Below, one piece after another: positions 1-64,000 of a DNA stretch of 64,000 nt. Under the pieces are notes generated by a model, which made no database searches, was not told the origin of the DNA, and saw nothing but the letters and a program-made list of their open reading frames with translations. The position numbers were made by a program, and so were the translations under genes. Positions within the stretch are counted from its first letter, which is position 1. Every line of letters begins with the position of its first letter. This DNA comes from Sphingopyxis sp. (GTDB taxonomy: Bacteria > Pseudomonadota > Alphaproteobacteria > Sphingomonadales > Sphingomonadaceae). The stretch spans positions 124,001-188,000 of the forward strand of contig NZ_JAEULM010000002.1 in the NCBI RefSeq assembly GCF_016793825.1, in the 5' to 3' direction.

Positions 1-1486
1 TGATCTTGTGGTCGCCCGTCGCCAGCGCGATATTCTTGGTCTCCATATAGAAGTCGAAGCTCCAGTCCCCCCCGTCGCGACCGATGCCGCTGGCCTTCAC
101 GCCGCCAAAGGGGGTCGGAAGATGGCGGACATTCTCGCTGTTGACCCAGATCATCCCGGCTTCGAGCCGGTTCGACACGCGCAGCGCGCGGCCGAGATCG
201 CGCGTCCAGACATAGCCGGCGAGGCCGTAGTCGACGGCGTTGGCCTTTGCGATGGCGTCCTCTTCATCGTCGAAGGCGATCGCGGTCAGCACCGGACCGA
301 AAATTTCCTCCTGCGCGATCCGCATCGACATGTCCGCGCCGGTATAAAGCGTCGGCTCGAAGAAAAATCCCGGTCCATCGACTGGCGCGCCGCCGGCCGC
401 GATCGTCGCACCGCCCGCCGTCGCAATGGCCGCATAGCTGGACACCTTGTCCAGATGCCGCTGGTGAATCAGCGGGCCGACTTCGGTGGCCGGATCGAAC
501 GGATCCCCGACCTTCAGCTTGCGAACCCGCTCGACCAGTTTTTCGATGAAGCGGTCGTGGATCGACCGCTGGACCAAGACACGCGACGACGAGGTACAGC
601 GCTGGCCGTTGAGCGAATAGATCATGAACACGACGGCATCGAGCGCGCGATCGAGATCGGCATCCTCGAACACGATCACCGGGTTCTTGCCCCCCAGTTC
701 GAAATGCACGCGCTTCAGCGTTTCGGACCCCTGCCGCATGATCGCACTGCCGGTCTTGCTTTCGCCGACAAAGGCCACCGCCTTGATGCCCGGATGTTCG
801 GTCAGGCGGCGCCCGGTGGTTTCGCCCAGACCGTTGATCGAGTTGAAGACGCCGGCGGGAAGCCCCGCCTCGGTCGCGATCTCGACCAGCAGGCGCGCAG
901 AATAGGGCGACCATTCGGCCGGCTTGTGGACCACACTGCACCCAGCGGCCAGCGCGGGCGCGATCTTCCAGGTCGACAGCATGAAGGGCGTGTTCCACGG
1001 CGTGATCACCGCGACGGGGCCAATGGGATAGCGCGTCGTCAGGTTCATATGCCCTGCGGTGGGCAGCGACTGTCCGTCGTTCGCACCGGGCGCGCGGTCG
1101 GCGAAAAACCGAAAATTCTCTGCGCCGCGCAGCGCCGCCTTCGACATGAAACGCCAGGCCTGCCCGGCGTCGAGACACTCGACCGCGGCGATTTCATCGG
1201 CGCGCGCCACAATGAGGTCGGCGATCTTGTGGAGCACCGCCTTGCGCTCATCACCGGGCGTCCGCGACCAGCGCGCGAAGCCTTCCTCGGCCGCTGCGAC
1301 CGCCGCATTCAGTTCGGCCTCGGTCGCGTCGCGAACCTCGCCCAGCGTCTCGCCGGTCGCGGGGTCGGATACCGGAAACAGGCTTCCCGAACCATCGACC
1401 GGGCACCCGGCAATGTGATGACCAAGCGGGCGATCCCGAAAGCCGGAGGTTGATTTCAGGGCCAATTCACGGCGATTCGAGGGCAT
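1..1486 (-). CDS. hpaE: 5-carboxymethyl-2-hydroxymuconate semialdehyde dehydrogenase, 3' end outside window
   Basis: NAD-dependent aldehyde dehydrogenase that oxidises the ring-cleavage semialdehyde of homoprotocatechuate to the tricarboxylate. Reading the reverse strand from ATG at 1486 gives an uninterrupted frame to the left edge (about 495 residues seen, no stop). The NAD-binding ITPWN motif, the general-base Glu in ELGGKNP (near residue 263) and the nucleophile in GQRCTSSS (Cys297) are present. The C-terminal end (PFGGVKASG, then a KNIALATGDHKI tail) matches HpaE proteins, as I remember them, better than succinate-semialdehyde dehydrogenases. A good ribosome site (CGGGAG) precedes the start. 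The gene is divergent from the hpaG1 operon across a 156-bp gap carrying two operator repeats. Only the last few codons are missing. Confidence 0.88.
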   Translation of the reverse strand, partial: MPSNRRELALKSTSGFRDRPLGHHIAGCPVDGSGSLFPVSDPATGETLGEVRDATEAELNAAVAAAEEGFARWSRTPGDERKAVLHKIADLIVARADEIAAVECLDAGQAWRFMSKAALRGAENFRFFADRAPGANDGQSLPTAGHMNLTTRYPIGPVAVITPWNTPFMLSTWKIAPALAAGCSVVHKPAEWSPYSARLLVEIATEAGLPAGVFNSINGLGETTGRRLTEHPGIKAVAFVGESKTGSAIMRQGSETLKRVHFELGGKNPVIVFEDADLDRALDAVVFMIYSLNGQRCTSSSRVLVQRSIHDRFIEKLVERVRKLKVGDPFDPATEVGPLIHQRHLDKVSSYAAIATAGGATIAAGGAPVDGPGFFFEPTLYTGADMSMRIAQEEIFGPVLTAIAFDDEEDAIAKANAVDYGLAGYVWTRDLGRALRVSNRLEAGMIWVNSENVRHLPTPFGGVKASGIGRDGGDWSFDFYMETKNIALATGDHKI

Positions 1487-1506
1487 GCGGGACTCCCGTT
1501 AATTTG

Positions 1507-1547
1507 TTATCGTGTTAAGTATATAGCTGGATCGGGCCGCGCGTCAA
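1507..1547 (-). promoter_or_regulatory. hpaE promoter with HpaR-type operator copy A
   Basis: On the reverse strand TTGACG (1547-1542), an 18-bp spacer and TATACT (1523-1518) make a good sigma70-like promoter 25-30 bp before the hpaE start. The forward-strand motif TTATCGTGTTAAGTATATAG (1507-1526) covers the -10. The same motif recurs at 1591 and, with 16 of 20 matches, at 13261 over the promoter of the MarR regulator. Binding by HpaR is inferred from this distribution. Confidence 0.65.
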
Positions 1548-1583
1548 ACGTCTTTCTGACCCCTTGCCCATCGGCAGCTCGGG

Positions 1584-1610
1584 TTGACATTTATCGTGTT
1601 AAGTATCATG
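1584..1610 (+). promoter_or_regulatory. hpaG1 operon -35 and HpaR-type operator copy B
   Basis: TTGACA (1584-1589) is directly followed by TTATCGTGTTAAGTATCATG (1591-1610); its first 16 bases are identical to copy A. The copies lie exactly 84 bp apart, about eight helical turns, so they face the same side of the DNA. A well-spaced -10 for the TTGACA is not obvious, because TATCAT leaves only 14 bp. It sits 33 bp before hpaG1, where a repressor would block the operon. Confidence 0.6.
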
Positions 1611-1642
1611 CCGCGACGACAGTTCCACCGCGAGAGGGCATC

Positions 1643-2260
1643 ATGTTTGCAGGCACCGCCTATTGCACCGCGCTGAACGATCGCCGGCAACTGGAGGCGC
1701 TCGACCCGGCGCTCCACCAGCCGCCCTATGCGAATCCGCCGCAGGCGCCCGTGCTCTATATCAAGTCCGGCCATTGTGTCGTCGCCAGCGGTTCGACCGT
1801 GTCGCTCCCTGATCCGACAGATATTCTGGCGGTGGGCGCAACCATCGCACTGCAATGGACGGCGAGCGGCCCGACGACGGCCCGGCTGGCGCTCGATCTC
1901 GCGGTCCCGCACGAGAGTTTCTATCGCCCGGCCATCGGCGAACTCACTCGCGACGGTCTTCTTCCCGTCGGCGCAGCCGCCCCGCGGCCTGACGCGCTCG
2001 ACACGCTGGAGATCGTCACCGAAATCAACGGCACGGCGGTTCATCACTGGAATCTGTCGTATCTGGTGCGCGGTATCGATCGGCTGATCGCCGATGTGAC
2101 CACTTTCATGAGCTTACTGCCCGGCGACATGCTGCTTGTCGGTACCGCCGGCGACCGGCCGACCGCAAAGCGGGGAGATCACGTCAGGGTATCCGCCGCC
2201 GGCTTCGCGCCGGTCGAGGCCGTGATTTCGGGCAGCAACATGCAGGCAGGTCACGCATGA
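1643..2260 (+). CDS. hpaG1: HpaG N-terminal-type subunit (FAH family isomerase/decarboxylase)
   Basis: Fumarylacetoacetate-hydrolase-fold protein of 205 residues, corresponding to the N-terminal half of the bifunctional HpaG/HpcE that decarboxylates and isomerises the product of HpaE/HpaF. The HESFYRPAIGELTRDG stretch, the TEINGTAVHHWN segment and the GDMLLVGTAGDRP segment near the C-terminus are characteristic. Compared with the E. coli half as I recall it, roughly 20-30 residues are missing in the middle, where the AGYALANDV-like strand would be. GAGAGGG precedes the ATG. The stop overlaps the next start (ATGA), so hpaG1 and hpaG2 are probably translated together as a split version of the fused enzyme. 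Confidence 0.82.
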   Translation: MFAGTAYCTALNDRRQLEALDPALHQPPYANPPQAPVLYIKSGHCVVASGSTVSLPDPTDILAVGATIALQWTASGPTTARLALDLAVPHESFYRPAIGELTRDGLLPVGAAAPRPDALDTLEIVTEINGTAVHHWNLSYLVRGIDRLIADVTTFMSLLPGDMLLVGTAGDRPTAKRGDHVRVSAAGFAPVEAVISGSNMQAGHA

Positions 2261-3009
2261 AACACGTCCGTCTGGTCCATGCCGGCCGCGAACAATGGGG
2301 TGTTGTCGCCGATGATGGCGCCACCGTCCGCCTCGCGTCCGGGAAAGCCGTCGCGTGGGACGAGGCAACCCTGCTGCCACCGGTAACGCCGGGTGCGCGG
2401 ATTTTCGCCCTCGGCCTCAACTATGCCGATCATTCGGCCGAACTCGGGTTCAAGGCGCCCGACAAGCCGCTGGTGTTCCTGAAGGGCGTCAATACCCTCG
2501 TCGCCCATGGCGGCACGTCGTATCGCCCGCGCGACGCGCACCAGATGCACCCCGAATGCGAACTCGTCGCTATCATCGGCCAGACGGCGCGCAACGTGGC
2601 CGAAGCGGACGCGCTGTCCTGTGTCGGCGGCTATACGATTGCCTGCGATTATGCCGTGCGCGAATATCTGGAAAACTATTATCGCCCCAACCTGCGCGTC
2701 AAGAATCGCGACGCCCTGACGCCGCTCGGCCCCTGGGTGGTCGATGCCGCCGACATCGCGGATCCGCAAGCGCTCAAGCTGTCGACCACGATCAACGGCG
2801 TCGAAGTGCAGACGGGCTCGACGGCCGCGATGGTGTTTCCGATCGCGCGCCTGATCGCCTATCTGTCGGAGATGCTGACGCTCGAACCCGGTGACATGAT
2901 TCTGACCGGCACGCCGCACGGCGTCGCCTTCGTCGATGAGGACGACGAAGTCATCTGCGACGTCGAATCGATCGGCCGGCTGGTCAATCGCGTGGAACTG
3001 TTGCCATGA
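2257..3009 (+). CDS. hpaG2: HpaG C-terminal-type subunit, 5-oxopent-3-ene-1,2,5-tricarboxylate decarboxylase
   Basis: FAH-family protein of 250 residues equivalent to the C-terminal half of HpaG, the metal-dependent decarboxylase/isomerase step after CHM isomerase. The fold signature GLNYADHSAELG, the acidic metal-ligand segment HPECELVAIIGQ, the YLENYYRPNLRVKNRD stretch and the GDMILTGTP loop are all present, so the active site looks intact. ATGA overlaps join it to hpaG1 and to the LigA-like gene. The intact catalytic half beside a shortened hpaG1 suggests this chain carries most of the activity (inference). Confidence 0.87.
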   Translation: MKHVRLVHAGREQWGVVADDGATVRLASGKAVAWDEATLLPPVTPGARIFALGLNYADHSAELGFKAPDKPLVFLKGVNTLVAHGGTSYRPRDAHQMHPECELVAIIGQTARNVAEADALSCVGGYTIACDYAVREYLENYYRPNLRVKNRDALTPLGPWVVDAADIADPQALKLSTTINGVEVQTGSTAAMVFPIARLIAYLSEMLTLEPGDMILTGTPHGVAFVDEDDEVICDVESIGRLVNRVELLP

Positions 3010-3332
3010 GCCTGTACCAGCTTTCGAAACTGTTGTTCGAACTGAACCGCGACACGGCGATCCAGGCCGAATTCACCGCCGACGCGGGGTCGGTCGTCGC
3101 GCGATACGACCTCGACGACGAAGAGCGGCGGGCCATCCTCGACGCCGATATCGGGCTGCTCTACGTCCTCGGGGTGAACGGCCAGATATTGATGCATTTC
3201 GCCGCGTTCAAACAGATCGCGTGGGCCGACTATCTGCAACTTATGCGCGACGGCGTGCGCGACCACGGCCCGGTCCGGGCGGGCGTCTATGCGATGACCA
3301 CGGGTCTCGACGAAAAGGTAGCGGGCGTATGA
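3006..3332 (+). CDS. LigA-like small (alpha) subunit of extradiol dioxygenase
   Basis: A 108-residue all-alpha protein resembling LigA, the small subunit of protocatechuate 4,5-dioxygenase (for example SLYQLSKLLFELNRD, DEERRAILDADIGLLYVLG and the conserved HFAAF segment). In LigAB the small subunit caps the active site and carries no metal. It is coupled by ATGA overlaps to hpaG2 upstream and to the catalytic LigB-like gene downstream, so a heteromeric enzyme with that neighbour is very likely. A LigA partner is not part of the classical hpa gene set, where HpaD is one chain. Substrate is unproven. Confidence 0.82.
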   Translation: MSLYQLSKLLFELNRDTAIQAEFTADAGSVVARYDLDDEERRAILDADIGLLYVLGVNGQILMHFAAFKQIAWADYLQLMRDGVRDHGPVRAGVYAMTTGLDEKVAGV

Positions 3333-4147
3333 CCTTGGTATTCACAGGAATCTGCAGCCACGGCCCCGGCATTACCGGTCGCGCCGACCTGGCCCCGCCC
3401 GACCTGCGCGATCCCTTTTTCGCCGCCTATGGCGCGATGCGCGACGCCTTGCACGCGGCCCGTCCCGACGCGGTGATCATCGTCGCGGCCGAACATTTCG
3501 CCAATTTCTTCATGAACAACATGCCCAGCTTCGCGATCGGCATGGCCGACGGCTATGAAGGACCGATCGAAGACCCGGACTGGCTGAAGATTCCGCGGCG
3601 GCGCGTCCGCGGCGATGCCGCGCTGTCGCAGCGAATCGTGGCCGAAGTCCAGCAGAGCGTCGATGTCGCCTATGCCGAGGAGTGGAAGTTCGACCATGGC
3701 ATCATGGTGCCGCTGAGTTTCCTCGATCCCGACAACCGGCTCACGATCATTCCCGCGAACATCAATTGCCAGGGTCCGCCGCTGGCTCCGCTGGCGCGCG
3801 CCTATGCCTTTGGCGAGGCGCTGCGCCGCGCCGCGGACAAGGTGCCGGAACGCATCGCGCTGATCGGCACCGGCGGTATTTCGCACTGGCCGGCCACCCC
3901 CGACAGCGGGCGGATCAACGAGGAATGGGATCGCGAATTCCTGCGCCGCTGGTCGCTCAACGACAAGGCGCAATTGCTCGACTACACCGACGCGCAAACC
4001 TATGCCGACGCCGGACAGGGCGGGTTTGAAATCCGCACGCTGATCGCGGCCGCCGCTGCGGCGCGCGGGCCCGGCACCGTCCATTTCTTTGCGCCGATCC
4101 CGATCTTCAGCACCGGCTGCTTCGTCGCGACGGCGGAGATCGCCTGA
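3329..4147 (+). CDS. LigB-like catalytic subunit, class III extradiol dioxygenase (probable homoprotocatechuate dioxygenase)
   Basis: Fe(II)-dependent ring-cleavage subunit of 272 residues. The expected residues are visible: His11 (CSHGPG), His56 (AEHFANFF), His123 (FDHGIMVPL), His186 (GTGGISHW) and Glu234 (GGFEIRT), matching the two metal His, the two second-sphere His and the metal Glu of LigB. Start is the ATG in the ATGA overlap with the LigA-like gene. Being inside an otherwise complete hpa set argues for cleavage of 3,4-dihydroxyphenylacetate to 5-carboxymethyl-2-hydroxymuconate semialdehyde. That is proximal (2,3) cleavage, whereas LigAB on protocatechuate cleaves distally. The substrate is inferred from context. 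Confidence 0.83.
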   Translation: MTLVFTGICSHGPGITGRADLAPPDLRDPFFAAYGAMRDALHAARPDAVIIVAAEHFANFFMNNMPSFAIGMADGYEGPIEDPDWLKIPRRRVRGDAALSQRIVAEVQQSVDVAYAEEWKFDHGIMVPLSFLDPDNRLTIIPANINCQGPPLAPLARAYAFGEALRRAADKVPERIALIGTGGISHWPATPDSGRINEEWDREFLRRWSLNDKAQLLDYTDAQTYADAGQGGFEIRTLIAAAAAARGPGTVHFFAPIPIFSTGCFVATAEIA

Positions 4148-4536
4148 TGGCCCACGCAACCGTGGAATGGACCGATAATCTGGAGGGACGGTTCGACCTG
4201 CCCGGCCTGCTGTCGCTGATCGCGGCGGAGATGCGCGAAAGGTCGGGCGGGGTTTTTCCCGTCGGCGGCATTCGCGTCCGCGCCATCCGCCTCCATGACT
4301 ATGTGATTGCCGACGGTGCGGGCGCCGACGACGCCTTCATCAACATCGACATCAAGATGGGGGTTGGCCGCGACGCCGCGTTCAAACAGGCCTTCTTCAC
4401 CCAGATGTTCGACGCGGTGAAGGCGCATCTTGGCGACCTGTTCGACCGGCAGCCGCTCGCGCTGTCGCTCTATGTCGAGGAAAGCGAAGGCTGGAAGCAT
4501 AATTCGATCCACAAGCGCCTCGGCGCCAAGGCCTGA
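4147..4536 (+). CDS. hpaF: 5-carboxymethyl-2-hydroxymuconate delta-isomerase
   Basis: A 129-residue tautomerase-superfamily protein matching HpaF/CHMI, which isomerises 5-carboxymethyl-2-hydroxymuconate to the 2-oxo form before decarboxylation. The chain begins AHATVEWTDN; CHMI uses Pro1 as catalytic base after Met removal, but here residue 2 is Ala, so the first residues do not match the Pro1 rule even though the rest fits (VGGIRVRAIRLHDYVIADG, HNSIHKRL). ATG shares one base with the preceding stop (TGATG). Length is normal. It sits between the dioxygenase and the hydratase, in pathway order. Confidence 0.82.
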   Translation: MAHATVEWTDNLEGRFDLPGLLSLIAAEMRERSGGVFPVGGIRVRAIRLHDYVIADGAGADDAFINIDIKMGVGRDAAFKQAFFTQMFDAVKAHLGDLFDRQPLALSLYVEESEGWKHNSIHKRLGAKA

Positions 4537-4545
4537 AGGCAGTAT

Positions 4546-5352
4546 ATGACATTGCAACCCGAACAGATCGACGCGCTGGCGGCCGAACTCGACGCGGCCG
4601 AGCGCGCCCGCACCCAGATCTCGCAATTCTCGCTTCGCCATCCCGACATGACGATCGAGGATGCCTATGCCGTCCAGCGCGCATGGACGCGCCGCAAGCT
4701 GGCGGACGGGCGCCAGGCCATCGGCCACAAGATCGGCCTGACCAGCCGTGCGATGCAGCGGTCGTCGAACATCGACGAACCCGATTACGGCCTGCTGCTC
4801 GACGATATGCTGTTTCCCGACGGGCGGGATATTCCCATCGGCCGCTTCATCGTGCCGCGCGTCGAGGTTGAGCTGGCGTTCCGGCTCAAGCACCGGCTGT
4901 CGGGTCCCGACTGCACGATTTTCGACGTGCTCGACGCCACCGACTATATCGTCCCGGCGATCGAGATCATCGACGCCCGGATCGAACAGATCGACAAGGC
5001 GAGCGGCGTCACGCGCAAGGTTTTCGACACCATATCTGACAATGCCGCGAACGCCGGGCTTGTCCTCGGCGGCCGACCGGTGCGGCCGATGGACGTCGAC
5101 CTGCGCTGGGTGTCGGCCCTGATATTCCGCAACGGCGTGATCGAGGATTCGGGGGTAGCAGCGGCGGTGCTGGGTCATCCCGCCCACGGCCCTGCGTGGC
5201 TCGCCAACAAGCTGCATCCCTATGGCGAGACACTGGAACCCGGCGAGATCATCCTCGGCGGCAGCTTTACCGCGCCGGTCCCGGCCAAGGCGGGTGACAG
5301 CTTCCACGTCGATTTCGGGCCGCTAGGCACCATTTCGGTGCGCTTCGCATGA
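4546..5352 (+). CDS. hpaH: 2-oxo-hept-3-ene-1,7-dioate hydratase
   Basis: A 268-residue member of the hydratase/decarboxylase (MhpD/HpaH) branch of the FAH superfamily. It adds water to 2-oxo-hept-3-enedioate to give 4-hydroxy-2-oxoheptanedioate. [13 protein letters not shown], the [11 protein letters not shown] stretch, the metal-ligand region [10 protein letters not shown] and the C-terminal [14 protein letters not shown] loop are as expected. Ten bases separate it from hpaF, and it overlaps hpaI by ATGA. MhpD-like 2-oxopent-4-dienoate hydratase is the main alternative, but the neighbours and Mg-site sequence favour HpaH. Confidence 0.88.
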
Positions 5353-6110
5353 GCGACTTTCTGCAGTGGATCGATGCAGGGCGACCGCGCGCGATGCTGG
5401 GCCTGTGGCAAGCACTCGCCACGCCCTATACCGCCGAAATCTGCGCTCGCGCCGGGTTCGACTGGCTGTTGTTCGACGGCGAACATGCCCCCAACACGGC
5501 GCAGACGCTGCTCGCGCAGCTACAGGCCGTCACGCCCTTTCCGCTGCACCCGATCGCGCGCGTTCCGATCGGCGATCCGGTACATATCAAACAATATCTC
5601 GACATCGGCTTTTCCACGCTGCTCGTGCCCATGGTCGACAGCGCGAATCAGGCCAGGGCGATCGTCGCAGCCTCGCGCTTCCCGCCCCGCGGCACCCGCG
5701 GCGTCGCCAGCGCCACCAGCCGCGCCTCGGGATTCGGCAGCGACGCCAACTATCTGAAGGACGCGCACGACCGCGTCGGCATCATCGCGCAGATCGAAAG
5801 CGGCGCCGCGCTGGAGCAGGTCGAGGCCATAGCTGCGGTCGAGGGCATCGACGGATTGTTCGTCGGCCCCGCCGACCTTGCAGCCTCGCTCGGCCACCTC
5901 GGCAATCCGCGCCATCCCGACGTGCAGGCGGCGATCGAAAGCGCCCGGCTTGCCATTGCCGCCGCTGGCAAACCGGCAGGCATTTTCGCCCTCGACGCCG
6001 ACGACGCAAGGCATCGCGCGGAGCAGGGGTTCACCTTCATTTCGATCGGCACCGACATCGGTTTGCTCGCAAAAGGCGCGGCCGCACTGCTCGATAGCTG
6101 TTCAGCGTAA
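5349..6110 (+). CDS. hpaI: 4-hydroxy-2-oxoheptanedioate aldolase
   Basis: Class II pyruvate aldolase of 253 residues that splits 4-hydroxy-2-oxoheptanedioate into pyruvate and succinate semialdehyde, the last hpa reaction. Strong signatures: [15 protein letters not shown], the [17 protein letters not shown] segment, [25 protein letters not shown] with the metal Glu, and [13 protein letters not shown]. Length equals E. coli HpaI. It overlaps hpaH by ATGA and is 33 bp ahead of an aldehyde dehydrogenase able to take the semialdehyde. Confidence 0.92.
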
Positions 6111-6143
6111 CGCGGCGCCCCGCCGCCTCAAGGAAACAGAATC

Positions 6144-7556
6144 ATGTCAGACCAGGAATTTCCGCTCTTCATCGGCGGCAAGGCCGTGCCCGGCACCGGC
6201 AGCTTTGCCGTCATCGATCCCGCGACGGGCGAGGCCTTTGCCGAATGCGCGCTTGCATCGACCGACCAGCTTGACGAGGCCGTCGACGCCGCACGCGCCG
6301 CGTTCCCCGCATGGGCGGCGATGCCGATAGAAGACCGCGCCGCGCGCCTGCTTGCGATCGCCGACGCGATCGAAAGTCGGCAAGGCGAACTCGCAGCGCT
6401 GCTCTCGCGCGAACAGGGCAAGCCGCGGAAATCGGCGATGGGCGAAATCGGCGGCACGCTTTACTGGATCCGCGCGACCGCCGCGCTCCGTCCCGCCATC
6501 GAGCGGGTCGGCGGATCCGAAGGCCCGATCGTCGAACTCCATCGTCGTCCGCTCGGCGTCGTCGGGTCGATCACCCCGTGGAATTTCCCGGTCATGATCG
6601 CGATCTGGCACGTCATCCCGGCACTGCTCGCGGGGAACAGCGTCGTCATCAAGCCGTCGCCCAATACGCCGCTCACCACATTGCGCGTCGTCGCGATCGC
6701 CAACGAGCATCTGTCCGCCGGGGTCTTCAACGCCGTGACCGGCGATGTCGAAATCGGCGGCGCCATGTCGCGGCACCCGGGGATAGACAAGATCGTCTTC
6801 ACCGGGTCGACCCCCACCGGCCGCGCGATCATGCGCGAAGGCGCCGCGAACCTGAAACGCCTGACGCTCGAACTCGGGGGGAACGATGCGGCCATCGTGC
6901 TTCCCGACGCCGACGTGGACGCGATCGCGCCGCGGATTTTCGCTGCGGCATTCGGCAACAGCGGACAGGTCTGCGCCGCGATCAAGCGACTATATGTCCA
7001 CGAGTCAGTCCATGATGCCCTCGCCGCCCGACTGGCGGAGATGGCTGCCGCCGCCACGGTCGGGGCCGGCGACGATCCGGACAGCCAGTTCGGGCCGCTG
7101 CAGAACCGCAAACAGTTCGACTATGTCGCCGCGCTCGCCGACGATGCGCGCGCCGCCGGAGGTCGCTTCCTCACCGGCGGCACAGCCACTACAGGGCCCG
7201 GCTATTTCTTTCCGCTGTCGGTCCTTGTCGATGTTACCGACGGCGTGCGCGCGGTCGACGAGGAACAATTCGGGCCGATCCTGCCGATCGTCCGCTATCA
7301 CGATCCCGAAGACGCGCTCGCACGCGCCAATGCCAACGACAATGGCCTGGGCGGTTCGGTGTGGTCATCGGATGTCGAACGCGCCGCCGCCTTGGCGCAG
7401 CGGCTGCAATGCGGCAGCGTCTGGGTGAACGATCATTCGACGATTTCGCCGACGATCCCCTTTGGCGGTGCCAAGCAGTCGGGAATCGGCGTCGAATTCG
7501 GCCAGCACGGCCTTGACGAATATACCCAGTTGCAGACGGTACGCATTCCCCGCTGA
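6144..7556 (+). CDS. NAD(P)-dependent aldehyde dehydrogenase (succinate-semialdehyde or arylacetaldehyde)
   Basis: Aldehyde dehydrogenase of 470 residues with ITPWNFPV, the Glu in LELGGNDAA, the nucleophile in GQVCAAIKR and the C-terminal PFGGAKQSGIG. Its position directly after hpaI makes oxidation of succinate semialdehyde to succinate the first guess. The LELGGNDAAIV and CAAIKR forms occur in broad-range and aryl aldehyde dehydrogenases, so it could instead oxidise an arylacetaldehyde released by the decarboxylase at 11100. AAGGAAACAG lies just before the ATG. Last gene of the hpaG1 operon. Confidence 0.82.
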   Translation: MSDQEFPLFIGGKAVPGTGSFAVIDPATGEAFAECALASTDQLDEAVDAARAAFPAWAAMPIEDRAARLLAIADAIESRQGELAALLSREQGKPRKSAMGEIGGTLYWIRATAALRPAIERVGGSEGPIVELHRRPLGVVGSITPWNFPVMIAIWHVIPALLAGNSVVIKPSPNTPLTTLRVVAIANEHLSAGVFNAVTGDVEIGGAMSRHPGIDKIVFTGSTPTGRAIMREGAANLKRLTLELGGNDAAIVLPDADVDAIAPRIFAAAFGNSGQVCAAIKRLYVHESVHDALAARLAEMAAAATVGAGDDPDSQFGPLQNRKQFDYVAALADDARAAGGRFLTGGTATTGPGYFFPLSVLVDVTDGVRAVDEEQFGPILPIVRYHDPEDALARANANDNGLGGSVWSSDVERAAALAQRLQCGSVWVNDHSTISPTIPFGGAKQSGIGVEFGQHGLDEYTQLQTVRIPR

Positions 7557-7662
7557 CCGATGTAGACTGGCAACCATCCGTCGCATTGTTGCAGGAGGCT
7601 CGGCTTCGCGCGCCACAAGGTCGCCTTGCCCAAATCGCATTTGTATCGTATAGCAATATTCA

Positions 7663-7679
7663 GTCTCATAATACGAGAC
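7663..7679 (+). promoter_or_regulatory. Inverted repeat before the aminotransferase
   Basis: GTCTCATAATACGAGAC has perfect 5-bp arms (GTCTC/GAGAC) around an AT-rich centre. It lies 13 bp before the aminotransferase ATG and next to its AGAGGAG ribosome site, in a 136-bp gap after the hpa operon. The spacing and symmetry fit a dimeric repressor site; the IclR gene immediately downstream of the aminotransferase is the natural candidate (inference). It differs from the operators elsewhere in the cluster. Confidence 0.5.
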
Positions 7680-7692
7680 AAGAGGAGAGATC

Positions 7693-8883
7693 ATGTTTGC
7701 CGACCTGAGCGATGCACCGCCCGATCCGATCCTGGGAATGGCCCAGTTGTTCGCCGCCGACCCCGACCCCCGCAAGGTCGATCTGGGCATCGGCGTGTAC
7801 AAGGATGACAAGGGCGATGTGATCGTCCTCGACACGGTCAAGAAGGCCGAGCAGTGGCTGGTCGAGACGCAGGCGAGCAAGCGCTACCTCTCCTCCGCCG
7901 GCAACCCCGAGTATAACGACCGCATTCGCGCGCTGCTGCTTCCCGAAGGATCCGATGCCCATGCGCGCGCCCGGACGATCCAGACGCCGGGCGGCACCGG
8001 CGCGCTGCGCGTCGCGGGCGATTTCATCCATCGCCTGCGCCCCGGTGGCCGCATATTCCTCCCCGATCCGACCTGGGCGAACCACCCGGCGCTGTTCAAG
8101 GCGGCCGGCGTCGAGATCGTGACTTATCCCTATTACGACGTCGAAACCGGACGCCTGCGCTTCGATGACATGATCGCGGCGCTCGGCGCGCTGACGGCCA
8201 ACGACACGCTTCTCGTCCATGGCTGCTGCCACAATCCGTCGGGCACCGATCCCGACACGGACCAGTGGAACGCGATTGCCGACGTCCTTGCCAAAACCGG
8301 CGCGATGCCGCTCGTCGACCTCGCCTATCTGGGTTTCGGCGACGGGCTGGAGGAAGATCGCGCTGGCATCAACATCCTCGCGGCCAAATTGCCGCAGATG
8401 ATCGTCGCGAGCTCTTGTTCCAAGAATTTCGCGCTCTATCGCGAACGCACGGGTGCGCTGACGCTGGTCGGCGGTACGCCCAAGCAGGGCGAGGCGGCCG
8501 TCGGGCACCTGCTTCCCGTCGTGCGCGCCAACTATTCGATGCCGCCCGATCATGGCGCGGCGATCGTTGCGCATATCCTTGGCGACGCGGCGCTGCGCGG
8601 CGAATGGGAGATCGAGCTGACCGGAATGCGCACCCGCATTCAGGATGTCCGCCGCAAGCTGGTCGAAGCACTCGACGGGCGCGGCGGCCGCGATTTTTCC
8701 TATCTGGCTGGTCAGAATGGCATGTTCGCGCTGCTCGGCCTTCCGGTCAGCGCCGTGCACAGGCTGCGCGACACCTGGCATATCTACGCCACCGATTCGG
8801 GTCGTGCGAACCTGGCTGGCCTGACGATGGACAATGTCGAACATGTCGCCGAGGCGTTCGCAAGCGTCAGCCAGGGCGGTTGA
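7693..8883 (+). CDS. Aromatic/aspartate-type amino acid aminotransferase
   Basis: PLP-dependent class I fold-I aminotransferase of 396 residues, closest by sequence style to TyrB/AspC. The substrate motif DPTWANH, the CCHNPSG loop, the VDLAYLGFG Asp/Tyr segment and the Schiff-base lysine in SCSKNFALYRERTG (Lys244) are visible; the carboxylate-binding Arg sits in SGRANLAGL. It probably converts tyrosine, DOPA or phenylalanine to the arylpyruvate. In this cluster that feeds a decarboxylase and then the arylacetate pathway. It has its own 136-bp leader with an inverted repeat, so is probably separately regulated. Confidence 0.85.
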   Translation: MFADLSDAPPDPILGMAQLFAADPDPRKVDLGIGVYKDDKGDVIVLDTVKKAEQWLVETQASKRYLSSAGNPEYNDRIRALLLPEGSDAHARARTIQTPGGTGALRVAGDFIHRLRPGGRIFLPDPTWANHPALFKAAGVEIVTYPYYDVETGRLRFDDMIAALGALTANDTLLVHGCCHNPSGTDPDTDQWNAIADVLAKTGAMPLVDLAYLGFGDGLEEDRAGINILAAKLPQMIVASSCSKNFALYRERTGALTLVGGTPKQGEAAVGHLLPVVRANYSMPPDHGAAIVAHILGDAALRGEWEIELTGMRTRIQDVRRKLVEALDGRGGRDFSYLAGQNGMFALLGLPVSAVHRLRDTWHIYATDSGRANLAGLTMDNVEHVAEAFASVSQGG

Positions 8884-8948
8884 AGGCTTGCCTTTTGCCG
8901 CCCGATGATCCCATGCTGCGCCATGTCGGACGGGCGGGTTAGGCACGC

Positions 8949-9689
8949 ATGAACGCAAAAGGCGACGAGCAGTCGGGATCGGTAAAAAGCGTCGAGGTGG
9001 CCGTCCAGATTCTCGACGCGCTGACCGAGGCGACCGGCCCCGTCCGCGTCACCGACCTCGCCCGCGACCTCGGCATGACCAAGGCGCGCGTCTCGCGCCA
9101 TCTGCAAACCCTGTCGATGCTGAAGCTCGTCGAGCGCGCGCCCGCGGGCAGCGGCTACGTGTTCGGCCGCAAGCTGATGAAATACGGCCGCGCGGCAGTG
9201 TACCGCAGCAACATCGTCGAGTTGGCGCAGCCCTATCTTCGCCGGATGCGCGACGAAACGGGGCATACGGCGGTACAGACGCTGCCGACGCGCGACGGAT
9301 CGCTTGTCGTTGCGGCGATGCCGAACGAGTTCGAACCCGGCGTCGCGATCCGGCTCGGCACCCTGCTCGCGTTTCCTCAATCTCCATCGGCCCGCCTCGG
9401 CCGCTTTTTCGAGGGGAGCCGCTTTGCATCGGCGGTGCTCGAGGCGAATCTCGTTCGCTTCGGCCTCGATTTCGAGGTTGATGTCCACGGCAATGGCCTC
9501 GGCGGAATCGCCGCCCCGATTTTCGAGGCCGATGGCAGCCTTGCGACAACCGTCGGCCTCGTGCTGTCGTCGGCGCTCGTCGATCCCGAACCGGCGGCCG
9601 CGCTGATCGCGCAGGTATCGAGTGCGGCCGCCGCGATCCAGGCCCGCTACGCCGAAGGCGCCACGTCGCCGCTGATGCCGGTCGCCTGA
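8949..9689 (+). CDS. IclR-family transcriptional regulator (first copy)
   Basis: 246 residues with an N-terminal winged helix (VTDLARDLGMTKARVSRHLQTL, roughly 35-57, given here in pieces only as the recognition helix TKARVSRHL) and an IclR effector domain ending in GGIAAPIF. It follows the aminotransferase by 65 bp on the same strand and converges with the Rieske gene 10 bp away. IclR proteins commonly control aromatic catabolic operons with an aromatic acid as ligand. Likely targets are the inverted repeat at 7663 or the TAACATGTTA-like sites; the sequence cannot decide. Confidence 0.88.
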   Translation: MNAKGDEQSGSVKSVEVAVQILDALTEATGPVRVTDLARDLGMTKARVSRHLQTLSMLKLVERAPAGSGYVFGRKLMKYGRAAVYRSNIVELAQPYLRRMRDETGHTAVQTLPTRDGSLVVAAMPNEFEPGVAIRLGTLLAFPQSPSARLGRFFEGSRFASAVLEANLVRFGLDFEVDVHGNGLGGIAAPIFEADGSLATTVGLVLSSALVDPEPAAALIAQVSSAAAAIQARYAEGATSPLMPVA

Positions 9690-9699
9690 CCGGCGCGCA

Positions 9700-10887
9700 T
9701 CACGCTTCGGCGGAGATCGTGAAATTGCCCGATCGGGACCGGATCCATTCCTCGCCCGGCGTCTGGGTCCAGCCCACCGGGTCGCTTCCCTCCGCCACCA
9801 GCTTGACCTGACGCGCCAGCAACCGGCGCAGCATCGCGATGCCGGCATCGCTGCTGGCAAGATGCTCCTCCGAATGGAACGCGATCTCGCCCTGGCTGGT
9901 CTGCGCCTCCCAGTCGCCGGGAAAGCGCTGCCGCTCGTCCTCGGTCATCTCGCGCCAGTCCTTGCCGCCCGGCTTGGACCGGATCGCTCCCAGATCGGTT
10001 CCGGGGGCTGCGCGCGCGACATTATAGACCAGATAATGGGTCGAATCGATCGGTACGACAAAGCCGATACCTTCCGTCGGCCCCATCGCCAGCCGCGGGC
10101 TTGGGACCACGCGAACATTGGGTAGCAACGCCTCGGTCACGCGCCGCAGCTTGCTGCCGTCGCCGAGGTCGCGCACCTGTTCGGACCGCACGCCCTGTTC
10201 GAACGCCTCGAACTGCACGTCAGGTTTTACACCCATTTCGGCGACAAATTGAATTCCGCTGAAAGACTGGTGCAAGACGGGGACATGAAACGGATCGACG
10301 ACATTGTCGAAATGCTGCAACCAGTTACACGGAGCAATACCATAGCCGCCCGACCCGAGATTGCTGTCGTCGGCAACGATGACTTCGCCGTCTTGCAAAT
10401 TTTCCAGCAATTCGTATCGCGGCAGCAACGGCTTCTTGTCTGGCGGCCCCATATAGGCAAAGATCAGACCATAACGCTCTTCGACCGGATACCAGGGCTG
10501 ACGAATGCGATCGCGAACCTTGCACCCGTTATCCGGCTCCATCGGCATATCGACGCACCGGCCTTCGACGTCGAACATCCAGCCATGATAGCAGCACCGG
10601 ATGCCCTGTTCTTCGCCGCGACCATAAAAAAGGTCGGCGCCGCGATGCATGCAGCGCGCATGAACAAGGCCGGGCCGCCCTGCCCCGTCGCGAAACAGGA
10701 CCAGGTCCTCCGACAAGATACGGACGCGCCGCGGCGTCGCCGTCGCATCGGCGATCAACCCCACCGGATGCCAGAAGCGCCGCAGATATTCGCCCATCGG
10801 CGTGCCCCGCTCGACCAGCGTCAATTCTTCCCGAAAATGCGGCTTGCGCCCGCTATAACTATACCCGTCCACGCATCCCACTCCCAC
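9700..10887 (-). CDS. Rieske non-heme iron aromatic oxygenase, alpha subunit (first copy)
   Basis: 395 residues. N-terminal phthalate/LigX-type signature GTPMGEYLRRFWHPV, Rieske cluster ligands Cys79-x-His81 and Cys98-x2-His101 (CCYHGW), then the mononuclear iron site NWLQHFDNVVDPFHVPVLH with His201 and His206. This branch includes O-demethylases and ring hydroxylases. GTG at 10887 is used, four bases after GAGG; GTG at 10881 is possible. No ferredoxin or reductase gene is in the window, so electrons must come from proteins coded elsewhere. The promoter region is shared with the divergent thiamine-diphosphate enzyme and holds two palindromes. It may hydroxylate or O-demethylate an arylacetate to homoprotocatechuate. 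Confidence 0.87.
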   Translation of the reverse strand: MGVGCVDGYSYSGRKPHFREELTLVERGTPMGEYLRRFWHPVGLIADATATPRRVRILSEDLVLFRDGAGRPGLVHARCMHRGADLFYGRGEEQGIRCCYHGWMFDVEGRCVDMPMEPDNGCKVRDRIRQPWYPVEERYGLIFAYMGPPDKKPLLPRYELLENLQDGEVIVADDSNLGSGGYGIAPCNWLQHFDNVVDPFHVPVLHQSFSGIQFVAEMGVKPDVQFEAFEQGVRSEQVRDLGDGSKLRRVTEALLPNVRVVPSPRLAMGPTEGIGFVVPIDSTHYLVYNVARAAPGTDLGAIRSKPGGKDWREMTEDERQRFPGDWEAQTSQGEIAFHSEEHLASSDAGIAMLRRLLARQVKLVAEGSDPVGWTQTPGEEWIRSRSGNFTISAEA

Positions 10888-10934
10888 ATTTCCTCGCGAC
10901 TCTGCGCCCGTCGACGGGCCGTCGCAATCACTAA

Positions 10935-10949
10935 TAACATATCATGTTA
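10935..10949. promoter_or_regulatory. Operator-like palindrome TAACAT-N3-ATGTTA
   Basis: Perfect 6-bp arms with a 3-bp centre (ATC), 48 bp before the Rieske start in an AT-rich stretch. It resembles TAACATGTTA at 19381 and TCACATGTTA at 22679, both in front of related catabolic or uptake genes. Probably an IclR-type regulator site (inference). Confidence 0.55.
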
Positions 10950-11030
10950 AATTATTTCGCTCTGTCAATCGATCTTTCCCCGGCGCGGCGCATATTCGCG
11001 CTTGAACCGCGGCGAGCATCGTCATATAGA

Positions 11031-11040
11031 TAACTTGTTA
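11031..11040. promoter_or_regulatory. Operator-like palindrome TAACTTGTTA
   Basis: Imperfect relative of TAACATGTTA (arms TAAC/GTTA), 60 bp before the start of the thiamine-diphosphate enzyme and about 94 bp from the palindrome at 10935 that faces the Rieske gene. The divergent promoters thus each carry one copy of the motif. Confidence 0.5.
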
Positions 11041-11099
11041 AATGATTTGGGAGTCTCCGCGCCATCTCGTGACGGTGATTGCCCGCGAAAATGGAGAAG

Positions 11100-12779
11100 A
11101 TGCACGTGAGCCAATATGCCCCCCAGGAACGGACCGGCGGCGCGGCGCTGGTCGCCCAGTTGATGGAAGAAGGCGTTCGCGACATCTTCGGCATCCCCGG
11201 CATCCAGCTCGACTGGGCGGTCGAGGCGATCCGCCAGCAGGGCGAAAAGCTGCGGCTCATCGTTCCCCGCCACGAACAGGCGACCTCCTACATGGCCGAC
11301 GGCTATGCGCGGACCACCGGGCGCGAGGGGGTCTGCATGGTGGTTCCGGGGCCGGGCATGCTGAATGCCCTGTCGGGAATCTCGACCGCCTATGCCTGCA
11401 ATTCGCCGGTTCTGTTCATCGTCGGCCATATTCCCTCCGACACGATCGGCAAGGGCTATGGCATGCTCCACGAACTGCCCGACCAGTCGGGCATCCTCAA
11501 GAGCCTGACCAAATGGCACGGCATCGCACGCTCCGCCGAGGAGATTCCGGCCCTGGTGAACGAGGCGTTCAAACAGCTTCGTTCGGGCCGGCCGCGTCCG
11601 GTCGCGATTGAACTGCCGACCGACCTGCTGGAGGCCAGGGGAGTGTGCGCCTTGTTGCCGGCGGCGCCCGCCGCGCCGACCGCGCCCAATGACGCCCTGA
11701 TCCGACAGGCGGCCGACCTGCTGGTGAATGCTCGTTTTCCCGTCCTGTACGTCGGCGGCGGCGTCGTCGCGGCGCAGGCGGGCGATGCGGCAAAGGCGCT
11801 GGCCGAGAAGATCCAGGCCCCCCTCGTCACCAGCGAAAACGGTCGCGGCGCGGTCGATGACCGCCACCCGCTCGCTCTGACCGCGCTGGGACGGCGCGCC
11901 GTCCTGCCCCACGCCGACGTCATCCTCGTCGCGGGCAGCCGCTTTCTCGATGGCCATGGCACGCCGATTCAGGCGTCCGAAAACGCGCGTTACATCTATC
12001 TCAACGTCGAATCCAACGATGTCGGCGCCCCGCGCCGGGAAGGTCTGGCCGTGGCGGGCGATGCCCGGGTCGGTCTCGAAGCCCTTCTCGCCGCACTGCC
12101 CGCGGACCTCCAGCGTGAACCGATCGCCGATCGCGTCGCGCTCGTCAAAGCCTGGTCATCCGCGCAGACGGACGCCATCCAGCCGCAAACAGACTATGTC
12201 GCCGCGATGCGTTCGACGATGGCCGACGACGATATTCTCGTCAGCGAACTGACGCAGGTGGGCTATTTCTCGAACATCGGTTTCCCCGTTTATGGCCCCC
12301 ACAGCTTCATCACCCCCGGCTATCAGGGCACGCTGGGCTATGGGTTCAACACTGCGCTGGGCGCCGCGCACGGCAACCCCGACCGTCGTGTCGTCTCGAT
12401 CAACGGCGACGGCGGTTTCGGCTGGGGATTGCAGGAACTGGCGACGGTGGCTCGCGATCAGGTCAATCTGTCGATCGTGGTTTTCGTCGACGGCTTCTTC
12501 GGCAACGTCCGCCGTATCCAGAAGCGCGTCTTCGGGCACGAGATCGGGGTCCAGCTCGTCAATCCGGACTTCGAACATCTCGGCCGCGCTTACGGCCTGC
12601 CGACGCATTCGGTCGACTCGCCCGCCGGGCTTCGGGATGCGCTCGAAACGGCAAAACAGCGCGGCGGACCAGCCCTGATTCAGGTCTCGGTCGGCGAGAT
12701 GCCTAGCCCGTGGGCCTTGATCCATCCGTTCGTGCCGTCGCCCACGCCGGTGCCGCCCAACCCGCTCGGCGAACCCTGA
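11100..12779 (+). CDS. Thiamine-diphosphate-dependent enzyme, acetolactate synthase/2-oxoacid decarboxylase type
   Basis: 559 residues with the three-domain layout of the family. The N-terminal Pyr domain has FGIPG and the activating Glu in RHEQATSYMADGYAR, followed by MVVPGPGMLNALSG. The C-terminal PP domain has the Mg/ThDP motif beginning GDGGFGWGLQELATV and closing with VDGFFGN. Known family reactions include acetolactate synthesis and decarboxylation of 2-oxoacids. Beside an aromatic aminotransferase and hpa genes, decarboxylation of an arylpyruvate to an arylacetaldehyde is the best guess, but it is inference. ATG at 11100 is chosen because GGAG lies seven bases ahead. Divergent from the Rieske gene. 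Confidence 0.8.
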   Translation: MHVSQYAPQERTGGAALVAQLMEEGVRDIFGIPGIQLDWAVEAIRQQGEKLRLIVPRHEQATSYMADGYARTTGREGVCMVVPGPGMLNALSGISTAYACNSPVLFIVGHIPSDTIGKGYGMLHELPDQSGILKSLTKWHGIARSAEEIPALVNEAFKQLRSGRPRPVAIELPTDLLEARGVCALLPAAPAAPTAPNDALIRQAADLLVNARFPVLYVGGGVVAAQAGDAAKALAEKIQAPLVTSENGRGAVDDRHPLALTALGRRAVLPHADVILVAGSRFLDGHGTPIQASENARYIYLNVESNDVGAPRREGLAVAGDARVGLEALLAALPADLQREPIADRVALVKAWSSAQTDAIQPQTDYVAAMRSTMADDDILVSELTQVGYFSNIGFPVYGPHSFITPGYQGTLGYGFNTALGAAHGNPDRRVVSINGDGGFGWGLQELATVARDQVNLSIVVFVDGFFGNVRRIQKRVFGHEIGVQLVNPDFEHLGRAYGLPTHSVDSPAGLRDALETAKQRGGPALIQVSVGEMPSPWALIHPFVPSPTPVPPNPLGEP

Positions 12780-12802
12780 GCGGATCGGGTCTCGCGGCGC
12801 GG

Positions 12803-13267
12803 TCAGCTTTCGTCGGGAGCGAACGGCGCCAGGGCTTCGCGAAAGGCCACAAGTTCGGAAAGCAGGTTCGTCAGCCGCTCGCGACCGAACGCCTGCGCAT
12901 AATGATTGATCAGGACCAGCGTATGCGCCGCCGTCTCGTCGATCGCGGCGCGGCCCGTCGCCGTGATCTCGATGATCGAACGCCGGCGATCCTTCGCGTC
13001 GAGCTGACGATGGGTCAGCCCGCGGTCGCCCAATTCCTTGAGAATGCGGGTCAGGCTGGGCCCGTGGAGCATCGCCCGGGTTGCCAGAGTCGCGATGTCG
13101 AGCGGCCCCTCATCCGACAGCACGCGCAATACGCGCCATTGCTGCTCAGTGAAATTCGCCGCACGCAGCAGCGGCCGGATCGGCGCCATCGTTGCTTCGC
13201 GGGCGGCCAGTAAAGATCCCGCGATGGAATCGCGATACGGTGATAGCTTCCGTGGTTTCCTCATCAT
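12803..13267 (-). CDS. hpaR: MarR-family regulator of the homoprotocatechuate pathway
   Basis: 154 residues with a MarR winged helix (FTEQQWRVLRVLSDEGPL, HGPSLTRILKELGDRG, LDAKDRRRSIIEIT). The N-terminal MAPIRPLLRAANFTEQQWRV region matches HpaR/HpcR repressors, which release DNA on binding hydroxyphenylacetates. Two adjacent ATGs (13267 and 13264) lie inside operator copy C and there is no ribosome site; the -10 (TATACT, 13277-13272) would start the transcript at or next to the ATG, so the message is probably leaderless. It converges with the thiamine-diphosphate gene. Autoregulation and control of hpaE and hpaG1 are inferred from the shared motif. Confidence 0.87.
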   Translation of the reverse strand: MMRKPRKLSPYRDSIAGSLLAAREATMAPIRPLLRAANFTEQQWRVLRVLSDEGPLDIATLATRAMLHGPSLTRILKELGDRGLTHRQLDAKDRRRSIIEITATGRAAIDETAAHTLVLINHYAQAFGRERLTNLLSELVAFREALAPFAPDES

Positions 13268-13301
13268 GATAAGTATATGGCCGAATCCGGGCAAAGGGCA
13301 A
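13261..13301 (-). promoter_or_regulatory. hpaR promoter with operator copy C
   Basis: Reverse-strand TTGCCC (13301-13296), 18-bp spacer, TATACT (13277-13272). The forward sequence TCATCATGATAAGTATATGG (13261-13280) matches copy A at 16 of 20 positions and covers both the -10 and the start codon. It contains the palindrome ATCATGAT. Layout is the same as at hpaE. Confidence 0.6.
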
Positions 13302-13357
13302 TGTATTAAGCCCCGATTCGGACATTAAAACGCGACGAAAACGCCCGGCCTGGCCAC

Positions 13358-14332
13358 TCAGGACGGCGCGACGACGCGATTGCGCAGCACGCCTATTCCC
13401 CCGACTTCCAGTTCGACGACATCGCCGTCGGAAAGGAAGGTCAGGCTTTCATATCCGCAGCCGTCGCCGACTGTTCCCATGGCGATCAGGTCGCCGGGAT
13501 GCAGTGTTTCGTCACGCGAAATATAGGCGATGGTCCCCGCGATCGAATGCTGGCCACCGCCCGATATCGTGCGGACCTTTTCCTCGCCATTGACCCGCGC
13601 GATCATCACCATGTCTTCGGGGTCGACGATTTCGTCTGCGGTCACGATGCACGGACCAATCGCGTTGCCGGTGTCGAAATCCTTGCCTTTCGCAGGGCCG
13701 AAACGAAACTGGGTTTCGCGCGACTGGATATCGCGCGCGCTGAAGTCGTTGAATATCGTGTAACCGAAGACCGCGCCCAGCGCATTGTCCGGCGTCAGGT
13801 CCTTCGCCGGGCCGCCGATGACCACGGCCAGTTCCAGCTCATAGTCCATCAGCCGCGCCGAGCGTGGCCGAACGACGTCGGCGTCGGGGCCGACCACCGT
13901 CATCGGGTTGCCCTTGTAATAGAGCGGCTGCTCGAACCAGACCGGCGGGATTTCGAACAGTCCCGCGGCGCGAAACGTCTCGAGCGTCGCGGCCGGATCG
14001 GCGGTCGCGTTGGCGCGCAACTGCATCGCGGCGGCAATCGCCTGACGCACATGCTTTTCATAATTGCCGCAATCGCGGATCTGCGTCGGCCGCGGCAGCG
14101 GCGCCAGCAGCCGGACGTCCGCCAGCGCATGAACGTCCTCGTCGCGGGCGGCCTCCATCAACCGGGCGATCCGGGCCAGCCCCGCCTTACCCGCCGTGAT
14201 GACGGCCAACATGTCGCCGAGCGCTTCGCCGTCGCGCGCCGTCGCGGCCATGATATCGAACACGCGATCTTCCGCAATCAGTGCGCCCGGCCGTGGAGCG
14301 CCCTGTCCGTGGGCGAATGTCACCAGCTTCAT
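13358..14332 (-). CDS. Fumarylacetoacetate hydrolase family protein (second operon, last gene)
   Basis: 324-residue FAH-superfamily enzyme starting MKLVTFAHGQG. The metal-binding region MDYELELAVVIGGP, FGYTIFNDFSARDIQ and the C-terminal GDLIAMGTVGDG loop are intact. It begins in the ATGA overlap with the FAD hydroxylase gene, so it belongs to the same operon. FAH proteins hydrolyse or decarboxylate acylpyruvate-like ring-cleavage products; with a LigB dioxygenase and an FAD hydroxylase upstream it probably acts late in that pathway. Exact substrate unknown. Confidence 0.85.
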   Translation of the reverse strand: MKLVTFAHGQGAPRPGALIAEDRVFDIMAATARDGEALGDMLAVITAGKAGLARIARLMEAARDEDVHALADVRLLAPLPRPTQIRDCGNYEKHVRQAIAAAMQLRANATADPAATLETFRAAGLFEIPPVWFEQPLYYKGNPMTVVGPDADVVRPRSARLMDYELELAVVIGGPAKDLTPDNALGAVFGYTIFNDFSARDIQSRETQFRFGPAKGKDFDTGNAIGPCIVTADEIVDPEDMVMIARVNGEEKVRTISGGGQHSIAGTIAYISRDETLHPGDLIAMGTVGDGCGYESLTFLSDGDVVELEVGGIGVLRNRVVAPS

Positions 14333-15978
14333 TGCATCCCTCCCGCTCCGCGCATCTGGTCCAGCAGAATCGCCGGATCGGCCGGCAATGCATCGCCGCG
14401 CCACGCCACGTGCAGGTCGGGCCGCGACAGCAACAGCGCGTGGCGAAAGACCTGCGTTCGCTCGTCGGGCGCGATATCGACGACCGTCAGCGGCACGCCG
14501 GCCTGCCGCGCCGCCGCGACCAGTGGCTCGACATCGATCGCGGGGTCGAACCGCAGCAAGCTATAGTCCGGCCCGAAATCGTCATAGGCCGACCGGCCGC
14601 CGCGCCGCCAGAAATGGGGCGTGCGGCATCCCGGAACGGTCGACGGTTCGAACCCCGCCATCGAATAGCCCGGATGCGCTTCGCCATCATATTCGATGAT
14701 CGGCGATTCCGGATAGAAATAGCCGAAGTTCAGGCCGCCGCAGCAATATTGCTGGACGTTGAGCGCATAGACCTGTTCGCCCAACGCCGCGCGCGCAGCC
14801 GCGCCTTCGGCACCGTCATCCTCGATCGCGCTGGGCACTTCCCGCCGATGCGCCATGGCGCTGAGGGCGTGATTCATCGCGAAATGCGATACCTGCTCGG
14901 TAATCGGCAACCGTTCAGCTTCATAGGCATCGAGCAGGTGATCCCCGCCCCAGCCGTTCAGCGTCGCCGCCAGCAACCACGACAGGTTCATCGCATCGGC
15001 GATCCCGGCATTCATCCCATAGCCGGCATAGGGCACCCACAGATGGGCACTGTCGCCACAGATGAACATGCGTCGGTCGCGAAACTTGTCGGCAACCAGC
15101 CGGCGTCCGATCCAGTCCTCGTTGCTGATCACCTCATAGTCGAAATCGCCGCCGACCCCCAGGATGGTCCGGATCGCGGCGTCGCGGTCGATCGCGTCGA
15201 AATCCTCCTCATGCTCATAGAGATAGCAGTGGATCAGCCAATGCTCCTTGCCGTCGATCGCGACCGTATTGCCCGACCGACGGGGGTTGAGCGACAAGTT
15301 CATCCAGCCGGGGCGACCCTGCAACAGACCAAGCAGCTTCGGCGCGCGGATATAGGTCGACTGCACACGCTGCACGACCGGATCGCCCGACAGCTTCGCG
15401 CCGATCAGGTTGCGCACCAGCGACCGCCCGCCATCGCAGCCGAGCAGATAGTCGGCCGTTGTCGTCCGCGTCTCGCCGGTATCGATGTTGCGATAGACGG
15501 CCGATACGCCGGTCTCGTCCTGCGTCGCCTCGACCAGTTCGGTACGGTTGTGGATCGTGATCAGCGGATGCGCGGCAGCATGGGCGAACAGGATCGGCTC
15601 GAGGAATATCTGGTTGATCCGGTGCGGTGGCTCCGGCGTCGGCCAGGCCGTATCCGGACCTTCGAAATCCGTACCGCGTTCGGCGCGCGCGGGGATCGGG
15701 ATGCGCGTGATTTCATGTCCCTGCGTCACCGAGGTGCGATAGACGCAGTCGTTCGGATAGTCGGCGGGAAGCCCGGCGTTGCGTACATCGTCGGCGATGC
15801 CCAGCCGGCGGAACGCCTCCATGGTGCGCGCGGCGACATGGTTGCACTTGACACTCGGCGGCTCGCCAGCGCTCCGGCGCTCGACAATCGTCGACCGAAT
15901 ACCGCGACGGGCGAGGTCGAGCGCCAGCGTCATGCCGACCGGCCCGGCGCCAGAGATGAAGACGGAAGGCGCGCTCAT
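14329..15978 (-). CDS. FAD-dependent aromatic hydroxylase (MhpA/phenol hydroxylase type)
   Basis: 549 residues. Dinucleotide-binding GAGPVGMTLALDLARRG at the N-terminus with the VERR acidic end, the second FAD motif CGDSAHLWVPYAGYGMN, and a C-terminal thioredoxin-like domain (from about residue 440) as in MhpA and related monooxygenases. They use NAD(P)H and O2 to hydroxylate a phenolic ring. Start is the ATG overlapping the LigB-like stop (ATGA). Located between a LigB-type dioxygenase and an FAH hydrolase, it probably makes the diol or triol that is then cleaved. Confidence 0.85.
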   Translation of the reverse strand: MSAPSVFISGAGPVGMTLALDLARRGIRSTIVERRSAGEPPSVKCNHVAARTMEAFRRLGIADDVRNAGLPADYPNDCVYRTSVTQGHEITRIPIPARAERGTDFEGPDTAWPTPEPPHRINQIFLEPILFAHAAAHPLITIHNRTELVEATQDETGVSAVYRNIDTGETRTTTADYLLGCDGGRSLVRNLIGAKLSGDPVVQRVQSTYIRAPKLLGLLQGRPGWMNLSLNPRRSGNTVAIDGKEHWLIHCYLYEHEEDFDAIDRDAAIRTILGVGGDFDYEVISNEDWIGRRLVADKFRDRRMFICGDSAHLWVPYAGYGMNAGIADAMNLSWLLAATLNGWGGDHLLDAYEAERLPITEQVSHFAMNHALSAMAHRREVPSAIEDDGAEGAAARAALGEQVYALNVQQYCCGGLNFGYFYPESPIIEYDGEAHPGYSMAGFEPSTVPGCRTPHFWRRGGRSAYDDFGPDYSLLRFDPAIDVEPLVAAARQAGVPLTVVDIAPDERTQVFRHALLLSRPDLHVAWRGDALPADPAILLDQMRGAGGMQ

Positions 15979-16997
15979 TGCCACGCCACGAATGCGCAGG
16001 AGGATCCGGTCCCGCCTTCGGTGCGGTAGAGCGGCTGATAGCCGACGACCGACATTTTCAGCCCGGCTTCGCGCATCGCGGCCGAGGTCGCGATCCAGCT
16101 CTTGCATTCGGACGTTCCGGCCATCAGCTCGGCCTGCGGGATGGCGCAAAGCGCCTCCTGGTCGTCGCGTTCGAGCGCGTCCAGGAACCAGCGATCCCAT
16201 TGCTCATCGACGACAAAGTGCGTGAGCCCGCCGGTGGTCAGCACCGCGACGCGCGCGTCGCTGTCCCACGCCGCGATCGCCCTCGCGACCGCTCCGCCGA
16301 AATCATAACAGCGCGCCGCAGTCGGGCTGTTGTCGTAATACCAGCAATTCACATCGACCGGGACGTTCGGCTTGATCCGGTCACGCAACAGGTTCTTGTA
16401 CAAGAACCCATAAGCATGCGGCAGGCCGTACAGCAGCGACTTGTCGTTCCGTACGGTCGGCTTTTCGTGGCACAAGGTGACGTCGAACCCTTCCTGACCG
16501 ACGACATGGCGCGCGATATGCTGGCCCAGCGCCCGGTGGCCGGGGAAGTTGACCTGCGCGTCAGGCAGATGCCCATGGTCGGAAATTTCGATGCCGACCG
16601 GCAACCGTCCATTCTGCTCGGCGGTCCGCGGCAGATTGGGCAGTTCGTCGGCGGCGACGACGGCAAAGGCCGGAACGATTTCCGAAAAAAATTCATTCTG
16701 GTCGTTGCCGATCATCACCACGATGTCGGGATCGACCTCGGCAAAGCGAGCGTGGAGGCGGTCGATCGCATCGAAGCTCGCCTCCAGCGCCGCGCGGCGG
16801 GTGCCGAGGTCGAGCTTGTCGGCGAGCCGTTCATCCGCCCGTTCCGCCTCCAGCTCGGCATATTTCAGCTTGCGCCCATGAAACCAGAGCGGGATTCCGT
16901 CCGTCCGGTCCCGCGCCGCGCGGATGTCCCAATCCTCCGCCAGCGTGTGCAGTTGCGGCGTGTGCGCGCAACCGATCCCAAGCACGATCTCGGCCAA
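15975..16997 (-). CDS. Class III extradiol dioxygenase, LigB-type single chain (second copy)
   Basis: 340 residues. His12 (GCAHTPQ), His260 (TGGLTH) and Glu297 (GTSECKSW) fit LigB-superfamily positions, but the place of the second metal His reads GNDQNEFF (Gln100). I recall the DQxExF form from the 3-O-methylgallate dioxygenase-like branch, so this need not mean loss of activity. Translation starts with TTG at 16997, supported by GGAGGAC five to eleven bases upstream; no ATG fits. Overlaps the FAD hydroxylase by ATGA. No LigA-like partner is next to it. Substrate unknown. Confidence 0.8.
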   Translation of the reverse strand: MAEIVLGIGCAHTPQLHTLAEDWDIRAARDRTDGIPLWFHGRKLKYAELEAERADERLADKLDLGTRRAALEASFDAIDRLHARFAEVDPDIVVMIGNDQNEFFSEIVPAFAVVAADELPNLPRTAEQNGRLPVGIEISDHGHLPDAQVNFPGHRALGQHIARHVVGQEGFDVTLCHEKPTVRNDKSLLYGLPHAYGFLYKNLLRDRIKPNVPVDVNCWYYDNSPTAARCYDFGGAVARAIAAWDSDARVAVLTTGGLTHFVVDEQWDRWFLDALERDDQEALCAIPQAELMAGTSECKSWIATSAAMREAGLKMSVVGYQPLYRTEGGTGSSCAFVAWQ

Positions 16998-17031
16998 TCC
17001 GTCCTCCCGTTCCGTTCGCTATCGACTGTCG

Positions 17032-17994
17032 TCAGGGCATCATCGTGATGCGGTTCGACAGACGGCCAAGGCCCTCGACCTCCACATCGGTCAGCTTGCC
17101 GTCGTAAAGGTTCAGATAGGTGCCGATGTTGCCGCGCGGATGTTTTTCGGTGCCCTTCGACGCCGTGCCCGTGTGAATGCAGTCGCCCACTTCCATCGTG
17201 AACCACTTGCTGGCTTCGGAAATCACGCGCTCGACCGGGAAGAAGTAATTGGCCGTGCTGTCGTCGGCATAGCATTCGCCGTCGATATAGCCGCGGACAC
17301 GCAGCGCGTTGGGATCGGGAATCTCGTCCTTGGTCGTCAGCCAGGGCCCCATCGCGGCAAAGGTATCGGCACCCTTCGACTTGCTGTGATAGATGAACAG
17401 CAGATAGGTATCCTCGCCCTCGAACTTCGGCCGCCAGGCAAGATGATGCGGCTTGATGACCTCGGGCCGCTGCTTGAGCGCAATCGAGTCCTGCGAAAAT
17501 TTAACCCCGCTCGCGGTGACGTCGTTGGTCAGGGTGTAACCGAAAACATAGTCGAGCGCCTTTTCGGGCGGCACATTCTTCGCCGTCTTGCCAAAGACGA
17601 CGACCGGCTCGGGCTCGGGGATCGACTGGCCGTGATCCTTCAGCAATTCGATATTCTTGTTGTGCCCGGTCAGCGCCGAACGCCCTTTGGTAAAGAACAT
17701 CGGCGCCGTCATCGGTTTGACCGCATATTGATTGAGGTTGTTGTTGTTGACCGCACAGCCCAGGATCTTCGAGGGGCGCGGGTTCGGCGCCATCCAGTCG
17801 GCGTTGGTCAGATCGATCAGCGGCCGCGCGCCTGCACGCGCCGCGTCGATCGCCGCGGCGGCGGCATCAAGCCCCGCATTGCCCGCCTCGATCAGGTCTT
17901 CCATCCACGCATAATCCAGCGCGACGGCATGATCGTCATCGACGCGGGCAATGACCGTTGGCCGGCCTTCGATCCGGATGGTTCCCAATTTCAT
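17032..17994 (-). CDS. Fumarylacetoacetate hydrolase family protein (second operon, second gene)
   Basis: 320 residues, FAH fold with a long N-terminal domain. The segment around PEPVVVFGKTAKNVPPE, FGYTLTNDVTASGVKF, and the MEVGDCIHTGTA loop correspond to the family core; the EPEPVVV strand carries the acidic metal ligand. It follows the Rieske gene by 37 bp and precedes the LigB-like gene by 34 bp on the same strand. Only weakly similar to the FAH protein at 13358, so the two probably act on different intermediates. Confidence 0.82.
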   Translation of the reverse strand: MKLGTIRIEGRPTVIARVDDDHAVALDYAWMEDLIEAGNAGLDAAAAAIDAARAGARPLIDLTNADWMAPNPRPSKILGCAVNNNNLNQYAVKPMTAPMFFTKGRSALTGHNKNIELLKDHGQSIPEPEPVVVFGKTAKNVPPEKALDYVFGYTLTNDVTASGVKFSQDSIALKQRPEVIKPHHLAWRPKFEGEDTYLLFIYHSKSKGADTFAAMGPWLTTKDEIPDPNALRVRGYIDGECYADDSTANYFFPVERVISEASKWFTMEVGDCIHTGTASKGTEKHPRGNIGTYLNLYDGKLTDVEVEGLGRLSNRITMMP

Positions 17995-18031
17995 TGTGCA
18001 ATCCTCTCTTCGTTACGTTCGGTCGGATGTG

Positions 18032-19315
18032 TCAGATGGTCTGTTCGGCATCCTCGGCGATCATGCCCATCGCGACCTGATATTCGCGCTTCACGGCCTC
18101 GGGCTGCCCGATCTGGTGTTGATAGTCGGGCCGGTTCAGCCGGTAGGCGAGCGAATCGCCCAGGGCCCGGCTCTCCTCCAGCGTCATCGAACTGGTGAAC
18201 AATTCACGATGCTTGATCGGCAACTCGACACAGCGATTGACTTCGGCATCGCGGATGAGCCCCTTGGGGTCGCGGCCTTCCTCGACGTCCTTCATCGCCT
18301 TTTCGAAGGCACGCCGCATCATGACGATACCAAAATCGCTCTGACCCAGATGCTCCTGCGTGCGGTCGGCGATTACCCCCTGCCCTGCCCAGGCGACGAT
18401 GTCCTGGTTCAGCACATGGCTGATGATCCAGTTTCCGTCGGCATCCTTCACCGGCCCCTTCCACCAGGGCACGCGCGCCTGGACATAGGGTTCGCGCTCG
18501 CGCGGAACGCGGTGAAACATCCAGGTGATGCTCAGCGTGTTTTCGTCGTCGACGGGCACCCGCCATTCGATATGATCGCCCAGGAAAAAGGCGTTGGGCC
18601 ACAGTGCCGTCGCGCCTACCGTCCAATGCTGATTGCTCTTGTCGGTATCCTCGCGCACCCGCTTGTAGATGTGGCCGAACTCGAACTCCTCGAACTTCAG
18701 CTCCAGATGGGTGGGCCCATAGTCGCCAGATCCGAACAGCACCGACGACCAGTTGCGATGCATCCATTCGAAATGAACGGGATCACAGCTATTTTCCTGG
18801 CACTGGAACCAGTTGCACGGCACGTCCGCGAACACGACCTGGGTAAAGCCATTGTCCCAGGTAAAAGGCTCCCAATTCGGCACGAGGGGCGCGGGGGCGG
18901 GACCCATATAGGCCCACAGCATCCCTGCCTTTTCCTCGACTGGATAGGCTTTGGTGCGGATCTTGTCGCGGAAGCGCGCGCGCGGATTGGCGATGTCCTC
19001 GAACGGCTGCTCAAGGCACTTTCCCGACGCCGCGAAGCACCATCCATGATAGCTGCAGCGCAGCCCGTCGTCCTCGACAATGCCGTTCAACATATCGGCG
19101 CGCCGGTGCGGGCATTGGCGATCGACCAGACCGAAGCTGCCGTCCTTTGCGCAGAAGGCGACCAGGTCTTCGCCGAGCAGGCGCACCGCCATCAAACCGG
19201 CCTCGCGCACCTGTGCCGCCGCCGCGAAAGGGTGCCAGTAACGGCGCAGCAGCTCACCCATCGGCGTGCCGGGGCCTACGCGGGTCAACCTTTCGTTCTG
19301 CGCCGGACTGGCCAT
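18032..19315 (-). CDS. Rieske non-heme iron aromatic oxygenase, alpha subunit (second copy)
   Basis: 427 residues. RVGPGTPMGELLRRYWHPF at the N-terminus is the LigX/phthalate-oxygenase-type signature. Rieske ligands are Cys68-x-His70 and Cys87-x2-His90 (CSYHGW); the iron site is CDPVHFEWMH with Asp178, His181 and His186. ATG at 19315 is used, with GGGGACGAAG before it; an upstream in-frame ATG at 19381 would start inside the palindrome. First gene of the five-gene operon and divergent from an IclR gene. Ring hydroxylation or O-demethylation are both possible; no redox partner gene is nearby. Confidence 0.87.
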   Translation of the reverse strand: MASPAQNERLTRVGPGTPMGELLRRYWHPFAAAAQVREAGLMAVRLLGEDLVAFCAKDGSFGLVDRQCPHRRADMLNGIVEDDGLRCSYHGWCFAASGKCLEQPFEDIANPRARFRDKIRTKAYPVEEKAGMLWAYMGPAPAPLVPNWEPFTWDNGFTQVVFADVPCNWFQCQENSCDPVHFEWMHRNWSSVLFGSGDYGPTHLELKFEEFEFGHIYKRVREDTDKSNQHWTVGATALWPNAFFLGDHIEWRVPVDDENTLSITWMFHRVPREREPYVQARVPWWKGPVKDADGNWIISHVLNQDIVAWAGQGVIADRTQEHLGQSDFGIVMMRRAFEKAMKDVEEGRDPKGLIRDAEVNRCVELPIKHRELFTSSMTLEESRALGDSLAYRLNRPDYQHQIGQPEAVKREYQVAMGMIAEDAEQTI

Positions 19316-19373
19316 CTTCGTCCCCGATTTTCGTTGATTTGCTGGGGCCGCGCTATCCTTTCGTCTCGACACT

Positions 19374-19399
19374 CGCAACATAACATGTTAAGAGTTGCG
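19374..19399. promoter_or_regulatory. Palindrome TAACATGTTA in the Rieske/IclR divergent promoter
   Basis: TAACATGTTA (19381-19390) is a perfect 10-bp palindrome, enclosed by CGCAAC (19374-19379) and GTTGCG (19394-19399), also complementary. It ends ten bases before the IclR start and lies 66 bp from the Rieske start, so one bound dimer could control both directions. Best copy of the motif seen at 10935, 11031 and 22679. Confidence 0.6.
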
Positions 19400-19400
19400 C

Positions 19401-20249
19401 ATGTCGCAACAAACTCCGCTTCCGCCCTACGACCGCGATCTTCGCCGCCAGTCGCCGACCGAGGGGTTGGGCAAGATCGAAGCCGTCGCGACCGCGACCG
19501 CGATCATCGACCTGCTCGCCGAACGCGGGGGCAAGGTCGGTGTCCAGGATGTGGCGACGGTGCTGGGGCTCACCAAGTCGCGAGCCTCGCGGCATCTGTC
19601 GAACCTCGAACAGCTCGGGCTGGTTCAACGACAGGGCAGCCGCGGCTACGAACTTGGATGGCGACTGGTCCGATGGGGTCATATCGCGGCAAGCCGGTTC
19701 GATCTGGGCGCGATGCTCGACGATCTTCTGGTGACGCTTGGACGCGAACTTCAACTCACCGTGCTGCTCTGCACCGCCGCCGATGGCGACGCGGTGGTCC
19801 AGCGATCGATCCCCGCGCCACAGGCCATCCATATCGACGTGAAGCCGGGACTGGTGCTCAGCCTGCCGCATTCGCCCACCGCGCGAATCGTCTTCGCCTT
19901 TCAGTCGCGCGAACGGCGCGAGGAGCTGCTCGACCATCTGTGCGCCCGCGAAACCGACTTCCGGGTCGAGGACCGCGCCGATTTCATGACGCAGATCGCC
20001 GATATCCAGCGCCACTATGTCTGCTGGACTCGGGACAAGTTCAATCTGGGGCATGGCGCGGTCGCTGCGCCGATCTTCGATCGACACCATCATCTGTGCG
20101 CGGTCGTGACCGTCATGATCCCGAGCTCGTCGCTCGGCGAGCAGGGGCCGCCGCGGCGGATCATCCAGGCGCTGCTCGATTGCTGCCGGCAATCGTCGCG
20201 GCGGCTGAATTCGCGGTTTCGATATCCCGACTATCAGGCGGCCGACTGA
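19401..20249 (+). CDS. IclR-family transcriptional regulator (second copy)
   Basis: 282 residues. Winged helix at about residues 35-80 with recognition helix LTKSRASRHLSNLEQLG, then an IclR ligand domain ending GHGAVAAPIFDRHHH. ATG at 19401 begins ten bases after the palindrome TAACATGTTA, which suggests autoregulation. Divergent from the second Rieske operon and convergent with the TonB-dependent receptor. Its likely regulon is all four TAACATGTTA-like sites (inference from motif distribution). Confidence 0.87.
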   Translation: MSQQTPLPPYDRDLRRQSPTEGLGKIEAVATATAIIDLLAERGGKVGVQDVATVLGLTKSRASRHLSNLEQLGLVQRQGSRGYELGWRLVRWGHIAASRFDLGAMLDDLLVTLGRELQLTVLLCTAADGDAVVQRSIPAPQAIHIDVKPGLVLSLPHSPTARIVFAFQSRERREELLDHLCARETDFRVEDRADFMTQIADIQRHYVCWTRDKFNLGHGAVAAPIFDRHHHLCAVVTVMIPSSSLGEQGPPRRIIQALLDCCRQSSRRLNSRFRYPDYQAAD

Positions 20250-20340
20250 AACCCCGAAGGCCGGTCGATCGCGTTTGAAAAGGCAACGGCCCCGCAACAT
20301 CGCTGTCCGGAGCCGAAACCGTCTCACCAGTGGGCGAGCC

Positions 20341-22623
20341 TCAATATTTGACGCTAAGCTCCAGCCCGATCGTCCGCGGCGTCGCATAGAGCGCGCTGAA
20401 CGGCGTCACGCTGTCGGCCGTGACATTGTAGAGCGCGCGCTTGTCGAACAGATTGTCGACGAAGAGCTTGGTCGACCAGCGATCGCCCTTCGACAGGGTC
20501 GCCGCGACATCGACCATCGTATAGGCGCCCGGCGTGTGCAGATTATACTGCGGGCGATAGTCCGAAAAGGCGATCCGGCCGGAGTTCTGGACGTTCGCGG
20601 TCAGCGCCATCTGGAAATCGTCGCTGATATCCCATTCGTAATTGGCATAGGCGCTGAACGTGTGACGCGGGGTGTCGGCAAACTGCGTGCCGGCGGCCGG
20701 GCTACCGTTCATGGCCGGCTGCGCCTTCAGCCACTTCGCCTTGAAGACCGTCCCGCTGAAGCCGAGATCGAGGCCGCGCACCGGGCGGGCGTTGATGTCG
20801 ATTTCGATACCCTGCGACCGGGCGCACAGGCCTTCGCAGTTCAGGATGCCTTCGAAGGCTCCGTTATAGAACTCGCCCGAAATCTGCGTGTCGTACCAAT
20901 TGATGTGATAGAGCGCGATGTTGGCGGTCAGGCGGCGGTTGAACCATTCGGTCTTCGCACCGGCTTCGAAGTTCCACGTATAGTCGGGGCCATAGGCGTC
21001 GGGCAGTTCGGGAACCACCTTCAACACCGTACCGCCAACGCGATAGCCCTGCGACGCAGAGGCATAGAGCATCAGATGTTCGGTCGGCTTGAAATCGGCT
21101 TCGAACTTGAAGATCGCCTTGTTCTCGTTCGACGAGAGCTGGTCGGGGGTCCCCGCCACGCCGAGGCGGAGGAAGGGCACGATCGGCGTCAGCACATCGT
21201 CGCGCTTGGCGTTGAAATAGCGGATACCGGCCAATACGGAGAATTTGTCCGAGAACTTGAAGTTCGCCTCGCCGAACGCAGCGAACTGCTTCAGCTTGAA
21301 GGTCGCCGACCGCTGGAACCAGATCGGGTTCGCGGCGCTCGCCGGGATCGTCAGGCCCGAAACGCGATCGACGTCCTGCAGGATGTTCTCAATCTCGGTA
21401 TCGCGCGTCTGGTACATGACGCCCGCCACCAGGTTGAACGGTCCGTCGAACTTCGTCGCGACGCGCGCTTCGGTATTCCACAGCTCGAGGCTCTGGTTCT
21501 GGATGAAGGCCAGATCGTTCGGCGTCGGCACGTTCGGAAAGGCATTGATGCTCTGCAGGAAGCGGAAGAAGTGCCCCATGCCCGAATTGTCCTTCACCGC
21601 CAGATTCTTGCGATGCTGATAGGATTGCGACAACGTCAGGACGGCGGGGCCGAAATCATGCTCCAGCGTCGCGCCGGCAAGGACCGTGGTATCGTTGAAG
21701 ACCCCCTTGGTCGCTGCATCGGTCTGCAACTCTCCAACGGCGGGGAAGGTGACCAGGCCGATCGGCGAAGCCCAGGGTCGCGAGAAGCCGGCGCCGGCCG
21801 ACTCCAGTCGCTGGACATACAGCTGGCTGGTCAGCGTCGTCGCTTCACCCAGTTCGAACTTGGTGTTCACGCGCAGGCCCGTCTGGTCGGCCTTGTTGAA
21901 ATTCTTGTCACCGTGCTGGACATCGTCGACGAAGCCGCCGGTGTGCACCTGATAGCCGACGACCCGGATCGCGGCCTTTTCGCTCAGCGGCAGGTTGACC
22001 ATGCCCTTGACCGACCAGCTCGGCGAACCTTCCTTGATCGTCGCGGCGCTGAAGTCGGCCTGTCCGGCAAAGCCCGACGGATCGGCTTCGTTCGAGATGA
22101 TGCGGACGACGCCAGCGAGGGCCGACGAGCCATAGAGCGTGCTCTGCGGCCCGCGCAGCACTTCGACGCGCGCCGCGTCCCAGACGACAAGGTCGGTCTG
22201 GCGACCCGAGGTCAGTGCCGCGCTTTCGCCCGAACCCGAGGTGGGAAGGTTATCGTAATAGAGGCCGACCGTCGATTCGCCGGCGCCAACCAGGCCGCGG
22301 ATCATGATCGTGTTGAGGCCCGGGCCTTCGTTGATGACGTTGAGGCCGGCGACGTTGCGCGTGATATCGTCGAAATTGACAATATTCTTGGACGCAAGCT
22401 GCTCGGCGGTGATGACGCCGATGCTCGACGGAGTGTTCTGGACGGTCTCGTTGCCGCGCTTGTTCGCCGTCACGATGATCGGGGCCGGACCGTCGTCTTC
22501 AGCGGTCGCGGCGGCCGGACCGGCACCCTGGGCGGCGGCGGGACTCGCCGCGAGCAGGCCCGCAACGACGGCGATCGACGCACAGCTGAGATTGATTTCT
22601 CTAGAAAACAGGAATTTAGACAT
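20341..22623 (-). CDS. TonB-dependent outer-membrane receptor
   Basis: 760 residues with a signal peptide (cleavage near SPAAAQ), a TonB-box-like region PIIVTANKRG, a plug domain (SSIGVITAEQL, IMIRGL, RVEVLRGPQSTLYG, GVVRIIS) and a beta barrel ending in the aromatic motif LELSVKY. It imports large or poorly diffusible ligands across the outer membrane using TonB energy. Next to aromatic catabolic genes and with an operator-like TCACATGTTA 56 bp upstream, uptake of the pathway's aromatic substrate is more likely than iron uptake. GGGAGGG precedes the ATG. Confidence 0.9.
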   Translation of the reverse strand: MSKFLFSREINLSCASIAVVAGLLAASPAAAQGAGPAAATAEDDGPAPIIVTANKRGNETVQNTPSSIGVITAEQLASKNIVNFDDITRNVAGLNVINEGPGLNTIMIRGLVGAGESTVGLYYDNLPTSGSGESAALTSGRQTDLVVWDAARVEVLRGPQSTLYGSSALAGVVRIISNEADPSGFAGQADFSAATIKEGSPSWSVKGMVNLPLSEKAAIRVVGYQVHTGGFVDDVQHGDKNFNKADQTGLRVNTKFELGEATTLTSQLYVQRLESAGAGFSRPWASPIGLVTFPAVGELQTDAATKGVFNDTTVLAGATLEHDFGPAVLTLSQSYQHRKNLAVKDNSGMGHFFRFLQSINAFPNVPTPNDLAFIQNQSLELWNTEARVATKFDGPFNLVAGVMYQTRDTEIENILQDVDRVSGLTIPASAANPIWFQRSATFKLKQFAAFGEANFKFSDKFSVLAGIRYFNAKRDDVLTPIVPFLRLGVAGTPDQLSSNENKAIFKFEADFKPTEHLMLYASASQGYRVGGTVLKVVPELPDAYGPDYTWNFEAGAKTEWFNRRLTANIALYHINWYDTQISGEFYNGAFEGILNCEGLCARSQGIEIDINARPVRGLDLGFSGTVFKAKWLKAQPAMNGSPAAGTQFADTPRHTFSAYANYEWDISDDFQMALTANVQNSGRIAFSDYRPQYNLHTPGAYTMVDVAATLSKGDRWSTKLFVDNLFDKRALYNVTADSVTPFSALYATPRTIGLELSVKY

Positions 22624-22678
22624 CGAACCCTCCCATGGATAGCTTTTCTCGCCCGCCGCTAAGCGCGCCGTTATTGCT

Positions 22679-22688
22679 TCACATGTTA
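22679..22688. promoter_or_regulatory. Operator-like TCACATGTTA before the receptor gene
   Basis: Nine of ten bases match the perfect palindrome TAACATGTTA at 19381. It lies 56 bp upstream of the TonB-dependent receptor start, where a regulator would act on its promoter. Confidence 0.5.
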
Positions 22689-23027
22689 TCCAATTTTACG
22701 GAGGCTGCAATCCTTTTTCTGCAGGTTTGTTTCGCTAGGTGTAACATTAGCACATATTTTGTGACTTCGCCGGTCGGCGCTCGGATGCTGCGGGACGTCA
22801 TATTCATAAATATATCAGATGGTTGTGTTCACCCGTCCATGAACAGGCGGATGCCGTCCATCGGAAATCGGGACAATCAGGCCCATTTTGCAAAGGTCGG
22901 CAACCGGGCAGCCGCCAGCGTCGGAATCGACGATCGCTTTACGGCCCCTCGCGCTGCCGCAGGGTAACGGGACATCCGTGTCCCGGATCAAGAAAGTCCG
23001 CGCTATCGTCGGGTATCTGCCGCCCCC
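22689..23027. other. Intergenic stretch without a recognisable gene
   Basis: About 340 bp between the receptor promoter and tRNA-Val. The half nearest the receptor is AT-rich (for example ATTCATAAATATATCAG around 22803) with a small inverted repeat CACA-N5-TGTG near 22760. No convincing coding frame or terminator was found. Confidence 0.5.
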
Positions 23028-23103
23028 TGGTGGGCGCTGACGGGCTCGAACCGCCGACCCTCTCGGTGTAAACGAGATGCTCTACCAACTGAGCTAAGCG
23101 CCC
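23028..23103 (-). tRNA. tRNA-Val (anticodon TAC)
   Basis: Reverse strand gives a 76-nt cloverleaf: acceptor GGGCGCT/AGCGCCC, D arm GCTCAGTTGGTAGAGC, anticodon stem TCTCG/CGAGA with loop TTTACAC (anticodon TAC), T arm with GGTTCGAGCCC, discriminator A and encoded CCA (23030-23028). Confidence 0.97.
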
Positions 23104-23162
23104 CTCGCCATCGGCGGGAAGCGCGCCCCTGCCACAAGCGTCATGCGCTGGCAAGCGCGACC

Positions 23163-24185
23163 CTAGTCGTCCAGCGCTTCGAAATACCGGGTCATCGCCT
23201 CACATGCGCTGTCAACCAGCCCGATAAATATCCGTCGGCCATCGCGAGGATCCGCCTCGCGGAGGAAGAGACCGGCATCGGTCATCGTCTTGATCCAGCG
23301 AAGCGCGGTCGTCGCGGGCACCGCCGCTGCAATGCACAGACTGGACACTGACACCGGCTGACGTTCGAGCCGCGCAGCATATAGATCGAGCAGCATGTCC
23401 CATGCCGGATCGGCGAACAGGTCGGCGGGAAAATATTGCTCGCGCATCCGCCGTTGCCGCAGCATCCGCCGTACGGCTTTGGCGCGCTGGCGTTCGACCG
23501 TTCGCTCTTCGGGAACGAAGCTACGCGGCATGGTGGCAAAGTCGTGCACGGGCGCGCGCACCTGCCCGGCATAATCCGCATAGCCTTCGCCGGGCGACGG
23601 ATAAGCCGCCGGCGTGCCCGCAATCCCTGGGCGCTGCGCCGCAAGGTCGCCAAGCAGGCGCGAGATGCGTGCCACCTCCTCCTGCAACCGGTCGATGCGG
23701 TCCAGCGCCGGATCGCGCGTGACGTCGTGAACGACTTGCTGGAACTCGCGCCGCGCAGCCGCGAGCGCCATGCTCCGGTCGGTCGCGTCGGCATCGACAA
23801 GCCATTCGACGCGGACGGTGGCGGGGATTGTCGTCGCGATATGTTCGAGCGCCCCCAGCGAGGTTTCGCAGATCAGGGGACACCCTTTTTCCGCCACTGC
23901 TTCGCCGATACCGGCAAGCGTGTCGGGCGCGATGGCCTCGGCCCCGACCAGCCAAACGATGTCCAGCGCCAGCATCGCCGCGATATGCTCGGCAGCCGCG
24001 GTCGCCGGCACCGCCGCCGCGAGGCGCACACCTTCGATCAGGTCCAGATCGGGCGCGCCGGGTCGCGATCCGACAAACAGCAGCGTCGATGTCGCGCCCG
24101 GCGTCCAGCCTTCCTGCGCATCCGCTCCAAAGGCGGCGTCCGGGAACACTCCCGCCGCCGATCGGGTCTGACTTGCCTGTTCCAT
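23163..24185 (-). CDS. Winged-helix DNA-binding protein with N-terminal alpha/beta domain
   Basis: 340 residues. Residues about 30-150 look like a Rossmann or degenerate receiver fold (TLLFVGSRPGAPDLDLIEGV, ALDIVWLVGAEAI). A predicted helical segment, LDRIDRLQEEVARISRLLGDL in pieces around 175-195, follows, then a basic stretch of RQRAKAVRRMLRQRRMR. The last 75 residues form a MarR-like winged helix (VSVSSLCIAAAVPATTALRW, ADPRDGRRIFI). I recognise it as a type seen in sphingomonads but know no function. Probably a transcription factor. Its promoter region is shared with nothing obvious. Confidence 0.72.
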   Translation of the reverse strand: MEQASQTRSAAGVFPDAAFGADAQEGWTPGATSTLLFVGSRPGAPDLDLIEGVRLAAAVPATAAAEHIAAMLALDIVWLVGAEAIAPDTLAGIGEAVAEKGCPLICETSLGALEHIATTIPATVRVEWLVDADATDRSMALAAARREFQQVVHDVTRDPALDRIDRLQEEVARISRLLGDLAAQRPGIAGTPAAYPSPGEGYADYAGQVRAPVHDFATMPRSFVPEERTVERQRAKAVRRMLRQRRMREQYFPADLFADPAWDMLLDLYAARLERQPVSVSSLCIAAAVPATTALRWIKTMTDAGLFLREADPRDGRRIFIGLVDSACEAMTRYFEALDD

Positions 24186-24522
24186 ATCGTGTCACAACTC
24201 CTGCCGTTCCGGGCCGGCGCCCTTATGTCGTCATTCTGGCTCGATTCACCTTTTGTTCGTTCCCCTTTGCCGCCAAACCGGACCTTGCTGTCCGCGAAAC
24301 AGCGTCCGGCATCGGCCGAACGGCTGAAACAGATCCAATCTGGACCCTGTTTGTTCTCTCGGTCAACTCGTTCTTGCCCCAAAACGGTGCAGCATGGTGA
24401 TACGTCGCGTCCCCTTTTCGCTGACCATCGGCGACACCCCTCGCGCGCCGCGAACCCCGCTCTTGTCAGTCCTCCATCGACCCGGCTTTGCCTGACGGCG
24501 TTTTACGGCTAGGGCGACGGCT
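24186..24522. other. Intergenic stretch before crcB
   Basis: 337 bp. It must carry promoters for the winged-helix gene (reverse) and crcB (forward). I looked for a fluoride riboswitch at its 3' end and did not find the expected paired GGCGAT.../ACTCC core. No coding frame is convincing. Confidence 0.45.
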
Positions 24523-24903
24523 ATGAACGGGCTTTTTCCAGTGATGATCGGCGGCGCGCTCGGTGCGGGCGCACGACACCTCGTCGGGCAGGCGATGCTC
24601 GCGCGCCTTGGTCCGGGTTTTCCCTGGTGGACTCTCTCGATCAATATCGCCGGCAGCCTGATGATGGGCCTGCTGATCGGCGGGCTGGCGCGCGGCAGCG
24701 ACGGCGGCGACACCGCGCGCCTTTTCTTCGGAGTCGGCGTGCTGGGCGGCTTTACCACCTTTTCCTCGTTCAGCATGGAGTTCTGGCTATTGTTCGAACG
24801 GGGCGAGACCGCGCAGGCGGCGAGCTATGTGTTCGCGTCGGTGGTCGGCGCAATTCTGGCTTGCGGGCTCGGCCTTCTCATCGTTCGTCAGGTGCCGGCA
24901 TGA
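24523..24903 (+). CDS. crcB: Fluoride efflux channel CrcB/Fluc
   Basis: 126-residue membrane protein with four hydrophobic segments. Diagnostic motifs: GGALGAGARHL near the N-terminus, TLSINIAGSLMMGLL with the pore Asn, and GVLGGFTTFSSFSMEF with the phenylalanine-rich break and Na-binding region. Exports F- as a dual-topology dimer. The stop overlaps the next start (ATGA), coupling it to the pseudouridine synthase. Confidence 0.93.
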   Translation: MNGLFPVMIGGALGAGARHLVGQAMLARLGPGFPWWTLSINIAGSLMMGLLIGGLARGSDGGDTARLFFGVGVLGGFTTFSSFSMEFWLLFERGETAQAASYVFASVVGAILACGLGLLIVRQVPA

Positions 24904-26144
24904 ACGCCGACACCCGCGCGCAGGATGGCGCGACGATCGCCGAGGACGACGACGGCATACGGCTTGATCGCTGGTTCAAGCGCCACCGGCCGGGCACGCC
25001 GCACGCGCTGCTCGCGCGCTGGGCGCGGTCGGGGCAGCTTACGCTCGACGGCAGGAAGGCCGACGTATCGGACCGGATCGAGGCGGGACAAAAGCTTGTC
25101 ATGCCGACGCCGCCGGTCGAAACCGCGGCGCGGCCCGCGCGCAAGGGGCGCCCGCTCACCGACGCCGATGTAGAGCTTGCCGAATCGATGGTGATCCACC
25201 GCGATGCGAGCGCGCTGGTCCTCAACAAGCAGCCCGGGCTGGCGACGCAGGGCGGGACCAAGACCGAGCAGCATGTGGATGGCCTGCTCGACGCATTGAA
25301 ATTCGACGGACCGGTCAGGCCCAAGCTTGTCCATCGGCTCGACAAGGACACATCGGGCGCGCTGCTGATCGCGCGGACGCCGCGCGCAGCGGCTTATTTC
25401 GCCAAGAGCTTTTCGAACCGCAGCGCGAAGAAGACCTATTGGGCGATCGTCGTTGGCGTCCCCGACATCCAGCAGGGCGAAATCGATCTGCCCCTCGCCA
25501 AGCAACCCGGATCTGGCGGCGAAAAGATGCATGTCGATGACAAGGGACTGGCGTCGAAAACCCGTTACCGGGTCATCGAACGTGCGGGCAACAGCGCCGC
25601 GTGGGTCGAACTGCAACCGCTCACCGGCCGCACACACCAGCTTCGCGTCCATATGGCAGCGATCGGGCATCCGATCGTCGGCGACGGTAAATATGGCGGC
25701 AAGGGCGCCTTCCTGACCGGCACGATCAGCCGCAAATTGCACCTGCACAGCCGCCGCCTGCGTATCGATCATCCCGATGGCGGCAGCATCGACGTCAGTG
25801 CCGAGGTGCCTGAGCATTTCGACGCCAGTCTCGACGCGCTGGGTTTCGACCTTCTGCTCGGTGATGTCGGCATCGATACCGGCGAGAGGGGCCCGCCGCC
25901 GAAAACCGCGATCAAGGCAGCGGCAAAGGCCCACAGCAAACAGATCCGCAAGGCCCGCCGCGGCGAACGACGCGGGCGCACAGCGACCAGCAAGCCTACC
26001 GACCAGGTCGGCAAGCCGAAAGACAAGGTCAAGGCGCGGACCAAACCGGGAGCGACGCGGCCTGGAACGAGCAAACCCGACGCAAAGCGTCCTGCGACAA
26101 AAGGTCCCGGCCCCAGGAAGCCGCGCCCACCGAAAGCCCCCTGA
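24900..26144 (+). CDS. rluC: RluA-family 23S rRNA pseudouridine synthase
   Basis: 414 residues: N-terminal S4 RNA-binding domain (IRLDRWFKRHRPGTPH), catalytic core with HRLDKDTSGALL (catalytic Asp), LQPLTGRTHQLRVHMA, GDGKYGG. The last 95 residues or so are an extra Lys/Arg/Pro/Thr-rich tail with no fold, probably an rRNA-binding extension. Assignment to RluC rather than RluD rests on the S4 domain plus length and is moderate. Overlaps crcB by ATGA and the next gene by one base (TGATG). Confidence 0.85.
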   Translation: MNADTRAQDGATIAEDDDGIRLDRWFKRHRPGTPHALLARWARSGQLTLDGRKADVSDRIEAGQKLVMPTPPVETAARPARKGRPLTDADVELAESMVIHRDASALVLNKQPGLATQGGTKTEQHVDGLLDALKFDGPVRPKLVHRLDKDTSGALLIARTPRAAAYFAKSFSNRSAKKTYWAIVVGVPDIQQGEIDLPLAKQPGSGGEKMHVDDKGLASKTRYRVIERAGNSAAWVELQPLTGRTHQLRVHMAAIGHPIVGDGKYGGKGAFLTGTISRKLHLHSRRLRIDHPDGGSIDVSAEVPEHFDASLDALGFDLLLGDVGIDTGERGPPPKTAIKAAAKAHSKQIRKARRGERRGRTATSKPTDQVGKPKDKVKARTKPGATRPGTSKPDAKRPATKGPGPRKPRPPKAP

Positions 26145-26764
26145 TGCATCCCAATCCCGTGTTCCGACCCAGGCAGGACGATCTGGCCGCGCTGTTCGTG
26201 CGCGAAATCGGCTTCGCCGCCCTGTTCGCCACCACCCCCGACGGGCCGCGCGTCGCCCATGCTCCCATCGTGCTGAGCGAGGACGGAGCCAGCCTGCGAT
26301 TCCATCTGGCCCGTGGCAACAGCCTTGCGAAACATCTCGACGGTGCCGCGGCGCTCGCGGTGGTCCAGGGGCCCGATGCCTATGTCAGCGCCAGCTGGTA
26401 CGCGGCGCCCGATCAGGTCCCGACATGGAATTATGTCGCGATCGAGATGGAAGGGACGGTCCACAAACTCGACGACGCCGGACTGGTGGCGCAACTCGAC
26501 ACCTTGTCGGCGCAACAGGAAGCGCGTGTCGGGGCGACCCCGCCATGGACGCGCGACAAGATGAACCCCGCCATTTTCAGCAAGATGACCGGCGCGATCA
26601 CCGGCTTTGAAATGCGGATCATGGCGTGGCGCCCGACCTTCAAGCTGTCGCAGGACAAGGCGCCGGACGAACGCGAGCGCGTCGCCGCGGGGATCGAGGC
26701 GTCCGGTCACGGCGCGCTGGCCCATTTGATACGCCACCTCGGAGGCGATAGGGACAAGACATGA
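26144..26764 (+). CDS. FMN-binding PaiB-family protein
   Basis: 206 residues matching PaiB/FMN-binding negative transcriptional regulators: MHPNPVFRP start, AHAPIVL, FHLARGNSLAKHL, the SASWYAAPDQVPTWNYVAIE signature and the C-terminal KLSQDKAPDERERVAAG. The family has a split-barrel flavin-binding fold; a regulatory role was proposed in Bacillus, but here an oxidoreductase role is equally possible. Start codon shares a base with the rluC stop, and it overlaps the small membrane-protein gene by ATGA. Confidence 0.87.
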   Translation: MHPNPVFRPRQDDLAALFVREIGFAALFATTPDGPRVAHAPIVLSEDGASLRFHLARGNSLAKHLDGAAALAVVQGPDAYVSASWYAAPDQVPTWNYVAIEMEGTVHKLDDAGLVAQLDTLSAQQEARVGATPPWTRDKMNPAIFSKMTGAITGFEMRIMAWRPTFKLSQDKAPDERERVAAGIEASGHGALAHLIRHLGGDRDKT

Positions 26765-26997
26765 GCCAGTCCGACGATAGCCTCGCAAAAAAGCGATTCT
26801 TCGCGCTATCCGCGATGCGCCTCATGGGCGCCTTGTTCATCCTTGCCGGGTTCGTGCTGATCCGCGGCGCCTGGACGCTCGCGGGGCAGCCGACCGACCG
26901 ATGGATCGGCGTTGCCATCGTGATCGTCGGCGTCTTCGATTTCGCGATCATGCCGCGCCTTCTGGCGCGCCGCTGGCGTTCGCCCCGAAACCCATGA
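26761..26997 (+). CDS. Small membrane protein, unknown function
   Basis: 78 residues with two predicted transmembrane helices (LMGALFILAGFVLIRGAW and WIGVAIVIVGVFDFAIM), a short loop, and a basic C-terminus. The coupled overlaps on both sides (ATGA at each end) show it is translated with the PaiB-like gene and the ATP12 gene. No family recognised. Confidence 0.75.
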   Translation: MSQSDDSLAKKRFFALSAMRLMGALFILAGFVLIRGAWTLAGQPTDRWIGVAIVIVGVFDFAIMPRLLARRWRSPRNP

Positions 26998-27683
26998 AGC
27001 GCTTCTGGAGCAAGGCCGAAGTCGTCAACCATCCCGGCGGCCGGGGCATCGCGCTCGATGGACGTGCCGTGCGGACCCCGGCCCGCGCCGAGCTGATCGT
27101 CGAAACCCATGCGCTCGCCGAGGCCATCGCGGCCGAGTGGAACGCGCAGGGCGAAACCCTCGCCCCCGCGTCGATGCCGCTGACCGGTATCGCCAACGCG
27201 GCGATCGACCTGGCGAGCCCCGATCCCGCCGCCTTTGCCGAGCCGATTGCCGCTTATGCGGGAAGCGACCTTTTCTGCTATCGCGACGACCGCGACCCGG
27301 CGCTGCAGGCCGAACAGGCGGCCGCATGGAATCCGGTGCTGGACTGGGCCGAAGCGCGGCACGGCGTCGAGTTCGCGCTGACGCAGGGCGTGATCCCGAT
27401 CGATCAGCCCGCGGCGACCATTGCGACGCTCCGCGACGCGCTGCTCGCGCACGGTCCCTTCCGGCTTGCGGCGCTGACGCCGCTCGTCACCATCGGCGGA
27501 TCGCTGGTCGCGGGGCTTGCGCTGGCCGAAGGCGCCTTTACCGCCGACACGCTGTGGGATGCCGTCAGCCTCGACGAATTATATCAGGAACGCCGCTGGG
27601 GCGCCGATAGCGAAGCACAGCAAGCCCGCGCCCGGCGTGAGGTCGATTGGCACAACGCCGCCCGCTTTCTCAGCCTGCTGTAA
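26994..27683 (+). CDS. ATP12-type F1-ATPase assembly chaperone
   Basis: 229 residues matching the ATP12 family of alphaproteobacteria and mitochondria: MKRFWSKAEVV, ALDGRAVRTPARAELIV, AIAAEWNAQGE, MPLTGIANAAID, the SDLFCYRDDRDPALQ stretch, and the C-terminal LYQERRWGADSEAQQARA. Mitochondrial ATP12 binds free F1 alpha subunits. It starts at the ATG overlapping the preceding stop; the frame continues upstream but without similarity. Confidence 0.9.
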   Translation: MKRFWSKAEVVNHPGGRGIALDGRAVRTPARAELIVETHALAEAIAAEWNAQGETLAPASMPLTGIANAAIDLASPDPAAFAEPIAAYAGSDLFCYRDDRDPALQAEQAAAWNPVLDWAEARHGVEFALTQGVIPIDQPAATIATLRDALLAHGPFRLAALTPLVTIGGSLVAGLALAEGAFTADTLWDAVSLDELYQERRWGADSEAQQARARREVDWHNAARFLSLL

Positions 27684-27733
27684 CGCGCCGGCTCCTTCTT
27701 GCCGGAGCCTCCTTGAAGGTGCGATGCAGAAGT

Positions 27734-28537
27734 TCAATCGACGAAGTTCGGCTTGCGTTTCTGCATATGCGCCATCACCGCCTCCATCTGGTTCGGGGTG
27801 CGGATGACCTTGACCTGCTCATCGCTTTCGGCCTGCAATATGTCGGCACCGCTGGCGTCGGCGAGCATGTTGCACAGCCGCTTCGCCCCGCGAATCGCGT
27901 GCGGATTCCTGTTCGCGATCACCCGTGCCAACTCCATCGCCCGCACGAGCGGGTCGTCCGAGACATGCGTCGCAAAGCCGAGGATTTTCGCCTCGGACCC
28001 GGTGAATTCGCGATTGGTATAGATCATCTCGCGCAGCACGTCGTCGGCGACCTGCGTTCGCCACAACGCCATTCCGGCCACGTCCGGGACAAGACCCCAG
28101 CGCATTTCCATGATCGCCAACCGCGTGTCGGGGTGGACGATGCGGATGTCGGCGGCCGCCATGATCTGACTGCCCGCGCCGAACGCCACGCCGTGCACGG
28201 CCGCGATGACCGGGACCGGCAACTCGCGCCAACCCCAGGCGGCATATTGGGCATTGTTCGAAAGGCCCCGCGTGCGGTCGGAGAGCGTCCCGCCGGCGCT
28301 GCTCGCACCGGGATCCCGGTCGGCGCTGAGGCTCGAAAGGTCGAGCCCGGCGCAGAAGGCACGCCCCTCCCCCGACAGCACGACAACGCGCAATCCCGGC
28401 TTGGCCTTCAATTCGTCGATCGCCTCGGCCAAAGCCGCCCACATCGCGGCGTCGAGCGCATTCATCTTGTCGGCCCGGATCAGCCGGACGTCCGCGATAC
28501 CGTCCTCCAGCATGGTGATCGAGATGCGGTCTTTCAT
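27734..28537 (-). CDS. Enoyl-CoA hydratase/isomerase family protein (crotonase)
   Basis: 267 residues. Crotonase fold with the substrate segments KMNALDAAMW, GEGRAFCAGLDL (first oxyanion loop) and the HGVAFGAGSQIMAAADI loop, then MRWGLVPDVAG. One usual catalytic Glu position appears as Val/Asp, so hydratase activity is not certain; an isomerase or hydrolase role is possible. Third gene of a reverse-strand operon after an acyl-CoA ligase and a DsbA-like isomerase, with a 10-bp gap. Probably acts on an aryl or branched acyl-CoA. Confidence 0.82.
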   Translation of the reverse strand: MKDRISITMLEDGIADVRLIRADKMNALDAAMWAALAEAIDELKAKPGLRVVVLSGEGRAFCAGLDLSSLSADRDPGASSAGGTLSDRTRGLSNNAQYAAWGWRELPVPVIAAVHGVAFGAGSQIMAAADIRIVHPDTRLAIMEMRWGLVPDVAGMALWRTQVADDVLREMIYTNREFTGSEAKILGFATHVSDDPLVRAMELARVIANRNPHAIRGAKRLCNMLADASGADILQAESDEQVKVIRTPNQMEAVMAHMQKRKPNFVD

Positions 28538-28547
28538 CGGGGAGTCC

Positions 28548-29159
28548 TCACTTGCCATTGAGCGCCGCTTCGACGAGCGGCAGTTGATCGTTGCCGAAAT
28601 ACATGTCGGTGCCATCGACGAAAATCGTCGGCGAGCCATATCCGCCCCGCGCGACGACCTCGTCGGTATTGGTGCGCAGTCGCGCCTTTACCGCGTCGCT
28701 CCCGGCCGCCGCCCGGATCGCGGCGCCATCGAGGCCGACCGTGGCAGCCACAGCTTCGAGGACAGCGGGATCGTCGAGATTCTCCTGCCTGTCGAAATAG
28801 CTCGCGAAGGCGGCACCGGCAAAGCGCACGAGCGCAGCCTGATCATCCTCGATCGCGCAGCAGAAGCGCATGGCCTGGATGCTTTTCGCCGGATGCCACT
28901 GCGAGGGAAAGTTCATCGGCACGCCCGCCAGTCGCGCCCAGTCCTTCAGCACTTTCCAGCTATGCTGCATCCGCCGATTGTCGGCCTGCTCGCGCGCCGC
29001 ATAGACGGCCGGGTTCACCGCGTTGAAAACGCCTCCGACCAGAATTGGACGAAAGACCGCCGTCGCCCCCGTCCGTTCCAGCAGGCCGGGCAAGTTGTGG
29101 AACGCAAGGCAGGTCCACGGACTCGACAGGTCAAAGAAGAATTCGACGCGAGCCGTCAT
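28548..29159 (-). CDS. 2-hydroxychromene-2-carboxylate isomerase-like DsbA-family protein
   Basis: 203 residues of thioredoxin/DsbA fold: VEFFFDLSSPWTCLAFHNLP (Ser rather than a CXXC pair, as in kappa-class GST and HCCA isomerase), PILVGGVFNAVNP, GVPMNFPSQWHP and the cis-Pro segment YGSPTIFVDG. HCCA isomerases are glutathione-dependent and serve naphthalene degradation, but relatives occur in many CoA-linked pathways. It lies two bases after the acyl-CoA ligase stop. Substrate unknown. Confidence 0.82.
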   Translation of the reverse strand: MTARVEFFFDLSSPWTCLAFHNLPGLLERTGATAVFRPILVGGVFNAVNPAVYAAREQADNRRMQHSWKVLKDWARLAGVPMNFPSQWHPAKSIQAMRFCCAIEDDQAALVRFAGAAFASYFDRQENLDDPAVLEAVAATVGLDGAAIRAAAGSDAVKARLRTNTDEVVARGGYGSPTIFVDGTDMYFGNDQLPLVEAALNGK

Positions 29160-29161
29160 GC

Positions 29162-30694
29162 TCAGCCCCCCGCCTTTGCCTTTTCCCAATATTGATCGCG
29201 CAACAGCCGTTTATAGAGCTTGCCGGTATCGTGACGCGGAAGCGCTTCGAGGAAATCGATGCGCCGCGGAATCTTGACGCCCGACAGCTTTTCGCGCGCA
29301 AAGGCAATCAGCTCGTCACGGAAGGCGTCGGTCGCGTCCGCCATGTCGGCGGGCTGGATCACCGCGATCACTTCTTCGCCCATTTCCTCATGCGGCCCGC
29401 CCACCACCGCGACATCGGCGACCTTGGGATGGGTGACGAGGTGATTTTCGATCTCCTGCGGATAGATATTCACCCCGCCCGAAATGATCATGAAACTCTT
29501 GCGATCGGTCAGATAGAGAAATCCGTCCTCATCGACCCAGCCCACATCGCCGAGCGTCGACCAGCCCTTCGCATTGCGGCTCGATGCGGTCTTTTCCGGG
29601 TCGTCATGATATTCGAAAACATGCTCGCTCTCGAAGAAGACCGCCCCCTCCTGCCGGGTGCCAACTTCGGTCTCATTGTCGTCGCCAACGATATGAAGGA
29701 TGCCGTGGATCGGGCGTCCGACGGTGCCCTTGTGCGCCAGCCAGTCGTGACTGGTCGCGAAGGTCATGCCGTTGCCTTCGGACCCGGCATAATATTCGAG
29801 CAGCACCGGCCCCCACCAGTCGATCATCGCCTGCTTGACCGGCACCGGACAGGGCGCCGCCGCATGGATGGCGCTTTTCATCGAGGTCACGTCATATTGC
29901 GCGCGGATCGCATCGGAAAGCTTCAGCATCCTCACGAAATGGGTGGGGACGAATTGCGCCGAATTGCATCGATAATGCTGGATTGCCGCGAGCGCGCCTT
30001 CGGGATCGAATTTCTTCATCAGCACCACGGTGCCGCCAAGCCGATGGATCGTCATCGACCAGCGCAGCGGCGCGGCATGATAAAGTGGCGCCGGGGAGAG
30101 GTAGATGCTGTCGGCGTTGATCCCGAACGCCATCGACGCAAGCACCACCAGATTGTTCGTGGCGTCGATCGCCTCCTCGACCGGCAACGGAACCTTCACG
30201 CCCTTGGGCCGCCCCGTCGTGCCTGACGAATAGAGCATGTCGACCCCCGCGCGCTCGTCGGCGATACGCTCGGCGGGCATCGTCGCCAGCTCGTCCTCGA
30301 TCGTCGCCCACCCCGGGATGTCGCCGCCCATCGAATAGCGCTCGATCTGCGTGGTGAGCTCTTGTGCGGCAGCTGCGAGACTGGCCGATACGACAAGCAT
30401 TTTCGCGCCCGAATTTTCGAGAATATAGTCGGTCTCGTCCTGCGTCAGCCGCGACGAAATGCAGACATAACGCAGCCCGGCGCGCTGCGCCCCCCAAGTC
30501 AGCCCGTAATAATGCGGCGTGTTTTCCAGCATGAAGGCGACGACATCCTCGTGCTGCAGCCCATGCGCGCGAAAAAGCTGCGCCGCGCGGTTCGACGCGG
30601 CGTCGAGTTCGGCATAGCTGATCGTCTCGCCCGTTTCGGCGACGATGACGGCGGGCTTGTCGGGATGGGTGGCAGCGTAAGTCGAGGGGTGCAT
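29162..30694 (-). CDS. Acyl-CoA synthetase (AMP-binding family), first copy
   Basis: 510 residues of the ANL superfamily. P-loop-like YSSGTTGRPKGVKV, the A5 region YYAGSEGNGM, A7/A8 TLGDVGWVDEDGFLYLTDRK and the A10 lysine in RHDTGKLYKR. It activates a carboxylic acid to the acyl-CoA through an acyl-adenylate. First gene of a three-gene operon with the HCCA isomerase-like protein and a crotonase, so it probably commits a fatty or aromatic acid to CoA-dependent breakdown. ATG at 30694 follows an AGAGAT site. Confidence 0.86.
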   Translation of the reverse strand: MHPSTYAATHPDKPAVIVAETGETISYAELDAASNRAAQLFRAHGLQHEDVVAFMLENTPHYYGLTWGAQRAGLRYVCISSRLTQDETDYILENSGAKMLVVSASLAAAAQELTTQIERYSMGGDIPGWATIEDELATMPAERIADERAGVDMLYSSGTTGRPKGVKVPLPVEEAIDATNNLVVLASMAFGINADSIYLSPAPLYHAAPLRWSMTIHRLGGTVVLMKKFDPEGALAAIQHYRCNSAQFVPTHFVRMLKLSDAIRAQYDVTSMKSAIHAAAPCPVPVKQAMIDWWGPVLLEYYAGSEGNGMTFATSHDWLAHKGTVGRPIHGILHIVGDDNETEVGTRQEGAVFFESEHVFEYHDDPEKTASSRNAKGWSTLGDVGWVDEDGFLYLTDRKSFMIISGGVNIYPQEIENHLVTHPKVADVAVVGGPHEEMGEEVIAVIQPADMADATDAFRDELIAFAREKLSGVKIPRRIDFLEALPRHDTGKLYKRLLRDQYWEKAKAGG

Positions 30695-30797
30695 CGGGCG
30701 ATCTCTCCAAAGAGGCTTATTGCTTTGTTTATGTCGAAGACCCGTAGCAAACTGAAACTTTCGGTCAAGCAAGCTGGAACGCCCGCCCCAATCTCGA

Positions 30798-31577
30798 TCA
30801 AGAAGCGCCAAATAGCGGAGCAAAATCGGGCAGTGCGTGCGGGTATGCGGCCTCGTCGGGACGCGAGCATAGTGTATAGCCCTGCCCCTTGACCGTCCGC
30901 AGCATCGGCCAGGCGAAACCTCGGTCGATCTTCGCGCGGAGCCGCGACATATGCACTTCGACGCGGTTGGTCCCGGGATCGAAGTCGATCCGCCACACCG
31001 CCTTCAGGAGAGCGGCGCGCGAAATCGGCCGGTCAGGGACGCGCGCAAGATTGGCGAGCAGGTCGAACTCGCGCAGCGGCAGCCGAATCGGACGCCCCGC
31101 CCGTTCCACGCGCCGGTCGATCAGGTCGATGCGAAGATCGCCCGCGCCAAGCTGCCCCGCCGCGATCCGGCTGCGCCGGAGCAGACCGGCCATCCGCGCG
31201 AGCAGTTCGGGAAGATTGCGCGTCCAGCCGATCGCGTCGTCAGCGCCGCCATTCAGCGCAATCATCCGTTCGTCGAACGATTCGCGATCCGAAAGGACCA
31301 ACAGCGGTCGCCGCGCCGCGACGGTGCGCACCAGTCGGACGAACTCGACGGGATCCTGCCATTCCAGAAAGGGGTTGATGACGACCAGATCGAAGCAGCA
31401 ATCCAGCCACGGCCGCAATCCGCCGATGGGCGGGGATAACAGATGGACGCCATATCCCGCCGCGGCGACGGCGCGGCCCAGTTGCTCCGCCCGGTCGCGG
31501 ACGCCGTGATAGATGGCGACGAGCGGCGGATTTTCGTCGATCGTACCGCCCTCCCCTGCCGCGATTGCATTCCACAC
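30798..31577 (-). CDS. OmpR-type winged-helix regulator with degenerate receiver domain
   Basis: 259 residues from GTG at 31577, which follows GGGAGA; ATG at 31595 would add six residues. The C-terminal 100 residues are a clear Trans_reg_C domain (LREFDLLANLARVPDRPISR, TNRVEVHMSRLRAKID, TVKGQGYTL). The N-terminal domain looks like a receiver, but the phosphoacceptor Asp is Asn (DLVVINPF), the acidic pair is replaced by YHGV and the conserved Lys is missing (GADDAIGWTRN). Control by phosphorylation is therefore unlikely. It sits divergent from one acyl-CoA ligase and upstream of the other. Confidence 0.82.
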   Translation of the reverse strand: MWNAIAAGEGGTIDENPPLVAIYHGVRDRAEQLGRAVAAAGYGVHLLSPPIGGLRPWLDCCFDLVVINPFLEWQDPVEFVRLVRTVAARRPLLVLSDRESFDERMIALNGGADDAIGWTRNLPELLARMAGLLRRSRIAAGQLGAGDLRIDLIDRRVERAGRPIRLPLREFDLLANLARVPDRPISRAALLKAVWRIDFDPGTNRVEVHMSRLRAKIDRGFAWPMLRTVKGQGYTLCSRPDEAAYPHALPDFAPLFGAS

Positions 31578-31641
31578 CCGTCTCCCGGACCGCATCGTTG
31601 GCGGCATTGCGCGGCGCGGCGCCTGTGCTAACCCTCTGGTC

Positions 31642-33174
31642 ATGACCAGTACCGAGATGCTCGAAAGCGCCTTCGCCACCCTTCCCGATCTTGTCCGGGC
31701 CCATGCCGCCGAACGCCCGGAGGACATAGCCGCGGCCGACCCGGCGCGGCGGCTGAGCTGGTCCGAACTGGACGCAACAATCGATCGCATCACCGTCCGG
31801 CTCCAGGCGGACGGGCTGGTCAAGGGCGACCGGACGGCTATCGCCGGGCTGAACAGCGTCGAACAGATGGCGGCGATCCTCGGCACCCTGCGCGCCGGCG
31901 GCGTGGCGGGGCTGATCACCAACAGCGCGACCGGCGAACAGATGGCCGCGATGATCGCCGACACCGGCGCACGGCACCTGTTCCTCGACGCGGCCGCGGC
32001 GGCGAGCCTCGACGGGCAGGCGGTCACCGCGACCGACCGGATCGCGATGGACGGCGGCGACGCCGGCACCCCCCTCGCCGCCTGGATGGCCCCCGAAGGC
32101 GCAAGGCCTGCGCCGGTCGATATCCGGCCCGAAGACGGCTTCAACATCATCTATTCGTCGGGCACCACCGGTACGCCCAAGGGAATCGTCCACAGCCACG
32201 CGATGCGCTGGCAACATATCCAGCGCGGCGTTCCCGCCTATGGCCCGCAGGCCGTGACGATCCTCTCGACCCCGCTCTATTCGAACACGACGATGGCCAG
32301 TTTCCTGCCAACCATCGGATCGGGCGGCCGCGTCGTGCTGATGAAGAAATTCGACGCGCACGGGTTCCTGGAACTCGCGGCGCGCGAACGTGCGACCAAC
32401 ACGATGCTAGTGCCGGTCCAATATCGCCGCATCATGGCGCTGGAGGATTTCGGCCGCTTCGACCTTTCAAGTTTCGTGATGAAATATTGCACCTCGGCGC
32501 CGTTCCCCGCGTCGCTCAAGGCCGACGTCCTGCAACGCTGGCCCGGCGGTCTCGTCGAAATCTATGGAATGACCGAGGGTGGCGCGGCCTTCATCCTCGA
32601 GGCGCATCAATTCCCGGACAAACTCCACACCGTCGGCAAACCCGCGCCAGGCCATGTCGCCAAGGTGATCGATGAAGACGGCAACGAGCTGCCGCAAGGA
32701 TCGGTCGGCGAAGTTGTCGGCCGAAGCCCCGCGATGATGACCGGCTACAACAACCGCCCCGACGCGACCAAGGCGATGCACTGGCACGATGCCGAGGGGA
32801 ACCTCTTCTATCGCCACGGCGACATCGGCCGCATCGACGAGGACGGGTTCCTCACGCTGATGGACCGCGCCAAGGACATGATCATCTCGGGCGGCTTCAA
32901 CATCTTTCCGAGCGACCTTGAAGCGATCCTCAACGCCGATGAGCGCGTTGTCGAAGCGACCGTCGTCGGCATGCCGAGCGAGGAGTGGGGCGAAACCCCC
33001 GTCGCCTTCGTGGTGCTGAACAATGCGGCGGACGCCGAAGCGGTGCGCGCCGACTGCAACGCCAAGGTCGGCAAGACACAGCGGCTGGGCGGCATCACCG
33101 TCGTCGAAGAGCTGCCGCGCAGCGCGATCGGCAAGGTGCTGAAGCGCGAACTGCGGGATGCTTACGCGCGCTAA
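31642..33174 (+). CDS. Acyl-CoA synthetase (AMP-binding family), second copy
   Basis: 510 residues with YSSGTTGTPKGIVH, the EIYGMTEGGA region, RHGDIGRIDEDGFLTLMDRAK, ISGGFNIFPSDLE and the C-terminal catalytic lysine in RSAIGKVLKREL. Divergent from the OmpR-type regulator with a 64-bp gap, which suggests that protein controls it. Sequence resembles long-chain or aryl acid CoA ligases; substrate cannot be read from the sequence. Only loosely similar to the ligase at 29162. Confidence 0.86.
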   Translation: MTSTEMLESAFATLPDLVRAHAAERPEDIAAADPARRLSWSELDATIDRITVRLQADGLVKGDRTAIAGLNSVEQMAAILGTLRAGGVAGLITNSATGEQMAAMIADTGARHLFLDAAAAASLDGQAVTATDRIAMDGGDAGTPLAAWMAPEGARPAPVDIRPEDGFNIIYSSGTTGTPKGIVHSHAMRWQHIQRGVPAYGPQAVTILSTPLYSNTTMASFLPTIGSGGRVVLMKKFDAHGFLELAARERATNTMLVPVQYRRIMALEDFGRFDLSSFVMKYCTSAPFPASLKADVLQRWPGGLVEIYGMTEGGAAFILEAHQFPDKLHTVGKPAPGHVAKVIDEDGNELPQGSVGEVVGRSPAMMTGYNNRPDATKAMHWHDAEGNLFYRHGDIGRIDEDGFLTLMDRAKDMIISGGFNIFPSDLEAILNADERVVEATVVGMPSEEWGETPVAFVVLNNAADAEAVRADCNAKVGKTQRLGGITVVEELPRSAIGKVLKRELRDAYAR

Positions 33175-33274
33175 AGAGAGGGTCGATTACGACCATTGTC
33201 AGCCGTTCGCCAGAGCCGCTGACTCGCTCATAAAAAGTCATTCGTCCAATTGAAGGCGTCCATCAGAAGTTCCC

Positions 33275-33595
33275 ATGTCGCTGCTCGAAGAGAATGCAGA
33301 AATCCTCGGAAGGATGGAGAAAGATGGGAGCGATCTTGGACGTTCGCGATCGGTCGATTTTTCGCATGTTTTTGCTACTCGCGTATCAGCGGAAAAGTTT
33401 GCAGCCGAGTGCGAAGCGGATGGTTTCAAGATCGACGTTATAGAGACGGACGGAGTTGCAGACCCATGGGACGTCACTGTTACAGTAAAGATGCAGCCTT
33501 CGGCCGCTAACGTCACGTCATGGGAGGAACGCTTCGATATTCTTGCTCGGAGACATGGTGGACGAACGGACGGCTGGGGATTCTTCACGGTCTAA
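33275..33595 (+). CDS. RraB-family (DUF1260) ribonuclease E inhibitor-like protein
   Basis: 106 residues. SLLEENAEILGRMEKDGSDL, DVTVTVKMQPSAANVTSWEERF and RRHGGRTDGWGFF match the RraB fold; RraB binds RNase E and lowers mRNA decay in E. coli. Codon use is visibly AT-richer than the neighbours, suggesting a different origin. Stands alone, about 100 bp after the acyl-CoA ligase. The function in this organism is not known. Confidence 0.8.
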   Translation: MSLLEENAEILGRMEKDGSDLGRSRSVDFSHVFATRVSAEKFAAECEADGFKIDVIETDGVADPWDVTVTVKMQPSAANVTSWEERFDILARRHGGRTDGWGFFTV

Positions 33596-33674
33596 AGGCA
33601 ACTTTCGTTCCGTCGCCACTCCGAACCAGACAGTCCCCTAACGACCCCAAGCAGACTATCCACCGCCGCCGCGC

Positions 33675-34193
33675 TTACGAAAGTCCCGCCGCCTGAATGG
33701 CTGCGAACGCGCTTTCCAGCCGCGCGTCGCCGTCGCCTTCGACCCACGCCCAACGGAGCTTGCGGCGTTCGAGTTCGCCGATCGCGACGTCCATGAATTG
33801 CCGCCGCGCCAAGTCGCTCCCGAACAGGCGCGTGCCGTCCTCCTGCCACGGCAGGTCCATTGCGGGGACGAGATAGAGGTCGGCGGGTTTGTCCCACAGG
33901 TCGATCTCGGGCAGGCGGCGCCCAAGCAGCATGATCGCCCATGCCTGCGTCATCAGCGGGTCGGTGTCCGAAACCAGCCATTCGGGCTTTTGCGCCAGCG
34001 CGGCCTCGGTCGCCGCCAGATGCCCGTCCAGAATCGCAAGCAGGTCGACCTCGTCGAGATCGGTTCCATTCGCTTCGCAATAGGTCCGGCCATATTCGGG
34101 AACGATGAGCGCGCCGAGCTTGAAGGCAAGCCGCGGCGCCAGCGTCGACTTGCCGGTGCTTTCGGCGCCGTGAAGGCAGATGTGCCGGGTCAT
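33675..34193 (-). CDS. NadR-like ATPase/nicotinamide riboside kinase
   Basis: 172-residue P-loop protein: HGAESTGKSTLAPRLA at the N-terminus, EYGRTYCE, a VSDTDPLMTQAW segment and LYLVPAMDLPWQEDGTR. These match the C-terminal kinase domain of NadR, without the NMN adenylyltransferase domain. Start overlaps the pnuC stop (ATGA). With PnuC it forms an uptake-and-trap pair: nicotinamide riboside enters and is phosphorylated to NMN. Kinase activity is inferred. Confidence 0.82.
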   Translation of the reverse strand: MTRHICLHGAESTGKSTLAPRLAFKLGALIVPEYGRTYCEANGTDLDEVDLLAILDGHLAATEAALAQKPEWLVSDTDPLMTQAWAIMLLGRRLPEIDLWDKPADLYLVPAMDLPWQEDGTRLFGSDLARRQFMDVAIGELERRKLRWAWVEGDGDARLESAFAAIQAAGLS

Positions 34194-34759
34194 GCCGCGA
34201 CCGTCCCGGCATGGGCCGCCCGCCGCCATTGGATCAGCCCGTCGATCGACAGGCCGAGCAGGACGACATAGACCGCGCTCGTCGCATAGAGGCCACGCCA
34301 TGCGAAGAGCGGCACCGCGATCAGGTCGACGAGAATCCACAACCACCAGCTTTCGACTCGGCGGCGCGCAAGAAGCCACTGTGCGGTGACGCTGATCATC
34401 GCGATCGCGCCGTCGATCCAGGGCGCAGCGGCATCGGTGAAACGGTGCATCGCCGCACTCCACACGACCCACGCCGCGGCCGTGACGCCCCCCCAGATCC
34501 AGCGTGCGCGGGCGGTCATCCAGCCGACGGGAATATCGCTCCCCTCGCGCGCGCGCATCCACGCGGCCCAGCCGTACAGGTTCAGCGCAAAGAAAAAGCC
34601 CTGAAGCAACATGTCGCTGTACAGCTTCGCCTCAAAGAAAACGAAGGCGTAGAGCGTCACCGCCGCAAGCGCGAAGGGGTAGTTCCAGACGCTGCGGAGC
34701 GCGACCAGCGCGACATTGGTCAGGACCAGCGCGGCGGCCAGCCATTCGAGCTGGCTCAT
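34190..34759 (-). CDS. pnuC: Nicotinamide riboside transporter PnuC
   Basis: 189 residues with about seven hydrophobic helices and the PnuC signatures LNLYGWAAWMR and WWLWILVDLIAVPLFAWRGLY. Imports nicotinamide riboside by facilitated diffusion. It overlaps crtB upstream and the kinase gene downstream by ATGA, so it is translated within an otherwise carotenoid-related operon. Confidence 0.9.
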   Translation of the reverse strand: MSQLEWLAAALVLTNVALVALRSVWNYPFALAAVTLYAFVFFEAKLYSDMLLQGFFFALNLYGWAAWMRAREGSDIPVGWMTARARWIWGGVTAAAWVVWSAAMHRFTDAAAPWIDGAIAMISVTAQWLLARRRVESWWLWILVDLIAVPLFAWRGLYATSAVYVVLLGLSIDGLIQWRRAAHAGTVAA

Positions 34760-35715
34760 GCATCATCCTCCGCCGACGGGCGCGTCCACAGACCGTCGCG
34801 GCTGATCCGCCGCTGCGGCGGACGGCGCAGCACCGACCAGCCCGCCCGCGCGACCCAGCCGAGTTTGGCGAGCAGGCTGGACGCCGCCCGATGGTCCCAT
34901 GCGTGATCGCCGCGGGCGCGGACCTCGCGTGCGATGTCGCCATAGATGCCCGCGGCCGCCAGCACGGCCCAGCGGCTGCGCGGCGGCAGCTTGCGCGCGC
35001 CCCAGCGTGCCGACGCTTCATATTCATCGGCCATTTCGGCAAGCCATTTCGCCATCACCGCCAGCCGGGACCGATAGGCGGGGTGCATGTGTTGACCCGG
35101 TGGGATGTCCAGTTCGACCATCCACTCGTCGGGCAGGTAGCAGCGATCGGCGGCGGCATCCTCCGCCACATCGCGCGCGATGTTCGATAGCTGAAAGGCG
35201 ATGCCAAGGTCCGAGGCGCGATCAAGGGTCGTGGTGTCGCGCGGGTCGATGCCCATGACCAGCGCCATCGCAACCCCCACCGCCCCCGCAACATGATAGC
35301 TATAGCGCAGGAGGTCGGCTTCGCTGCGCGGCCGCCAGTCCTTCGCGTCGAGGTCGAAGCCCGCGACGATGTGGTCGATGACGCTGCGCGGGATGTCGAT
35401 TTCGGTCAAAAGCAGGCCAAGCGCGTCGAAAGCAGGCTCCCCGGTCGGTTCGCCGGCAAGCGCCCTGCCCGTCTGCACCCGGATATGCGCGACGGCCGCG
35501 ACGGGGTCATGGTTCGGAACCATCGCCCCGCCATGATCCTGCCCGTCGGTCAGATCGTCGGCGGCGCGGCACCAGGCATAGAGCAGCCAGACGCGCTCGC
35601 GCGTAACGCGGTCGAAGAGCCGGCTGGCGAGCGCGAAGCTTTTCGATCCGCGCGCGATGCTGTCATGCGCGAATCCGTGGAGGGCATGCGCATCATAGGC
35701 CCCCGCCACGATCAT
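34756..35715 (-). CDS. crtB: Phytoene synthase
   Basis: 319 residues. Trans-isoprenyl diphosphate synthase fold with both aspartate-rich motifs: WCRAADDLTDG and NIARDVAEDAAADRCYLP. Joins two geranylgeranyl diphosphates to phytoene, the first carotenoid step. ATG at 35715 shares a base with the stop of the LOG-family gene, and its stop overlaps pnuC. Confidence 0.94.
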   Translation of the reverse strand: MIVAGAYDAHALHGFAHDSIARGSKSFALASRLFDRVTRERVWLLYAWCRAADDLTDGQDHGGAMVPNHDPVAAVAHIRVQTGRALAGEPTGEPAFDALGLLLTEIDIPRSVIDHIVAGFDLDAKDWRPRSEADLLRYSYHVAGAVGVAMALVMGIDPRDTTTLDRASDLGIAFQLSNIARDVAEDAAADRCYLPDEWMVELDIPPGQHMHPAYRSRLAVMAKWLAEMADEYEASARWGARKLPPRSRWAVLAAAGIYGDIAREVRARGDHAWDHRAASSLLAKLGWVARAGWSVLRRPPQRRISRDGLWTRPSAEDDA

Positions 35716-36296
35716 TACAGATCGTCGGCCTTCATGGCGAAGATCGGCGCGTGCGGTTCGTATGTCTCCATTTTGTCGAGCAGTTCGTCGATCCCGGCAT
35801 CGACGATCATGATCCCTGCATGCGCGGGGCGGATGAAGCCGACGTCGATCATGTGCCGGTTGAAGGCGACAAGGTCGTTGTAGAAGCCCGCCGCGTTGAG
35901 CAGTCCGACGGGCTTGGCATGATAGCCGAGTTGCGCCCAGCTGATCGCTTCCCAAAGCTCGTCCATCGTGCCGACCCCGCCGGGGATCGTGAGGAAGCCG
36001 TCGGAAAGGTCGGTGAACATCTTCTTGCGCTCGTGCATGCCCGACACGACGTGCAGTTCGGTGCAACCGCGGTGCGCGACTTCGGTTCCGACAAGCGCAT
36101 CGGGGATGACGCCGATCACCTCGCCGCCGGCTTCCAGCGCGCTGTCGGCGACGGCACCCATCAGCCCGAGCCGGCCGCCGCCATAGACGACGCCGATCCC
36201 GCGCTGCGCGAGCGTCCGCCCGACGTGGCGCGCGGTTTCGATGTAGATCGGGTCGGCGGGGGTCGCGGACCCGCAATAGACGGCAAGGCGTTTCAT
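35715..36296 (-). CDS. LOG-family (TIGR00730) nucleoside 5'-monophosphate phosphoribohydrolase
   Basis: 193 residues with the lysine-decarboxylase-like Rossmann fold, VYGGGRLGLMGAVADSA and the signature PGGVGTMDELWEAISWAQLG. The family releases cytokinin bases from riboside monophosphates and in bacteria handles purine nucleotides. It sits between crtI and crtB and is coupled to crtB (TAATG). The role here is unknown, but together with PnuC and the kinase it adds a nucleotide theme to the operon. Confidence 0.9.
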   Translation of the reverse strand: MKRLAVYCGSATPADPIYIETARHVGRTLAQRGIGVVYGGGRLGLMGAVADSALEAGGEVIGVIPDALVGTEVAHRGCTELHVVSGMHERKKMFTDLSDGFLTIPGGVGTMDELWEAISWAQLGYHAKPVGLLNAAGFYNDLVAFNRHMIDVGFIRPAHAGIMIVDAGIDELLDKMETYEPHAPIFAMKADDL

Positions 36297-36347
36297 TCGT
36301 TCACTCTATCGCTTTCATCACCCCTGCAAGGGTCGGGGTCCAGATGG

Positions 36348-36367
36348 AATCCCGCCTTCGCGGGAAT
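36348..36367. repeat. Short palindromic repeat in the crtI-LOG gap
   Basis: AATCCCGCCTTCGCGGGAAT forms an 8-bp stem (7 of 8 pairs) with a CTTC loop. This TTCCCGC..GCGGGAA type is widespread in alphaproteobacterial genomes. It may act as a transcript-end or stabilising hairpin between crtI and the LOG gene. Confidence 0.65.
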
Positions 36368-36385
36368 GGCGGGAAAGTAAAGAGC

Positions 36386-37864
36386 CTATCGGGATTCGAG
36401 CATCAGCGCGGCGGTCGCGCGGGCGCTGCCGACGACGCCGGGAATTCCCGCTCCCGGATGCGTGCCCGCCCCGACGAAATAGAGATTTTCGATCGCATCG
36501 TCGCGGTTGTGCGCCCGAAACCAGGCGCTTTGCCAGAGCAGCGGCTCAAGGCTGAACGCGCTGCCGAGATGCGCCGACAGATCGCGGCCGAAATCAGCCG
36601 GTGTATAGTAGAAGCGGGTCACGACCCTGTCCTTGAGACCCGGCAGGACGCGACGTTCGACCTCGTCCAGTATCGCATCGGCGAAGCGTTTGCCGAACGC
36701 GCCATCCCAGTCGGCCTTGGCCTTTCCCAGATGTGCGACGGGCGCCAGCGCATAGAAAGTCGAATGGCCGGGCGGCGCCAGGCCGGGGTCGGTGATGCTG
36801 GGGTGATGAAGGTAGAGCGAGAAATCTCCCGCGACGACGCCATTGGAGTAGATATCGTCGAGCAGCCCCCTGTAGCGCGGACCAAACAGGATACTGTGGT
36901 GCGCGACGTCGGGATATTCACCCTGCACGCCGAAATGAACGACAAAGAGCGACGGCGACCAGCGTTTGCGTGCCAGCCCCTTCGCGACCTTCGCGCCGCG
37001 CGCATGGCACAGCAGGTCGCGGTAGCTGTGCATCAGGTCGCCGTTGCAGGCGACCATGTCGGCCGCGCCGTGCCATCCGCCCTGCGTCGTGACGCCCGTC
37101 GCACGGTTGCCCGTCGTTTCGATCCGCGCCACCGGATCGCCGAGCCTCAGCGACCCGCCGAGCCGCTCGAACAGGCGCACCATGCCGCCCACCAGCGCGT
37201 TCGTGCCGCCGCGCGCGAACCAGACCCCGCCGTCCTTTTCGATCGTGTGGATCAGCGCATAGATCGCGCTCGTCGTCATCGGATTGCCGCCGACCAGCAA
37301 GGTATGGAAGGACAACGCCTGCCGCAGCCGTTCGTCCTCCACATAGGACGACACGATCGAATAGACGCTGCGCCAGGCCCGATATTTCATCAGCGCTGGC
37401 GCGGCCCGGATCATCGACGCGAAGTCGAGAAAGGCCACCGCGCCAAGCTTGACATAGCCCTGTTCGTAAACGCCCCGCGAATAGGCGAGGAAGCGGTCGT
37501 ATCCCGCGACGTCGGCGGGATGCAGCCGCTCGATTTCGGCACGCAGCGCGGCCTCGTCGTTCGAATAGTCGAAGCGTGATCCGTCGGGCCAGTCGAGCCG
37601 ATAGAAGGGCATCACCGGAACAAGATCGACATCGGCCGCCATGTCCCGGCCGGAAAGCGCCCACAAGTCCTGAAGGCACGGGGGATCGGTAATCACCGTT
37701 GGCCCCGCATCGAAGGTGAAACCGTCCTTCTCCCAATGATAGGCCCGCCCGCCGGGCTTGTCGCGCGCCTCGACGATCGTCGTTTCGACACCGGCCGACT
37801 GTAACCGGATCGCCAGCGCCAGCCCACCGAACCCCGCACCGACGACGATGGCCCGCCGCGTCAT
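36386..37864 (-). CDS. crtI: Phytoene desaturase
   Basis: 492 residues. FAD-binding N-terminus IVVGAGFGGLALAIRL with VEARDKPGGRAY, GPTVITDPP, and the C-terminal CrtI signature YFVGAGTHPGAGIPGVVGSA. Desaturates phytoene to lycopene (or neurosporene). Start is the ATG overlapping the crtY stop (ATGA). Confidence 0.95.
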   Translation of the reverse strand: MTRRAIVVGAGFGGLALAIRLQSAGVETTIVEARDKPGGRAYHWEKDGFTFDAGPTVITDPPCLQDLWALSGRDMAADVDLVPVMPFYRLDWPDGSRFDYSNDEAALRAEIERLHPADVAGYDRFLAYSRGVYEQGYVKLGAVAFLDFASMIRAAPALMKYRAWRSVYSIVSSYVEDERLRQALSFHTLLVGGNPMTTSAIYALIHTIEKDGGVWFARGGTNALVGGMVRLFERLGGSLRLGDPVARIETTGNRATGVTTQGGWHGAADMVACNGDLMHSYRDLLCHARGAKVAKGLARKRWSPSLFVVHFGVQGEYPDVAHHSILFGPRYRGLLDDIYSNGVVAGDFSLYLHHPSITDPGLAPPGHSTFYALAPVAHLGKAKADWDGAFGKRFADAILDEVERRVLPGLKDRVVTRFYYTPADFGRDLSAHLGSAFSLEPLLWQSAWFRAHNRDDAIENLYFVGAGTHPGAGIPGVVGSARATAALMLESR

Positions 37865-39018
37865 CGCCAGTCGAACCGGGCAAGCGCGGACACGGCGCGT
37901 CCGACGGGCACCGGCGGTTTGCCGGCAAGGATGCGCAACTTGTCTCGCGCGCTGGGCGCGCCGGCATAAAAGCGCGCGATCAGCCCCGGCGACAGGCGGT
38001 AGAAACGCTGGAAGATGCGATAGCGTTCGCCGGGTTCGGCGGCGCGAAACAGCATCGCGCCGAGCATGCGATAGAAACGCTGGCGTCGCCATGACGTGGC
38101 GGCCTGTGCCCGGAGCAGCGCGGACAGATCGGCCCGATCGACAAGCGCCGGCAGCGTCGCCGCGGTCCGCACCGCATCGGGCAGCGAATAGCCCGTCGTC
38201 GCGTGAAAGCGCCCCGCGCGAACCCCGATCCGCGCGACGCCATCAAGCACCGGCCAGATCGCCGCGAAATCGCCCGCCATCACAACGGGCAGCGCCCCCG
38301 TCTCCTCGCGCTCGACCCCCGCGACGCCCCAGCCGCGCGACGCGGCATAGGCGGCGATCCGGCCGCGTACCGCCGCAACGTCGAGCGCCGCCTCGTTGCT
38401 GTAATAGGTATCCTCGACGAACACCGTCTCGGCGTCGAACGGCAGGCAATAGACGAAGCGATAGCCGCCGAGTTGTTCGACGGTGGCGTCCATCACGACC
38501 GGCTGCGCGAGGCCATGTCCGCCCTCGACGCGCAGCGCCTGTCCGACGAATGTCTGCCACCCGCACTTGATCCCCGCGAGATCGCCGATCCCGCGCGCGT
38601 CGAGGACGTGCCGTGCCTCGATCCGGCTGCCGTCATCGAAAGTGACCGATTGCGGCGCAAGCAGGATCGCCGCCCGCACAATTCGCCGGTCGGTGGGCAG
38701 GACAGCGCTCACCGCCTCGGCAAGCGCCTCGCCGGTAATGCTGTTGTACGCCATCGGCAGCCGACGGTCGAAAGCGGGAAACGCGACGTCATAGCCGTCC
38801 CAGCGATGCCGGATCAGCGGTTCGACAAGCCAGCGATCGCTCGCCGCGATGTCGGCGTCGAAAAAGGACCAGATGTGATTGCCGCCGATCGGGCCCGGCT
38901 CGATCAGCCGCACGTCAAGATCGGGCCGCCGCCGCGCGAGCGCCAGCGCCGCGAGCCCGCCGGCAAGCCCGCCACCGACGATGGCTATGTCGCAACTATC
39001 CTTGTCCGGCGCCGCCAT
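37861..39018 (-). CDS. crtY: Lycopene beta-cyclase
   Basis: 385 residues of the CrtY family: dinucleotide site DIAIVGGGLAGGLAALAL, HIWSFFDADI, YRFVYCLPFDAETVFVEDTYY and GALPVVM. Cyclises lycopene to beta-carotene. First gene of the reverse-strand carotenoid operon; divergent from the sterol-desaturase family gene across 49 bp. Confidence 0.94.
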   Translation of the reverse strand: MAAPDKDSCDIAIVGGGLAGGLAALALARRRPDLDVRLIEPGPIGGNHIWSFFDADIAASDRWLVEPLIRHRWDGYDVAFPAFDRRLPMAYNSITGEALAEAVSAVLPTDRRIVRAAILLAPQSVTFDDGSRIEARHVLDARGIGDLAGIKCGWQTFVGQALRVEGGHGLAQPVVMDATVEQLGGYRFVYCLPFDAETVFVEDTYYSNEAALDVAAVRGRIAAYAASRGWGVAGVEREETGALPVVMAGDFAAIWPVLDGVARIGVRAGRFHATTGYSLPDAVRTAATLPALVDRADLSALLRAQAATSWRRQRFYRMLGAMLFRAAEPGERYRIFQRFYRLSPGLIARFYAGAPSARDKLRILAGKPPVPVGRAVSALARFDWR

Positions 39019-39067
39019 GTTCCCCGTCCTAGGGTAGGAACCCTAGCGAGCGGTGCGGCGCGCCGCT

Positions 39068-39829
39068 ATGGCTTCCTTCATGGCCGCGATCATTTTCTCT
39101 GCGCTGGCGATGACGCTGATCGTCGGTGTCCGCTACCTGCTGAGCAGCGGGGTCTTCGCATTTGTGACGAAGCTCCGGCATCCGGGCCTCTATCGGGGCC
39201 TCGAAGCCCGGATATGGCGCGAGATCGGCTGGAGCCTCGCGAGCGCCGCGATCTATGGCATCCCGGCTGGCATCGTCGCGTGGGGATGGCAGGCGCGTGG
39301 CTGGACGCGCCTTTATACCGACGTCGACGCCTTTCCGCTCTGGTACCTGCCGGTCAGCCTGCTTGCCTATCTGATCCTCCACGACACCTGGTTCTATTGG
39401 ACCCACCGCTGGATGCACCGGCCACGCTGGTTCCGGATCGTTCATGCCGTCCACCACCAAAGCCGACCGCCAACCGCCTGGGCTGCGATGAGCTTTCATC
39501 CGATCGAGGCGATCACCGGCGCCGTCGTAATCCCCGCGCTGCTGTTCGTCGTGCCGATCCACGTCGCCGTACTGGGGCTCGTCCTCGCGATCATGACCCT
39601 GATGGGAGTGGCGAATCATATGGGATGGGAAATGTTCCCGCGCGCGCTCGTTCATGGACCCGCAGGCGATTGGCTGATAACCGCAACCCATCACGACCAG
39701 CATCACACGGCCTATCGGGGGAATTATGGCCTGTATTTCCGTTTCTGGGACAAGGCGTGGGGCACGGATATCGGGCTTGGCCGCTTTGCCCCTGCTGCTG
39801 GCGGCGGCGAGCGCGCCGCCGACCGTTGA
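39068..39829 (+). CDS. Sterol desaturase/fatty-acid hydroxylase family membrane protein
   Basis: 253 residues from ATG 39068 (GTG at 39053 is in frame). Several membrane helices and the di-iron histidine clusters HDTWFYWTHRWMH, HAVHHQS and THHDQHH. Larger than CrtZ (about 165 residues) and of a different branch of the same superfamily. Adjacency to crtY makes a carotenoid ring hydroxylase attractive, but lipid or hopanoid hydroxylation is equally possible. The 3' end overlaps the DUF2141 gene by 104 bp in another frame. Confidence 0.82.
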   Translation: MASFMAAIIFSALAMTLIVGVRYLLSSGVFAFVTKLRHPGLYRGLEARIWREIGWSLASAAIYGIPAGIVAWGWQARGWTRLYTDVDAFPLWYLPVSLLAYLILHDTWFYWTHRWMHRPRWFRIVHAVHHQSRPPTAWAAMSFHPIEAITGAVVIPALLFVVPIHVAVLGLVLAIMTLMGVANHMGWEMFPRALVHGPAGDWLITATHHDQHHTAYRGNYGLYFRFWDKAWGTDIGLGRFAPAAGGGERAADR

Positions 39830-40184
39830 GGTCAGCATCACCGGCCTGCGCAATGCCAAGGGACAGATTCTCGTCTGCCTGACGACGAACCCCAAGGCTT
39901 TTCCCGATTGCAGCAAGGACGAGGCGTCGGTCCATATCGCGGTGAAGGCCGCCGATGCCGCCGATTTCACGATCCGCGCCCCGGGCCCCGGCACCTATGC
40001 GATTGCCGTGGTCCACGACGAGAACGCCAACAACAAGATGGACATGGCCCTCTTCCTGCCCCGGGAAGGCTTCGGCTTTTCGCGCAACCCGGCGCTGGGC
40101 ATGGGGCCACCCAAGTTCAAGTCGGCGAGTTTCGTCGTCGCGGGTGACACGCGCCAGTCGATCAGGATGAAATATATGCTCTGA
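39726..40184 (+). CDS. Secreted DUF2141 protein
   Basis: 152 residues with a signal peptide (SGLAALPLLLAAASAPP) and the DUF2141 core: VEVSITGLRNAKGQILVCL, YAIAVVHDENANNKMD, GFGFSRNPALGMGPPKF. Beta-sandwich, periplasmic, function unknown. The signal peptide is coded entirely inside the end of the upstream gene, and no later start would keep it, so the 104-bp overlap seems real. Confidence 0.82.
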   Translation: MACISVSGTRRGARISGLAALPLLLAAASAPPTVEVSITGLRNAKGQILVCLTTNPKAFPDCSKDEASVHIAVKAADAADFTIRAPGPGTYAIAVVHDENANNKMDMALFLPREGFGFSRNPALGMGPPKFKSASFVVAGDTRQSIRMKYML

Positions 40185-40946
40185 TCATTCGGCAGCGAGG
40201 GCGAAGCACCGTGCGATTTGCGGCTCGGCCTTCTCCTCGGGCAGCGCGTCGAACTCCTCCGGCGAAAAGGCGCCTTCGGCCGCACGCAATGCGGCTTCGA
40301 CCGCATCGTCCCCGACGCTTTCGGCCAGTCGCGCCATCAGACGCGCCTTCATCGCAGCGAGCTCCTTCGCTTCATCCTTGAAGACCGGAATACCGATCGC
40401 AACATGGCTGAGAATGACGTGACACCGCGCGGCATCGGGCATTGCGATGCCGCTCACGCGGACAACCGGCGTCAGGCCGCTGACAACGCCGTCGCCACCC
40501 CCCGATACGTCTATGCTGTCATAGAGCGGCGCGCAGCCCTTCATGGCGACATCAAGCGTCTTTTGCGCGGTCTTCCGGTTTTGGCCGCCACCCAATGTCG
40601 CAAAGGTATAGGCTTCGAAATCCTGCTTATAGACGGCCTTTACCTCCGCCGCGCCCATGCCCGTTTCCTGCATGATGGCTTCGGCAAGGCGCCCGGCCAG
40701 TACCTCGGCCTTTGCATCGCTCAGGCCATAGTCGTTTTTGGACACGCCGCGGCCGACATCGTACATCACGGCACTGGCCAGCATCGCGCATCGCACCTCG
40801 CGTCGCCGTGGTTCGGAAAGCGCCGCCAGTTGCGCGGCCGCCATCGCCGGATCGGCAAGCTGTTCGACCGTTTCCTCCGTCGTCGGTTCATCGGCCGACA
40901 CTGCCGCTTGCGATACCCCCATCAACGCGAAAAGCACCCACCACAT
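40185..40946 (-). CDS. Hypothetical secreted protein
   Basis: 253 residues. A short hydrophobic N-terminus (VLFALMGVSQAAVSA) looks like a signal peptide; the rest is mostly helical and acidic, with four Cys in pairs (RCAMLASAVM, KGCAPL, ARCHVIL, IARCF). No family recognised. It ends one base after the DUF2141 gene, convergent with it. Confidence 0.65.
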   Translation of the reverse strand: MWWVLFALMGVSQAAVSADEPTTEETVEQLADPAMAAAQLAALSEPRRREVRCAMLASAVMYDVGRGVSKNDYGLSDAKAEVLAGRLAEAIMQETGMGAAEVKAVYKQDFEAYTFATLGGGQNRKTAQKTLDVAMKGCAPLYDSIDVSGGGDGVVSGLTPVVRVSGIAMPDAARCHVILSHVAIGIPVFKDEAKELAAMKARLMARLAESVGDDAVEAALRAAEGAFSPEEFDALPEEKAEPQIARCFALAAE

Positions 40947-41046
40947 GTTTCACCCCCGATAGCGCGCCCAGTCGCATGCTGTGGAAATGCAGGAGCCTTG
41001 GCAAGCGGCATTGTGGGGCGACGGACGCGCGGCTAAAGCAGCGCGC

Positions 41047-42747
41047 GTGACCGCGCTTTCTTCCCGCATCATCGCTTTTGCCAACCGCTGGCCAAAGCTC
41101 GTGGCCCTGGCTCTCGGCGCCGTGTCGGCGACGGGGTTCGCGCCGCTGAACCTCTGGCCGCTGACCCTGCTTGCCTTCGCGGGCTGGATGGCGCTTGTCG
41201 CACGAAGCGGCAAGGGCTGGGGCGCGTTCGGAATCGGCTGGGCATTCGGAGTCGGCCATTTCACGATCGGCCTCAATTGGATCGCGACGGCCTTCACCTA
41301 TCAGGCGGCGATGCCGGCGTGGCTCGGCTGGATCGCGGTGCTGCTGCTGTCGCTCTATCTCGCGGTTTATCCGGCGCTTGCGGCGTGGGGGGCGTGGGTA
41401 GTGCGGCACTGGGGCGTGCCGGCGACGCGGCTGACGTCGCCCTCCTATATTCTAGCCTTTGCCGGCCTTTGGATCTTGACCGAATGGCTGCGAAGCTGGG
41501 TCTTCACAGGTTTCGCATGGAACCCGTTAGGCGTGATCGCGATCGGATTGGCCCAGCCCGCCGAGCTGATCGGATCCTATGGGCTGTCCGGCCTCATGAT
41601 CATCGCCTCCGCGATCTACGTGCTGCCCCATTTCGAGCGCGGCCGAGCGCACACGCCGCCCGACCTGTCGGAACGCCAACAACTGCAGATGCAACTCGGG
41701 TTCGGCACGTTGATCGCCGTCACGGTGGCGCTCATGTATTTCCAGCCGCTTCCTGCCGCCGAAAAAAAGCCAGCGCAAGGTACGATCCCCGTCACCGTCG
41801 TCCAGCCCAATGTCGGACAGCAGGACAAGTGGGAAGGCGGCAAGGCCGATGCCAATTTTGCAAAGCTCGCGCGGCTGACCAAACCGAAGGACGGACGGCC
41901 ACGCCTGATCCTGTGGCCCGAGGCCGCCGTGCCGGACTATCTCGAAACCGGGTATCCATCTGTCTATTACGACCGTTCGCCTGCTGAAGCCCGCGCGCGG
42001 CTGGTCGATCTGATGAACCCGTCAGACGTGATGCTGCTCGGCGCTCTAAAGCTCGAATTCGACAAACAAGGGGAAGCGGTCGGTGCACGTAACGCTGTGA
42101 TGACGGTGCACGCGGACGGCTCGCTAGGGCCGCGCTACGACAAGGCGCATCTCGTTCCCTACGGCGAGTATCTACCGATGCGGCCTGTGCTGTCCGCGAT
42201 CGGGCTGTCGCGCCTTGCTCCAGGCGACATCGATTTCTGGCCAGGGCCGGGACCACGGACGCTTGCGGTTCCCGAGGTTCCCGAACCGCCCCTCGCACCC
42301 GACGCGAACGAGATCGAGAAAATTGTGCGCAGGGAAATGCCGTTCGGGCGCCGCGCGCTGAATGTCGGGCTGCAAATCTGTTACGAGATCATCTTTTCGG
42401 GGCAGGTCGTCGATCGCGCGCATCGGCCCGATTTCATCTTCAATCCGTCGAACGATGCCTGGTTCGGCGGCTGGGGGCCCCCGCAGCATCTGGCACAGGC
42501 GCGGCTCCGCGCGATCGAAGAAGGATTGCCCGTGGTCCGCGCGACGCCGACCGGGATCAGCGCGGTGATCGACGCCGACGGGCGCATCCTCGAATCGCTG
42601 CCGATGCACGAGGCGGGGCGTATCGACACGGACCTGCCGCCCGCGCACGCCCCGACGCTGTTCGCGCGATATGGCAACAAGCTGCCGGTCGGATTTGCGC
42701 TGCTGCTGCTCGCGCTCGCCATTGCCTTTCGGCGGCGCGGGCGCTAA
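41047..42747 (+). CDS. lnt: Apolipoprotein N-acyltransferase
   Basis: 566 residues from GTG 41047; the frame is open to GTG 40981, so the start is uncertain. Six or more N-terminal membrane helices, then a periplasmic nitrilase domain with the triad: Glu in LWPEAAVPDYL, Lys in DKAHLVPYGEYLPM and Cys in GLQICYEIIF. N-acylates mature lipoproteins at the inner membrane. Followed at 52 bp by metK. Confidence 0.92.
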   Translation: MTALSSRIIAFANRWPKLVALALGAVSATGFAPLNLWPLTLLAFAGWMALVARSGKGWGAFGIGWAFGVGHFTIGLNWIATAFTYQAAMPAWLGWIAVLLLSLYLAVYPALAAWGAWVVRHWGVPATRLTSPSYILAFAGLWILTEWLRSWVFTGFAWNPLGVIAIGLAQPAELIGSYGLSGLMIIASAIYVLPHFERGRAHTPPDLSERQQLQMQLGFGTLIAVTVALMYFQPLPAAEKKPAQGTIPVTVVQPNVGQQDKWEGGKADANFAKLARLTKPKDGRPRLILWPEAAVPDYLETGYPSVYYDRSPAEARARLVDLMNPSDVMLLGALKLEFDKQGEAVGARNAVMTVHADGSLGPRYDKAHLVPYGEYLPMRPVLSAIGLSRLAPGDIDFWPGPGPRTLAVPEVPEPPLAPDANEIEKIVRREMPFGRRALNVGLQICYEIIFSGQVVDRAHRPDFIFNPSNDAWFGGWGPPQHLAQARLRAIEEGLPVVRATPTGISAVIDADGRILESLPMHEAGRIDTDLPPAHAPTLFARYGNKLPVGFALLLLALAIAFRRRGR

Positions 42748-42759
42748 CAGCACCGCGAC

Positions 42760-42775
42760 ATAAAGCTTCCTTTAT
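42760..42775. promoter_or_regulatory. Inverted repeat ATAAAG-N4-CTTTAT before metK
   Basis: Perfect 6-bp arms with a CTTC centre, 24 bp upstream of metK in the short lnt-metK gap. As DNA it resembles sites I recall for ArsR-family SahR regulators of methionine genes in proteobacteria; as RNA it could be a small hairpin. Not a recognisable SAM riboswitch. Confidence 0.45.
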
Positions 42776-42799
42776 ATCCGATTCCCAAAGAAGGCACCG

Positions 42800-44026
42800 A
42801 TGCGCAACAGCTTCCTTTTCACGTCCGAGAGCGTTTCCGAAGGTCATCCCGACAAGGTCGCCGACCAGATTTCCGATTCGATCGTCGACCTGTTCCTGTC
42901 GAAGGACCCCGAAGCGCGCGTGGCCTGCGAAACGCTGACCACGACCCAGCTTGTCGTGCTGGCCGGTGAAATCCGGTGCAAGGGCGTGTTCGAAAACGGC
43001 GAATGGGCACCGGGCGCCCTCGAGGAAATCGAGGCCGTCGTCCGCAACACCGTTCGCGAAATCGGCTATGAGCAGGACGGTTTCCACTGGGAAACCTTCC
43101 GCTTCGAAAACAACCTCCACGGCCAGTCGGCGCATATCGCGCAGGGCGTCGACGAGAGCGGCGACAAGGACGAAGGCGCCGGCGACCAGGGCATCATGTT
43201 CGGCTATGCGTCGGATGAGACGCCCGACCTGATGCCCGCGACGCTCGACTACAGCCACAAGATTCTGGAGCGCATGGCCGCCGACCGCAAGGCGGGCACC
43301 GCGCCGTTCCTCGAACCCGACACCAAGAGCCAGGTCACGTTGCGTTATGCCAATGAGCGCCCGGTCGAAGCGACCGCGATCGTCGTGTCGACCCAGCACG
43401 CACCGGGGTATTTCTTTCACAACGGCGAAGGCGACGAAGCGAAATATACGGAACTGCGCAAATACGTCCTCGGCGTGATCGCCGACGTGCTGCCTGCCGA
43501 ACTGCTGACCGCTAACACCGTCTATCACATCAATCCGACCGGCCGTTTCGAGATCGGCGGCCCCGACGGCGACGCCGGGCTGACCGGCCGCAAGATCATC
43601 GTCGACACCTATGGCGGCGCCAGCCCGCACGGCGGCGGCGCCTTCAGCGGCAAGGACCCGACCAAGGTCGACCGCTCGGCCGCCTATGTGACGCGCTACC
43701 TCGCCAAGAATATCGTCGCGGCAGGCCTCGCGCGCCGCTGCACGATCCAGCTCTCCTATGCGATCGGCGTTGCCGAACCGCTGTCGATCTATGTCGACCT
43801 GCACGGCACCGGCGCCGAAGGCGTGAGCGAAGCCGCGCTCGAACAGGCGTTGCCGCAGCTTGTCCGACTGACGCCCAAGGGCATCCGCACCCATCTCGGC
43901 CTCAACAAGCCGATCTACAAACAGACCGCCGCCTACGGCCATTTCGGTCGCACCGCCCACGGCGACGCCTTCCCGTGGGAGCGCACCGACCTTGCCGACA
44001 AGCTGAAGGCCCTTGTGAAGGCCTGA
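42800..44026 (+). CDS. metK: S-adenosylmethionine synthetase
   Basis: 408 residues. [20 protein letters not shown] (ATP site), [12 protein letters not shown], and the [20 protein letters not shown]-loop-like motif. Makes SAM from methionine and ATP. Gene order lnt-metK-trmB. Confidence 0.97.
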
Positions 44027-44052
44027 ATCGACAGCAGCGTCCATGCTGCTAT

Positions 44053-44081
44053 CCTCCCCCACTCGGACCGGGTGAGGGAGG
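44053..44081. repeat. Imperfect palindrome after metK
   Basis: CCTCCCCCACTCGG, one base, then CCGGGTGAGGGAGG: 12 of 14 positions pair. Same CCTCCC...GGGAGG family as the hairpins at 47960, 63775 and 63844. Its end also supplies the GGGAGG ribosome site of the next gene. Confidence 0.65.
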
Positions 44082-44087
44082 TATCGC

Positions 44088-45023
44088 ATGAGGGGTTGGA
44101 TCGGGATTGTCGTGCTGGCCGGTGCAGGGCTGGCGGGCGGACTGGCGTTTGCCCAGAAGGCCGCGCCGATGACCCGCGCAGAGGCGATCAAGCTTTACGC
44201 CGCCGGTGGCTTCCCGATCAGCGCGGACGGCAAGAGTCCGACCAATCGTTGCGGCAAGCCTGCGAATCCGCGCATCACCTTCGTCGACCTCAACGGCGAC
44301 AAGGTGAAGGACGCGCTCTTTACCGACAGCGACAGCGACACCGGCACCTGTTATGGGTCGGACAAACGCTTCTTCGCCATGGCGGTGAAGGAGAGGGACG
44401 GAAGCTGGCGCGGACTTGGGGGCTGGACGGGCACCGCGCAGGCGACAGGCAGCGACCGCAACGGCTGGCTCACCATCACCTGGACAAGCAACGGCGCGAG
44501 CCGCCCGCTCGCCTATAACGGGGTCAGCTATACGACGGAAATCGCTCCCTCCCCCGCTGCCCCGCCGCCCGCCGCCAAGCCGCCCGCATCCGCTCCGCCG
44601 ACGGCGAGCGCAGCCCGCGACGCCGCGATTTTCCGGGCCGCCGGTTTCCAGCAGACCCGACGCGGCTGGGAAAGCGGCTGCGACGATCCGTCAAGTGGCT
44701 CGGTCTACGAACCCGGCGCGATCGATCAGGTGAAAGACCTGAATGGCGACGGCCGTCCCGAGGCCGTCGTCACCGAGGGCGGCAGCCTGTGCTATGGCAA
44801 TACGGGTACGGCCTTCAGCCTGGTCAGCCAGCAAGCAGACGGCAGTTGGAAGCTGGTTTACGAAAGCATCGGCATTCCGGAATTCCTCGCCACGAAGGGC
44901 GTCGGCGGCTGGCCCGACATCTCGGTCGGCGGGCCGGGTTTCTGTTTCCCGGTGCTGCGCTGGAACGGCCGTGCCTATGTCCGCCACCGCATGGAGTATG
45001 AAGGCAAGCCCTGCAAAGGATAG
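44088..45023 (+). CDS. Secreted protein with two FG-GAP-like repeats
   Basis: 311 residues: signal peptide (LAGAGLAGGLAFAQ), an N-terminal repeat with DLNGDKVKDALFTD, a proline/alanine-rich linker (around residues 150-180), then a second copy with DLNGDGRPEAVVTE. DxNGDxxxD loops are calcium-binding features of beta-propeller (VCBS/FG-GAP) proteins. Each half also carries a GTCYG/LCYGN-type segment. The two halves look like an internal duplication. Function unknown; periplasmic or extracellular. Confidence 0.72.
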   Translation: MRGWIGIVVLAGAGLAGGLAFAQKAAPMTRAEAIKLYAAGGFPISADGKSPTNRCGKPANPRITFVDLNGDKVKDALFTDSDSDTGTCYGSDKRFFAMAVKERDGSWRGLGGWTGTAQATGSDRNGWLTITWTSNGASRPLAYNGVSYTTEIAPSPAAPPPAAKPPASAPPTASAARDAAIFRAAGFQQTRRGWESGCDDPSSGSVYEPGAIDQVKDLNGDGRPEAVVTEGGSLCYGNTGTAFSLVSQQADGSWKLVYESIGIPEFLATKGVGGWPDISVGGPGFCFPVLRWNGRAYVRHRMEYEGKPCKG

Positions 45024-45065
45024 GCAAGGCTTGCCGGGCCCCCCGCGACTCCCTAAGCGCGCCGC

Positions 45066-45797
45066 ATGACTGCGTATAAATCCGGCGATCCGACGACCCT
45101 CAACCGGCTCTATGGCCGCGCGCAAGGAAGGCCCCTGCGTGCGGGTCAGCAGGAACTGGTCGACACTCTGCTCCCCCAGATCGCGGTCCCGGCCGAAGGC
45201 GAGGTCACAGCGACGCGCCTGTTCGGCTATGACCGGCCGCTGCATTTCGAGATCGGGTTTGGCGGCGGCGAACATATGGCAGGGCGCGCCGACATGTTGC
45301 CCGACCATGGCTTCATCGGCGCCGAACCCTTCGTCAACGGCGTCGCGCAGGCGCTCGTCCACGTCTCGGGCGACCCCCATCTCGAAGGCCAGGGGCGCGC
45401 CCACGCCCCGCTCGGCAATGTCCGTATCCATCATGGCGACGCGCTCGAGGTGTTGCGGCGCGTTCCCGACGCCGCGCTTTCCTTCGCTTATCTGCTTCAC
45501 CCCGACCCCTGGCCCAAGGCGCGCCACGCCAAGCGCCGGATGATGAACGACGGTCCGGTCGACCTGATCGCGGCAAAGCTGAAACCCGGCGGCGAATTCC
45601 GGTTCGGGACCGACCATCCGGTCTATCTTGCGCATGCGCTGATGATCATGCGCCGTCACCGCCACCAGTTCGAGTGGCTGGCAAGGGACGCGCAGGATTT
45701 CCTCGTTCGCCCCGGCGGCTGGCCCGAGACGCGCTACGAAGCCAAGGCGCGCGCGCAGGGTCACGAAGTCTGGTATTTCCGCTATCGCCGACGCTGA
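45066..45797 (+). CDS. trmB: tRNA (guanine-N7)-methyltransferase
   Basis: 243 residues: SAM site HFEIGFGGGEHMAGRA, HGDALEVL, LLHPDPWPKARHAKRRM (family signature) and the C-terminal TRYEAKARAQGHEV. Methylates G46 of tRNA. Usual neighbour of metK in this group. Confidence 0.95.
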   Translation: MTAYKSGDPTTLNRLYGRAQGRPLRAGQQELVDTLLPQIAVPAEGEVTATRLFGYDRPLHFEIGFGGGEHMAGRADMLPDHGFIGAEPFVNGVAQALVHVSGDPHLEGQGRAHAPLGNVRIHHGDALEVLRRVPDAALSFAYLLHPDPWPKARHAKRRMMNDGPVDLIAAKLKPGGEFRFGTDHPVYLAHALMIMRRHRHQFEWLARDAQDFLVRPGGWPETRYEAKARAQGHEVWYFRYRRR

Positions 45798-45804
45798 ACG
45801 CCCC

Positions 45805-45847
45805 ATCGCTTGCGAGCGATTTGCCTAAACTGTATTGCTTGTATAAT
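45805..45847 (+). promoter_or_regulatory. trmB 3' hairpin and TATAAT element before the PBP gene
   Basis: ATCGCT-TGCG-AGCGAT (45805-45820) is a perfect short stem after trmB. TTGCCT (45821-45826), 15 bp, TATAAT (45842-45847) form a promoter-like pair. The -10 is only five bases before the ATG at 45853, so that message would be nearly leaderless or translated from ATG 45862. Confidence 0.45.
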
Positions 45848-45852
45848 ACGGG

Positions 45853-47904
45853 ATGACGAGCATGTTTCCATTCCGCAAGAAGCCCGCGCCCGTTCCGCCA
45901 CCCCCCGCCGATCCGCGCGGGGCGACCCTTGCCGATGACGGCGCGGCTTTGCCTCCGGCGACGCTTGTTCCCGAGACGCGGCGGCGCAAATGGACGCGGC
46001 GCCTTTCGCGCGGCTTCGCGATCGTCTCGGTGGCCTTCATCCTGCTCGTCGGCTGGCTCGCGCTGACCGCTCCGCTTTCCAAATCGCTCGAACCGATCGC
46101 CCCGCCAGAGGTCACGCTGCTGGCGTCCGACGGCACGCCGATCGCGCGGATGGGCGCGATCGTCGACAAGCCGGTGCAGGTGAAAACGCTTCCAAAGCAT
46201 GTGACCGGCGCTTTCCTGGCGATCGAGGATCGACGCTTCTACACCCATTGGGGCGTCGATCCGCGCAGCATCGCACGCGCGGTGTGGGCCAATGTGTCGG
46301 GCGGCCGGCCGCAGGGTGGCAGCACGATCACCCAGCAGCTCGCCAAATTCACGTTCCTGACGCCCAAGCGCACACTGGGACGCAAGGCGCGCGAAGCGAT
46401 GATCGCCTTCTGGCTGGAGGCCTGGCTGACGAAGGACGAGATTCTCGAACGCTATCTGTCGAATGCCTATTTTGGTGACAACACCTATGGGCTCAGGGCC
46501 GCGTCGCTCCATTATTTCTCGCGCCAGCCCGAAAAGCTGACGCCGTCGCAGGCGGCGATGCTCGCGGGGTTGGTGCAGGCACCCTCGCGCCTGGCGCCGA
46601 CCAAAAACCCCGGTCTTGCGGCCAAGCGGATGCGGCTGGTCGTCGATGCGATGATCGACACCGGCTATCTGACCGAAGCCGAAGCGAAGAAGATCCGTCC
46701 ACCGCGCATCGACGTCCGGTCGCGCAACGACCTGCCCACGGGGACCTACTTCGCCGACTGGGCGCTTCCCGAGGCGCGAAAGCTCAGCGATGTCGGCTAT
46801 TCGCGGCAAACGATCCGCACGACCCTCGACGCCCGGCTACAGGGGATCGCGCGCCGCATTACCGCGCGCTCCGGCGTCGGCACGGCGCAGGTTGCGCTGG
46901 TCGCGATGCGCCCGAACGGCGAGGTGGTCGCGATGGTCGGCGGCCGCGACTATGCCGCCTCCCCCTTCAACCGCGTCACGCAGGCGCGCCGCCAGCCGGG
47001 TTCGACGTTCAAGCTGTTCGTCTATCTTGCCGCACTGAAAGACGGGTGGAAGCCGGCCGACACGATCGCCAACACCCCGATCGCGACAGGATCGTACCAG
47101 CCAAAGAACGCCGGCGGCGCCTATTCGGACACGATCAGCCTCGAAGACGCCTTCGCCTCGTCCAGCAATGTCGCCGCGGTACGGCTGCTGCGCGAAGTCG
47201 GTGACGACAAGGTGATCCGCATGGCGCGCGATCTCGGCGTGAAGTCGCCGCTGGCGCGCGGCGACCCCAGCCTCGCGCTCGGCACATCGAGCATGACCCT
47301 GCTCGAACTCACCGCCGCCTACGCCGCGGTCGCGGCAAACGCCTACCCGGTCGTTCCGCACGCCTTCAAGGAAGAGGAAGATGGCTGGCTTGCAAATCTC
47401 TTCTTCGGTCCCGACCATTTCGGATCGCGTGTGCATGGCGATATCGAACAATTGCTGCGCGCGGCGGTGAATCGCGGCACCGGGCGGGCCGCACGGTTGC
47501 CGCAGGCCAATTTCGGCAAGACGGGTACCAGCCAGGACAGTCGCGATGCGCTGTTCATCGGCTACGCCAACGGCCTCGTCGTCGGAATCTGGGTCGGTAA
47601 CGACGATAATTCGCCGCTGCGCGGCATCGTCGGGGGCGGGCTTCCGGCGCGTATATGGCGCGACTTCATGGTCCAGGCGAGCGGCAAGCCGATCCCCGCC
47701 AAGGCACCTCCACCGCGCGCGACCGATCCCGGCGGTCCGGTCCAGCCGCTCGACATTCCCGACGTTCCGGCAATCCCGGTCGCCGACAAGACGAGTATCG
47801 AGGTGAAGGACGGCAATGCCGTGATCAGCACCGAAATCGGCGGCACGCGCGTCGACCTGCGCCTGCCGGTCGGGGATCGGCCGGCCGAGACGACACCACC
47901 TTAG
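45853..47904 (+). CDS. Class A penicillin-binding protein (PBP1-type)
   Basis: 683 residues. Proline-rich cytoplasmic tail, membrane anchor at about 54-74, GT51 transglycosylase domain (AIEDRRFYTHWGVDPR with the catalytic Glu, QGGSTITQQLAK, then SNAYFG), and transpeptidase domain with SXXK (PGSTFKLF), SSN and KTGTSQD. Polymerises and cross-links peptidoglycan in the periplasm. The C-terminal tail is proline-rich. ATG at 45862 is an alternative start. Confidence 0.93.
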   Translation: MTSMFPFRKKPAPVPPPPADPRGATLADDGAALPPATLVPETRRRKWTRRLSRGFAIVSVAFILLVGWLALTAPLSKSLEPIAPPEVTLLASDGTPIARMGAIVDKPVQVKTLPKHVTGAFLAIEDRRFYTHWGVDPRSIARAVWANVSGGRPQGGSTITQQLAKFTFLTPKRTLGRKAREAMIAFWLEAWLTKDEILERYLSNAYFGDNTYGLRAASLHYFSRQPEKLTPSQAAMLAGLVQAPSRLAPTKNPGLAAKRMRLVVDAMIDTGYLTEAEAKKIRPPRIDVRSRNDLPTGTYFADWALPEARKLSDVGYSRQTIRTTLDARLQGIARRITARSGVGTAQVALVAMRPNGEVVAMVGGRDYAASPFNRVTQARRQPGSTFKLFVYLAALKDGWKPADTIANTPIATGSYQPKNAGGAYSDTISLEDAFASSSNVAAVRLLREVGDDKVIRMARDLGVKSPLARGDPSLALGTSSMTLLELTAAYAAVAANAYPVVPHAFKEEEDGWLANLFFGPDHFGSRVHGDIEQLLRAAVNRGTGRAARLPQANFGKTGTSQDSRDALFIGYANGLVVGIWVGNDDNSPLRGIVGGGLPARIWRDFMVQASGKPIPAKAPPPRATDPGGPVQPLDIPDVPAIPVADKTSIEVKDGNAVISTEIGGTRVDLRLPVGDRPAETTPP

Positions 47905-47959
47905 GGTAAAAGCGGTATTAGGGGTTGTGCGTTGCCGTTCGAGAAATGCGCTATTCCCC

Positions 47960-47979
47960 CCCTCCCGCAGACGGGAGGG
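47960..47979. repeat. Palindromic hairpin CCCTCCCG-N4-CGGGAGGG
   Basis: Perfect 8-bp stem with loop CAGA in the 240-bp gap after the PBP gene. Same family as 44053, 63775 and 63844. The rest of the gap has no supported gene; another small stem, CCCC-N7-GGGG, is near 48083. Confidence 0.7.
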
Positions 47980-48146
47980 AAGAAGAATGGCCGCTTCCAG
48001 TTCAAAACCGGAAATTCGTCGCTCGGGACGCCCACCGCCCCGCGGCACCAAACAAAATGGGGCAGCCTCGTTAGGAGTGCCGCCCCAGTTGGTGGGGTCC
48101 GTCGGGAGAGGGAGAGGACGGACCGGAGATTGGTGTCTAATCTGAC

Positions 48147-48482
48147 TTAGCGCAATGCCATCTTGCTGTCGGTTGCGACTTCGTCGACACCGGCAAGCTT
48201 CAGGGCAGCACGGAACTGCTTGGCGGCGGCGCGTTCGTTGCCCGCTTCGCACAGCTTCTTGCCGGTCGAGACGAAGCGCTTTGCATTGACCTGCTTGGCA
48301 CCGTCGACGCCGTTGGCGGCGACATAGGCCTGTTCGGCGAGCGTCGAACAGCGATAGTCGCTGCTGTCCTGCGCATAAGCCGGCGAGGTCGTCGCGGTGA
48401 GGCCGGTGAAGGCGAGAGCCGAAGCCGCGACGATCGCGAAGGCTGCGGGGAAGCGGCGGAAAGAGGAGAGCTGAGTGGCCAT
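48147..48482 (-). CDS. Small secreted protein with TPR-like C-terminus
   Basis: 111 residues with a clear signal peptide (AIVAASALAFTGLTATTSPAYA). The mature part (SSDYRCSTLAEQAYVAANG, KLCEAGNERAAAKQFRAALK) has two Cys and a helix pair like one tetratricopeptide repeat. Function unknown. Divergent from the LysR gene; ATG at 48482 has GGAGAGG before it on the reverse strand. Confidence 0.72.
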   Translation of the reverse strand: MATQLSSFRRFPAAFAIVAASALAFTGLTATTSPAYAQDSSDYRCSTLAEQAYVAANGVDGAKQVNAKRFVSTGKKLCEAGNERAAAKQFRAALKLAGVDEVATDSKMALR

Positions 48483-48565
48483 GGGAGAGGTTCCTTTCGT
48501 TTCGTTGTGCAACCTTTTTAGTCGCGCTTGCGCCCTTATATAATCCTCTATAATCTGCAAGTGCT

Positions 48566-49492
48566 TTGAAGCAGGATTTAACAATCCCCCATGGGGCGCT
48601 CGACGGGATCGAAGCTTTCCTCCGTGTCGCGGAAAGGCGCAGCTTTTCCGCCGCTGCGGCCGACCTCGGCGTCTCGCCCTCGGCGATCAGCCAGACCGTG
48701 AAAGCGCTCGAGGCGCGCATCGGTGCGCCACTGTTCATGCGCACGACGCGCAGCGTGGGCCTGACGCAGGCCGGCGAAATGTTCCTCGAACGCGCCGCGC
48801 CCGCCTATTCGGGGCTCGCCGATGCCTATGAGGCGGCGCGCAACCTTGGCAACCGGCCGGCCGGGCGTCTGCGCATCAATTTGATGCGCGGCGCCGTCCA
48901 GCCGCTGTTCGAACCGATCATTGCGGGCTTTTGCGAAGCCTACCCCGAAATCGAGCTGGAGATTTATGCCGACGACGCTTTGTCGGACCTCAGCGCCGGC
49001 GGCTTCGACGCCGGGGTGCGGATGGGCGAATCGCTCGACGCCGACGTTATCGCGGTTCGCCTGACCGGGCCTTTCCGCTTCGTCGTTGCCGCAACGCCGG
49101 CCTATTTCGAAAAATATGGTCGCCCCGAAACGCCCGAGGACCTGCGGCACCATCGCTGTGTGCGCTTTCGCCTGGCGTCGGGCGGGCTGATGCCCTGGAC
49201 GTTCGAAAAGGGGAACCGCGAATTCGACGTCGCGGTGAGCGGCCCGGTGATCGTCAACGACTGGATCGCCGCGACGGTCGCGATGCGCAGCGGCATCGCG
49301 ATGATCATGACTGCCGAACCCGTCGCGAAGGCGATGGTCGAATCCGGCGACGTCGAACTGGTTCTGACCGATTATGCGGGTTCGACCTCGGGCCTCTTCC
49401 TCTATTACCCCAGCCGCAAGCAGGTGATGCCCAAATTGCGTGCGTTCATCGACTATGTCCGCGAATTTCTGCCCGATAATGTAACGGGATAA
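48566..49492 (+). CDS. LysR-family transcriptional regulator
   Basis: 308 residues. N-terminal helix-turn-helix RRSFSAAAADLGVSPSAISQ, EARIGAPLFMRTTRSVGLTQAG, then a LysR substrate-binding domain (VRMGESLDADVIAVRL). This variant resembles regulators next to oxidoreductases. Start is TTG at 48566; no ATG or GTG fits in frame. It is 114 bp upstream of the TSUP exporter gene on the same strand and divergent from the small secreted protein. Confidence 0.87.
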   Translation: MKQDLTIPHGALDGIEAFLRVAERRSFSAAAADLGVSPSAISQTVKALEARIGAPLFMRTTRSVGLTQAGEMFLERAAPAYSGLADAYEAARNLGNRPAGRLRINLMRGAVQPLFEPIIAGFCEAYPEIELEIYADDALSDLSAGGFDAGVRMGESLDADVIAVRLTGPFRFVVAATPAYFEKYGRPETPEDLRHHRCVRFRLASGGLMPWTFEKGNREFDVAVSGPVIVNDWIAATVAMRSGIAMIMTAEPVAKAMVESGDVELVLTDYAGSTSGLFLYYPSRKQVMPKLRAFIDYVREFLPDNVTG

Positions 49493-49606
49493 GGGAACCC
49501 TTTGAGCGCAGAAACAATTCCCTTTCCAGCCAGCAGAAAAATTGCGGTGGCACTTTCGGCAAAAAGGCGGCAGCCCGTTCTCAATTAAAACGCTTGGGAT
49601 GTAGAT

Positions 49607-50377
49607 ATGTTCGATCTGGCGGCTTTGGACCCCTCTTCGCTTTTACCCTTCATCCTGATCGGCTTTGCGGCCCAGCTCGTCGACGGCGCGCTTGGAATGG
49701 CGTTCGGTGTGATTTGCAACACGCTCCTCGTCGCGGTGATGGGAGTGCCGCCTGCCCAGGCCTCGGCGCGCATCCATGTGGTCGAGGTGTTCACGACCGC
49801 GGTGTCGGGGATCAGTCACCTGATCCATCGCAACATCGAATGGCCGCTGTTCTGGAAGCTACTCATTCCCGGCATGGTCGGCGGCGTCCTCGGCGCCTAT
49901 GTGCTGACGTCGCTCCATTCGGAAGTCGTGAAGCCCTTCGTCCTGGCTTATCTGGTGGCCATCGGCATCTGGCTGCTCCTGCGCGGCCTGCTGTATCCGC
50001 CCAAGGTGCAGAAACCGACCGTCATCGCCCCGCTCGGACTCATCGGCGGCTTCCTCGACGCCGCGGGCGGCGGCGGCTGGGGGCCTGTGGTAACGTCGAA
50101 CCTGCTCGTTCAGGGGGCAGAGCCGCGCAAGGTCGTCGGCACGGTGAACAGCGTCGAATTCTTCCTGACCCTGACGGTTTCGGCGACCTTCATCTATCAT
50201 CTGGGACTGGCCCAGATCGCGGGCGCCACATTGGGCCTGCTGATCGGCGGCGTCCTCGCCGCACCGCTCGGCGCGATCATGGCAAAGCGTTTCTCGGTCA
50301 AACTGATGCTGACGCTGGTCGGCGTCGTCCTGACGGCAACCAGCGCCTTCGGCCTGTATCGCGCCTTGTTTGCCTGA
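49607..50377 (+). CDS. TSUP (TauE/SafE) family membrane transporter
   Basis: 256 residues, about seven to eight membrane helices, with the duplicated TSUP signatures GFAAQLVDGALGMAFGV and GLIGGFLDAAGGGGWGPV. The family exports or imports sulfite, sulfonates or related anions. Substrate not predictable. Convergent with the hypothetical gene at 50383. Confidence 0.87.
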   Translation: MFDLAALDPSSLLPFILIGFAAQLVDGALGMAFGVICNTLLVAVMGVPPAQASARIHVVEVFTTAVSGISHLIHRNIEWPLFWKLLIPGMVGGVLGAYVLTSLHSEVVKPFVLAYLVAIGIWLLLRGLLYPPKVQKPTVIAPLGLIGGFLDAAGGGGWGPVVTSNLLVQGAEPRKVVGTVNSVEFFLTLTVSATFIYHLGLAQIAGATLGLLIGGVLAAPLGAIMAKRFSVKLMLTLVGVVLTATSAFGLYRALFA

Positions 50378-50382
50378 CCGGC

Positions 50383-50934
50383 TCAGTTCGCGGGCTTGGT
50401 CTCGTCGATCTTGTCGATCCATTCGGGATAGAAACTCGGTTCCCGTGCCGACCATCCCGGTGCCGTCGCCGCGGCTTCGCTGATCGACTGCAACAACACC
50501 TTGCGCTTGTCGGGGTGGAGGTGCGGCAGCGAGGCAGCGGCGCAGAAGGCGCCGGGCAGCCAGGGCCGGGCGTGCGCCCCGAGCAGCCGTTCGTACAGAA
50601 AGCGATAGGGTGCAAAACCCTGCAACCGGTCCTGCCCGAGGTCGAACGCCGAAACCGTTACGAGCGGCGCCATGAACGCTTCGAGCGAGTCGAGCCCGCT
50701 GTCATCGGGAATATGTGCGCGAATGTCGCCCAGCCGCTGATAGATACGGGCCTGTACGCGAATGGCCGTCTCTTCGACCATATCGCGCGACCAGCGAGAG
50801 ATCGCGTCGTCGCGTTCCAGCCCGATATCCAGCGACCGGCGGATGTAGCGCTGCGTCGCGGCGGGGAAACCCGCAAATTCCTTGATCTCCGCAATCGACA
50901 GATCGCCTGCTGCCGGTCCCGAACGAGTCACCAT
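50383..50934 (-). CDS. Conserved hypothetical protein
   Basis: 183 residues from ATG 50934 (GGGAGC upstream), mostly alpha-helical, no signal peptide or membrane helix: LSIAEIKEFAGFPAATQRYI, ISRWSRDMVEETAIRVQARI, LHPDKRKVLLQSISEAAA. I do not recognise a family. Divergent from the FabH-like gene across 189 bp. Confidence 0.6.
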   Translation of the reverse strand: MVTRSGPAAGDLSIAEIKEFAGFPAATQRYIRRSLDIGLERDDAISRWSRDMVEETAIRVQARIYQRLGDIRAHIPDDSGLDSLEAFMAPLVTVSAFDLGQDRLQGFAPYRFLYERLLGAHARPWLPGAFCAAASLPHLHPDKRKVLLQSISEAAATAPGWSAREPSFYPEWIDKIDETKPAN

Positions 50935-51123
50935 GGTCGTGCTCCCGCACGGCGCCCGGGGAGCCATCCCCCCGGAGGCCTGCATCATTCAGTCTGCCAC
51001 CAAAAGGGTTAGCAGCGGGTTAACCATGATGTCGGCGACCGTTCAGGCCGATCGCGGGCGTTGCGCGCTGCGGTGAGCCGTCCTAATCAGCGTGCATTCG
51101 AAAACAAAACACGCAGGACCGTC

Positions 51124-52260
51124 ATGTCGCAAGCATCGCAACCGGTCATTTCATCGACCGGCCTTTTCACCCCCGCCGAACGCATCACCAACGAAGAACT
51201 TGTCGCCAGTTTTAACGCCTATGTTGCACTGCACAATAGGGAAAATGCCGCCGCGATTGCGGCTGGCGATATTGTCGAACTTGCGGAATCGAGTGTCGAA
51301 TTCATTGAAAAGGCCAGCGGCATCGGATCGCGGTTCGTGGTCGACAAGGCGGGCATCCTCGATCCCGCCCACATGGCACCGCGGATCGCCGAACGCCGCA
51401 ACGACGAATTGTCGATCCTCGCCGAAATCGGCGTGGCGGCCGCGAAGGACGCGCTCGCGCGTGCCGGCCGCGCGGCGGCGGACGTCGATGCCGTGCTTTG
51501 CGCCGCGTCGAACATGCAGCGCCCCTATCCTGCGATGGCGGTCGAAATTCAGGACGCGCTTGGCATCGACGGTTTTGGTTTCGACATGAATGTCGCCTGC
51601 TCGTCGGCGACCTTCGGTATTCAGACCGCCGCCGACTATATCCGCGCCGGCCATGCGAAGAGCGTCCTCGTGGTGAATCCCGAAATCTGTTCGGGTCACC
51701 TCAACTGGCGCGACCGCGACAGCCATTTCATCTTCGGCGACGTCGCGACCGCGATCCTTGTCGAACAAAAGGATATCGCTCCGGACGGCCACTGGGGCAT
51801 CCTCGGTACCAAGCTCAAGACCGTCTTTTCGAACAACATCCGGAACAATTTCGGTTTTTTGAACCGCGGCCACGGTGGGATCGACCAGTCGGGTCCCAAG
51901 ACCGACAAACTCTTCGTCCAGGAAGGCCGCAAGGTGTTCAAGGAAGTCGTGCCTATGGTCGCCAACATGATCGTCGAGCAGATGGAAACGCTCGGCCTTG
52001 AGGGTCGCGACATGCGCCGGCTATGGCTGCATCAGGCGAACACCAACATGAACCGGCTGATCGCCCATCGTGTGCTGGGCCACGAAGCGAGCGAGGACGA
52101 AAGTCCGACGGTCCTCGACACCTATGGCAATACGTCGAGCGCCGGTTCGATCATCGCCTTTCACCTGAACCATGAGGACATGGTCGCAGGCGACACGGGG
52201 CTGATCTGCTCCTTCGGGGCGGGTTACAGCGCAGGAACGGTGTTCGTCCGCAAGACCTGA
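51124..52260 (+). CDS. Beta-ketoacyl-ACP synthase III family protein (long form)
   Basis: 378 residues, thiolase fold with the FabH triad: Cys159 (NVACSSATFG), His303 (WLHQANTNMN) and Asn336 (YGNTSSA). About 60 residues longer than FabH because of an inserted helical segment near residues 25-60 (ASFNAYVALHNRENAAAI). This long form condenses medium-chain acyl-CoA or starts special fatty acids in some bacteria, as far as I recall. It stands alone, not in a fab operon. Confidence 0.85.
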   Translation: MSQASQPVISSTGLFTPAERITNEELVASFNAYVALHNRENAAAIAAGDIVELAESSVEFIEKASGIGSRFVVDKAGILDPAHMAPRIAERRNDELSILAEIGVAAAKDALARAGRAAADVDAVLCAASNMQRPYPAMAVEIQDALGIDGFGFDMNVACSSATFGIQTAADYIRAGHAKSVLVVNPEICSGHLNWRDRDSHFIFGDVATAILVEQKDIAPDGHWGILGTKLKTVFSNNIRNNFGFLNRGHGGIDQSGPKTDKLFVQEGRKVFKEVVPMVANMIVEQMETLGLEGRDMRRLWLHQANTNMNRLIAHRVLGHEASEDESPTVLDTYGNTSSAGSIIAFHLNHEDMVAGDTGLICSFGAGYSAGTVFVRKT

Positions 52261-52311
52261 CGGTTCAGCAGGTCGCGGCGCCGGCCCGTTTCAGCAAAGC
52301 TCAAACAAAAA

Positions 52312-53400
52312 TTAGGGCACAAAGGTCGTGAACAGGTAGATCGCGAACAGCATCAGGTGGATCACCCCCTGCAACACGGTGGTCCGACCGTTGGCGAGCG
52401 TCTGCACCGATACGATCAGCGACAGGAACAGCAGCACCGTCGACTTCGCGTCGAGACCGAGGCTGATCGGCAGATCGGTCACGATCGACAGGATCGCAAC
52501 CGCGGGAATGGTGAGGCCGATCGTCGCGAGCGCCGAGCCCAATGCGAGGTTGAGGCTGGTCTGCAACCGGTCGGCCTTCGCCGCGCGCACGGCCGCCAAC
52601 CCTTCAGGCGCGAGGATCAGCGCCGCGATCAGCACGCCGAGCACCGCAGGCGGAGCCCCCCAGTCGGCGAGCAGCGCGCCGATGACCGGCGACAGATTCT
52701 TCGCGAGCAGAACAACTGCAACAAGGCTGGCAAGCAGCAATGCGCCCGAAATGGCGGTGCGCTGGAGGCTAGGCGGCGCGGCGTGGGCGTCAAGCTCGCC
52801 GTCGCCGTCGGCATCCCCGTCGGGAAGGAAATAGTCGCGGTGGCGCACCGTCTGGACCAGCGCGAAAGTCGCATAGAGGATCAGCGATACCGCGGCGACG
52901 AAACCCAGCTGTTTCGCCGAATAGAAGGGACCGGGGACGCTGGACGTGAAATTGGGGAGAACCAGCGTAACGACCGTGAGCACGGTGAGCGTCGCGAGGG
53001 CGGCGCCGATCCCGGTGCGCGGAAACCGCTGTTCATGATGACGGATCGCGCCGCTCAGCAGACAGAGGCCCATGAGCAGGTTGAGGATGACCATCACCGC
53101 CGCGAACACCGTGTCGCGCGCCAGCGTCTGCGCCTTTTCGGGTTCGGCCTGCATCAACGTCAGGATCAGCCCGACCTCGATAACCGTCACGGCGAGCGCG
53201 AGGATCAATGTGCCGAACGGCTCCCCCACGCGGTGCGCGATGACTTCCGCATGGTGGACCGCCGCGATCACGGCACCCATCAGGATGATCGCGACGAGCC
53301 AGGCATTCAGCGGCATCGCGAGGCTCGCCATCGCGGCGACGAAGCCGAGGATCGGAAAAATGTCGTTGGTGCGGTCGGCGAGGCGAAGTTTTGCGGTCAT
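52312..53400 (-). CDS. chaA: Calcium/proton antiporter (ChaA/CaCA family)
   Basis: 362 residues with about eleven membrane helices and two inverted CaCA motifs: HHAEVIAHRVGEPFGTLILAL with the conserved Glu residues, and ILAPEGLAAVRAAKADRLQ, LNLALGSALATIGLT. An acidic loop with DGDADGDGELD lies mid-protein. Exchanges Ca2+ (or Na+/K+) for H+ at the inner membrane. Follows hisF by 79 bp, where hisE might be expected. Confidence 0.88.
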   Translation of the reverse strand: MTAKLRLADRTNDIFPILGFVAAMASLAMPLNAWLVAIILMGAVIAAVHHAEVIAHRVGEPFGTLILALAVTVIEVGLILTLMQAEPEKAQTLARDTVFAAVMVILNLLMGLCLLSGAIRHHEQRFPRTGIGAALATLTVLTVVTLVLPNFTSSVPGPFYSAKQLGFVAAVSLILYATFALVQTVRHRDYFLPDGDADGDGELDAHAAPPSLQRTAISGALLLASLVAVVLLAKNLSPVIGALLADWGAPPAVLGVLIAALILAPEGLAAVRAAKADRLQTSLNLALGSALATIGLTIPAVAILSIVTDLPISLGLDAKSTVLLFLSLIVSVQTLANGRTTVLQGVIHLMLFAIYLFTTFVP

Positions 53401-53479
53401 GGGACTTCTATTGCAGCCGCATCCGCGCATGGCCACCCCCAACCGCGTCACCCCGGCGACGATCAGGTCGAGAGCAGCC

Positions 53480-54244
53480 TCAGTGGCTGCGCACCGGGAG
53501 TCCGGCGGCTGCGAGCCGCGCATGGACTTCGGCGATCGTCGCTTCGCCGAAGTGGAAGATACTGGCGGCCAGAACCGCGCTCGCACCGCCTTCGACGACG
53601 CCGGCAACCAGATGGTCGAGCGTGCCGACGCCGCCCGATGCGATCACCGGCACGTTGACCGCATCGGCGATCGCGCGGGTGAGCGTCAGGTCATAACCGT
53701 CGCGCGTTCCGTCGCGGTCCATGCTGGTCACGAGCAGTTCACCGGCGCCGAGCGCCGCCAGTCGTGTTGCATGGTCCACCGCGTCGATCCCGGTCGGCTT
53801 GCGCCCGCCGTGCGTGAAGATTTCCCATCGACCGCCCTCGACGCGGCGCGCGTCGATGCTGCCAACGGCGCATTGACTGCCAAAGCGATCGGCGATGTCG
53901 GCGACAAGCTCGGGCCGTGCCACCGCGGCGCTGTTCACGGCAACCTTGTCGGCCCCGGCGAGGAGCAGTGCGCGCGCATCGTCTGTACTCCGCACCCCGC
54001 CGCCGACGGTGAGCGGCATGAAACAGACCTCGGCGGTGCGGGCGACCATGTCGAGCAAAGTGCCGCGCCCCTGATGGCTGGCGCTGATATCGAGAAAGCA
54101 GAGCTCGTCGGCGCCGGCCGCGTCATAGGCGCGGGCCGCCTCGACCGGATCGCCGGCGTCGCGCAGATCGACGAAATTGACGCCCTTCACGACGCGGCCA
54201 TCGGCAACGTCGAGACAGGGGATAACGCGGACACGGACGGTCAT
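53480..54244 (-). CDS. hisF: Imidazole glycerol phosphate synthase, cyclase subunit
   Basis: 254 residues, TIM barrel: [18 protein letters not shown] (catalytic Asp), [17 protein letters not shown], then [11 protein letters not shown] (second catalytic Asp) and [10 protein letters not shown]. Forms IGP and AICAR with HisH. ATG 54244 is preferred over ATG 54253 because GGGGG lies at proper distance. Confidence 0.96.
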
Positions 54245-54359
54245 ACGAACCATCCCCCGGATCCCTTCGTGTCGGGCGCGGTCGAGGCACTCCACAGCGC
54301 AGCGCAACACCGACAGGCATCTCGACTTCGCCCGATGCGATCGGAAAATGGGATGTGCG

Positions 54360-55094
54360 TCACGCGACGCCCGCCGCAATCGCTTCGGCGAGATCGAGCC
54401 GGCCGTCGTAGAGCGCGCGGCCGGTGATCACGCCTTCGATGCCGTTCGCGACATGTGGGCGGAGGGCATGGATGTCGCCGATGTCGGCAACCCCGCCGCT
54501 TGCGATAACCGGAATATCGACCGTCTGCGCCAGCGCCACGGTCGCCTCGACATTGCAGCCCTTGAGCAGGCCGTCGCGCCCGACGTCGGTGAACAGCAGC
54601 GCGGCGACCCCGGCATCCTCAAATCGCCGTGCAAGATCCTCGACGCGGACGTCGGAGACATCGGCCCAGCCTTCGGTCGCGACCATCCCGTCGCGCGCAT
54701 CGACCCCGACGACGATCCGGCCGGGCAGGTCGCGCGCCGCCAATTTGACGAATGCGGGATCCTTGAGCGCTGCAGTGCCGATGATCACGCGCTCGACGCC
54801 CAGCGCGAGCCAGCGGTCGACGCCGGCGCGGTCCCGGATGCCGCCGCCAACTTGCACCTTGCCCGGAAAGGCGGCGATGATGGCTTCGACCGCGCTGCCG
54901 TTGACGCTGGCGCCCGCGAATGCTCCGTCGAGATCGACGACATGTAGGTGCGACGCGCCCGCATCGGCGAAAAGCTGCGCCTGCGCCGCTGGATCATCGC
55001 CATAGACGGTCGCGCGCGCCATATCGCCCTCGGCAAGCCGCACCACATGCCCGCCCTTGAGGTCGATCGCTGGAAAAATGGTCAGGGGCGCCAC
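54360..55094 (-). CDS. hisA: ProFAR isomerase
   Basis: 244 residues, TIM barrel paralogue of His[55 protein letters not shown]. Isomerises 5'-ProFAR to PRFAR. GTG start at 55094 lies inside the hisH end (13-bp overlap). Confidence 0.95.
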
Positions 55095-55690
55095 ATCAAA
55101 AACCTTGTCAATGTCGCGAGACCATAGGCCTGGCTCTTTTCGGGGTGATATTGGACGCCGACGATATTCTCTTTCGCCACGGCCGCGGTGAAAGTCGCGC
55201 CATGGCTGCTCGTCGCGGCGACGGCGGCGGCATCGGCAAAATGATAGCCGTGAAGATAATAGGCTTCGCCCGCCGCGATCACCGGATGCGCAACGGTCGG
55301 AACGACGTCGTTCCAGCCCATATGCGGGATGCGCAGCCCCAGCTGCGGATCGAACGCGCGCACCGTGCCGCCGATCCAGCCGAGTCCTTCATGCCGGCCA
55401 TGCTCCTCGCCCGCGTCGGCGAGCAATTGCATACCGACGCAGATGCCGAGGAACGGCGCGCCCTCGCGGCGCACGCGGCGTTCCATGGCTTCGACCAACC
55501 CATCGATCGAAGTCAGGCCGTTCATGCACGCGGCGAACGCCCCGACGCCCGGCAACACGATCCGGTCGGCGCGGGCGACGACGTCGGGGTCGGCGGTTAC
55601 AGCGACATTCTCCGCACCCGCCGCGACGAGCGCATTATGCACCGAGCGAAGATTGCCCGCGCCATAGTCGATCAGGGCAACGGCGCTCAT
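55082..55690 (-). CDS. hisH: Imidazole glycerol phosphate synthase, glutamine amidotransferase subunit
   Basis: 202 residues. [16 protein letters not shown], nucleophile in GICVGMQLL, and the His/Glu pair in [11 protein letters not shown]. Supplies ammonia to HisF. Eight bases after hisB. Confidence 0.96.
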
Positions 55691-55698
55691 CGACGACC

Positions 55699-56286
55699 CT
55701 AGAGCACGCCCTTGGTCGAAGGGATGGCATCGCCCTTGCGCGGGTCGATCTCGACCGCCTGTCGCAGCGCGCGCGCCAGCGCCTTGTACATGCTTTCGGC
55801 GATGTGGTGGTTGTTCTCGCCGTAGAGCGTCTCGATGTGCAGCGTGATCCCCGCAGTCTGCGCAAAACTGTGAAACCAATGCGGGAACATCTCGGTGTCC
55901 ATCTCGCCGAGCCGTGGCTGCGAGAAACCCGACTTGTAGACACAATGCGGGCGCCCCGAAATGTCGAGGACGCAGCGCGTCAGCGTCTCGTCCATCGGCG
56001 CGTGGGCTTCGCCGTAGCGGGCGATGCCGCGCTTGTCGCCGAGCGCTTGCCCGACCGCTTCGCCGAGCGCCAGGGCGCTGTCCTCAACGGTGTGATGCTG
56101 GTCGATGTGCAGGTCGCCCTTCACGGTCATCGCGATGTCGATCAGCGAATGGCGCGACAATTGCTCGACCATATGGTCGAGAAAGCCGATACCGGTGGAC
56201 ACCGAATATGCGCCTGTGCCGTCAAGATCGACGGTGATCGCGATATCCGTTTCCTTGGTCGTGCGCTGGACGGTGGCGGTTCGCAT
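55699..56286 (-). CDS. hisB: Imidazoleglycerol-phosphate dehydratase
   Basis: 195 residues, monofunctional dehydratase. Signature pairs [37 protein letters not shown], and the second [15 protein letters not shown] copy. Two Mn-binding His clusters. First gene of the hisBHAF set and divergent from sspB across 95 bp. Confidence 0.97.
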
Positions 56287-56381
56287 GGCCGACGCCTTAG
56301 AGCCTGTATTTCACGTTGCAAGGCGATTCTCCCCCTTCGAGCCCTCTTGACCGCCGCCCGCGCCGCGTTCATCCCCCGCGC

Positions 56382-56864
56382 ATGAGTAACGATGTCCGCG
56401 ACAGCCTGATTCCCTATGACGAAATCGTGCAGGACGCGCTGCGCGCCGTTGTCGGCCGCGTGCTGAGCCAGATCGAGGGGCACGACAGCCTGCCCGGCGA
56501 CCATCATTTCTATATCACCTTCAAGACTCAGGCGCAGGGCGTCGATATCCCGGCGCACCTGATCGCCAAGTTCCCCGACGAAATGACGATTGTCCTCCAG
56601 AACCGCTTCTGGGATCTGACGGTCGAGGACGATCATTTTGCGGTGGGCCTGTCGTTCAACCAGACGCCTTCGATGCTGACGATTCCTTACGCCGCGATCA
56701 CCGCTTTCGTCGATCCATCGGTCGATTTCGGCCTGCAATTCCAGGTCAGCGATGAGGATGTCGACCAGCCCGAGCCGCATGACGAGGCCGACAACGACCG
56801 CCCGGACGTCACCAACGAGGACGGCTCGAACGTCGTGACGGTGGATTTCGGCAAGAAGCGCTGA
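56382..56864 (+). CDS. sspB: SspB-like ClpXP protease adaptor
   Basis: 160 residues. Alphaproteobacterial SspB form: IPYDEIVQDALRAVVGRVL, HHFYITFKTQ, ALPF-like hydrophobic core, AKFPDEMTIVLQNRFWDL, then an acidic linker and the C-terminal XB tail VVTVDFGKKR that docks on ClpX. Delivers ssrA-tagged proteins. Confidence 0.92.
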   Translation: MSNDVRDSLIPYDEIVQDALRAVVGRVLSQIEGHDSLPGDHHFYITFKTQAQGVDIPAHLIAKFPDEMTIVLQNRFWDLTVEDDHFAVGLSFNQTPSMLTIPYAAITAFVDPSVDFGLQFQVSDEDVDQPEPHDEADNDRPDVTNEDGSNVVTVDFGKKR

Positions 56865-56868
56865 CGCC

Positions 56869-57180
56869 GTGGGCGCGGGCTGGCCCCCGAGCCGTTTCTG
56901 GCAATATTGGGCCCTCGCGGGCATGCTGGTCCTGACCGCTGCCTTCTGGTGGGGGGTCGAAGGCTATGCCTATTTCGAGGGTGGCTATGCCCGCGGGCCG
57001 ATTGCCGACGGGCTGCTGCGTTTCAGCCTGCTGGTCCTGACTCCCACGCTCGTCCTCATCTGGCTGGCTGCCGCCTGGCTGCGCCGCCGTATCGGCGAGA
57101 CGGGTTTCTGGCAGTTGCTCGGGCTGGTCGCGATGATCTGGGCTGGCGCGATATTGGTGGCAAGGATGCTGATGGCATGA
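56869..57180 (+). CDS. Small membrane protein, unknown function
   Basis: 103 residues with three hydrophobic segments ([52 protein letters not shown]). GTG start four bases after sspB; stop overlaps the fumC start (ATGA), so it is translated between them. No family recognised. Confidence 0.72.
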
Positions 57181-58574
57181 ACGGGACGCGGACAGAAAGC
57201 GACAGTATCGGCAATATCGAGGTCGCGGCCGACGCTTATTGGGGCGCACAGACCGAGCGCAGCCGACACAATTTCGCTTTTCCGGCGCACGAGCGGATGC
57301 CGATGCCGATCGTCCACGCGCTCGCGCGGATCAAGGGCGCCGCCGCGCGGGTCAACCGGAACCATGGCCTCGATGCGGGGCTTGCCGACGCGATCGTCGC
57401 GGCCGCCGATGCCGTCGTCGCGGGCGAATTTGACGACCAGTTCCCGCTCGCCATCTGGCAGACCGGCAGCGGCACCCAGTCGAACATGAACGCTAACGAA
57501 GTCATTGCCGGCATCGCCAACGAAAGGCTGGCGGGTACACGCGGCGGCAAATCGCCGGTGCATCCGAATGACCATGTCAACATGGGCCAGTCGTCGAACG
57601 ACAGCTTTCCGACAGCGCTGCACGTCGCGGTCGCGGTCGAGACGACGGCGCGACTGATCCCGTCGCTCATCGAATTGACCGACGCACTCGAAGCCAAGGC
57701 ACGGGCATGGGGCGACATCGTCAAGATCGGCCGCACCCATTTGCAGGATGCAACGCCGCTGACGCTGGGGCAGGAATTCTCGGGCTATGTCGCGCAGTTG
57801 ATCGCCTGCCGCGCGCGGATCGAAGGCGCACTGGCCCATAATGTCTGCAAGCTGGCGCAGGGCGGCACCGCGGTCGGCACCGGGCTCAACGCACCCGCCG
57901 GCTTCGACAAGGCCATGGCAGAGGAACTGTCGAAGAACACCGGCATCGCGTTCGAACCGGCGCGCAACAAGTTCGAGGCGCTGGCATCGAATGACGCGCT
58001 GGTCTTCTTCTCCGGCGCCCTGAACACGCTCGCGGTCGCGCTGACCAAGATCGCGAACGATATCCGCCTGCTCGGTTCGGGGCCGCGCGCGGGGCTCGGC
58101 GAGCTCGACCTGCCCGCGAACGAGCCCGGGAGCTCGATCATGCCGGGCAAGGTCAATCCGACCCAGTGCGAAATGCTGACGATGGTCGCCGCGCAGGTGA
58201 TCGGCAATCATCAGGCGGTGACGGTCGGCGGGTTGCAGGGGCATCTGGAACTCAACGTGTTCAAGCCGCTGATCGGTTCGAACGTGCTCCGGTCGATCGA
58301 ACTGCTCGCGATCGGCATGGCCGGTTTCACCGAACATTGCGTCGTCGGGATCGAGCCCAACCACGCGCGCATCGACGACCTCATGAACCGCTCGCTGATG
58401 CTCGTCACGGCGCTGGCGCCCGAAATCGGATACGACAAGGCCGCCAAGATCGCCAAGCACGCGCACGAGATGGGAACGACGCTGCGCGACGCCGCGCTCG
58501 ATCTCGGCTATGTCGATGGCGCGACCTTCGATCGTGTGGTCGACCCGCGAGGGATGCTGGGCCCCGAAGACTGA
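57177..58574 (+). CDS. fumC: Fumarate hydratase, class II
   Basis: 465 residues: [31 protein letters not shown], and the superfamily signature [13 protein letters not shown]. Thermostable iron-free fumarase of the TCA cycle, which takes the succinate-derived carbon from the hpa pathway. Confidence 0.96.
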
Positions 58575-58621
58575 CGGGGAACCGGTGAGCCTTTCCGCGA
58601 ATTGATAGGGGAGAAGGAGAG

Positions 58622-58996
58622 ATGAAGATGATCGGTCGGATCGTTGGCGGCGTCCTCGGCAGCGCTATCGGACGCCAGAAGGGCAATCATCCCGTCGCAG
58701 GCGCCGTGATCGGCGCGGGCACTCTGTTTGCCGCGCGGCGCCTCTTTCCCCAACGCTATGCGGTCTTCGCTGCGACCGCCGCGGCCGCCTATCTCACGAA
58801 GAAGTGGGCCGACCGCGCCGAAGCTCGCAAGGCGGCCGAAGAGGCGCATGCAATCGACCCGAAGCTGGCCACACCCAGCGTCGTCGATCCCGATGCGGGA
58901 ACCGCGGATATCGAAACCGACGGCCAGTCGATCGCCGATGCGCTCCCACCGTCGATCCCTGTCGGCGCGAACGGTCAAGGCGCGGCAATCCACTGA
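58622..58996 (+). CDS. Hypothetical protein, Ala/Gly-rich N-terminus
   Basis: 124 residues. Residues 1-60 are weakly hydrophobic and glycine-rich (IVGGVLGSAIGRQKG, VFAATAAAAYLTKKW), possibly one or two membrane-associated helices; the rest is acidic and probably unstructured. GGAGAAGGAGAG precedes the ATG. No family recognised. Confidence 0.6.
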   Translation: MKMIGRIVGGVLGSAIGRQKGNHPVAGAVIGAGTLFAARRLFPQRYAVFAATAAAAYLTKKWADRAEARKAAEEAHAIDPKLATPSVVDPDAGTADIETDGQSIADALPPSIPVGANGQGAAIH

Positions 58997-59091
58997 TCCG
59001 CGCTGCGCGCAACATTCTGAAACATTGCCGACATTCGCCGGCAAGATTGCGGCCCTACTCCCTCGTCACGCGCTGACGGTGAGGAGTTCCG

Positions 59092-59616
59092 ATGTTTCGC
59101 AAGCCCTTCGCGATAACTCTTGCCGCAACGCTCCTGTGCGCGTCGGCGCTAGCCGGAAATCCGGATTCGCGAGGTGAAACGTCCGCTCCCTTCATGCTGG
59201 CGGACGTCAATGGCGATGGCCGGGTGACGGCAGACGAACTCGACACACTTCTGAATGCGCGCTTCTCGGTTCTCGATACGGATAGCGACGGCCGCATTTC
59301 CACTGCCGCCCTTCACCATCCGACCGGCAACCACAGGCGCGGGCCACCCCCTGGGGGTGCCTTTCGCGGCCCTCCCCCCGGCGGAGTTCCGCCCGGACCG
59401 CCGCCCGGACCGCCGCCGGAGGGGTTCGCCGGCCCCGGCAGCCCCCGCGACAGCGACGAAGGCTTTCCGTTCCCACAACCCGAAGATGTCGATGATGACG
59501 GCTTCATTTCGCGCGCCGAGTTCCTGCAACCCGCGGCCGCGATGTTCGATTATTGGGACCGCGACCACGACGGCGCCGTGACCGCCGAGGAAGCGCATCC
59601 CGCAACGGACCGCTGA
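59092..59616 (+). CDS. Secreted EF-hand protein with Pro/Gly-rich linker
   Basis: 174 residues: signal peptide (TLAATLLCASALA), two EF-hand loops DVNGDGRVTADEL and DTDSDGRISTAAL, a linker of GPPPGG-type repeats (about residues 80-118), then two more loops DVDDDGFISRAEF and DRDHDGAVTAEEA. A calmodulin-like pair on each side of a stiff linker suggests a periplasmic Ca2+-binding protein. Role unknown. Confidence 0.78.
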   Translation: MFRKPFAITLAATLLCASALAGNPDSRGETSAPFMLADVNGDGRVTADELDTLLNARFSVLDTDSDGRISTAALHHPTGNHRRGPPPGGAFRGPPPGGVPPGPPPGPPPEGFAGPGSPRDSDEGFPFPQPEDVDDDGFISRAEFLQPAAAMFDYWDRDHDGAVTAEEAHPATDR

Positions 59617-59873
59617 CCCACTTCGTGCCATCCCCGTTGGCCACCGGGTCGCCCGAAGCCCCGCCGGATCATCCGGCGGGGTGGAGGCGTCGCAGGACAC
59701 GCTTCGGCAACACCGCGTCATCCTGTCAGGCGTTGAACTTCTCCGATCCATGACTTAGGTCCGGGCGGGAGAAAGCACGGGACATTTCGACGCGCGACGC
59801 ATCAGCAAGACCGGACAAGACGCGCCGAAAGCGCCGAATTGTCGCATGGTTATCGGGGATCTCGCTAATCTTC

Positions 59874-61088
59874 GTGGCGGTCGGCTTCCTGTTCACGGAC
59901 GCCCGCCCGCTGGTCGAACAACCCGCGCCGCCCGACGCCGAACAGGCAAGCGCGGTGAAGATGGCCGTCGGCCAGCTACGGGGCAGCGACCTGCCGGGAA
60001 AGGCCGCGCCGCAGAATATCCACCTGACATCCCAGCAGCTGGAAGCCGCAGGCGCGCTGGCAAGCGATGCTTTCAAACCCGACCGCCTGCTGGTCGAACT
60101 CGACGGCGACCGAATCAATATCACGGGCAGCCACAAACTCCCGTTCGGCCGGTGGCTTAACGCCGGCCTTGTCGGTCACCGCAGCGGAAGCGGCTTCCCC
60201 AAAGTCTATCTCACCGTTGGATCCGTGTCGTTTCCGGCAGGAATCAGCCGCACCATACTCGAAGCCGTCCGCCGGGCGATCAATTGGCGTGGCGCGGCGA
60301 TTCCGCCCTTGGACAGGTTGGTCCAGCGCTTCGAAATCAAGGGAACCGACGCGATCGCCGTGGTGCAACTGCCGCCAAGGAGCGGCATCGTCGATCAGTT
60401 GGCGGGCGGCCGAGGCAGCATCGACGCCCGCACGGTCCTGGCCGCCTATTGCAAGCTGACCGCGTTGCAATCGTCGAAGCCGACCGACGATCTCGCCGAA
60501 GTGGTGCGCCGGGCCTTTCCCGCCGGAACCGCCGGAACCGCGACTGTCGCATCGAACCGGGCGGCCTATGTCGCGATCGCGATGTTCGTCGTCTCGCCCC
60601 GCGTGGGGGACCTCATCGGCCTGTCGGACAAGGACATCGAGGATTGCGGAAGTCAGCCCGTCGCGGTCAAGCTCCACGGCCGCTTCGACCTGCCGCAACA
60701 TTGGTCCCTGTCAGCGGCGCTCGCGGTGACAAGCGGGACCCAGATCAGCCAGGCTATGGGCGAATGGAAGGAACTGGCCGACAGCGTGTCAAGGCAGTCG
60801 CAATTTGCCGTCGGCGATCCGACAGGATTCTCCTTCCTCGACATTGCGGCGGATCGTTCGGGCTTCCTGATCGCGCAGGACGCGAGCGATCCGGATCACG
60901 CGCGATCGGCGGCGATCAGAATGTCGCGGATCGGTCAGGACGATATCTTGCCGCCCTCGCTCATGACCCTCGAAGACGGCTTGCCCGAAAGCGTTTTCGT
61001 TCGAAAATATGGCTCGATCCGCGACCCCCGTTTTCTCGCCAGGATCCGGCAGATCGACGACGAATTGAACCCATCCGCCCCCAGGTGA
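59874..61088 (+). CDS. Conserved hypothetical protein, probably membrane-anchored
   Basis: 404 residues from GTG 59874. The frame is open back to a stop at 59751, and that extension codes a basic stretch then a hydrophobic segment (RRKRRIVAWLSGISLIFVAV, in part) ideal as a membrane anchor, but it has no ATG, GTG or TTG. Candidate ATT at 59784. The soluble part has mixed alpha/beta character with no motif I recognise (HGRFDLPQHWSLSAALAV, GDPTGFSFLDIAADRSG). Confidence 0.62.
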   Translation: MAVGFLFTDARPLVEQPAPPDAEQASAVKMAVGQLRGSDLPGKAAPQNIHLTSQQLEAAGALASDAFKPDRLLVELDGDRINITGSHKLPFGRWLNAGLVGHRSGSGFPKVYLTVGSVSFPAGISRTILEAVRRAINWRGAAIPPLDRLVQRFEIKGTDAIAVVQLPPRSGIVDQLAGGRGSIDARTVLAAYCKLTALQSSKPTDDLAEVVRRAFPAGTAGTATVASNRAAYVAIAMFVVSPRVGDLIGLSDKDIEDCGSQPVAVKLHGRFDLPQHWSLSAALAVTSGTQISQAMGEWKELADSVSRQSQFAVGDPTGFSFLDIAADRSGFLIAQDASDPDHARSAAIRMSRIGQDDILPPSLMTLEDGLPESVFVRKYGSIRDPRFLARIRQIDDELNPSAPR

Positions 61089-61134
61089 GGCCGAGCGTCG
61101 CCGGGCAAGGACAATGGCCCGCGCGCCCGGCACC

Positions 61135-61704
61135 CTATGATCCGGACTGCCACTCCTTGATCGCTTCGACCGGCGCGACCAACATCAACACGTTGAGCGT
61201 CAGATTGTCGCGGATCGTCCAGAGCGTGAACAACTCGAACGCGATCGCAAGCAGCACGGTCGCCCACCAGCGCATCCGGCTCGCGGCCAGAAAGCCCAGG
61301 ATCATGAAAACCGCGTCGCTCACCGAATTGAGGATCGAATCGCCCGAATAGCCAAAGGCCATCGTCACTTCGCGATAGCGGTCGATGATGACCGGCGAGT
61401 TTTCCAGGATCTCCCACGCGCCCTCGATGCCGATCGCGATCGCAAGCGCGACCCACAGCGGCCGCGACGGCAACAGCCATCGCGACAGGCCGTAAAAGAT
61501 GAAGCCGTGGATCGCATGGCTGAAACTGTACCAGTCCGAAATCTGTTGGCTGTTCTGGTCGGATTCGACGACTCCGTGCCACAGGCTGACCGTTCCGCAA
61601 GGGCAGATCGGCGGGCGCCCCATCGCGAAAAGGATCGCGGTGAGCGCGGCCAGCAGCGCCGCCACGACCAACCAGCCCTGTCGTGAAATCCCCGCCACCG
61701 ACAT
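61135..61704 (-). CDS. DUF2585 (UPF0314) membrane protein
   Basis: 189 residues with five or so membrane helices and the family motifs PPICPCGTVSLWHG, SDWYSFSHAIHGFIFYG, EILENSPVIIDRYR and GDSILNSVSD. Widely conserved in alphaproteobacteria, function unknown. Divergent from gmk; AAGGGGGA precedes the ATG. Confidence 0.88.
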   Translation of the reverse strand: MSVAGISRQGWLVVAALLAALTAILFAMGRPPICPCGTVSLWHGVVESDQNSQQISDWYSFSHAIHGFIFYGLSRWLLPSRPLWVALAIAIGIEGAWEILENSPVIIDRYREVTMAFGYSGDSILNSVSDAVFMILGFLAASRMRWWATVLLAIAFELFTLWTIRDNLTLNVLMLVAPVEAIKEWQSGS

Positions 61705-61751
61705 TCCCCCTTCACCCTTGACCGCCGCGCCTCATCGCGCGAATAGCGCGC

Positions 61752-62414
61752 ATGACCGAAAGCGTCCATCTGAACCGCCGCGGCGTGCTGTTCGTCCTCT
61801 CCTCCCCCTCGGGTGCAGGCAAAACCACCATCTCCAGAAAGATGCTCGAAGCCGACGGCGATATCGCCCTCTCGATTTCCGCGACGACACGCCCGCCCCG
61901 CCCCGGCGAACGCGACGGGGTCGACTATCATTTCGTCGACGTCGACACCTTCAAGCAGATGGCGGCCGACGGCGAATTCCTCGAATGGGCGCATGTGTTC
62001 GGCCACCGTTACGGCACGCCCCGCGCGCGGGTCGAGGAACTGCTCGCGGCGGGAAAGGACGTGCTGTTCGACATCGACTGGCAGGGCGCGCAGCAGCTCT
62101 ATCAGGAAGCCGGGCCCGACGTCGTGCGCGTCTTCGTGCTGCCGCCGACGATGGAGGAGCTCGAACGCCGCCTGCGTTCGCGCGGCACCGACAGCGACGA
62201 GGTCATTACGGCCCGGATGGCGCGCGCTGCCAACGAGATCAGCCACTGGGACGGCTACGACTATGTGCTGATCAACGACGCGGTCGACGAATGCTATGGT
62301 GAGGTGAAAGCGATCCTGCGCGCCGAGCGGCTGAAACGCCGCCGCCAGATCGGCCTGATCGGCTTCGCGCGCGACCTGATCCGGTCGGTGCCCGATGCGG
62401 ATACGAAGCTTTAG
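61752..62414 (+). CDS. gmk: Guanylate kinase
   Basis: 220 residues: P-loop SSPSGAGKTTISRKM, GMP-binding TTRPPRPGERDGVDYHF, FLEWAHVFGHRYGTPR, VLFDIDWQGAQQL. Phosphorylates GMP to GDP. Followed by a palindromic repeat element. Confidence 0.96.
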   Translation: MTESVHLNRRGVLFVLSSPSGAGKTTISRKMLEADGDIALSISATTRPPRPGERDGVDYHFVDVDTFKQMAADGEFLEWAHVFGHRYGTPRARVEELLAAGKDVLFDIDWQGAQQLYQEAGPDVVRVFVLPPTMEELERRLRSRGTDSDEVITARMARAANEISHWDGYDYVLINDAVDECYGEVKAILRAERLKRRRQIGLIGFARDLIRSVPDADTKL

Positions 62415-62419
62415 CAACC

Positions 62420-62529
62420 GTCATTGCGAGCGAAGCGAAGCAATCTCAGGCTGTCGGTCGTCCGCAACGCCGATAGCAGGAGATTGCCGCGTCGCCTTCG
62501 GCTCCTAGGGTCAGGACCCTGGCGATGAC
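62420..62529. repeat. REP-type palindromic element (GTCATTGCGAGCG... type)
   Basis: Outer arms GTCATTGC/GCGATGAC (7 of 8 pairs) and inner arms GCAATCTC (62440-62447)/GAGATTGC (62480-62487, perfect) enclose a spacer. The GTCATTGCGAGCGAAGCGAA core is a dispersed repeat in many alphaproteobacteria. Lies between convergent gmk and the thioesterase gene. Confidence 0.75.
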
Positions 62530-62535
62530 GACAAT

Positions 62536-62973
62536 CTAAACCGGATTGGCGCGCTTCGCTTCCAGTTCCGCGACCATGTCGGCACGCAGCGGCTTCGCCT
62601 CACCGTCGGTGCGGCAAACGACGACCGTATCGCAGGTCGCGATGCAGCGATCATTCTGGAACATCGCCTGGACGATCGTCCAGCTCGACGTTCCCAACCT
62701 GCCGATGCCGGTGGCAATCTGGACCGGATCGGGGAAATTGCCCTCGGCGAGATAATTGATCTCGACCGCCGCGACCATCGTCCGCTCGTTCGCCGGGCGC
62801 TCGCCGAGCGGGCGAACCTCGCGGTTCAGCAGCACCCGACCGCTTTCGAACAGCGCCGCAAAGGCCACGTTGTTGAGGTGACCGTTGATGTCCATATCCT
62901 GAAAGCGTGTCTGCAATTCGATGCAGACGGGGTAGCTGGCGGCATCGAGCCGCCAGCCATCCGGTTTCGGCAT
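62536..62973 (-). CDS. Hotdog-fold acyl-CoA thioesterase
   Basis: 145 residues of the 4-hydroxybenzoyl-CoA thioesterase branch: TRFQDMDINGHLNNVAFAAL (with the catalytic Asp), AAVEINYLAEG, SWTIVQAMF. Hydrolyses acyl-CoA. One base after the SDR gene, so it is co-transcribed with the SDR and thiolase upstream. Confidence 0.86.
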   Translation of the reverse strand: MPKPDGWRLDAASYPVCIELQTRFQDMDINGHLNNVAFAALFESGRVLLNREVRPLGERPANERTMVAAVEINYLAEGNFPDPVQIATGIGRLGTSSWTIVQAMFQNDRCIATCDTVVVCRTDGEAKPLRADMVAELEAKRANPV

Positions 62974-62974
62974 A

Positions 62975-63757
62975 TCAGCGGGGCCCCATGCGGATGCCGC
63001 CGTCGAGGCGCACGTCCTCGCCGTTGAAATAGCCGTTCTCGATCATCGCGAGCGCGAGCGCGGCATATTCGGGGGGATTGCCAAGCCGCTTCGGGTTGAG
63101 CACCGACGCACCCAGCGCGTCACGGACATTCTGCGGCGCGCCCGCAAGCAGCGGCGTGTCGAAGATACCGGGCAGGATCGTGTTGACGCGGATATTCTCA
63201 CCGGCAAGGTCGCGTGCGATCGGCAGGGTCATACCGACGACGCCGCCCTTCGACGCCGAATAGGCGGCCTGACCGATCTGACCGTCCTCGGCCGCAACCG
63301 ACGCGGTGTTGACGATCGCGCCGCGATCGCCGTCTTCCTGCGGGTCGAGCGTCATCATGCCCGCCGCCGACTTGGCGATGCAGCGGAATGTGCCCACAAG
63401 GTTGATCTGAATGATCCAGTTGAAGGCATCGAGCGGGAAATGCTTGATGCTGCCGTCTTCCTTGGAACGGCTGGCGGTCTTGATCGCGTTGCCGGTACCG
63501 GCACAATTGACGAGGATGCGTTCCTGCCCGATCGCCTCGCGCGACTTGGCGAAGGCGGCATCGACCGATGCGTCGTCGGTGACGTTGCATTCGCAGAACA
63601 CGCCGCCAAGTTCGGCGGCCAGCGCTTTGCCTTTTTCTTCCTGCAGGTCGAAGATCGCGACCTTGACGCCCTTCGCTGCCAGCGCGCGCGCGGTCGCGGC
63701 GCCGAGGCCGGAGGCGCCGCCGGTGACGACAGCGGATACAGTGGAATCGAGTTTCAT
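62975..63757 (-). CDS. 3-hydroxyacyl-CoA dehydrogenase type-2-like SDR
   Basis: 260 residues, short-chain dehydrogenase: TGGASGLGAATARALA cofactor site, NCAGTGNA, catalytic Ser in NTASVAAEDGQIGQAAYSAS with Tyr-x3-Lys (YSASK). The EDGQIGQAAYSASKGGV form and the C-terminal GEDVRLDGGIRMGPR fit HSD17B10-like 3-hydroxyacyl-CoA dehydrogenases. Beside a thiolase and thioesterase, a beta-oxidation role is likely. Confidence 0.87.
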   Translation of the reverse strand: MKLDSTVSAVVTGGASGLGAATARALAAKGVKVAIFDLQEEKGKALAAELGGVFCECNVTDDASVDAAFAKSREAIGQERILVNCAGTGNAIKTASRSKEDGSIKHFPLDAFNWIIQINLVGTFRCIAKSAAGMMTLDPQEDGDRGAIVNTASVAAEDGQIGQAAYSASKGGVVGMTLPIARDLAGENIRVNTILPGIFDTPLLAGAPQNVRDALGASVLNPKRLGNPPEYAALALAMIENGYFNGEDVRLDGGIRMGPR

Positions 63758-63774
63758 TTTTCTCTCCGTTTAAG

Positions 63775-63794
63775 CCCTCCCCTTTAGGGGAGGG
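63775..63794. repeat. Palindromic hairpin CCCTCCCC-TTTA-GGGGAGGG
   Basis: Perfect 8-bp stem, 18 bp upstream of the SDR start in the gap after the thiolase. Shares the CCCTCCC/GGGAGGG arms with 47960 and 63844. Confidence 0.7.
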
Positions 63795-63843
63795 TTTGGG
63801 TGGGGCATGTTGGGGAGCACCAGCGAACAGGCCCTCCCCCAAT

Positions 63844-63863
63844 CCCTCCCGCAAGCGGGAGGG
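63844..63863. repeat. Palindromic hairpin CCCTCCCGC-AA-GCGGGAGGG
   Basis: Perfect 9-bp stem with an AA turn, 11 bp downstream of the thiolase stop. Could limit read-through or protect the thiolase 3' end; it is a dispersed repeat type. Confidence 0.7.
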
Positions 63864-63873
63864 GGAGAAGGAT

Positions 63874-64000
63874 TTACAATCGCTCGATGATCGTGACGTT
63901 GGCCTGGCCGCCGCCTTCGCACATCGTCTGCAAACCATATTTGCCGCCCGTCGCGTCGAGCACGCCGAGCAGGGTCGCCATCAGCTTCGTACCCGAAGCG
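63874..64000 (-). CDS. Acetyl-CoA acyltransferase (thiolase), C-terminal fragment
   Basis: Only the last 42 residues are inside the window. They read KLMATLLGVLDATGGKYG followed by LQTMCEGGGQANVTIIERL, the thiolase C-terminal signature with the active-site Cys in the TMCEGGG loop. First gene of the thiolase-SDR-thioesterase group. Confidence 0.85.
   Translation of the reverse strand, partial: ASGTKLMATLLGVLDATGGKYGLQTMCEGGGQANVTIIERL

What the first reader, a model, noticed from the sequence alone, without database searches (positions are those of the whole stretch)
1..12779. Aromatic amino acid or arylacetate route into homoprotocatechuate
A complete lower hpa pathway is joined to an aromatic aminotransferase, a ThDP decarboxylase-like enzyme, an extra aldehyde dehydrogenase and a Rieske oxygenase. 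In order these could turn tyrosine/DOPA or a methoxylated relative into arylpyruvate, arylacetaldehyde, arylacetate, homoprotocatechuate, then pyruvate and succinate. The usual HpaB/HpaC hydroxylase is absent from the window, so the Rieske enzyme may replace it or may O-demethylate homovanillate.
Basis: partly seen in the sequence, partly recalled or inferred. Interest (0 to 1): 0.72.

Follow-up and report, generated by a model that had tools for sequence, protein, structure and literature searches.

The report
Tyrosine-type amino acid breakdown island
A rare gene island in a sphingomonad bacterium probably breaks down modified, perhaps cross-linked, tyrosine through homoprotocatechuate, with unusual oxygenases in place of the textbook ones; the exact substrate is not yet known.

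Summary
The genes are real and intact. The lower homoprotocatechuate (HPC) pathway stands next to an aromatic aminotransferase, a thiamine-diphosphate (ThDP) enzyme, an aldehyde dehydrogenase and a Rieske oxygenase; HpaB is absent from the genome. Three corrections. (1) Ring cleavage is by a two-subunit LigAB-type dioxygenase, not HpaD. (2) The Rieske enzyme is about 49% identical to Sca/PobA, a carboxydiphenyl-ether dioxygenase. (3) The unit runs on to about 19.4 kb: FAD monooxygenase (FMO), LigZ-like extradiol dioxygenase, two FAH proteins, LigXa-like Rieske oxygenase. ThDP, Rieske1, FMO, LigZ-like, FAH3 and FAH4 relatives are linked again in four genomes of the Roseateles family; Aminobacter has the set with LigY/RraA-type genes instead of FAH. 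The FMO, in 19 of 47 ThDP loci, is a better candidate than the Rieske enzyme for the missing hydroxylase. Most likely function: aromatic amino acid to arylacetate to HPC to pyruvate and succinate. The biaryl and diaryl-ether enzyme families suggest, without proof, a cross-linked tyrosine (dityrosine or isodityrosine).

The parts
2..1486 (-). HpaE, 5-carboxymethyl-2-hydroxymuconate semialdehyde dehydrogenase
   Evidence: TIGR02299 732 bits, cut-off 638
1643..2260 (+). HpaG N-terminal-half-like isomerase/decarboxylase (G1)
   Evidence: TIGR02305 148 bits, below cut-off 229
2257..3009 (+). HpaG C-terminal-half-like isomerase/decarboxylase (G2)
   Evidence: TIGR02303 308 bits, cut-off 276
3006..3332 (+). 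LigA-type small subunit of the extradiol dioxygenase
   Evidence: PF07746 45 bits, cut-off 25
3329..4147 (+). LigB-type catalytic subunit, proposed homoprotocatechuate 2,3-dioxygenase in place of HpaD
   Evidence: PF02900 119 bits; best solved relative is LigB of protocatechuate 4,5-dioxygenase; HpaD_Fe only 35 bits; 67-68% relative beside HpaE and a CHMI-like gene in G208
4147..4536 (+). HpaF/CHMI, carboxymethyl-hydroxymuconate isomerase-like
   Evidence: NF011605 74 bits, below cut-off 215
4546..5352 (+). HpaH hydratase
   Evidence: TIGR02312 446 bits, cut-off 351.5
5349..6110 (+). HpaI aldolase
   Evidence: TIGR02311 316 bits, below cut-off 369, best match
6144..7556 (+). aldehyde dehydrogenase (ALDH2), proposed arylacetaldehyde dehydrogenase
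   Evidence: ALDH family, no curated cut-off reached among the 25 models shown; 64% relative in the LigZ-like cluster of G108
7693..8883 (+). aromatic amino acid aminotransferase
   Evidence: NF006719 501 bits, cut-off 377
8949..9689 (+). IclR-type regulator 1; relatives recur beside the core genes in Aminobacter, G006 and G473
   Evidence: PF09339
9700..10887 (-). Rieske oxygenase 1, PobA-like; proposed attack at C3/C4 of a substituted phenylacetate
   Evidence: 49% to Sca; tree
11079..12779 (+). ThDP enzyme of subfamily PRK08266, proposed arylpyruvate decarboxylase
   Evidence: 702 bits, cut-off 571; 47 loci
12803..13294 (-). HpaR-like MarR regulator
   Evidence: TIGR02337 114.5 bits, just below cut-off 121.2
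13358..14404 (-). FAH-family protein 3
   Evidence: 57-58% relatives in G006 and G473
14329..16032 (-). FAD monooxygenase (FMO), proposed ring hydroxylase; the frame overlaps LigB2, exact start not settled
   Evidence: NF004780 677 bits, cut-off 445; FAD_binding_3; in 19 of 47 ThDP loci; tree
15975..16997 (-). LigZ-like class III extradiol dioxygenase (LigB2)
   Evidence: PF02900 76 bits; about 41% to the gene in the LigZ position of L090/L091; tree
17032..17994 (-). FAH-family protein 4
   Evidence: PF01557; 67-70% in G473 and G006
18032..19381 (-). Rieske oxygenase 2, LigXa-like
   Evidence: PF19301 LigXa_C 51 bits, cut-off 27; 57% to the gene in the LigXa position of L090/L091
19395..20249 (+). 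IclR-type regulator 2
   Evidence: best model PcaR/PcaU/PobR family, 78 bits, below its cut-off
20341..22623 (-). TonB-dependent receptor by reading of the sequence, possible substrate uptake
   Evidence: 84% in S. terrae at the same place; not scanned against a family library

Best explanation
A catabolic island of about 25 kb (from the GabD-like gene left of the window to about 22.6 kb) feeds an aromatic amino acid into homoprotocatechuate (HPC). Inferred steps: the aminotransferase makes an arylpyruvate; the ThDP enzyme decarboxylates it; ALDH2 oxidises the aldehyde to an arylacetate; ring oxygenases (the FMO and/or PobA-like Rieske1, in place of HpaBC) give HPC; LigAB opens the ring; HpaE, G, F, H, I and GabD finish to pyruvate and succinate. 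The linked LigXa/LigZ-like, FMO and FAH operon probably serves a two-ring form of the substrate, which would make the natural substrate a modified or cross-linked tyrosine rather than tyrosine alone. Shown: gene content, families, absence of HpaB, conserved linkage. Inferred: every reaction and the substrate.
For: Families and curated scores. No HpaB in the genome. Aminotransferase plus ALDH in 17 of 44 ThDP loci (ThDP 250 bits or more), ALDH directly downstream on the same strand in 18, FMO in 19 of 47. hpa lower genes beside the ThDP module in S. terrae, S. colocasiae and P. caffeinitolerans and in Aminobacter ciceronei; HPC-type genes with a VOC dioxygenase in Aquabacter and actinobacteria. 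HpaE over cut-off in all 10 tested genomes that have Rieske1 linked to ThDP; 17 of 23 genomes in that call, 2 of 14 controls. ThDP, Rieske1, FMO, FAH3, FAH4 and LigZ-like relatives clustered in G006, G027, G389 and G473. The window's LigZ-like clade (100/95) holds 8 proteins, all ThDP-linked. LigAB with HpaE, a CHMI-like gene and a copper amine oxidase in G208.
Against: No biochemical evidence. ThDP and ALDH families fix no substrate. HPPD is present. LigZ-like genes were within reach in only 6 of 47 ThDP loci and Rieske1 in 9. Of the 28 genomes with a Rieske1 hit in the Roseateles family I saw ThDP linkage in 4 (G006, G027, G389, G473), though several contigs are short. G118 and G108 have ThDP-linked LigZ-like genes but no HpaE over cut-off. 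How common HpaE is in these families was not measured. A flavin oxygenase elsewhere in the genome (L005) could hydroxylate 4-HPA, though it is nearer HsaA than HPAH C2. S. terrae is a close relative, and G006, G027 and G389 are close to each other, so they are weak independent evidence.
Confidence: 0.6

Rival explanations
1. Plain tyrosine/4-HPA or DOPA route: aminotransferase, ThDP and ALDH2 give 4-HPA or DOPAC, the FMO hydroxylates 4-HPA to HPC (not needed for DOPA), then LigAB and hpa. The LigZ/LigXa-like operon is an unrelated neighbour.
For: In Nonomuraea and Microbispora the FMO sits with aminotransferase, ThDP, ALDH, an HpaE-like ALDH, FAH or RraA domains and (L039, L041, L051) a VOC dioxygenase, without LigZ-like genes in the stretch seen, and G017, G019 and G026 have no HpaB. 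S. colocasiae and P. caffeinitolerans have the module plus hpa without FMO or LigZ-like genes in the stretch seen.
Against: LigZ-like, FAH3, FAH4, Rieske1 and FMO relatives stand together with the module in G006, G027, G389 and G473; more ring oxygenases than one hydroxylation needs.
Confidence: 0.3
2. Homovanillate or 3-methoxytyrosine route: Rieske1 (or LigXa-like Rieske2) O-demethylates to HPC.
For: Rieske2 carries the LigXa_C domain, and LigXa is the oxygenase of DDVA O-demethylase (PMC6874591 passages); G208 couples LigAB and HpaE with a Rieske oxygenase and a reductase.
Against: Rieske1's nearest characterised relative is an aryl-ether dioxygenase; no Rieske2-like gene was found near the module in the Aminobacter and G006/G027/G389/G473 stretches read.
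Confidence: 0.15
3. The ThDP enzyme acts on non-aromatic 2-oxoacids (its second-best named subfamily is 5-guanidino-2-oxopentanoate decarboxylase), and the cluster is a patchwork.
For: Second-best NCBIfam match is PRK07524, 367 bits, below its cut-off of 500.
Against: Recurrent partners in several phyla are aromatic catabolic genes; the neighbouring transaminase matches the aromatic subfamily.
Confidence: 0.1

Closest known systems
hpa homoprotocatechuate meta-cleavage pathway
   Same: HpaE, G, H, I and HpaR-like genes; HPC to pyruvate and succinate (chemistry recalled)
   Different: LigAB-type dioxygenase instead of HpaD; no HpaB; aminotransferase-ThDP-ALDH beside it
PobAB / Sca carboxydiphenyl ether dioxygenase
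   Same: Rieske1 is about 49% identical; PobA-type attack at positions 3 and 4 of the carboxylated ring gives protocatechuate plus phenol (PMC11026547 passages; that paper itself identified phenol)
   Different: Rieske1 lies across a well supported fork from Sca, has no reductase gene beside it, and would act on phenylacetates
DDVA (5,5'-dehydrodivanillate) pathway of SYK-6: LigXa, LigZ, LigY
   Same: LigXa-like Rieske2 and LigZ-like LigB2 close together, TonB receptor nearby
   Different: FAH proteins, no LigY-type gene; FMO added; IclR instead of MarR next to Rieske2; LigB2 belongs to a distinct ThDP-linked clade
4-chlorophenylacetate 3,4-dioxygenase of Pseudomonas sp. CBS3 (recalled)
   Same: a two-component oxygenase that turns a 4-substituted phenylacetate into HPC
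   Different: recalled only; no paper in the listing held the substrate name, no sequence compared

Membership tests
hpa HPC meta-cleavage pathway | HpaE, HpaG, HpaH, HpaI set next to each other | tested here: met
   E, G2 and H over cut-off, G1 and I below
hpa HPC meta-cleavage pathway | HpaD ring-cleavage enzyme (TIGR02298) in the cluster | tested here: not met
   LigB 35 bits, cut-off 316; LigAB pair instead
hpa HPC meta-cleavage pathway | HpaB hydroxylase in the genome | tested here: not met
   0 matches to PF03241
PobA carboxydiphenyl ether dioxygenase | falls inside the PobA/Sca clade | tested here: not met
   other side of a 100/98 fork
PobA carboxydiphenyl ether dioxygenase | adjacent PobB-type reductase | tested here: not met
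   no match among called window ORFs (small ferredoxins under 80 aa would be missed); an Aminobacter reductase query gave no match in the genome (which had no positive control)
PobA carboxydiphenyl ether dioxygenase | aryl ether cleavage activity | not testable with these tools
   no assay
LigXa/LigZ biphenyl (DDVA) pathway | LigXa-like and LigZ-like genes clustered | tested here: met
   LigZ and LigXa identity inferred from gene order in L090/L091, not from the SYK-6 sequences
LigXa/LigZ biphenyl (DDVA) pathway | LigY-type hydrolase beside LigZ | tested here: not met
   no hit of the LigY-like profile in the first 24 kb of the window; FAH3 and FAH4 instead
Arylpyruvate (IPDC/PPDC-type) decarboxylase | arylpyruvate decarboxylase activity | not testable with these tools
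   three TPP domains present; the best solved matches are acetolactate synthases
HPAH C2-type 4-HPA hydroxylase elsewhere in the genome | clear C2 orthologue | tested here: inconclusive
   20 PF08028 hits; five of the 20 scanned; the one oxygenase-like candidate is nearer HsaA (176 bits) than C2 (142 bits)

The most novel reading that the evidence does not exclude
The island is the first recognised pathway for oxidatively cross-linked tyrosine. Dityrosine: both side chains go through aminotransferase, ThDP and ALDH to a biphenol diacetate; the FMO (or HpaB, or Rieske2) adds an ortho hydroxyl; the LigZ-like enzyme opens one ring; FAH3/FAH4 cut the C-C bond, leaving 3-carboxy-4-hydroxyphenylacetate; Rieske1 (or the FMO) decarboxylates it oxidatively to HPC for LigAB and hpa. 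Isodityrosine (diaryl ether): PobA-like attack by Rieske1 would give two HPC.
Probability: 0.3. Interest if true: 0.78.

Novelty: new variant of a known kind. Interest (0 to 1): 0.56.

Why it matters
It would show how bacteria recycle modified tyrosine, possibly the cross-links of plant extensins, insect cuticle, fungal spore walls and oxidised protein (sources recalled); two paper searches listed no bacterial pathway for these (listings only). It also names candidates for three kinds of enzyme: a LigAB-type HPC dioxygenase, an arylpyruvate decarboxylase in the subfamily PRK08266 that NCBIfam calls hypothetical, and an FAD hydroxylase replacing HpaBC.

Tried and rejected
3-Nitrotyrosine route via a denitrase (recalled): the paper search listed nothing on a bacterial pathway; not pursued. 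Rieske1 as a VanA-type O-demethylase: only the Rieske domain was found by Pfam, closest characterised kin PobA-like. FMO as a strict HbpA homologue: RebC scores far higher (269 against 131 bits), so no substrate is read from it. HPAH C2 orthologue: not clear. tRNA-Val at 23028-23103 as integration site: no shared stretch of 13 bases or more with the left flank. Reductase partner for Rieske1: no match in the own genome (no positive control). A count of label changes on the LigZ tree gave 2 for 13 linked of 43 rows; nothing was shuffled, so I do not use it as a test. The LigZ sample is partly biased: S. terrae, Aminobacter and Herbiconiux came from the ThDP search. In the LigB2-led searches, ThDP linkage was seen at 2 of 21 places other than the own one (flanks of all 21 read; several contigs only 4.6-5.6 kb) and at 4 of 19 (flanks of 15 read; G706:C22, G436:C259, G436:C129 and G345 not read). 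Those six, with the window and S. terrae, make up the window's clade. Weak ThDP-family matches (89-95 bits) also lie near three other LigZ-like genes (L185, L186, L187) and were not counted. The Aminobacter and Herbiconiux LigZ-like proteins are ThDP-linked but outside the clade. The count of aminotransferase plus ALDH was first made by hand as 17 of 47 and then by script: 17 of 44, or 18 of 47 with the distant L058.


Full report
Setting. The window is G000:C4:124001-188000 of a 3.86 Mb genome. Its genes from G1 to the TonB receptor align one for one with Sphingopyxis terrae at 78-94% protein identity, 64% for G1 (L012), so I take it for a Sphingopyxis-like sphingomonad (inference). The island is rare: of 296 sampled genomes of the order, Rieske1 occurs in 1 (itself), LigB in 2, LigB2 in 17, the own genome included each time; none of the 15 other same-genus genomes listed in those calls has any of the three.

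Observation. Families were assigned with NCBIfam and Pfam. HpaE, G, F, H and I are present, followed by ALDH2, the aromatic aminotransferase, an IclR regulator, Rieske1, the ThDP enzyme and an HpaR-like regulator. Left of the window lie a GabD-like SSADH (over the SSADH cut-off), an MFS carrier and a peptidase-like gene on the HpaE strand; SSADH would oxidise one product of HpaI (recalled chemistry). HpaB is absent. HPPD is present at C4:205371-206399, outside the window; HmgA was not tested.

Ring cleavage. The enzyme in the HpaD place is a LigA/LigB pair. Its catalytic subunit is closest among solved structures to protocatechuate 4,5-dioxygenase, 89 bits, against 30 bits for a 3,4-dihydroxyphenylacetate dioxygenase. 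In G208 a 67-68% relative stands with LigA, HpaE, a CHMI-like gene, an FAH protein, an HpaR-like gene, a DHDPS-like protein, a copper amine oxidase, a Rieske oxygenase and a reductase, which supports an HPC role outside this island.

Rieske1. On plasmids its relatives include a 1,230-bp gene of Sphingobium baderi SC-1 near a VanB-type reductase. Passages of PMC11026547 describe sca of the same strain, 1,230 bp, on a plasmid, its product 96% identical to PobA and acting on diphenyl ethers; they ascribe to PobA-type enzymes an attack at positions 3 and 4 of the benzoic acid ring giving phenol and protocatechuate. That the two genes are one is inferred from strain, replicon type and length. Rieske1 is 49% identical to it, Rieske2 33%. 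In the tree Rieske1 falls with the other ThDP-linked and many unlinked sequences, separated from Sca by a 100/98 fork; the G473 copy lies among unlinked ones. By analogy Rieske1 would attack C3/C4 of a phenylacetate and release an aryloxide, alkoxide, carboxyl or water, giving HPC; which one is unknown.

ThDP module. 47 loci encode relatives of the ThDP enzyme, 44 of them with 250 bits or more in my profile search. Aminotransferase and ALDH both occur in 17 of the 44, ALDH directly downstream on the same strand in 18, FMO in 19, Rieske1 in 9, LigZ-like in 6 (thresholds of my own). The FMO ranges from Alphaproteobacteria to actinobacteria; in a quick tree the ThDP-linked ones group apart from two plasmid relatives. 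In Nonomuraea and Microbispora it stands with an HpaE-like ALDH, FAH or RraA domains and in three loci a VOC-type dioxygenase. This makes the FMO a good candidate for the missing hydroxylase. HpaB was found in 12 of 32 genomes of ThDP loci; among eight with Rieske1 linked to ThDP (G000, G001, G003-G006, G023, G027) it is present in three.

The second operon. FAH3, FMO, LigB2, FAH4 and Rieske2 follow on the minus strand, the FMO frame overlapping LigB2. G203 and G305 carry MFS, a LigB2-like gene (about 41%), two 219-224-residue genes, a 332-residue gene and, after a gap, a Rieske2-like gene (57%) followed by a regulator-sized gene; in G203 these were identified as MFS, RraA, RraA, Amidohydro_2 and MarR. 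SYK-6 has ligZ SLG_07720, ligY SLG_07750 and ligXa SLG_07770, with ddvK and ddvR in the cluster (passages of PMC12997858 and PMC6874591). Order and families match, so I infer that LigB2 is LigZ-like and Rieske2 LigXa-like; I had no SYK-6 sequence.

Linkage. G006 (Roseateles toxinivorans, the genome of L017), G027 and G389 carry Rieske1, a ferredoxin, a porin, a peptide-type ABC system, ThDP, ALDH, aminotransferase, FMO, IclR1, HpaB-type, FAH4, FAH3 and LigZ-like genes within about 29-34 kb; G473 has FMO, FAH4, IclR1, HpaB-type, LigZ-like, FAH3, Rieske1, aminotransferase, ALDH and ThDP in about 18 kb. Identities of the G006 and G473 genes to the window: Rieske1 55-61%, ThDP 59-65% (one a fragment), FMO 60-63%, FAH4 67-70%, FAH3 57-58%, LigZ-like 44%, IclR1 38-48%. 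Four Aminobacter genomes have aminotransferase, ThDP, Rieske1, FMO, LigZ-like, Amidohydro_2 and RraA genes, and in A. ciceronei an hpa cluster with a VOC dioxygenase lies next to them. G118 has aminotransferase, ThDP, LigZ-like, ALDH and HpaB-type genes; G108 has ThDP (41%), LigZ-like, ALDH2 (64%), FAH4 (81%), Rieske2 (78%) and an Amidohydro_2 gene. In the tree of 43 LigZ-like proteins the window's clade (100/95) has eight members, all ThDP-linked; the Aminobacter proteins fall in another clade with the G203/G305 genes, and Herbiconiux outside both on a long branch.

HPC as product. HpaE scores over its cut-off in 17 of 23 genomes, including all 10 with Rieske1 linked to ThDP; it does not in G118, G108, G203 and G305, and falls just short in G029 and G030; 2 of 14 controls pass. 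hpa clusters lie elsewhere in G389 and G006. The background rate in these families was not measured.

Reading. The supported core is aromatic amino acid to arylacetate to HPC to pyruvate and succinate, with HpaBC and HpaD replaced. The recurring company of biaryl (LigZ, LigXa) and diaryl-ether (PobA) enzyme families with an amino-acid module suggests a two-ring tyrosine derivative; dityrosine and isodityrosine fit the chemistry, but no enzyme has been assayed. Paper searches for a bacterial dityrosine pathway listed none (listings only, 20 of 21 and 12 of 327 papers shown). Searches on Rieske/homovanillate, dihydroxyphenylpyruvate and arylpyruvate decarboxylase showed no title or abstract start that describes this island; those papers were not read.

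Noticed in passing
23028-23103: A tRNA-Val gene (minus strand) lies just beyond the right end of the island; no repeat of 13 bases or more on the left flank was found.
   Followed up: partly
L088 (G208): LigAB, HpaE, a CHMI-like gene and a copper amine oxidase with a Rieske oxygenase and reductase: looks like a catecholamine or methoxyphenylethylamine version of the HPC route.
   Followed up: partly
L019, L020, L023, L024: In Paraburkholderia a sulfatase-MFS-MarR group (identified in L019; same clusters in the others) stands beside the ThDP-ALDH-aminotransferase module; a sulfated tyrosine-type substrate is conceivable.
   Followed up: no
L052:12372-16194: Two frames of one cluster, one matching serine carboxypeptidase S10, near Rieske1 and ThDP in a gammaproteobacterial MAG; with the peptide-type ABC systems of G006 and its kin this hints at peptide-borne substrates.
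   Followed up: no
L062: A PobA-like gene with a VanB-type reductase is present twice, on either side of an IS1071 transposase gene, on a Rhodococcus pyridinivorans plasmid, a sign of recent spread.
   Followed up: no
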